Shown here one piece after another: positions 1-13,574 of a DNA stretch of 13,574 nt. The translations under genes were made by a program, and so were the position numbers. How positions within the stretch are numbered: position 1 is the stretch's first letter; each line of letters starts with the position of its first letter. The stretch is from an uncultured Eubacteriales bacterium (GTDB lineage: Bacteria > Bacillota_A > Clostridia > Oscillospirales > Oscillospiraceae), in NCBI GenBank assembly GCA_949742895.1, contig CATJRT010000154.1, positions 1 to 13,574 of the forward strand, in the 5' to 3' direction. The notes beneath the pieces were generated by a model. It saw only the letters and a list, made by a program, of their open reading frames with translations, made no database searches and was not told the DNA's origin.

Positions 1-566
1 GCCAGGGCGGTGGGCCGCACCAGGGGCTTGCCGTAGTACTCGCCGTCCTGGGGCAGCTTCACGGTGATATCCTCGATGGAGGCCTCGCCCCGCATCACCC
101 TGGCGGCGGCCATCACGGCGTCGATGATCTGCTTATAGCCGGTGCAGCGGCACACGTTGCGATACTTGGTGAACCACTCACGGGCCTCCTGGCGGGTGGG
201 GTTGGGGTTACTCATCAGCAGGGCGTAAGTAGAGACGATGAAGCCGGGCGTGCAGAAGCCGCACTGCACCGCACCGCAGTTCATCCAGGCCACCTGAATG
301 GGGTGGGGATGCTGAGGCGTGCCGATGCCCTCGATGGTGATGACGGTGCTGTACTCCTTGATGGCTTTTACCTTCCGGGTGCAGGAGCGAATCAGCTCGC
401 CGTTCAGGATGACGGAGCAGGAGCCGCACACGCCGGTGCCGCAGCCCACCTTGGTCCCCGTCAGGCCGATGCGGCGCAGGACGTCGGCCAGGGTGTCCAC
501 CTCGGGGTCGCAGGTGAAAACCCGGTCCACGCCGTTGATGTTCAGCCACATTTTTCTCAGATTCAT
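1..566 (-). CDS. Molybdenum hydroxylase (aldehyde oxidoreductase/xanthine dehydrogenase family), N-terminal [2Fe-2S] part, truncated by window edge
   Basis: The 188 visible residues hold both [2Fe-2S] domains of the family. The plant-ferredoxin-like cluster is C42-x4-C47-x2-C50-x11-C62, inside KVGCGTGVCGSCSVILNGE. The helical-domain cluster is C102-x2-C105 and C139-x-C141 (QCGFCTPG and CRCTGY). After the second cluster the protein continues into GKPLVRPTAL, which resembles the linker into the molybdopterin-binding domain. The gene may therefore encode a fused Mop-type enzyme and not a free small subunit; this is inferred, because the rest lies outside the window. Such enzymes hydroxylate purines, N-heterocycles or aldehydes with water-derived oxygen. 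The ATG at 566 has a strong AAGGAGGA site (573-580) and a consensus promoter at 647-676. It is transcribed divergently from the opine dehydrogenase operon, so the two may share control. Confidence 0.9.
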   Translation of the reverse strand, partial: MNLRKMWLNINGVDRVFTCDPEVDTLADVLRRIGLTGTKVGCGTGVCGSCSVILNGELIRSCTRKVKAIKEYSTVITIEGIGTPQHPHPIQVAWMNCGAVQCGFCTPGFIVSTYALLMSNPNPTRQEAREWFTKYRNVCRCTGYKQIIDAVMAAARVMRGEASIEDITVKLPQDGEYYGKPLVRPTAL

Positions 567-646
567 GGGGTGTCCTCCTTAAAGATTGTGATTTGATTTT
601 GTGGTATCCAGGGCATGCACATGAGGCAAACGGTTTTCTTATAGGA

Positions 647-676
647 ATTATACAGGCAAAAATATCGGTTTGTCAA
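647..676 (-). promoter_or_regulatory. Sigma-70-type promoter for the molybdenum hydroxylase gene
   Basis: On the minus strand the -35 box is TTGACA (671-676) and the -10 box is TATAAT (647-652), separated by 18 bp. Both hexamers match the consensus exactly. Transcription would start near 640, giving a 5' leader of about 74 nt before the ATG at 566. This is visible directly in the sequence; strength and regulation are not. Confidence 0.85.
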
Positions 677-723
677 AAGAAAAAGTCATTTAGGAAAAAT
701 AGTGTACAAAACCAAGAAAGCAC

Positions 724-754
724 AATAATTGCATGGATTACGGGAAAATAATTG
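724..754. repeat. Direct repeat AATAATTG, two copies 23 bp apart
   Basis: AATAATTG occurs at 724-731 and 747-754, between the two divergent promoters. The 23-bp period places the copies on roughly the same face of the helix, as expected of tandem regulator sites. In AT-rich DNA an 8-mer repeat can arise by chance, so this is only a candidate operator. Confidence 0.25.
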
Positions 755-794
755 TTTAATTTCGACAATATACACCAGAAAAAACGAATATATC

Positions 795-831
795 ATGCGA
801 GTGAGCTCCGTACCTCAGCTCATAATCGCAT
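795..831. promoter_or_regulatory. 37-bp compound dyad, candidate operator or T-tailed hairpin
   Basis: The arms are ATGCGA (795-800) and TCGCAT (826-831) outside, and TGAGCT (802-807) and AGCTCA (817-822) inside, around a 9-nt centre. One unpaired base lies on the left and three on the right between the inner and outer arms. It sits 60 bp upstream of the plus-strand -35 box. On the plus strand it is followed by the T-rich run TTATTTTTG, so it could alternatively be a terminator for an unseen short transcript. The symmetry is real; the function is inferred. Confidence 0.45.
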
Positions 832-890
832 TTATTTTTGTTTGAAACGCCTAATAGTTTTCATAAATGATAAAAATAATGAAAACTGTA

Positions 891-919
891 TTGACGCGAG
901 GACAAAACCGCTCTACAAT
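891..919 (+). promoter_or_regulatory. Sigma-70-type promoter for the opine dehydrogenase operon
   Basis: The -35 box TTGACG (891-896) and the -10 box TACAAT (914-919) are separated by exactly 17 bp, each one base from consensus. Transcription would begin near 926, leaving about 100 nt of leader before the ATG at 1027. No further promoter of comparable quality was seen inside the operon, so genes up to at least 7075 are probably read from here. Confidence 0.8.
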
Positions 920-928
920 TTGCTTGTA

Positions 929-1007
929 CCTGAAAAACAGGGAGGCAGACTGGCTGTTCCTGTTCAGGAAATCAAAACCCACCCTGAACTACACGGGCTG
1001 CTCAGGG
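929..1007 (+). promoter_or_regulatory. Operon leader with mutually exclusive helices
   Basis: The leader holds several CCTG/CAGG arms. CCTG-AAAAA-CAGG is at 929-941 and TTCCTG-TT-CAGGAA at 957-970. CCCTGA (982-987) can pair with TCAGGG (1002-1007). The segment 983-989 (CCTGAAC) is also perfectly complementary to 962-968 (GTTCAGG), so it can pair backward or forward but not both. Such an arrangement could act as an attenuation or translation switch. It also fits a DNA operator with repeated half sites. There is no clear U-tract before the ribosome binding site GGAGG at 1014-1018. It does not resemble a riboswitch class I know. Confidence 0.35.
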
Positions 1008-1026
1008 CGAAACGGAGGATTTTATT

Positions 1027-2268
1027 ATGAGCAAAATGGAGTACCTCAAAAATATGCCTATCGCTGTCCTGGGCGGCGGCGCTGTGGGCAAGACCTGTGC
1101 CGCCGACATGAAGCTGGCCGGCCGGGAGGTCCGCATTTACGATGCCATGCCTTTTGCCGCCAGTTCTCTGAAGGATCTGGATAAGACCGGGATTCTGCTG
1201 GACGGCATTCAGCGCAACAAGTATTGCTTTGAGCGTTCCGGCCGTGCTTTTTTTGATATGGTGACCACTGACATCGCCGCCGCTGTGAAAGGGACGGGGC
1301 ACATTGTCGTGGCTATGGGCTCCTGGGGCCACGAGTCTGTGTTCCGCGCCCTGATCCCCCACCTGGAAGACGGCCAGGTGGTCAATGTCTTCGCCGACAA
1401 CTTCGGCTGTCTGCTCCTCCGCCGTCTGATGCGGGAGATGGGCTGCACCAAGAAGGTCATCGTAGGCGGCTGGTCCTCCGCTCCCTACGGCACTCGGATT
1501 GAGTCCATCGGCAAGTTCCAGTTCCCCCATGTCAGCGCCAAATACCGCGCCATCACCCTGCGGGGCGCCGCCCTGCCCATGAAGGACACCGACGACTTCC
1601 TGGAGGCCTCCAAGTACCTGCCCTGTATGGACGCCGTGACCCAGGGCGAGGGCCCCTCCAAGGCCAACACCATCCTGGATGTGGACTTCGCCAATGTCAA
1701 CCCCGTCATCCACGTCCCCGCCACCGTGCTGGGCGTGTCCACCATGGAGAACTGGGGCGTTATCTTCTGCGGCAACGATAAGACCACCTACTCCATGTAC
1801 TCCCACGGCCTGTGCCCCTCCATCTGCGAGGTGCAGTATCAGTTCTACAACGAGGAGATCGCTCTTGCCAAGGCAATCGGCGTGGGCTGCCCCGAGTACA
1901 AGTATGAGATGTTCTTCTCCCGCCGCAGCGTGCTGACCCAGGAGTACATGGGCCTGGACGAGAACGGCAACGACAACGTGGTCTTCCCGCTGGACCAGCC
2001 CTCCAACGAGGGAAACACCGGCCCCAACACCATCCATCACCGCTATATGACCGAGGACGTGCCCATCGGCTGCAAGATCTACCACGACCTGGGCGTGCAG
2101 TACGGCGTGCCCACCCCCATCATCGACTCCATGATTATCCTGGCCGGCGCCATGCACAAGAAGAGCTTCTTCCAGGACAGCCGTTACACCCTGGCCTATC
2201 TGGGCATTGACGACATGTCCAAGGAGGACCTGCTGGCCTACCTGAACGACGGCGTATATAAGAAGTAA
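1027..2268 (+). CDS. Opine dehydrogenase-family protein (NAD/NADP octopine/nopaline dehydrogenase family)
   Basis: This 413-residue protein has the usual length and both domains of the family. A Rossmann dinucleotide site is near the N terminus (AVLGGGAVGK, residues 13-22). A C-terminal octopine-dehydrogenase domain carries NPVIH with H229, and R339 and D344 in RYMTEDVP. These match the His-Arg-Asp catalytic set described for scallop octopine dehydrogenase, including the five-residue step from Arg to Asp. Family members reversibly join an amino acid to a 2-oxo acid to make an opine, using NAD(P)H; the catabolic direction releases both and reduces NAD(P)+. It is first in the operon, behind a good promoter; GGAGG lies 8 nt before the ATG. 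Family assignment is firm. Opine identity and direction are unknown; nearby oxidases and a transporter suggest catabolism. Confidence 0.88.
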   Translation: MSKMEYLKNMPIAVLGGGAVGKTCAADMKLAGREVRIYDAMPFAASSLKDLDKTGILLDGIQRNKYCFERSGRAFFDMVTTDIAAAVKGTGHIVVAMGSWGHESVFRALIPHLEDGQVVNVFADNFGCLLLRRLMREMGCTKKVIVGGWSSAPYGTRIESIGKFQFPHVSAKYRAITLRGAALPMKDTDDFLEASKYLPCMDAVTQGEGPSKANTILDVDFANVNPVIHVPATVLGVSTMENWGVIFCGNDKTTYSMYSHGLCPSICEVQYQFYNEEIALAKAIGVGCPEYKYEMFFSRRSVLTQEYMGLDENGNDNVVFPLDQPSNEGNTGPNTIHHRYMTEDVPIGCKIYHDLGVQYGVPTPIIDSMIILAGAMHKKSFFQDSRYTLAYLGIDDMSKEDLLAYLNDGVYKK

Positions 2269-2275
2269 CTAAAAA

Positions 2276-2310
2276 CCAGGCCGCTCTGAGCATTCCCCAG
2301 GGCGGCCTGG
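2276..2310 (+). other. Intergenic mRNA hairpin between the first two operon genes
   Basis: A 13-bp stem (2276-2288 with 2298-2310, one G-U pair) closes a 9-nt loop, 7 nt after the stop of the opine dehydrogenase gene. It is GC-rich but is followed by AAGATAAAGAG and not a T-tract, so it is unlikely to be an intrinsic terminator. A role in mRNA 3'-end protection, processing or partial polarity between genes one and two is possible. Confidence 0.55.
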
Positions 2311-2328
2311 AAGATAAAGAGGGAGACC

Positions 2329-3660
2329 ATGAATTTTAATACCAATTACAAGCTGGAGCGCTACATTCTGGACACCAAATGGGAGGACCTTCCCGCCCAG
2401 GTCCAGGAGCGGGCCAGGGGCTGCGGCATCGACCTGATGACCGCCCTGATCCTGGGCAGCCAGGGCCGGCAGTTTGCCGCCGGCAGCAAGCTGGCTAAAC
2501 AGCTCTACTCCGGCGGAGATGTGCCTGTGGTGGGCGCCCCCGACACCTACAGCTTTATCGGCGCCACGGCGGCTATGGGCCACGGCTCCAACTCCTTCGA
2601 CATTGACGATGGCCACAACATGATCAAGGGCCACCCCGGGACCTCCTTTGTCGCCGGTATTCTGGCGGCCGGTTTGGAGAAGAATATTACATACCGTGAG
2701 TACCTGACCACCCTGGTCGTCGCCTATGATGTGGCCGTCCGCACCGGACTGGCAATCCAGGACCACTACAGCTTCCTCCACAGCACCGGCGCCTACGGCG
2801 CGGTGAGCACCGCCGCCGGGGTGGGCCGCATCTTCGGCCTGAGCAGGGAGGAGCTGAACAACGCCCTCTCCGTGGCCGACTTCCACGCCCCCCTCACCCC
2901 CGTCATGCGGGCGGTGGAGTACCCCTCCATGAACAAGGACGGGGTGCCCTTCGGCGCTCTTCTGGGGGCCATGGCCGTACTGGAGACCCAGGCCGGCACC
3001 ACCGGCAGGACCTACACCCTGGAGCTGGAGGAGTACCAGCCCCTGCTGGACACCCTGGGCAAGACCTATGAGATCATGAACCTGTACTTCAAGCCCTTCA
3101 CCTGCTGCCGCTGGGCTCACCAGCCCATCCAGGCCTGGCTGGATATGAAGCAGGCGGAGCATATCTCCGGGGCTGACATCTCCCGGGTCACCGTTCACAC
3201 CTTCAACTCCGCCTCCCGCCTGTCCAAGATCGTTCCCCACCGGGCGGACGAGGCCCAGTACAACATCGCCTGGCCGGTAGCCGCCGCGCTGGTCCACGGA
3301 GATCTGGGCTACAGGCAGGTTACGGAAGAGGCCCTGGACGACCCCGCCGTGCTGGACATGATGAAGCGGCTGGACTTTGTGGTGGACCCCGAGATGGACG
3401 CCCAGTTCCCCGAAAAGCGCCTGGCCTGGATCGAGGTGGCCCTGAAGGACGGACGGATTTTAAAGTCCCTGCCCTACGCCGCTCCCGGCGAGGCCAGCGA
3501 CCACATCAGCCTGGAGTGGCTCTCCAGGAAATTTGTGCGGATCACCTCCGCTGTCATCCCGGAACAGTCTGCCAAGGAGATCCTGGCCCTGCTGCAGGGC
3601 GCCGAGGACGCGCCTCTGCGTGACGTGGTGGGCCGGATCAACGAGATTATGAGCAAGTAA
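2329..3660 (+). CDS. MmgE/PrpD family protein
   Basis: This 443-residue protein has the length and landmarks of the MmgE/PrpD fold. It has the DIDDGHNMIKGHPGTS segment (91-106), a glycine/alanine helical core, and KPFTCCRWAHQP (255-266) with H264 in the conserved H-containing loop. Family members include 2-methylcitrate dehydratase, cis-aconitate decarboxylase and iminodisuccinate epimerase; all act on carbons next to carboxylates. Which reaction applies here cannot be read from the sequence. No other propionate-cycle gene is nearby, so methylcitrate dehydratase is unlikely. Being downstream of an opine dehydrogenase, an epimerase or lyase acting on an N-carboxyalkyl amino acid is an attractive idea, though only an inference. 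The ATG at 2329 follows a GAGGGAG site at 2319-2325, with unusually short spacing. Confidence 0.88.
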   Translation: MNFNTNYKLERYILDTKWEDLPAQVQERARGCGIDLMTALILGSQGRQFAAGSKLAKQLYSGGDVPVVGAPDTYSFIGATAAMGHGSNSFDIDDGHNMIKGHPGTSFVAGILAAGLEKNITYREYLTTLVVAYDVAVRTGLAIQDHYSFLHSTGAYGAVSTAAGVGRIFGLSREELNNALSVADFHAPLTPVMRAVEYPSMNKDGVPFGALLGAMAVLETQAGTTGRTYTLELEEYQPLLDTLGKTYEIMNLYFKPFTCCRWAHQPIQAWLDMKQAEHISGADISRVTVHTFNSASRLSKIVPHRADEAQYNIAWPVAAALVHGDLGYRQVTEEALDDPAVLDMMKRLDFVVDPEMDAQFPEKRLAWIEVALKDGRILKSLPYAAPGEASDHISLEWLSRKFVRITSAVIPEQSAKEILALLQGAEDAPLRDVVGRINEIMSK

Positions 3661-3726
3661 CGCAGCATCCCCAAGCGGGCCCAGCGAGCGAAAAAAGAGA
3701 AATCAATATTAATAGGAGGTGCCAAT

Positions 3727-4041
3727 GTGAGGATCGAAAAACATCCGGTACTCGAATATGAACACGGCAAAACTGTCCAGTTCACCTTCGAGGGGCAGAC
3801 ACTGGAGGGGTACGAGGGAGAGCCCATCGCCGCCGCCCTCCACGCCAACGGCGTGCGGGAGCTGCGGGAGCACCACGGTCGTCCCCGGGGCTTCTTCTGC
3901 GCCATCGGCAACTGCTCGTCCTGCCTGATGGAGGTAAACGGCGTGCCTAATGTGCGTGTCTGTGTGGAGCCGCTGAAAAGCGGCATGGTCGTGAAGCTCC
4001 AGAAGGGCTCCGGCTCGCTGATGGGGGGTGCTGAGACATGA
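3727..4041 (+). CDS. Small [2Fe-2S] subunit (HcnA / sarcosine-oxidase-alpha N-terminal type)
   Basis: This 104-residue protein has a plant-ferredoxin-like [2Fe-2S] pattern: C58-x4-C63-x2-C66-x12-C79, in FFCAIGNCSSCLMEVNGVPNVRVC. It resembles HcnA of hydrogen cyanide synthase and the N-terminal segment of heterotetrameric sarcosine oxidase alpha. In those enzymes it carries electrons between or away from the flavin subunits. The start is the GTG at 3727, seven bases after AGGAGG (3714-3719); the overlapping ATG at 3725 runs straight into TGA. Its stop overlaps the next ATG in the ATGA arrangement, a sign of translational coupling and of a fixed subunit ratio with the FAD subunit that follows. 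It probably belongs to the amine dehydrogenase complex. Confidence 0.85.
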   Translation: MRIEKHPVLEYEHGKTVQFTFEGQTLEGYEGEPIAAALHANGVRELREHHGRPRGFFCAIGNCSSCLMEVNGVPNVRVCVEPLKSGMVVKLQKGSGSLMGGAET

Positions 4042-5120
4042 AATTTACAGACGTAGTGGTCATCGGCGGAGGTCCCGCCGGCATGAGCGCCGCCCTGGCC
4101 GCCGCCGAGACGGGCGTGCGTGTGACCATCATGGACCGCTGGAGTGAGCTGGGCGGACAGCTCATCAAGCAGACCCATCGGTTCTTCGGCTCCGAGCGGG
4201 AGCGGGCCGGCACCCGGGGCATTGAAATCGTGGACATCCTGCGCAAGCAGATCATGGAAAATCCCCGCATTGAGGTCAAGGTGAACACCGACGTGCTGGG
4301 CATCTACTCCGACCGGGTCATCTCCTACGAGGAGGGCGACAGATACGGCCACATGACAGCCGAGAAGATCATCATCTCCACCGGCGCCGCCGAGAAGATG
4401 CTCCAGTTTGAAAACAATGACCTGCCCGGTGTCTACGGCGCCGGTGCGGTCCAGACCCTGATGAATGTCTACGGCATCCAGCCCGGCCAGAAGGTGCTGA
4501 TGATCGGCGCGGGCAACATCGGCCTGATTGTCACCTATCAGCTGCTTCAGGCGGGGGTGAACGTGGTGGCTATCGTGGAGGCCGCTCCCCGGATCGGCGG
4601 CTACAAGGTCCACGCCTCCAAGGTCCGCCGTATGGGAGTGCCCATCTACACCAAGACCACTGTGAAGGCCGCCCTGGGCGACACCCACGTCACCGGCGCG
4701 GTGCTGTGCGACATGGACGACAGGTTCCAGCTGGTGCCCGGCACCGAGCGGGAGGTCGAAGTGGACACTATCTGCCTGTCTGTGGGCCTGGCTCCCCTGA
4801 GCGAGCTGATCTCCCACACTGGTGCCAAAATGCACTACATCCCCCAGCTGGGCGGCTTCGTCCCCGAGCGGAACGAGAACCTGGAGACCACCGCCCCCGG
4901 CGTGTATGTGGCGGGCGACGTGTCCTGCATCGAGGAGGCCACCGCCGCTATGATTGAGGGCAGCATCGCCGGACTGTCGGCGGCCATCGCCACCGGCATG
5001 AACCGCCCCGATGTGCTGAAGAAGCGTGACGAATGGATCGAGCAGCTGAACATCCTGCGCTCCGGCAAGACCGGGCAGAAAATCCGGGATGGACTGGCTC
5101 TGATGGCAAAGGAGGGTTGA
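4038..5120 (+). CDS. FAD/NAD(P)-binding oxidoreductase subunit, alpha type (HcnB / opine oxidase A / proline dehydrogenase alpha-like)
   Basis: This 360-residue protein has a pyridine-nucleotide-disulfide-oxidoreductase fold. The FAD site GGGPAG is at 10-15, followed by GGQLIKQTHRFFGS. A second dinucleotide motif, GAGNIG, is at 157-162, and the C-terminal FAD signature VYVAGDVSC is at 289-297. Relatives are HcnB, octopine/nopaline oxidase subunit A and the alpha subunit of archaeal dye-linked L-proline dehydrogenase. They accept or pass electrons from the amine-oxidising beta subunit, and some act as NADH dehydrogenases. It lacks the C-terminal BFD domain fused in many bacterial relatives; here that module is the separate gene at 5628. 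There is no redox-active CxxC, which argues against a thioredoxin reductase. Confidence 0.87.
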   Translation: MKFTDVVVIGGGPAGMSAALAAAETGVRVTIMDRWSELGGQLIKQTHRFFGSERERAGTRGIEIVDILRKQIMENPRIEVKVNTDVLGIYSDRVISYEEGDRYGHMTAEKIIISTGAAEKMLQFENNDLPGVYGAGAVQTLMNVYGIQPGQKVLMIGAGNIGLIVTYQLLQAGVNVVAIVEAAPRIGGYKVHASKVRRMGVPIYTKTTVKAALGDTHVTGAVLCDMDDRFQLVPGTEREVEVDTICLSVGLAPLSELISHTGAKMHYIPQLGGFVPERNENLETTAPGVYVAGDVSCIEEATAAMIEGSIAGLSAAIATGMNRPDVLKKRDEWIEQLNILRSGKTGQKIRDGLALMAKEG

Positions 5121-5122
5121 AC

Positions 5123-5611
5123 GTGAGTGGAACATTAGACAGTACCGGCATCGCCAGCCGTGAGATGTTTGAAAAGCTCCTCCCCTCCGCCCAGCGGCGG
5201 GCCAAGGGCCCCTATGTGGTCATGGAGTGCTATGAGGAGATCCCCTGCAACCCCTGCTCCACCAGCTGCGCCTTCCACGCCGTGAAGATGGAGGCGCTGA
5301 ACAAGTGCCCCGGAGTGGACTACGACGCCTGCCCCGGCTGCGGCAGCTGCGTCAGCCGCTGCCCCGGCCTGGCCTGCTTTGTTATCAACGAGACGGTGGG
5401 AGACGGCAAGATCGACATCACCATCCCCTATGAGATGCTCCCTGTGCCCCAGAAGGGCGACATAGTAGACGCCCTGGGCCGGGACGGCTTTGTGGTGGGC
5501 AAGGCGGAAATCGTCCGCGTCCTCAGCGGTCCCAAGATGGACCACACCAATGTGATTACCATGCGCGTGGACGCCTCCCTGCTCTATGACGCGCGCAGCA
5601 TCCGCGTTTGA
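5123..5611 (+). CDS. [4Fe-4S] ferredoxin-like electron-transfer subunit (PdhF-like)
   Basis: This 162-residue protein has ten cysteines between residues 36 and 85. They include C42-x2-C45-x3-C49, C62, and C70-x2-C73-x2-C76-x3-C80-P, so two [4Fe-4S] clusters are likely. The second half (about 90-162) has no cysteines and forms a beta-rich tail that I do not recognise. The start is the GTG at 5123, six bases after GGAGGG (5111-5116), only two bases after the stop of the alpha subunit. Its size and place between alpha and BFD-like subunits match the small ferredoxin-like subunit of archaeal L-proline dehydrogenase complexes (from memory, order pdhA-F-X-B). The probable role is to carry electrons between the flavins and a ferredoxin or NAD acceptor. 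Confidence 0.8.
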   Translation: MSGTLDSTGIASREMFEKLLPSAQRRAKGPYVVMECYEEIPCNPCSTSCAFHAVKMEALNKCPGVDYDACPGCGSCVSRCPGLACFVINETVGDGKIDITIPYEMLPVPQKGDIVDALGRDGFVVGKAEIVRVLSGPKMDHTNVITMRVDASLLYDARSIRV

Positions 5612-5627
5612 AAGGAGGGGGAACATC

Positions 5628-5915
5628 ATGATGGACGAGAGCAAGATCATCCTGTGCCGCTGTGAAAACCTGACTCTGGCCGACCTGCACAAGATGCTGG
5701 ATGAGGGCATGACCTCCATGCAGGAGATCAAGAAGAAATCCCGCTGCACCATGGGCCCCTGTCAGGGCCGCACCTGCAAGGAAATGATCGCCCGGGAGAT
5801 CGCCAGCTACCTGGGCAAAACGGTGGACGAGGTGGACGTGCCCGTCAGCCGTATCCCCATCAAGCCCATCACCCTGGGACAGGTTCATCAGTTGAACGGA
5901 GGTGACGACGCATGA
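5628..5915 (+). CDS. BFD-like [2Fe-2S]-binding protein (PdhX-like)
   Basis: This 95-residue protein has the bacterioferritin-associated ferredoxin-type [2Fe-2S] pattern. C10-x-C12 is in ILCRCENLT, and C40-x4-C45 is in CTMGPCQGRTC, with an extra C50. In many opine oxidase and HcnB proteins the same module is the C-terminal domain of the alpha subunit; here it stands alone. The ATG at 5628 follows AAGGAGGGG (5612-5620) with seven bases between; a second in-frame ATG at 5631 is the only alternative. Its TGA overlaps the next ATG (ATGA), so it is coupled to the beta subunit. Expected role: electron shuttle between the two flavoproteins of the complex. Confidence 0.87.
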   Translation: MMDESKIILCRCENLTLADLHKMLDEGMTSMQEIKKKSRCTMGPCQGRTCKEMIAREIASYLGKTVDEVDVPVSRIPIKPITLGQVHQLNGGDDA

Positions 5916-7075
5916 GGAAAACCGCAGACGTAGTGGTCATCGGCGGCGGCAACGCCGGTACCTCCACAGCCTACCACCTGACCAAGCTGGGCGTAAAGAA
6001 CGTCGTGGTAGTGGAGCAGCAGTACACCCCCTTCGGCGGCTCCGGCCGGTGCGCGGCCATGTTCCGCCAGCAATTCGCCACCCTCTCCAACCTTCACGTG
6101 GCCAAGCTGTCCACCGACGAGTATGACCACCTGGGCGAGGAGACCGGCTTCGGCGACCTGGAGATCAGCAAGGGCGGCTACCTCCTTCCCGCCCACACTC
6201 AGGAGGATCTGGACCACTGCGCGGCCAATGTGAAGGTGCAGCGAGAATTTGGCTTTGACTCTCATCTTCTGGACCCCAAGGGCTGTAAAGAGGTCTCTCC
6301 CTATTTGGATGTGGAGGGCCAAGGCATTCTGGGCGGTTCCTACAACACCGGCGAGGGTGTCATCAATCCCATGAAGCTGGCCCTGGCCTATAAGAAGGGC
6401 GCCATGGATCGGGGCGCGGAGTTCAACAACTACACCAAGGTCATCGGCTTCAATATCGAGAGCGGCAAAATCAAGGGTGTTATCACCGACAAGGGCGAGA
6501 TTGCCACTAACCGTGTGGTCAACGCCGCAGGCGAGTGGGGCAAATTTATCGGCCGTATGGCCGGCGTCTCCATCCCCCTGGAGCCTGAAAAGCACCAGAT
6601 CGTCGTCACCGAGCCGCTGGAATACATCAAGGCGCCGATGATCTATTCTCTGTATAAGTATTACACCTACATCGTCCAGGTGAAGCACGGCGGATTCCTG
6701 ATGGGTTGGTCTGACCCCGATGTGGAGGCCGGCGTCATCGATTTTACGCCGGAATGGAAATTCCTTGAAGAGCTCGCCAAGCGGGTGATCCCCCAGGTCC
6801 CCGCCCTGGCCAATGTGCGCATCATCCGCCACTGGGCCGGCCAGTATGGCAATCTGCCCGATCACGGCATTCTGGTGGGCGGCGTCCCCGAGGTAGAGGG
6901 CTTCTTCCTGGGTCTGGGCGCTACAAAGGCCACCATGTTCGCCGGCGGCCTGGGGACCCTGGCCGCCGAGGCCGCCATCGGAGCTAAGCTCAGCGTGCCG
7001 GAGGAAATGGTCCCCACCTATATGATCGACCGCTTTGCCAAGGGCAACCTGGTCATTGATCCGGCCCTGCTGTAA
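5912..7075 (+). CDS. DAO-fold FAD-dependent amine oxidoreductase, beta/catalytic subunit (opine oxidase B / HcnC / proline dehydrogenase beta-like)
   Basis: This 387-residue protein is a D-amino-acid-oxidase-type flavoprotein. It has GGGNAGTSTAYHL with the FAD GxGxxG at 11-16, E35 for ribose binding and GGSGRCAAMFRQQF (42-55) after it. Near the end, YGNLPDHGILVGGVPEVEGFFLGLGA places it with glycine/sarcosine/proline/opine oxidising enzymes. In sarcosine oxidase beta, HcnC, OoxB and proline dehydrogenase beta this subunit oxidises a C-N bond of an amino or imino acid to an imine. The substrate cannot be told from sequence; candidates are opines, L- or D-proline, hydroxyproline and N-methyl amino acids. 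It lies last in the set of five redox genes, with GGAGGTGA at 5898-5905 and an ATGA overlap with the BFD gene. In an anaerobe the electrons should go through Fe-S subunits, not to O2. Confidence 0.87.
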   Translation: MRKTADVVVIGGGNAGTSTAYHLTKLGVKNVVVVEQQYTPFGGSGRCAAMFRQQFATLSNLHVAKLSTDEYDHLGEETGFGDLEISKGGYLLPAHTQEDLDHCAANVKVQREFGFDSHLLDPKGCKEVSPYLDVEGQGILGGSYNTGEGVINPMKLALAYKKGAMDRGAEFNNYTKVIGFNIESGKIKGVITDKGEIATNRVVNAAGEWGKFIGRMAGVSIPLEPEKHQIVVTEPLEYIKAPMIYSLYKYYTYIVQVKHGGFLMGWSDPDVEAGVIDFTPEWKFLEELAKRVIPQVPALANVRIIRHWAGQYGNLPDHGILVGGVPEVEGFFLGLGATKATMFAGGLGTLAAEAAIGAKLSVPEEMVPTYMIDRFAKGNLVIDPALL

Positions 7076-7136
7076 ACAGGTGGAGCGCCCCCCGGAACGG
7101 CGCGCAGATAGACGGAAGGCATACTTATTTTGCAAT

Positions 7137-7183
7137 AATCCAGGCATCTGAATGGCATGATTGTTTTCGATGCCTGGATTTTT
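7137..7183 (+). terminator. Intrinsic terminator or attenuator between the beta subunit gene and the BCCT gene
   Basis: A perfect 12-bp stem (AATCCAGGCATC at 7137-7148, GATGCCTGGATT at 7169-7180) with a 20-nt loop is followed by TTT, giving a five-T run at 7179-7183. The long loop makes it weaker than a classic terminator, so partial read-through into the transporter is likely. A smaller GC hairpin (GCGCC/GGCGC, 7085-7103) lies just upstream. The hairpin also shows that the in-frame ATG at 7157, inside its loop, is unlikely to be the real start of the transporter. Confidence 0.65.
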
Positions 7184-7207
7184 GTTATCAAAGAAAGAGA
7201 GGTAATT

Positions 7208-8815
7208 GTGAACAAAAAGATTGAAATTGAGAAGGGCATTTTTATTCCAACCGCCATAATTCTGCTGGGCGTTATTCTGTTCGGTTTTGTTTTTAACGAC
7301 TTCTTCAACACCACGATGACCTTCCTGTTCAACGCGGTAACCGACTGGACCGGCTGGTTTATGATGATTGGCTCCGTGGTGATGGTTGTCGCGTGTCTGA
7401 TCGTCTGCTTCACCCCTCTCGCAAGCAAGCGGGTGGGCGGCCCGAGCGCGAAAGTGGAGTACAGTAACTTCGCCTGGATCAGCATGGCTATCTGCTCCGG
7501 CATCGCCACCGCGGTGGTGTTTTACGCGGTGGGTGAGCCTATCACCTACTTCCACAATCCCCCTGTGTGGTGGAATATTGACCCGGAAACTCCGGAGGCC
7601 GTGGTCCGCGCCATCTCTCAGTCGCAGTTCCACTGGGGCTTTATTTATTACGGCATCTTCACCTTCTGGGGCCTGATTGCCGGCTATATGATCTATAACC
7701 ACAACCTGCCGCCCCGCCCCTCTTCCGCCTTTTATCCCCTCTTGAAGGATAAGGTTTTTGGCCCCATCGGGAAAGTGATTGACGTTCTGTCTCTGCTTGC
7801 CCTGATTGGCGGCATGGTCACCTCCCTGGGCTTCGGCGTACAGCAGTTTGCCTCTGGCCTGGATTATGTGTTTGGCATCAAGCCCTCCAATCTGATCTAC
7901 ATAGCCACCCTGCTTCTGGTCACCATCTCCTACACCGTCTCCTCTGGCCGGGGAGTAAAAAAGGGTATGGCCATCATCTCCAGCACCAACACCTACATCT
8001 ATATTTTCCTGATCGCGTTCCTGTTCCTGCTTGGCGACACTGTGTTCGAGCTGAAGCTCCTCACCGCCAGCATCGGCCAGCAGATCATCGACTTTATCCC
8101 CAATGTGTTCTCTCTTGACCCCACCAACGAGGGACAAGGCTGGTTCCAGGGATGGACGGTGTTCTATATGGCCTGGATCACCGCATACGCCCCGCTGATC
8201 GGCTGCTTCCTGGCCAAGATTTCCAAGGGCCGCTCCTGGCGCTCCTATCTGCTGGTCAACATCTTCTGCCCTGCCGCGTTTGTGACTGTGTGGTTTGTGG
8301 CCTTTGGCGGCAACGCCATTTTCCAGGACCTGTTCAACGGGGCCAGCATAGGCGCCGAGGTGGCGGAGAAGGGGATTCCCATCGCCAACTACGCGCTGCT
8401 CAACCTGATGCCGCTGAAGGGGCTTACCATTCCCATTGTTGTGGCAGCTCTGTTCTTCTCGTTCATCACCCTGGCCGACGCTATGACCGGAACCATCGCC
8501 GCGATTACCGTCAAGCGTATTACCGAGGACGAGGCTCCTGTGCGCATCAAGTTTTTCTGGGGCATCCTGTGCGGCGTTACCACCTTCCTGTGCCTGTTCT
8601 GCCTGGGCTCCACCGGGACGACCTCTCTGCAAAATATGTCCATTGTATACGCCCTGCCCATTTATATTCTGACATTCATTTCCCTTCCCTGCCTGTGGCG
8701 AATGTGTGACGGCACGGTGGACCGGGAAATAAAAGCCCTTACCCCGCAGCAGCGGGAGTCCTTAGCCAATGGCGCCCCCATCGGACCGATGCCGCAGGAG
8801 GAGAGCACAGAATAA
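7208..8815 (+). CDS. BCCT-family transporter (betaine/carnitine/choline family), divergent
   Basis: This 535-residue membrane protein has about twelve hydrophobic segments and the BCCT hallmark in TM8 (GWTVFYMAWITAYAPLIG, 315-332), with KISKGRS after it. The FHWG box is in TM4 (141-144). BCCT carriers import or exchange glycine betaine, carnitine, choline or related zwitterions. Several aromatic-box positions differ from BetP-type members: TM8 reads MAWITAY instead of WAWWISW, and TM4 reads HWGFIYYGIF with no second tryptophan. The glycine-rich TM3 stretch is ICSGIATAVVF. The substrate may therefore lack a trimethylammonium group. The GTG at 7208 is chosen because AGAGAGG precedes it and the earlier ATG at 7157 sits inside a hairpin loop. 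Its position suggests it feeds the amine dehydrogenase. No long C-terminal osmosensor tail is present. Confidence 0.88.
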   Translation: MNKKIEIEKGIFIPTAIILLGVILFGFVFNDFFNTTMTFLFNAVTDWTGWFMMIGSVVMVVACLIVCFTPLASKRVGGPSAKVEYSNFAWISMAICSGIATAVVFYAVGEPITYFHNPPVWWNIDPETPEAVVRAISQSQFHWGFIYYGIFTFWGLIAGYMIYNHNLPPRPSSAFYPLLKDKVFGPIGKVIDVLSLLALIGGMVTSLGFGVQQFASGLDYVFGIKPSNLIYIATLLLVTISYTVSSGRGVKKGMAIISSTNTYIYIFLIAFLFLLGDTVFELKLLTASIGQQIIDFIPNVFSLDPTNEGQGWFQGWTVFYMAWITAYAPLIGCFLAKISKGRSWRSYLLVNIFCPAAFVTVWFVAFGGNAIFQDLFNGASIGAEVAEKGIPIANYALLNLMPLKGLTIPIVVAALFFSFITLADAMTGTIAAITVKRITEDEAPVRIKFFWGILCGVTTFLCLFCLGSTGTTSLQNMSIVYALPIYILTFISLPCLWRMCDGTVDREIKALTPQQRESLANGAPIGPMPQEESTE

Positions 8816-8846
8816 TTTATAGACAGCTGTTGCGGCAGATGAAGCA

Positions 8847-8879
8847 AAAAAACAACCGGCCGCCGGCCGGTTGTTTTTT
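8847..8879 (+). terminator. Strong intrinsic terminator after the BCCT gene
   Basis: A 15-bp perfect stem (8847-8861 with 8865-8879), GC-rich at the top (CCGGCC/GGCCGG) with a 3-nt loop, ends in six T residues. The A-run on the left arm makes it potentially active on the minus strand too. It lies 31 bp after the transporter stop and marks the end of that transcription unit. Confidence 0.88.
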
Positions 8880-8907
8880 GCTGAACAGAAATTGAGGAGG
8901 GACTTAC

Positions 8908-9402
8908 ATGCCAAATTGTAAAACCGTGGTGCCTTACCGCGGGACACAGGAGCAGGAGGACCGGCTTCGCCGCTTCCTCCAGGACCACAAGGGCCAGCCG
9001 GGGGCGGTCATGCCCGTCCTTCAGGAAATCCAGAGCATCTTCGGATACCTGCCCGAGGAGGCCCTGATTATCGCTGCGGAGGAGATGGACATCTCCCTCT
9101 CCGAGCTCTACAGCGTGGGCTCTTTCTATGCGCAGTTCTCCTTCAACCCCAAGGGCGTGCATCAGGTGTCCGTATGCCTGGGCACCGCCTGCTATGTCAA
9201 GGGGGCGGCGGAGGTACTGGAGGCGGCGGAGAAAAAGCTGGGGATCTGCAACGGCAGCATCACCCTGGACGGCCGTTTCTCCCTGGACGCCACGCGGTGC
9301 ATCGGCGCCTGCGGGCTGGCCCCGGTGATGATGGTGGACAGCGACGTCTATGGGCGGCTTACTCCAGACCAGGTCGGGCCCATTTTGGACAAATACATGT
9401 GA
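8908..9402 (+). CDS. hydC: Electron-bifurcating [FeFe] hydrogenase, small [2Fe-2S] subunit (HydC/HymA, NuoE-like)
   Basis: This 164-residue protein is a thioredoxin-like [2Fe-2S] ferredoxin of the NuoE type. C90-x4-C95 is in CLGTACYVKGA and C131-x3-C135 in CIGACGLAPVM, the family's ligand spacing, after an N-terminal helical part. In trimeric hydrogenases HydC docks on HydB and carries electrons near the NAD(H) and flavin site. The ATG at 8908 follows GAGGAGGG (8894-8901). The gene starts just after a strong terminator, and no good promoter is visible between them, so its transcription start is unclear. The next gene begins 20 bp later, and the order C-B-A is the usual one for hydABC (hymABC). 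Confidence 0.92.
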   Translation: MPNCKTVVPYRGTQEQEDRLRRFLQDHKGQPGAVMPVLQEIQSIFGYLPEEALIIAAEEMDISLSELYSVGSFYAQFSFNPKGVHQVSVCLGTACYVKGAAEVLEAAEKKLGICNGSITLDGRFSLDATRCIGACGLAPVMMVDSDVYGRLTPDQVGPILDKYM

Positions 9403-9421
9403 GGAGCGGGAGGGAAACACA

Positions 9422-11302
9422 TTGAAAACTTTGGAGCAACTGGATCAGATCCGAGCTCAGATCAGCGCCGAGATGGCCCCCCGCTTTGCGGAGGAGCGGG
9501 CCGAGGGCGTGACGCGGCACATTATGGTATGCGCCGGCACGGGCTGCACCTCCTCCAAGAGTCTGGACATCATCGCCGGGTTCCAGGCAGAGCTGGAAAA
9601 ACAGGCAGTGGCGGACCGGAACCGGGTGGTGCGCACAGGCTGCTTCGGGCTGTGCGCCATGGGGCCTGTGGTCCTGATCTACCCAGAGGGAATCTTCTAC
9701 AGCCATGTGACGCCGGGGGATGTGCCGGAGATTGTTTCAGAGCACATTGTAAACGGGCGGCTTGTGGAGCGTCTGCTCCACCGGGAGGCCGACACCGGCG
9801 AAATCACTCGCCGCCTGGACGACATGGAGTTTTACCAGCCCCAGCTGCGCATTGCCCTGCGCAACTGCGGAAAAATCGACCCTGAAAACATCAATGAGTA
9901 TCTGGCGGTGGACGGCTATCAGGCTCTCACCCGCATTCTCACCGAGAAAACCCCGGCCCAGGAGATCATTGACACACTGAAGAGCTCCGGTCTGCGGGGC
10001 CGAGGGGGCGCGGGCTTCCCGGCGGGACAGAAGTGGCAGTTTACCGCCAACGCCTCCAGCGAAGACGGGGTGAAATTCGTCTGCTGCAACGCCGACGAGG
10101 GCGACCCCGGCGCCTTTATGGACCGCTCCATCCTGGAGGGCGACCCCCACAGCGTCATCGAGGCCATGATTATCGCCGGCTACACCGTCGGCTCCGACCA
10201 GGGCTACATCTACGTGCGGGCGGAGTATCCCATTGCGGTGCACCGCCTGGAGACGGCCATCGCTCAGGCCGAGGAATATGGTCTGCTGGGTGAGAACATC
10301 CTGAACAGCGGATTTACCTTCCGCCTGGCGCTGCGCCTAGGCGCGGGGGCCTTCGTGTGCGGCGAGGAGACCGCTCTGATGACCTCCATCGAGGGCCGCC
10401 GGGGCGAGCCCCATCCCCGTCCCCCCTTCCCGGCGGTCAAGGGTCTGTTCCAGAGGCCCACCCTGCTCAACAACGTGGAGACTTACGCCAACGTCACCTG
10501 GATTCTCAACCACGGGGCCCAGGCCTACGCCGCCATCGGCACGGAAAAATCCAAGGGCACCAAGGTCTTGGCCCTGGGGGGAAAGATTGCCAACACCGGC
10601 CTGGTGGAGGTCCCCATGGGCACCACGCTGCGCACCATCGTGGAGGAGATCGGCGGCGGCATCCCCAACGGCAAGCGGTTCAAGGCCGCCCAGACCGGCG
10701 GCCCCTCTGGCGGCTGCATCCCCGCCTCCCTCATCGACACCCCCACCGACTACGATTCCCTGGCCGCCATCGGCTCCATGATGGGCTCCGGCGGGCTGAT
10801 TGTTATGGATGAGGACAACTGCATGGTGGACATCGCCAAGTTCTTCCTGGAGTTCTGTGTGGACGAGTCCTGCGGCAAATGCGCCCCCTGCCGGATTGGC
10901 ACCAAGCGGCTCTACGATCTGCTGGACAAGATCACTAGGGGTGAGGGCACCCTGGAGGACCTAGACACCATTGAGGAGCTGTGCAACCACCTGAAGAGCA
11001 GCGCCCTGTGCGCCCTAGGCCAGACCGCGCCCAACCCGGTGCTGTCCACGCTGAAGCACTTCCGGGAGGAGTATGTGGCGCATGTGGTGGAGAAGCGCTG
11101 CCCGGCCGGCGTCTGCAAGAATCTGCTGCGCTACACCGTGGACCCGGAAAAGTGCAAGGGCTGTACGCTGTGTACCCGCTCCTGTCCCACCGGGGCCATC
11201 TCGGGCATCCTGCGGGCGCCCCATACCATTGACAACAGGAAATGCGTCAAGTGCGGCGCCTGTATGGACGCCTGCCGCTTCGGCGCGATCTCCAAGGGCT
11301 GA
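9422..11302 (+). CDS. hydB: Electron-bifurcating [FeFe] hydrogenase, NADH/FMN subunit (HydB/HymB, NuoF-like)
   Basis: The 626-residue product has the full HydB domain order. An N-terminal thioredoxin-like [2Fe-2S] domain has C37, C42, C74 and C78. The NADH-binding GRGGAGFPAGQKW is at 193-205 and the FMN-binding CCNADEGDPGAF at 221-232. A NuoF-type [4Fe-4S] site is at C484, C487, C490 and C530. The C-terminal ferredoxin domain has two clusters (C578-x2-C581-x2-C584-x3-C588 and C608-x2-C611-x2-C614-x3-C618). HydB exchanges electrons with NAD(H), and its flavin is the likely bifurcation site. I chose the TTG at 9422 because GGGAGGG lies at 9408-9414 with 7-nt spacing and because upstream codons overlap hydC. 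Nothing essential is missing. Confidence 0.93.
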   Translation: MKTLEQLDQIRAQISAEMAPRFAEERAEGVTRHIMVCAGTGCTSSKSLDIIAGFQAELEKQAVADRNRVVRTGCFGLCAMGPVVLIYPEGIFYSHVTPGDVPEIVSEHIVNGRLVERLLHREADTGEITRRLDDMEFYQPQLRIALRNCGKIDPENINEYLAVDGYQALTRILTEKTPAQEIIDTLKSSGLRGRGGAGFPAGQKWQFTANASSEDGVKFVCCNADEGDPGAFMDRSILEGDPHSVIEAMIIAGYTVGSDQGYIYVRAEYPIAVHRLETAIAQAEEYGLLGENILNSGFTFRLALRLGAGAFVCGEETALMTSIEGRRGEPHPRPPFPAVKGLFQRPTLLNNVETYANVTWILNHGAQAYAAIGTEKSKGTKVLALGGKIANTGLVEVPMGTTLRTIVEEIGGGIPNGKRFKAAQTGGPSGGCIPASLIDTPTDYDSLAAIGSMMGSGGLIVMDEDNCMVDIAKFFLEFCVDESCGKCAPCRIGTKRLYDLLDKITRGEGTLEDLDTIEELCNHLKSSALCALGQTAPNPVLSTLKHFREEYVAHVVEKRCPAGVCKNLLRYTVDPEKCKGCTLCTRSCPTGAISGILRAPHTIDNRKCVKCGACMDACRFGAISKG

Positions 11303-11316
11303 AGGGGGAGGAGACT

Positions 11317-13077
11317 ATGGCTTTGAATGCTGTAAAACAGGTAAATCTGAAAATCAACGGGCTGGACGTATGCGTGCCCGAAGGGACCACGATCCTGGAG
11401 GCCGCCCGTTCGGTGGGTATCCGCATCCCTACCCTGTGCATTTTAAAAAATATTAACGAGATCGGCGCCTGCCGCATCTGCGTGGTAGAAGTGGAGGGAG
11501 CCCGCAGCCTGGTGGCCTCCTGCGTCTACCCGGTGAGCGAGGGGATGGTGGTGCGCACCAACACCGAAAAGGTGCGCCACTCCCGCCAGCTGACTCTGGA
11601 GCTCATCATGTCCAACCACCGTATGGACTGCCTGACCTGCGCCCGCAACTCCCACTGCGAGCTGCTTGCCCTGGCCAATGAGCTGAGGATCGACGCGGTT
11701 CGCTACGCCAACAACCAGCTCCCTCCCCAGATCGAGGACTCCGCCCTCCATCTGGTCCGGGACAACTCCAAGTGCATCCTGTGCCGGCGGTGCACCGCCA
11801 CCTGTCATAAGGTGCAGCAGGTGGCCGTCATCAGCCCCAACGAACGTGGCTTCAAGACCCACATCGCCTGCGCCTACGACCGGGACCTGGGCGAGGTGGA
11901 CTGCGTCTCCTGCGGACAGTGCGTGGTGGCCTGTCCCACCGGCGCGCTCACCGTCCGGGACGACACGGAAAAGGTCTGGGCCGCCCTGGACGACCCGGCC
12001 AAGCATGTGGTGGTGGCCCCCGCTCCCGCCGTGCGCGTCACCCTTGGCGAGTGCCTGGGAATGCCCATCGGCACCAACGTGGAGGGCAAGCTGGCCACTG
12101 CCCTGCGCCGCCTGGGCTTTGACCGGGTGTTCGATGTGGACACAGCGGCTGACTTTACCATTGTGGAGGAGGGCACCGAGTTCCTGGACCGGCTGCAAAA
12201 CGGCGGCGTTCTGCCTATGATTACCTCCTGCTCCCCCGGCTGGATACGCTACTGTGAGCTGCATCAGCCCGATTTGATCCCCAACCTGTCCTCCTGCAAG
12301 TCTCCACAGCAGATGTTTGGCTCCCTGGTCAAGACCTACTACGCCGAGAAGGAGGGAATCGACCCCAGGGATATCGTCGTGGTGTCTGTCATGCCCTGCA
12401 CCGCCAAAAAATACGAGGTCCAGCGGGAGGAGATGCGCCTTGCCAACGGCTGCCTGCCGGTGGATATCTCCATCACCACCCGGGAGCTCAGCAGCATGAT
12501 TAAGCGGGCGGGTCTGCTCTTCGACCACCTGCCAGACGGGGAATTTGACGAGGCCCTGGGCGTGTCCACCGGCGCCGCCGCCATATTCGGCGCCACCGGC
12601 GGAGTGATGGAGGCTGCGCTGCGCACCGTCGCGGTAAAGCTGGCCGGCGTTGGGATGCAGGTGGATTTCCACGAGGTGCGCGGACTGGAGGGGATCAAGG
12701 AGGCGGGTTACTGCCTGCCCGGCCGCACGGTCCGCGTGGCGGTTGCCTCCGGACTGTCCAACGCAAAGAAGCTTCTGGACCGGGTGAAGAAGGGGGAGGC
12801 CCACTACGACTTCATCGAGATCATGGGCTGTCCCGGCGGTTGCATCAACGGCGGCGGCCAGCCCACGCAGCCCGCCGATGTCCGCAGCTTTACCGACCTG
12901 GTCAAGCTGCGCTCCGAAGCGCTCTATAGCCAGGATGTCAGGACCCAGCTGCGCCGCAGCCATGAGAACCCGGTGCTCCAGCAGATCTATCAGGAGTACC
13001 TGGGCGAGCCCGGCGGACACAGGGCCCACGAGATCCTTCATACGCACTATGCCCCCATGAGGAAGTACCGCACCTGA
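11317..13077 (+). CDS. hydA: [FeFe] hydrogenase catalytic subunit (HydA/HymC)
   Basis: The 586-residue catalytic subunit makes or oxidises H2. Its clusters in order are a [2Fe-2S] site (C41, C52, C55, C69), a His-ligated [4Fe-4S] site (H101, C105, C108, C114) and two ferredoxin clusters (C153/156/159/163 and C196/199/202/206). The H-cluster motifs follow: TSCSPGW (L1, 303-309), MPCTAKKYE (L2, 359-367) and EIMGCPGGCINGGGQP (L3, 501-516, with C505 and C509). The C terminus (AHEILHTHYAP) is the fused small-subunit tail. L1 has serine at 306, where the best-studied clostridial enzyme has the proton-transfer cysteine. The ATG at 11317 follows GGGGGAGGAG, 14 bp after hydB. With HydB and HydC it would couple NADH plus reduced ferredoxin to H2 formation. 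Confidence 0.94.
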   Translation: MALNAVKQVNLKINGLDVCVPEGTTILEAARSVGIRIPTLCILKNINEIGACRICVVEVEGARSLVASCVYPVSEGMVVRTNTEKVRHSRQLTLELIMSNHRMDCLTCARNSHCELLALANELRIDAVRYANNQLPPQIEDSALHLVRDNSKCILCRRCTATCHKVQQVAVISPNERGFKTHIACAYDRDLGEVDCVSCGQCVVACPTGALTVRDDTEKVWAALDDPAKHVVVAPAPAVRVTLGECLGMPIGTNVEGKLATALRRLGFDRVFDVDTAADFTIVEEGTEFLDRLQNGGVLPMITSCSPGWIRYCELHQPDLIPNLSSCKSPQQMFGSLVKTYYAEKEGIDPRDIVVVSVMPCTAKKYEVQREEMRLANGCLPVDISITTRELSSMIKRAGLLFDHLPDGEFDEALGVSTGAAAIFGATGGVMEAALRTVAVKLAGVGMQVDFHEVRGLEGIKEAGYCLPGRTVRVAVASGLSNAKKLLDRVKKGEAHYDFIEIMGCPGGCINGGGQPTQPADVRSFTDLVKLRSEALYSQDVRTQLRRSHENPVLQQIYQEYLGEPGGHRAHEILHTHYAPMRKYRT

Positions 13078-13081
13078 CTGC

Positions 13082-13125
13082 GTTTCAATGAGCGGCTTTG
13101 CAGACGCAAAGCCGCTCATTGAAAC
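13082..13125. repeat. Perfect 20-bp inverted repeat after hydA, candidate bidirectional terminator
   Basis: Arms 13082-13101 and 13106-13125 are perfectly complementary over 20 bp around the 4-nt loop AGAC, starting 5 nt after the hydA stop. It lies in the convergent gap with the Fic-family gene (13078-13206). No T-tract follows on either strand, so it is not a textbook intrinsic terminator. A stem this stable could still block RNA polymerase assisted by other factors, or protect the 3' end of the mRNA. Confidence 0.6.
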
Positions 13126-13206
13126 CATCCTGTAAATGAACATCCGAAAGCACGTTTTTAGGAGAATCGTTAGCATACTGTGAGCGTCGGCCGTTTGGAT
13201 TTATCA

Positions 13207-13574
13207 TCAGGCTCTGGTGTAAAAGGTCGCCCGGCCCTTTCCGTGTTTGACTAGAACCCCCTTATCCGCCAACTGCTTGAGGGAGCTTTCCACCGAGGTC
13301 TTACCCAAGGTCGGACATAGCTCCATGACATCGGTCTTTGTAAATTTCCCCAGCCTGCTTTCTACAGCTCTACGCACCACTTCAATAGCCGGAGATTTCT
13401 CTCCTACTAACTCCAGTCGTTCATCCAGTTCCCGATACGCTGCCAGGATGACAGAGAGCAAATATTTGATGAACGGTGTGGGGTCATCTGTGTTCTCATA
13501 CCAGCCACCCTGACTGGCCTCTAGAGCATCGTAGTACAAATCTTTGTTGCAGGCGATCTTGCTCTCCAGAGAGA
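13207..13574 (-). CDS. Fic-family protein, C-terminal part, truncated by window edge
   Basis: About 121 C-terminal residues are visible on the minus strand; the stop is at 13207-13209. The segment NKDLYYDALEASQGGWYEN followed by DPTPFIKYLLSVILAAYRELDERL is typical of the helical part after the Fic core. It is followed by a winged-helix-like end (FTKTDVMELCPTLGKTSVESSLKQL and then KGRATFYTRA) that probably binds DNA or a partner. Fic proteins transfer AMP or other groups onto target hydroxyls. The catalytic HPFx(D/E)GNGR motif would lie outside the window, so activity cannot be judged. It converges on hydA and looks unrelated to the metabolic cluster. The reading frame stays open to the window end, so no start is called. 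Confidence 0.78.
   Translation of the reverse strand, partial: SLESKIACNKDLYYDALEASQGGWYENTDDPTPFIKYLLSVILAAYRELDERLELVGEKSPAIEVVRRAVESRLGKFTKTDVMELCPTLGKTSVESSLKQLADKGVLVKHGKGRATFYTRA

Follow-up and report, generated by a model that had tools for sequence, protein, structure and literature searches.

The window analysed here, a stretch of 13,574 nucleotides from an uncultured Eubacteriales bacterium, an anaerobe of gut type, carries eight genes, from an opine dehydrogenase family gene (ODH) through a BCCT importer gene, all of which were placed on the + strand by ORF calling. These genes and their flanking features are the following:

1027..2268, + strand, NAD(P)-dependent opine dehydrogenase family protein (ODH; PF02317)
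2329..3660, + strand, MmgE/PrpD family protein, proposed epimerase (PrpD; PF03972/PF19305)
3727..4041, + strand, 2Fe-2S subunit (Fer2_4), gamma-type (PF13510)
4038..5120, + strand, FAD/NAD(P) flavoprotein, alpha-type, HcnB/NoxA-like (PF07992, soxA)
5117..5611, + strand, 4Fe-4S protein with a TTG start at 5117 or a GTG start at 5123 (weak RLI/PorD/RnfB ferredoxin matches)
5628..5915, + strand, BFD-like 2Fe-2S protein (PF17806, PF04324)
5912..7075, + strand, DAO-family FAD catalytic subunit, beta-type (DAO; PF01266)
7157..8815, + strand, BCCT-family importer with an altered aromatic box (PF02028)
3..566, - strand, N-terminal Fe-S part of a molybdopterin-dependent aldehyde oxidoreductase (MOP; NF045668)
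8850..8880, both strands, hairpin, likely bidirectional terminator, with T tracts on both strands
8908..13077, + strand, HydC, HydB and HydA of an NADH-dependent [FeFe] hydrogenase of group A6 (HydA, NF040763)

The codon model called all eight genes; five of them are in its training set, so that its independent support extends to the three small genes only. The first-pass annotation had recognized the ODH, the MmgE/PrpD gene, five flavin/Fe-S genes and the BCCT gene; all are present, and Pfam bears out each of them save the 4Fe-4S gene, which has no Pfam match. The coupled starts proposed for the flavin set were confirmed at three of its four junctions (4-base overlaps at 4038 and 5912, and an overlap or a 2-base gap at 5117-5123), whereas the 4Fe-4S and BFD-like genes are separated by a 16-base gap. 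The BCCT gene had been called divergent, but it is oriented like the rest and diverges in sequence only, scoring 347.4 bits with the NCBIfam betaine model, whose cut-off is 650. The gene that is divergently transcribed is that of the Mo-dependent aldehyde oxidoreductase (3-566, - strand), truncated by the window edge. No RNA family reached the gathering score in the window.

A 99% identical counterpart of positions 289-13095 is found in genome G001, and locus L030 holds homologues of all eight genes in a different order; the cluster is thus not a chance assembly, and the possibility raised earlier that it occurs in one strain only was tested and does not hold.

As to the limits of the unit, the MOP fragment scored 282.5 bits with NF045668 over residues 5-188, below the whole-protein cut-off because the gene is partial; MOP relatives lie near ODH in L038 and L040, and the gene is possibly a member of the cluster. 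On the right side, the hairpin is terminator-like on both strands. Terminator-like sites in all number nine, matching the shuffle mean of 9.6, but the region 8812-8910 folds with a z-score of -4.07 and none of 200 shuffles folds equally well, and the hairpin probably marks the right end of the unit. HydA is well supported (860.7 bits, cut-off 765). We rejected the inclusion of the hydrogenase genes in the unit, since the strong hairpin lies in between and no Hyd match was found in the stretches of L030, L108 and L128-L131; they are probably a separate unit, and for the same reasons the hydrogenase is retained only as a possible electron sink for the cluster.

The ODH protein matched Octopine_DH with 109.8 bits (1.5e-31; gathering cut-off 30). 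Its residues N225, H229, R339 and D344 align with N198, H202, R292 and D297 of the Arthrobacter opine dehydrogenase CENDH (1bg6), the catalytic residues of that enzyme, and are invariant in all 63 rows of the alignment, in which the window and one other genome (L021/L198) are each entered twice. The AF2 model (pLDDT 85.6) had 1bg6 as its best PDB match. Ketopantoate reductase was discarded as an assignment, PanE structures appearing first at rank 5, behind CENDH and octopine dehydrogenase and among pseudopaline/staphylopine dehydrogenases. By its catalytic residues and model fold, the window ODH is likely an opine-dehydrogenase-type enzyme.

The PrpD protein matched MmgE_PrpD_N (1.6e-34) and MmgE_PrpD_C (1.4e-28), with B. 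subtilis IRG1 and iminodisuccinate (IDS) epimerase as best PDB sequences. Its top TM-score was 0.83, to 2hp0, at 21% identity in that fold alignment, and its fold matches to IRG1, IDS epimerase and MmgE had similar E-values. In an alignment of 38 rows, representing 33 distinct genes as five were entered twice, D94, H102, K203, K255 and C260 are kept throughout and Y147 in 30 rows. PMC7347537 names H99 and Y145 as the proposed bases of IDS epimerase, and both are present in the window PrpD, as H102 and Y147. The remaining active-site residues are unlike those of bsIRG1 and IDS epimerase (Lys100 stands where bsIRG1 has R100, and the alignment around K200 is poor), and for this reason we do not file PrpD as an IDS epimerase, although its sequence suggests that it likely works like one.

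In the flavin/Fe-S set, the 2Fe-2S protein (Fer2_4, 6.1e-28) shows by eye the spacing C-x4-C-x2-C-x12-C, which fits the gamma-subunit motif C-x4-C-x2-C-x11-12-C given in the accessible part of PMC4575208. The alpha-type flavoprotein matched Pyr_redox_2 (8.3e-35) and soxA (160.5 bits) and has two GxGxxG motifs by eye. The second 2Fe-2S motif of alpha subunits, C-x-C-x15-20-C-x4-C, may have its counterpart on the separate BFD-like protein, where the gap has 27 residues by eye; this protein matched SO_alpha_A3 (2.8e-9) and Fer2_BFD (2.2e-7). The 4Fe-4S gene, which gave weak RLI/PorD/RnfB ferredoxin-domain matches in other profile searches, holds the same position in 19 of the 19 other cassettes fetched (20 of 22 places were opened, G365 and G260 being left out at contig ends). 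The DAO subunit (PF01266, 8.7e-62) has the ADP-binding motif GGGNAG at 11-16 and an R-x-W (R306/W308, 306-308) kept in 11 of 12 rows, the exception being L168. Its best PDB match, 1y56_B (2.3e-63), is titled 'sarcosine oxidase' there and is presumably the beta subunit of P. horikoshii L-proline dehydrogenase. Judged from these similarities, the five genes form a conserved cassette of the same kind as archaeal proline dehydrogenase and flavin opine dehydrogenase. The window-type catalytic subunit is rare: G001 alone carries it among 391 class genomes and among 300 family genomes, and G001 and one more in an order sample of 394.

The BCCT protein (PF02028, 1.1e-124) failed as a glycine betaine/choline importer on the NCBIfam betaine score and on the aromatic box. 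At the box positions of BetP, W189, W194, Y197 and W374, the window has W, Y, F and I, so that three of four differ; the Ile341 at the W374 position is common to all six BCCTs of the window type, the window included.

Loci from other genomes were compared on the basis of genes called by the codon-model caller. In other lineages the cassette, an importer and an ODH-family gene lie close together in differing gene orders, the cassette being less than 4 kb from the ODH-family gene in L027, L030, L128 and L129 and at a distance of about 9 kb in L026/L131. In L128 and L129 the gene immediately after DAO is a second member of the ODH family (63%), and AFOR follows the cassette in L027 and L131. Among cultured relatives, Acidaminobacter hydrogenoformans DSM 2784 (L026/L131) carries ODH, PrpD, cassette and BCCT, Flintibacter muris DSM 110149 (L002) ODH-PrpD alone, and Agathobaculum NTUH-O15-33 a cassette-BCCT unit. 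The presence of ODH is by construction in L026, L027 and L030, which were located via ODH, and L128-L131 come from genomes selected for ODH. In the class sample (Clostridia) of 390 genomes, with G001 left out, DAO occurred in 18, ODH in 10 and both in 5 against 0.46 expected (p=2.6e-5); by genus the figures were 11, 8 and 4 of 222 (p=2.1e-4). The genes that co-occur lie on separate contigs, and their cassettes, 39-41% relatives, lack BCCT; the association could thus reflect a common way of life based on amino acid fermentation. DAO-PrpD co-occurrence, again without G001, was not significant (p=0.25).

Seen from ODH, PrpD is present in 20 of 52 loci and cassette genes in 3, the other 49 fetched stretches, some of which end at contig edges, having none. 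In a set of 62 ODH loci, which counts one genome twice (L021, L198), BCCT genes occur in 8 and MttB in 5, and PrpD (21) and AspRac (9) never overlap (p=0.017, confounded by descent). PanB adjoins ODH in four genomes. Seen from the cassette, ODH, PrpD and BCCT were all absent from 19 of the 19 other fetched loci. Genome G977 has a cassette with BCCT and neither ODH nor PrpD close by; it carries a 50% ODH at another place, and PrpD is absent at E<=1e-20. The flavin cassette and ODH are separable modules, each occurring without the other.

On this evidence, we consider it an evenly balanced proposition that the unit imports a zwitterionic N-substituted amino acid via BCCT and splits its C-N bond or bonds oxidatively without oxygen; the candidate substrate class, inferred from the gene families, would be an opine or a betaine-derived N-substituted amino acid. 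After uptake by BCCT, PrpD would remove and then return the alpha-proton to give the right stereoisomer, and ODH with NAD+ would oxidize the N-CH(COO-) bond, which yields an amine together with an alpha-keto acid. A secondary or N-alkyl amine, either in the same molecule or in the portion set free, would be oxidized by the five-subunit complex to an imine, whose hydrolysis would give an aldehyde or keto acid, while the electrons would travel through FAD, FMN and Fe-S centres to ferredoxin or NAD+; any aldehyde would be oxidized by an aldehyde oxidoreductase, MOP here and AFOR in relatives. While families, catalytic residues, neighbourhoods and co-occurrence were observed, the substrate class, the step order and the electron acceptor are those that we infer. 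This reading draws on the residues and fold of the ODH, on the two bases that PrpD shares with IDS epimerase, which acts on an opine-like secondary amine dicarboxylate, and on a cassette family that includes flavin opine dehydrogenase and archaeal L-proline dehydrogenase. It also draws on the ODH-family genes near the cassette in several loci and the DAO/ODH excess, on AFOR after the cassette and BCCT or MttB near ODH relatives, and on plasmid PrpD homologues: of 10 places opened, 6 have betaine ABC importers, 3 of these 6 with a flavoprotein pair as well (10 of 40 listed of 571 records, hand-picked and non-random, two being near-identical Paracoccus). Counted against it are the 49 ODH loci without a cassette gene, the G977 arrangement, the DAO-PrpD result, the 10 plasmid PrpD places, in none of which an ODH is annotated, and the two plasmid places opened for an annotated ODH, both lacking PrpD and a flavoprotein pair. 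The role suggested initially, that an anaerobe imports and oxidizes an N-substituted amino acid, stands as the best reading of the comparative evidence, qualified by the rarity of the window-type DAO and the separability of ODH and cassette.

One alternative is that two independent modules, a LysR-type ODH-PrpD pair for an acidic substrate and a cassette-BCCT pair for another amine, are adjacent by chance or through a loose lifestyle linkage. The few cassette genes at ODH loci, which carry TRAP (8/52), GltS (6/52) and MetQ (4/52) partners, the 19 bare cassette loci, the G977 unit and all four family genomes with a cassette at 34-39%, in which ODH is absent at E<=1e-20 and no PrpD exceeds 30%, agree with this, but the adjacency recurs across lineages in differing orders, down to the 63% ODH-family gene right after DAO, and PrpD at 61% or more is found in all seven genomes having ODH of at least 73% and DAO of at least 42% (six reached via ODH), which makes it rather unlikely. 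Somewhat doubtful, and overlapping with the import and oxidation reading, is a methylated, betaine-derived substrate (an N-methyl or N,N-dimethyl amino acid, proline betaine or its demethylation product), with ODH as an N-alkyl amino acid dehydrogenase and no classical opine. BCCT importers lie near ODH; MttB and corrinoid genes accompany ODH in all four members of family f58, three of which also have UroD, and MttB accompanies it in G156; a CutC-like glycyl radical enzyme, filed as neither HypD, with its hydroxyproline link (588 bits, cut-off 1100), nor CutC (718, cut-off 1050), accompanies ODH and BCCT in L038 and G977; and plasmid PrpD homologues have, besides the betaine importers, Rieske-type proteins in 5 of 10 places. 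The three positions that differ from the BetP aromatic box, with Ile for W374, nevertheless disfavour a trimethylammonium cargo, the MttB-linked ODH copies are only 54-57% identical to that of the window and may differ in substrate, and GltS and TRAP partners suit acidic substrates better.

Two further alternatives concern single enzymes. A housekeeping role for PrpD, as 2-methylcitrate dehydratase or cis-aconitate decarboxylase and with no link to amine breakdown, would fit the family name and the similar E-values of its fold matches; we regard it as improbable and disfavour it on the NCBIfam scores, 27.7 bits against 575 and 20.6 against 458 for the curated 2-methylcitrate dehydratase equivalogs, together with the tyrosine that mammalian IRG1 is without and the company of ODH in 20 of 52 loci. 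Many opine dehydrogenases run in the synthetic direction, in animals and in staphylopine-type systems, and 6c4r and 6pbm are among the ODH fold matches. A synthetic ODH, condensing a keto acid and an amino acid for NADH disposal or for osmolyte or metallophore making, is nonetheless highly improbable, as the neighbouring transporters are mostly of importer families (BCCT, TRAP, GltS, MetNIQ; the exception is an EamA protein in L196), an oxidizing cassette adjoins and no metallophore-type gene is among the annotated genes of the window.

More broadly, we tentatively propose that this ODH lineage provides anaerobes with a common NAD-dependent reaction for N-substituted amino acids taken up from outside, which would feed at least three oxygen-free C-N breaking or demethylating systems (the five-subunit flavin complex, the CutC-like glycyl radical enzyme and MttB/corrinoid). 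A stereo-inverting enzyme would often go with it, either PrpD or a protein resembling Asp/Glu racemases; the folds of these two are unrelated, and none of the loci compared has both. The comparison would also yield a rule, namely that the binding-site residues of the BCCT subtypes shift with the enzyme that breaks the C-N bond. Most of what is known of opine catabolism comes from aerobic bacteria of soil and plants. Were gut anaerobes to use the cluster, it would provide an oxygen-free route for opines and N-alkyl amino acids and would point to a gut source of them, such as diet, glycation products or plant osmolytes.

Among known systems, IDS epimerase (2hp0/2hp3) shares the MmgE/PrpD fold and both proposed bases with the window PrpD, but pairs with a C-N lyase, whereas the partner here is a dehydrogenase. 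The MttB/BCCT quaternary amine demethylation clusters have BCCT and a related ODH gene, but the window has no MttB, corrinoid or UroD match; a word search for 'opine' in the two E. limosum MttB papers gave no occurrence. The archaeal dye-linked L-proline dehydrogenase (1y56, P. horikoshii), likewise a multi-subunit flavin/Fe-S enzyme and the best PDB match of the DAO subunit, has its subunits fused otherwise. According to the accessible part of PMC4575208, a type-2 opine dehydrogenase close to the L-proline dehydrogenase subfamily does not use L-proline. As described there, OdhABC of P. putida and NoxABC/OoxABC of Ti plasmids resemble the window set in their alpha (FAD), beta (DAO) and gamma (2Fe-2S) subunits, in the gamma Cys motif and the beta R-x-W, in nearby importer genes and in an NAD-opine dehydrogenase homologue in the flanking region (PP_4452 for OdhABC), whereas the window adds separate 4Fe-4S and BFD subunits, BCCT in place of ABC import, an anaerobe lineage, and PrpD and the Mo aldehyde oxidoreductase nearby (PMC4575208). 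The succinamopine plasmid pTiEU6, in the accessible part of its description, combines NAD-ODH, flavin dehydrogenase genes, LysR genes and mmgE in one opine region, a likeness by description to the two dehydrogenase types and PrpD of the window, but in an aerobe with ABC import and with an mmgE that its authors linked to propionate metabolism (PMC6733357). Given these two precedents, the combination, for which the first-pass annotation knew of no characterised pathway, is less unprecedented than it had appeared; by analogy with P. putida OdhABC and its NAD-opine dehydrogenase homologue, and with pTiEU6 and its two dehydrogenases and mmgE, the cluster is best described as a putative variant of the opine-type catabolic sets known from aerobes.

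The eight-gene set picked out by the first-pass annotation, namely an opine dehydrogenase family gene, an MmgE/PrpD gene, five flavin/Fe-S genes and a BCCT importer, is present at 1027-8815, and ORF and profile annotation of the window placed all eight genes on the + strand in this order:

1027-2268, +, opine dehydrogenase family gene (ODH)
2329-3660, +, MmgE/PrpD gene (PrpD)
between PrpD and BCCT, +, cassette of Fer2, HcnB/NoxA-like flavoprotein, 4Fe-4S protein, BFD-like protein and DAO-family flavoprotein (DAO)
7157-8815, +, BCCT importer gene

The left flank holds a divergently transcribed partial gene for a molybdopterin aldehyde oxidoreductase, of which the Fe-S end is present; on the right, a hairpin that is terminator-like on both strands (z -4.07) precedes the genes for a group A6 NADH-dependent [FeFe] hydrogenase (HydC, HydB, HydA). 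G001, the nearest genome compared, matches window 289-13095 at 99%. Window 289-582 is the start of its contig C143 and a 94% copy opens contig C81, and more than one copy of the Mo aldehyde oxidoreductase gene may therefore exist; 5′ of this gene, the sigma-70 consensus is matched 12/12 at 676-647 (-). The ODH/PrpD gap contains a GC-rich hairpin of thirteen pairs without a T tract (2276-2310, z -4.66), perhaps a processing or stability element, and the hairpin of about twenty pairs found 3′ of HydA (13082-13126, z -8.76) is perhaps a terminator.

DAO was detected at E<=1e-60 in 19 of 391 class genomes (22 places), and the order Fer2-HcnB-4Fe4S-BFD-DAO was kept in all 20 places fetched, one of which is the window's counterpart in G001; ODH, PrpD and BCCT were not seen at any of the remaining 19 (DAO 33-42%). 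Called genes around these 20 loci were clustered and one representative was annotated per family, which gave an aldehyde oxidoreductase (AFOR) family in 14, polyferredoxin in 11, ThiS-like in 11, an SNF importer in 5, and NuoE-like and NuoF-like genes in 4 each, including HydC and HydB of the window copy. Judging from these neighbour families, the cassette seems in general to oxidise an amine to a product that an aldehyde oxidoreductase can use. A second cassette of G001 (L101, DAO 34%) has a DcuC/YfcC-type carrier and an amidohydrolase as neighbours. The top NCBIfam match of the amidohydrolase, below cut-off, is to Xaa-Pro dipeptidase, a hint of a proline-like substrate for that cassette.

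The window-type DAO is sparse: G001 alone carries it in the 391 class genomes, and G001 and G977 in 394 order genomes; among the 49 protein clusters matched at E<=1e-100, identity is at least 57% in 48 and 44% in one. In the family sample, G001 is again the only one of 300 genomes with a window-type DAO. Window-type cassettes lie in six loci (window/G001, L030, L108 of G977, L128, L129 and L130). BCCT adjoins the cassette in five, a sodium:solute symporter taking its place in L128, and an ODH-family gene is close in four (window, L030, L128, L129), L026, L027 and L030 having been found via ODH, whose presence there is by construction. The gene is a 63% relative near the L128 and L129 cassettes, and the contig end of L128 runs into it; L130 stops at a contig edge, with the ODH and PrpD of its genome on another contig, and L108 has no ODH-family gene near the cassette. 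Two more distant cassettes (DAO 42-45%) are also linked: the gene order in L027 is BCCT, cassette, small gene, AFOR, small gene, ODH, PrpD; that in L131 (Acidaminobacter) is cassette, Fer4, AFOR, small gene, BCCT, and TRAP genes lie in the stretch of about 9 kb that separates this set from ODH-PrpD.

At the genome level, DAO of at least 70% occurs in 4 of 50 genomes of ODH loci, against 0/390 other class genomes (E<=1e-100; p=1.5e-4) and 1/393 order genomes (p=6.7e-4). Within the same 391 genomes ODH is found in 11, DAO in 19 and both in 6 (p=2.3e-6); leaving G001 out, 5 are shared (p=2.6e-5), with the genes on different contigs and DAO at 39-41%, and by genus, with g1 left out, 4 are shared from 11 and 8 in 222 (p=2.1e-4). 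Without G001, ODH and PrpD co-occur in 2 genomes (p=0.008), and DAO and PrpD in 1, which is not significant (p=0.25). In four family genomes with 34-39% cassettes, taken as control, no ODH reached E<=1e-20, nor did any PrpD exceed 30%. We regard the eight-gene set as genuine: it combines two modules, and the combination is rare but conserved.

ODH also occurs in other settings. Its 52 loci contain LysR (35; one cluster covers 29 loci), PrpD (20), TRAP (8), GltS (6), MetQ, Asp/Glu-racemase-like, BCCT and glycyl radical enzyme (GRE) activase genes (4 each), cassette genes (3) and GRE (2), and MttB in none; the ten class-sample loci apart from G001 have MttB in 5, racemase-like genes in 5, BCCT in 4 and PrpD in 1. 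PrpD (21/62 loci) and the racemase-like gene (9/62) never share a locus (p=0.017, a value confounded by descent). All four genomes of family f58 carry PanB, ODH, BCCT, racemase-like, MttB and corrinoid genes in a stretch, three with UroD; the PanB (ketopantoate hydroxymethyltransferase) gene adjoins ODH in four MttB/BCCT clusters (L196, L197, L205, L206). The 50% ODH of G977 is accompanied by BCCT, a TIM-barrel protein, a GRE that is 80% to that of L028, and the GRE activase. A CutC-like GRE and/or its activase lies near ODH in L028, L038, L040, L042 and L204, some also with BCCT, Mo aldehyde oxidoreductase or TIM-barrel protein; the GRE itself (L028, L038, L204) has 8iof as closest PDB entry and falls under CutC and HypD cut-offs where scanned.

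Among PDB sequences, ODH is closest to N-(1-D-carboxylethyl)-L-norvaline dehydrogenase (CENDH, 8.2e-18) and to octopine dehydrogenase. The catalytic residues N198, H202, R292 and D297 of CENDH align with N225, H229, R339 and D344, invariant in 63 rows (the window twice and 61 other loci, L021 and L198 being one genome). The predicted model (pLDDT 85.6) matched CENDH (1bg6) and then octopine dehydrogenases, with ketopantoate reductases from rank 5 on among metallophore-type opine dehydrogenases. In an alignment to BetP, the aromatic-box positions W189, W194, Y197 and W374 are occupied in the window BCCT by Trp, Tyr, Phe and Ile. All six window-type BCCTs (window, L108, L030, L130, L131, L129) have this Ile; L027 has Trp, and in eight further BCCTs, from GRE and MttB loci, positions W373 and W374 hold Asp and Trp in seven and Trp twice in one (L208). 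Both groups carry Tyr at W194, therefore Ile alone is specific to the window type, and its replacement of Trp at W374 hints at a cargo other than a trimethylammonium compound.

PrpD scores far under 2-methylcitrate dehydratase cut-offs, and its top PDB sequences are B. subtilis cis-aconitate decarboxylase (IRG1) and iminodisuccinate (IDS) epimerase. The bases suggested for IDS epimerase in PMC7347537, H99 and Y145, are both found, as H102 and Y147. D94, H102, K203, K255 and C260 are kept in 38/38 rows (33 distinct genes), and Y147 in 30/38; the eight rows without it are precisely the aligned plasmid homologues, from alphaproteobacteria and haloarchaea. The top TM-score of the model (0.83) is to IDS epimerase, and E-values fail to separate it from IRG1.

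Import and anaerobic oxidation of an N-substituted amino acid, as first proposed, is still the best reading of the eight-gene set on comparative evidence, which would make it a pathway for breakdown of such a compound; the accompanying remark that no characterised pathway with this exact combination was known is tempered by partial precedents (PMC4575208, PMC6733357). The ten places examined with plasmid homologues of the window PrpD have betaine ABC importers alongside in 6, Rieske-type proteins in 5, a flavoprotein pair in 3 and annotated ODH in none. By their annotation, L162, L169 and L170, on alphaproteobacterial plasmids, combine PrpD and a flavoprotein pair with a betaine ABC importer, a C-N hydrolase and a Rieske-type oxygenase; this reads as an aerobic cluster of betaine type that shares the PrpD and flavoprotein families with the window. 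pTiEU6 carries LysR genes together with an NAD-ODH, flavin dehydrogenase genes and an mmgE, the last related to propionate metabolism by the authors (PMC6733357); by analogy, such an mmgE might be a candidate opine epimerase instead. A type-2 beta subunit is described as close to archaeal L-proline dehydrogenase, and the flavin opine dehydrogenase of P. putida as having an NAD-opine dehydrogenase homologue in its flanking region (PMC4575208).
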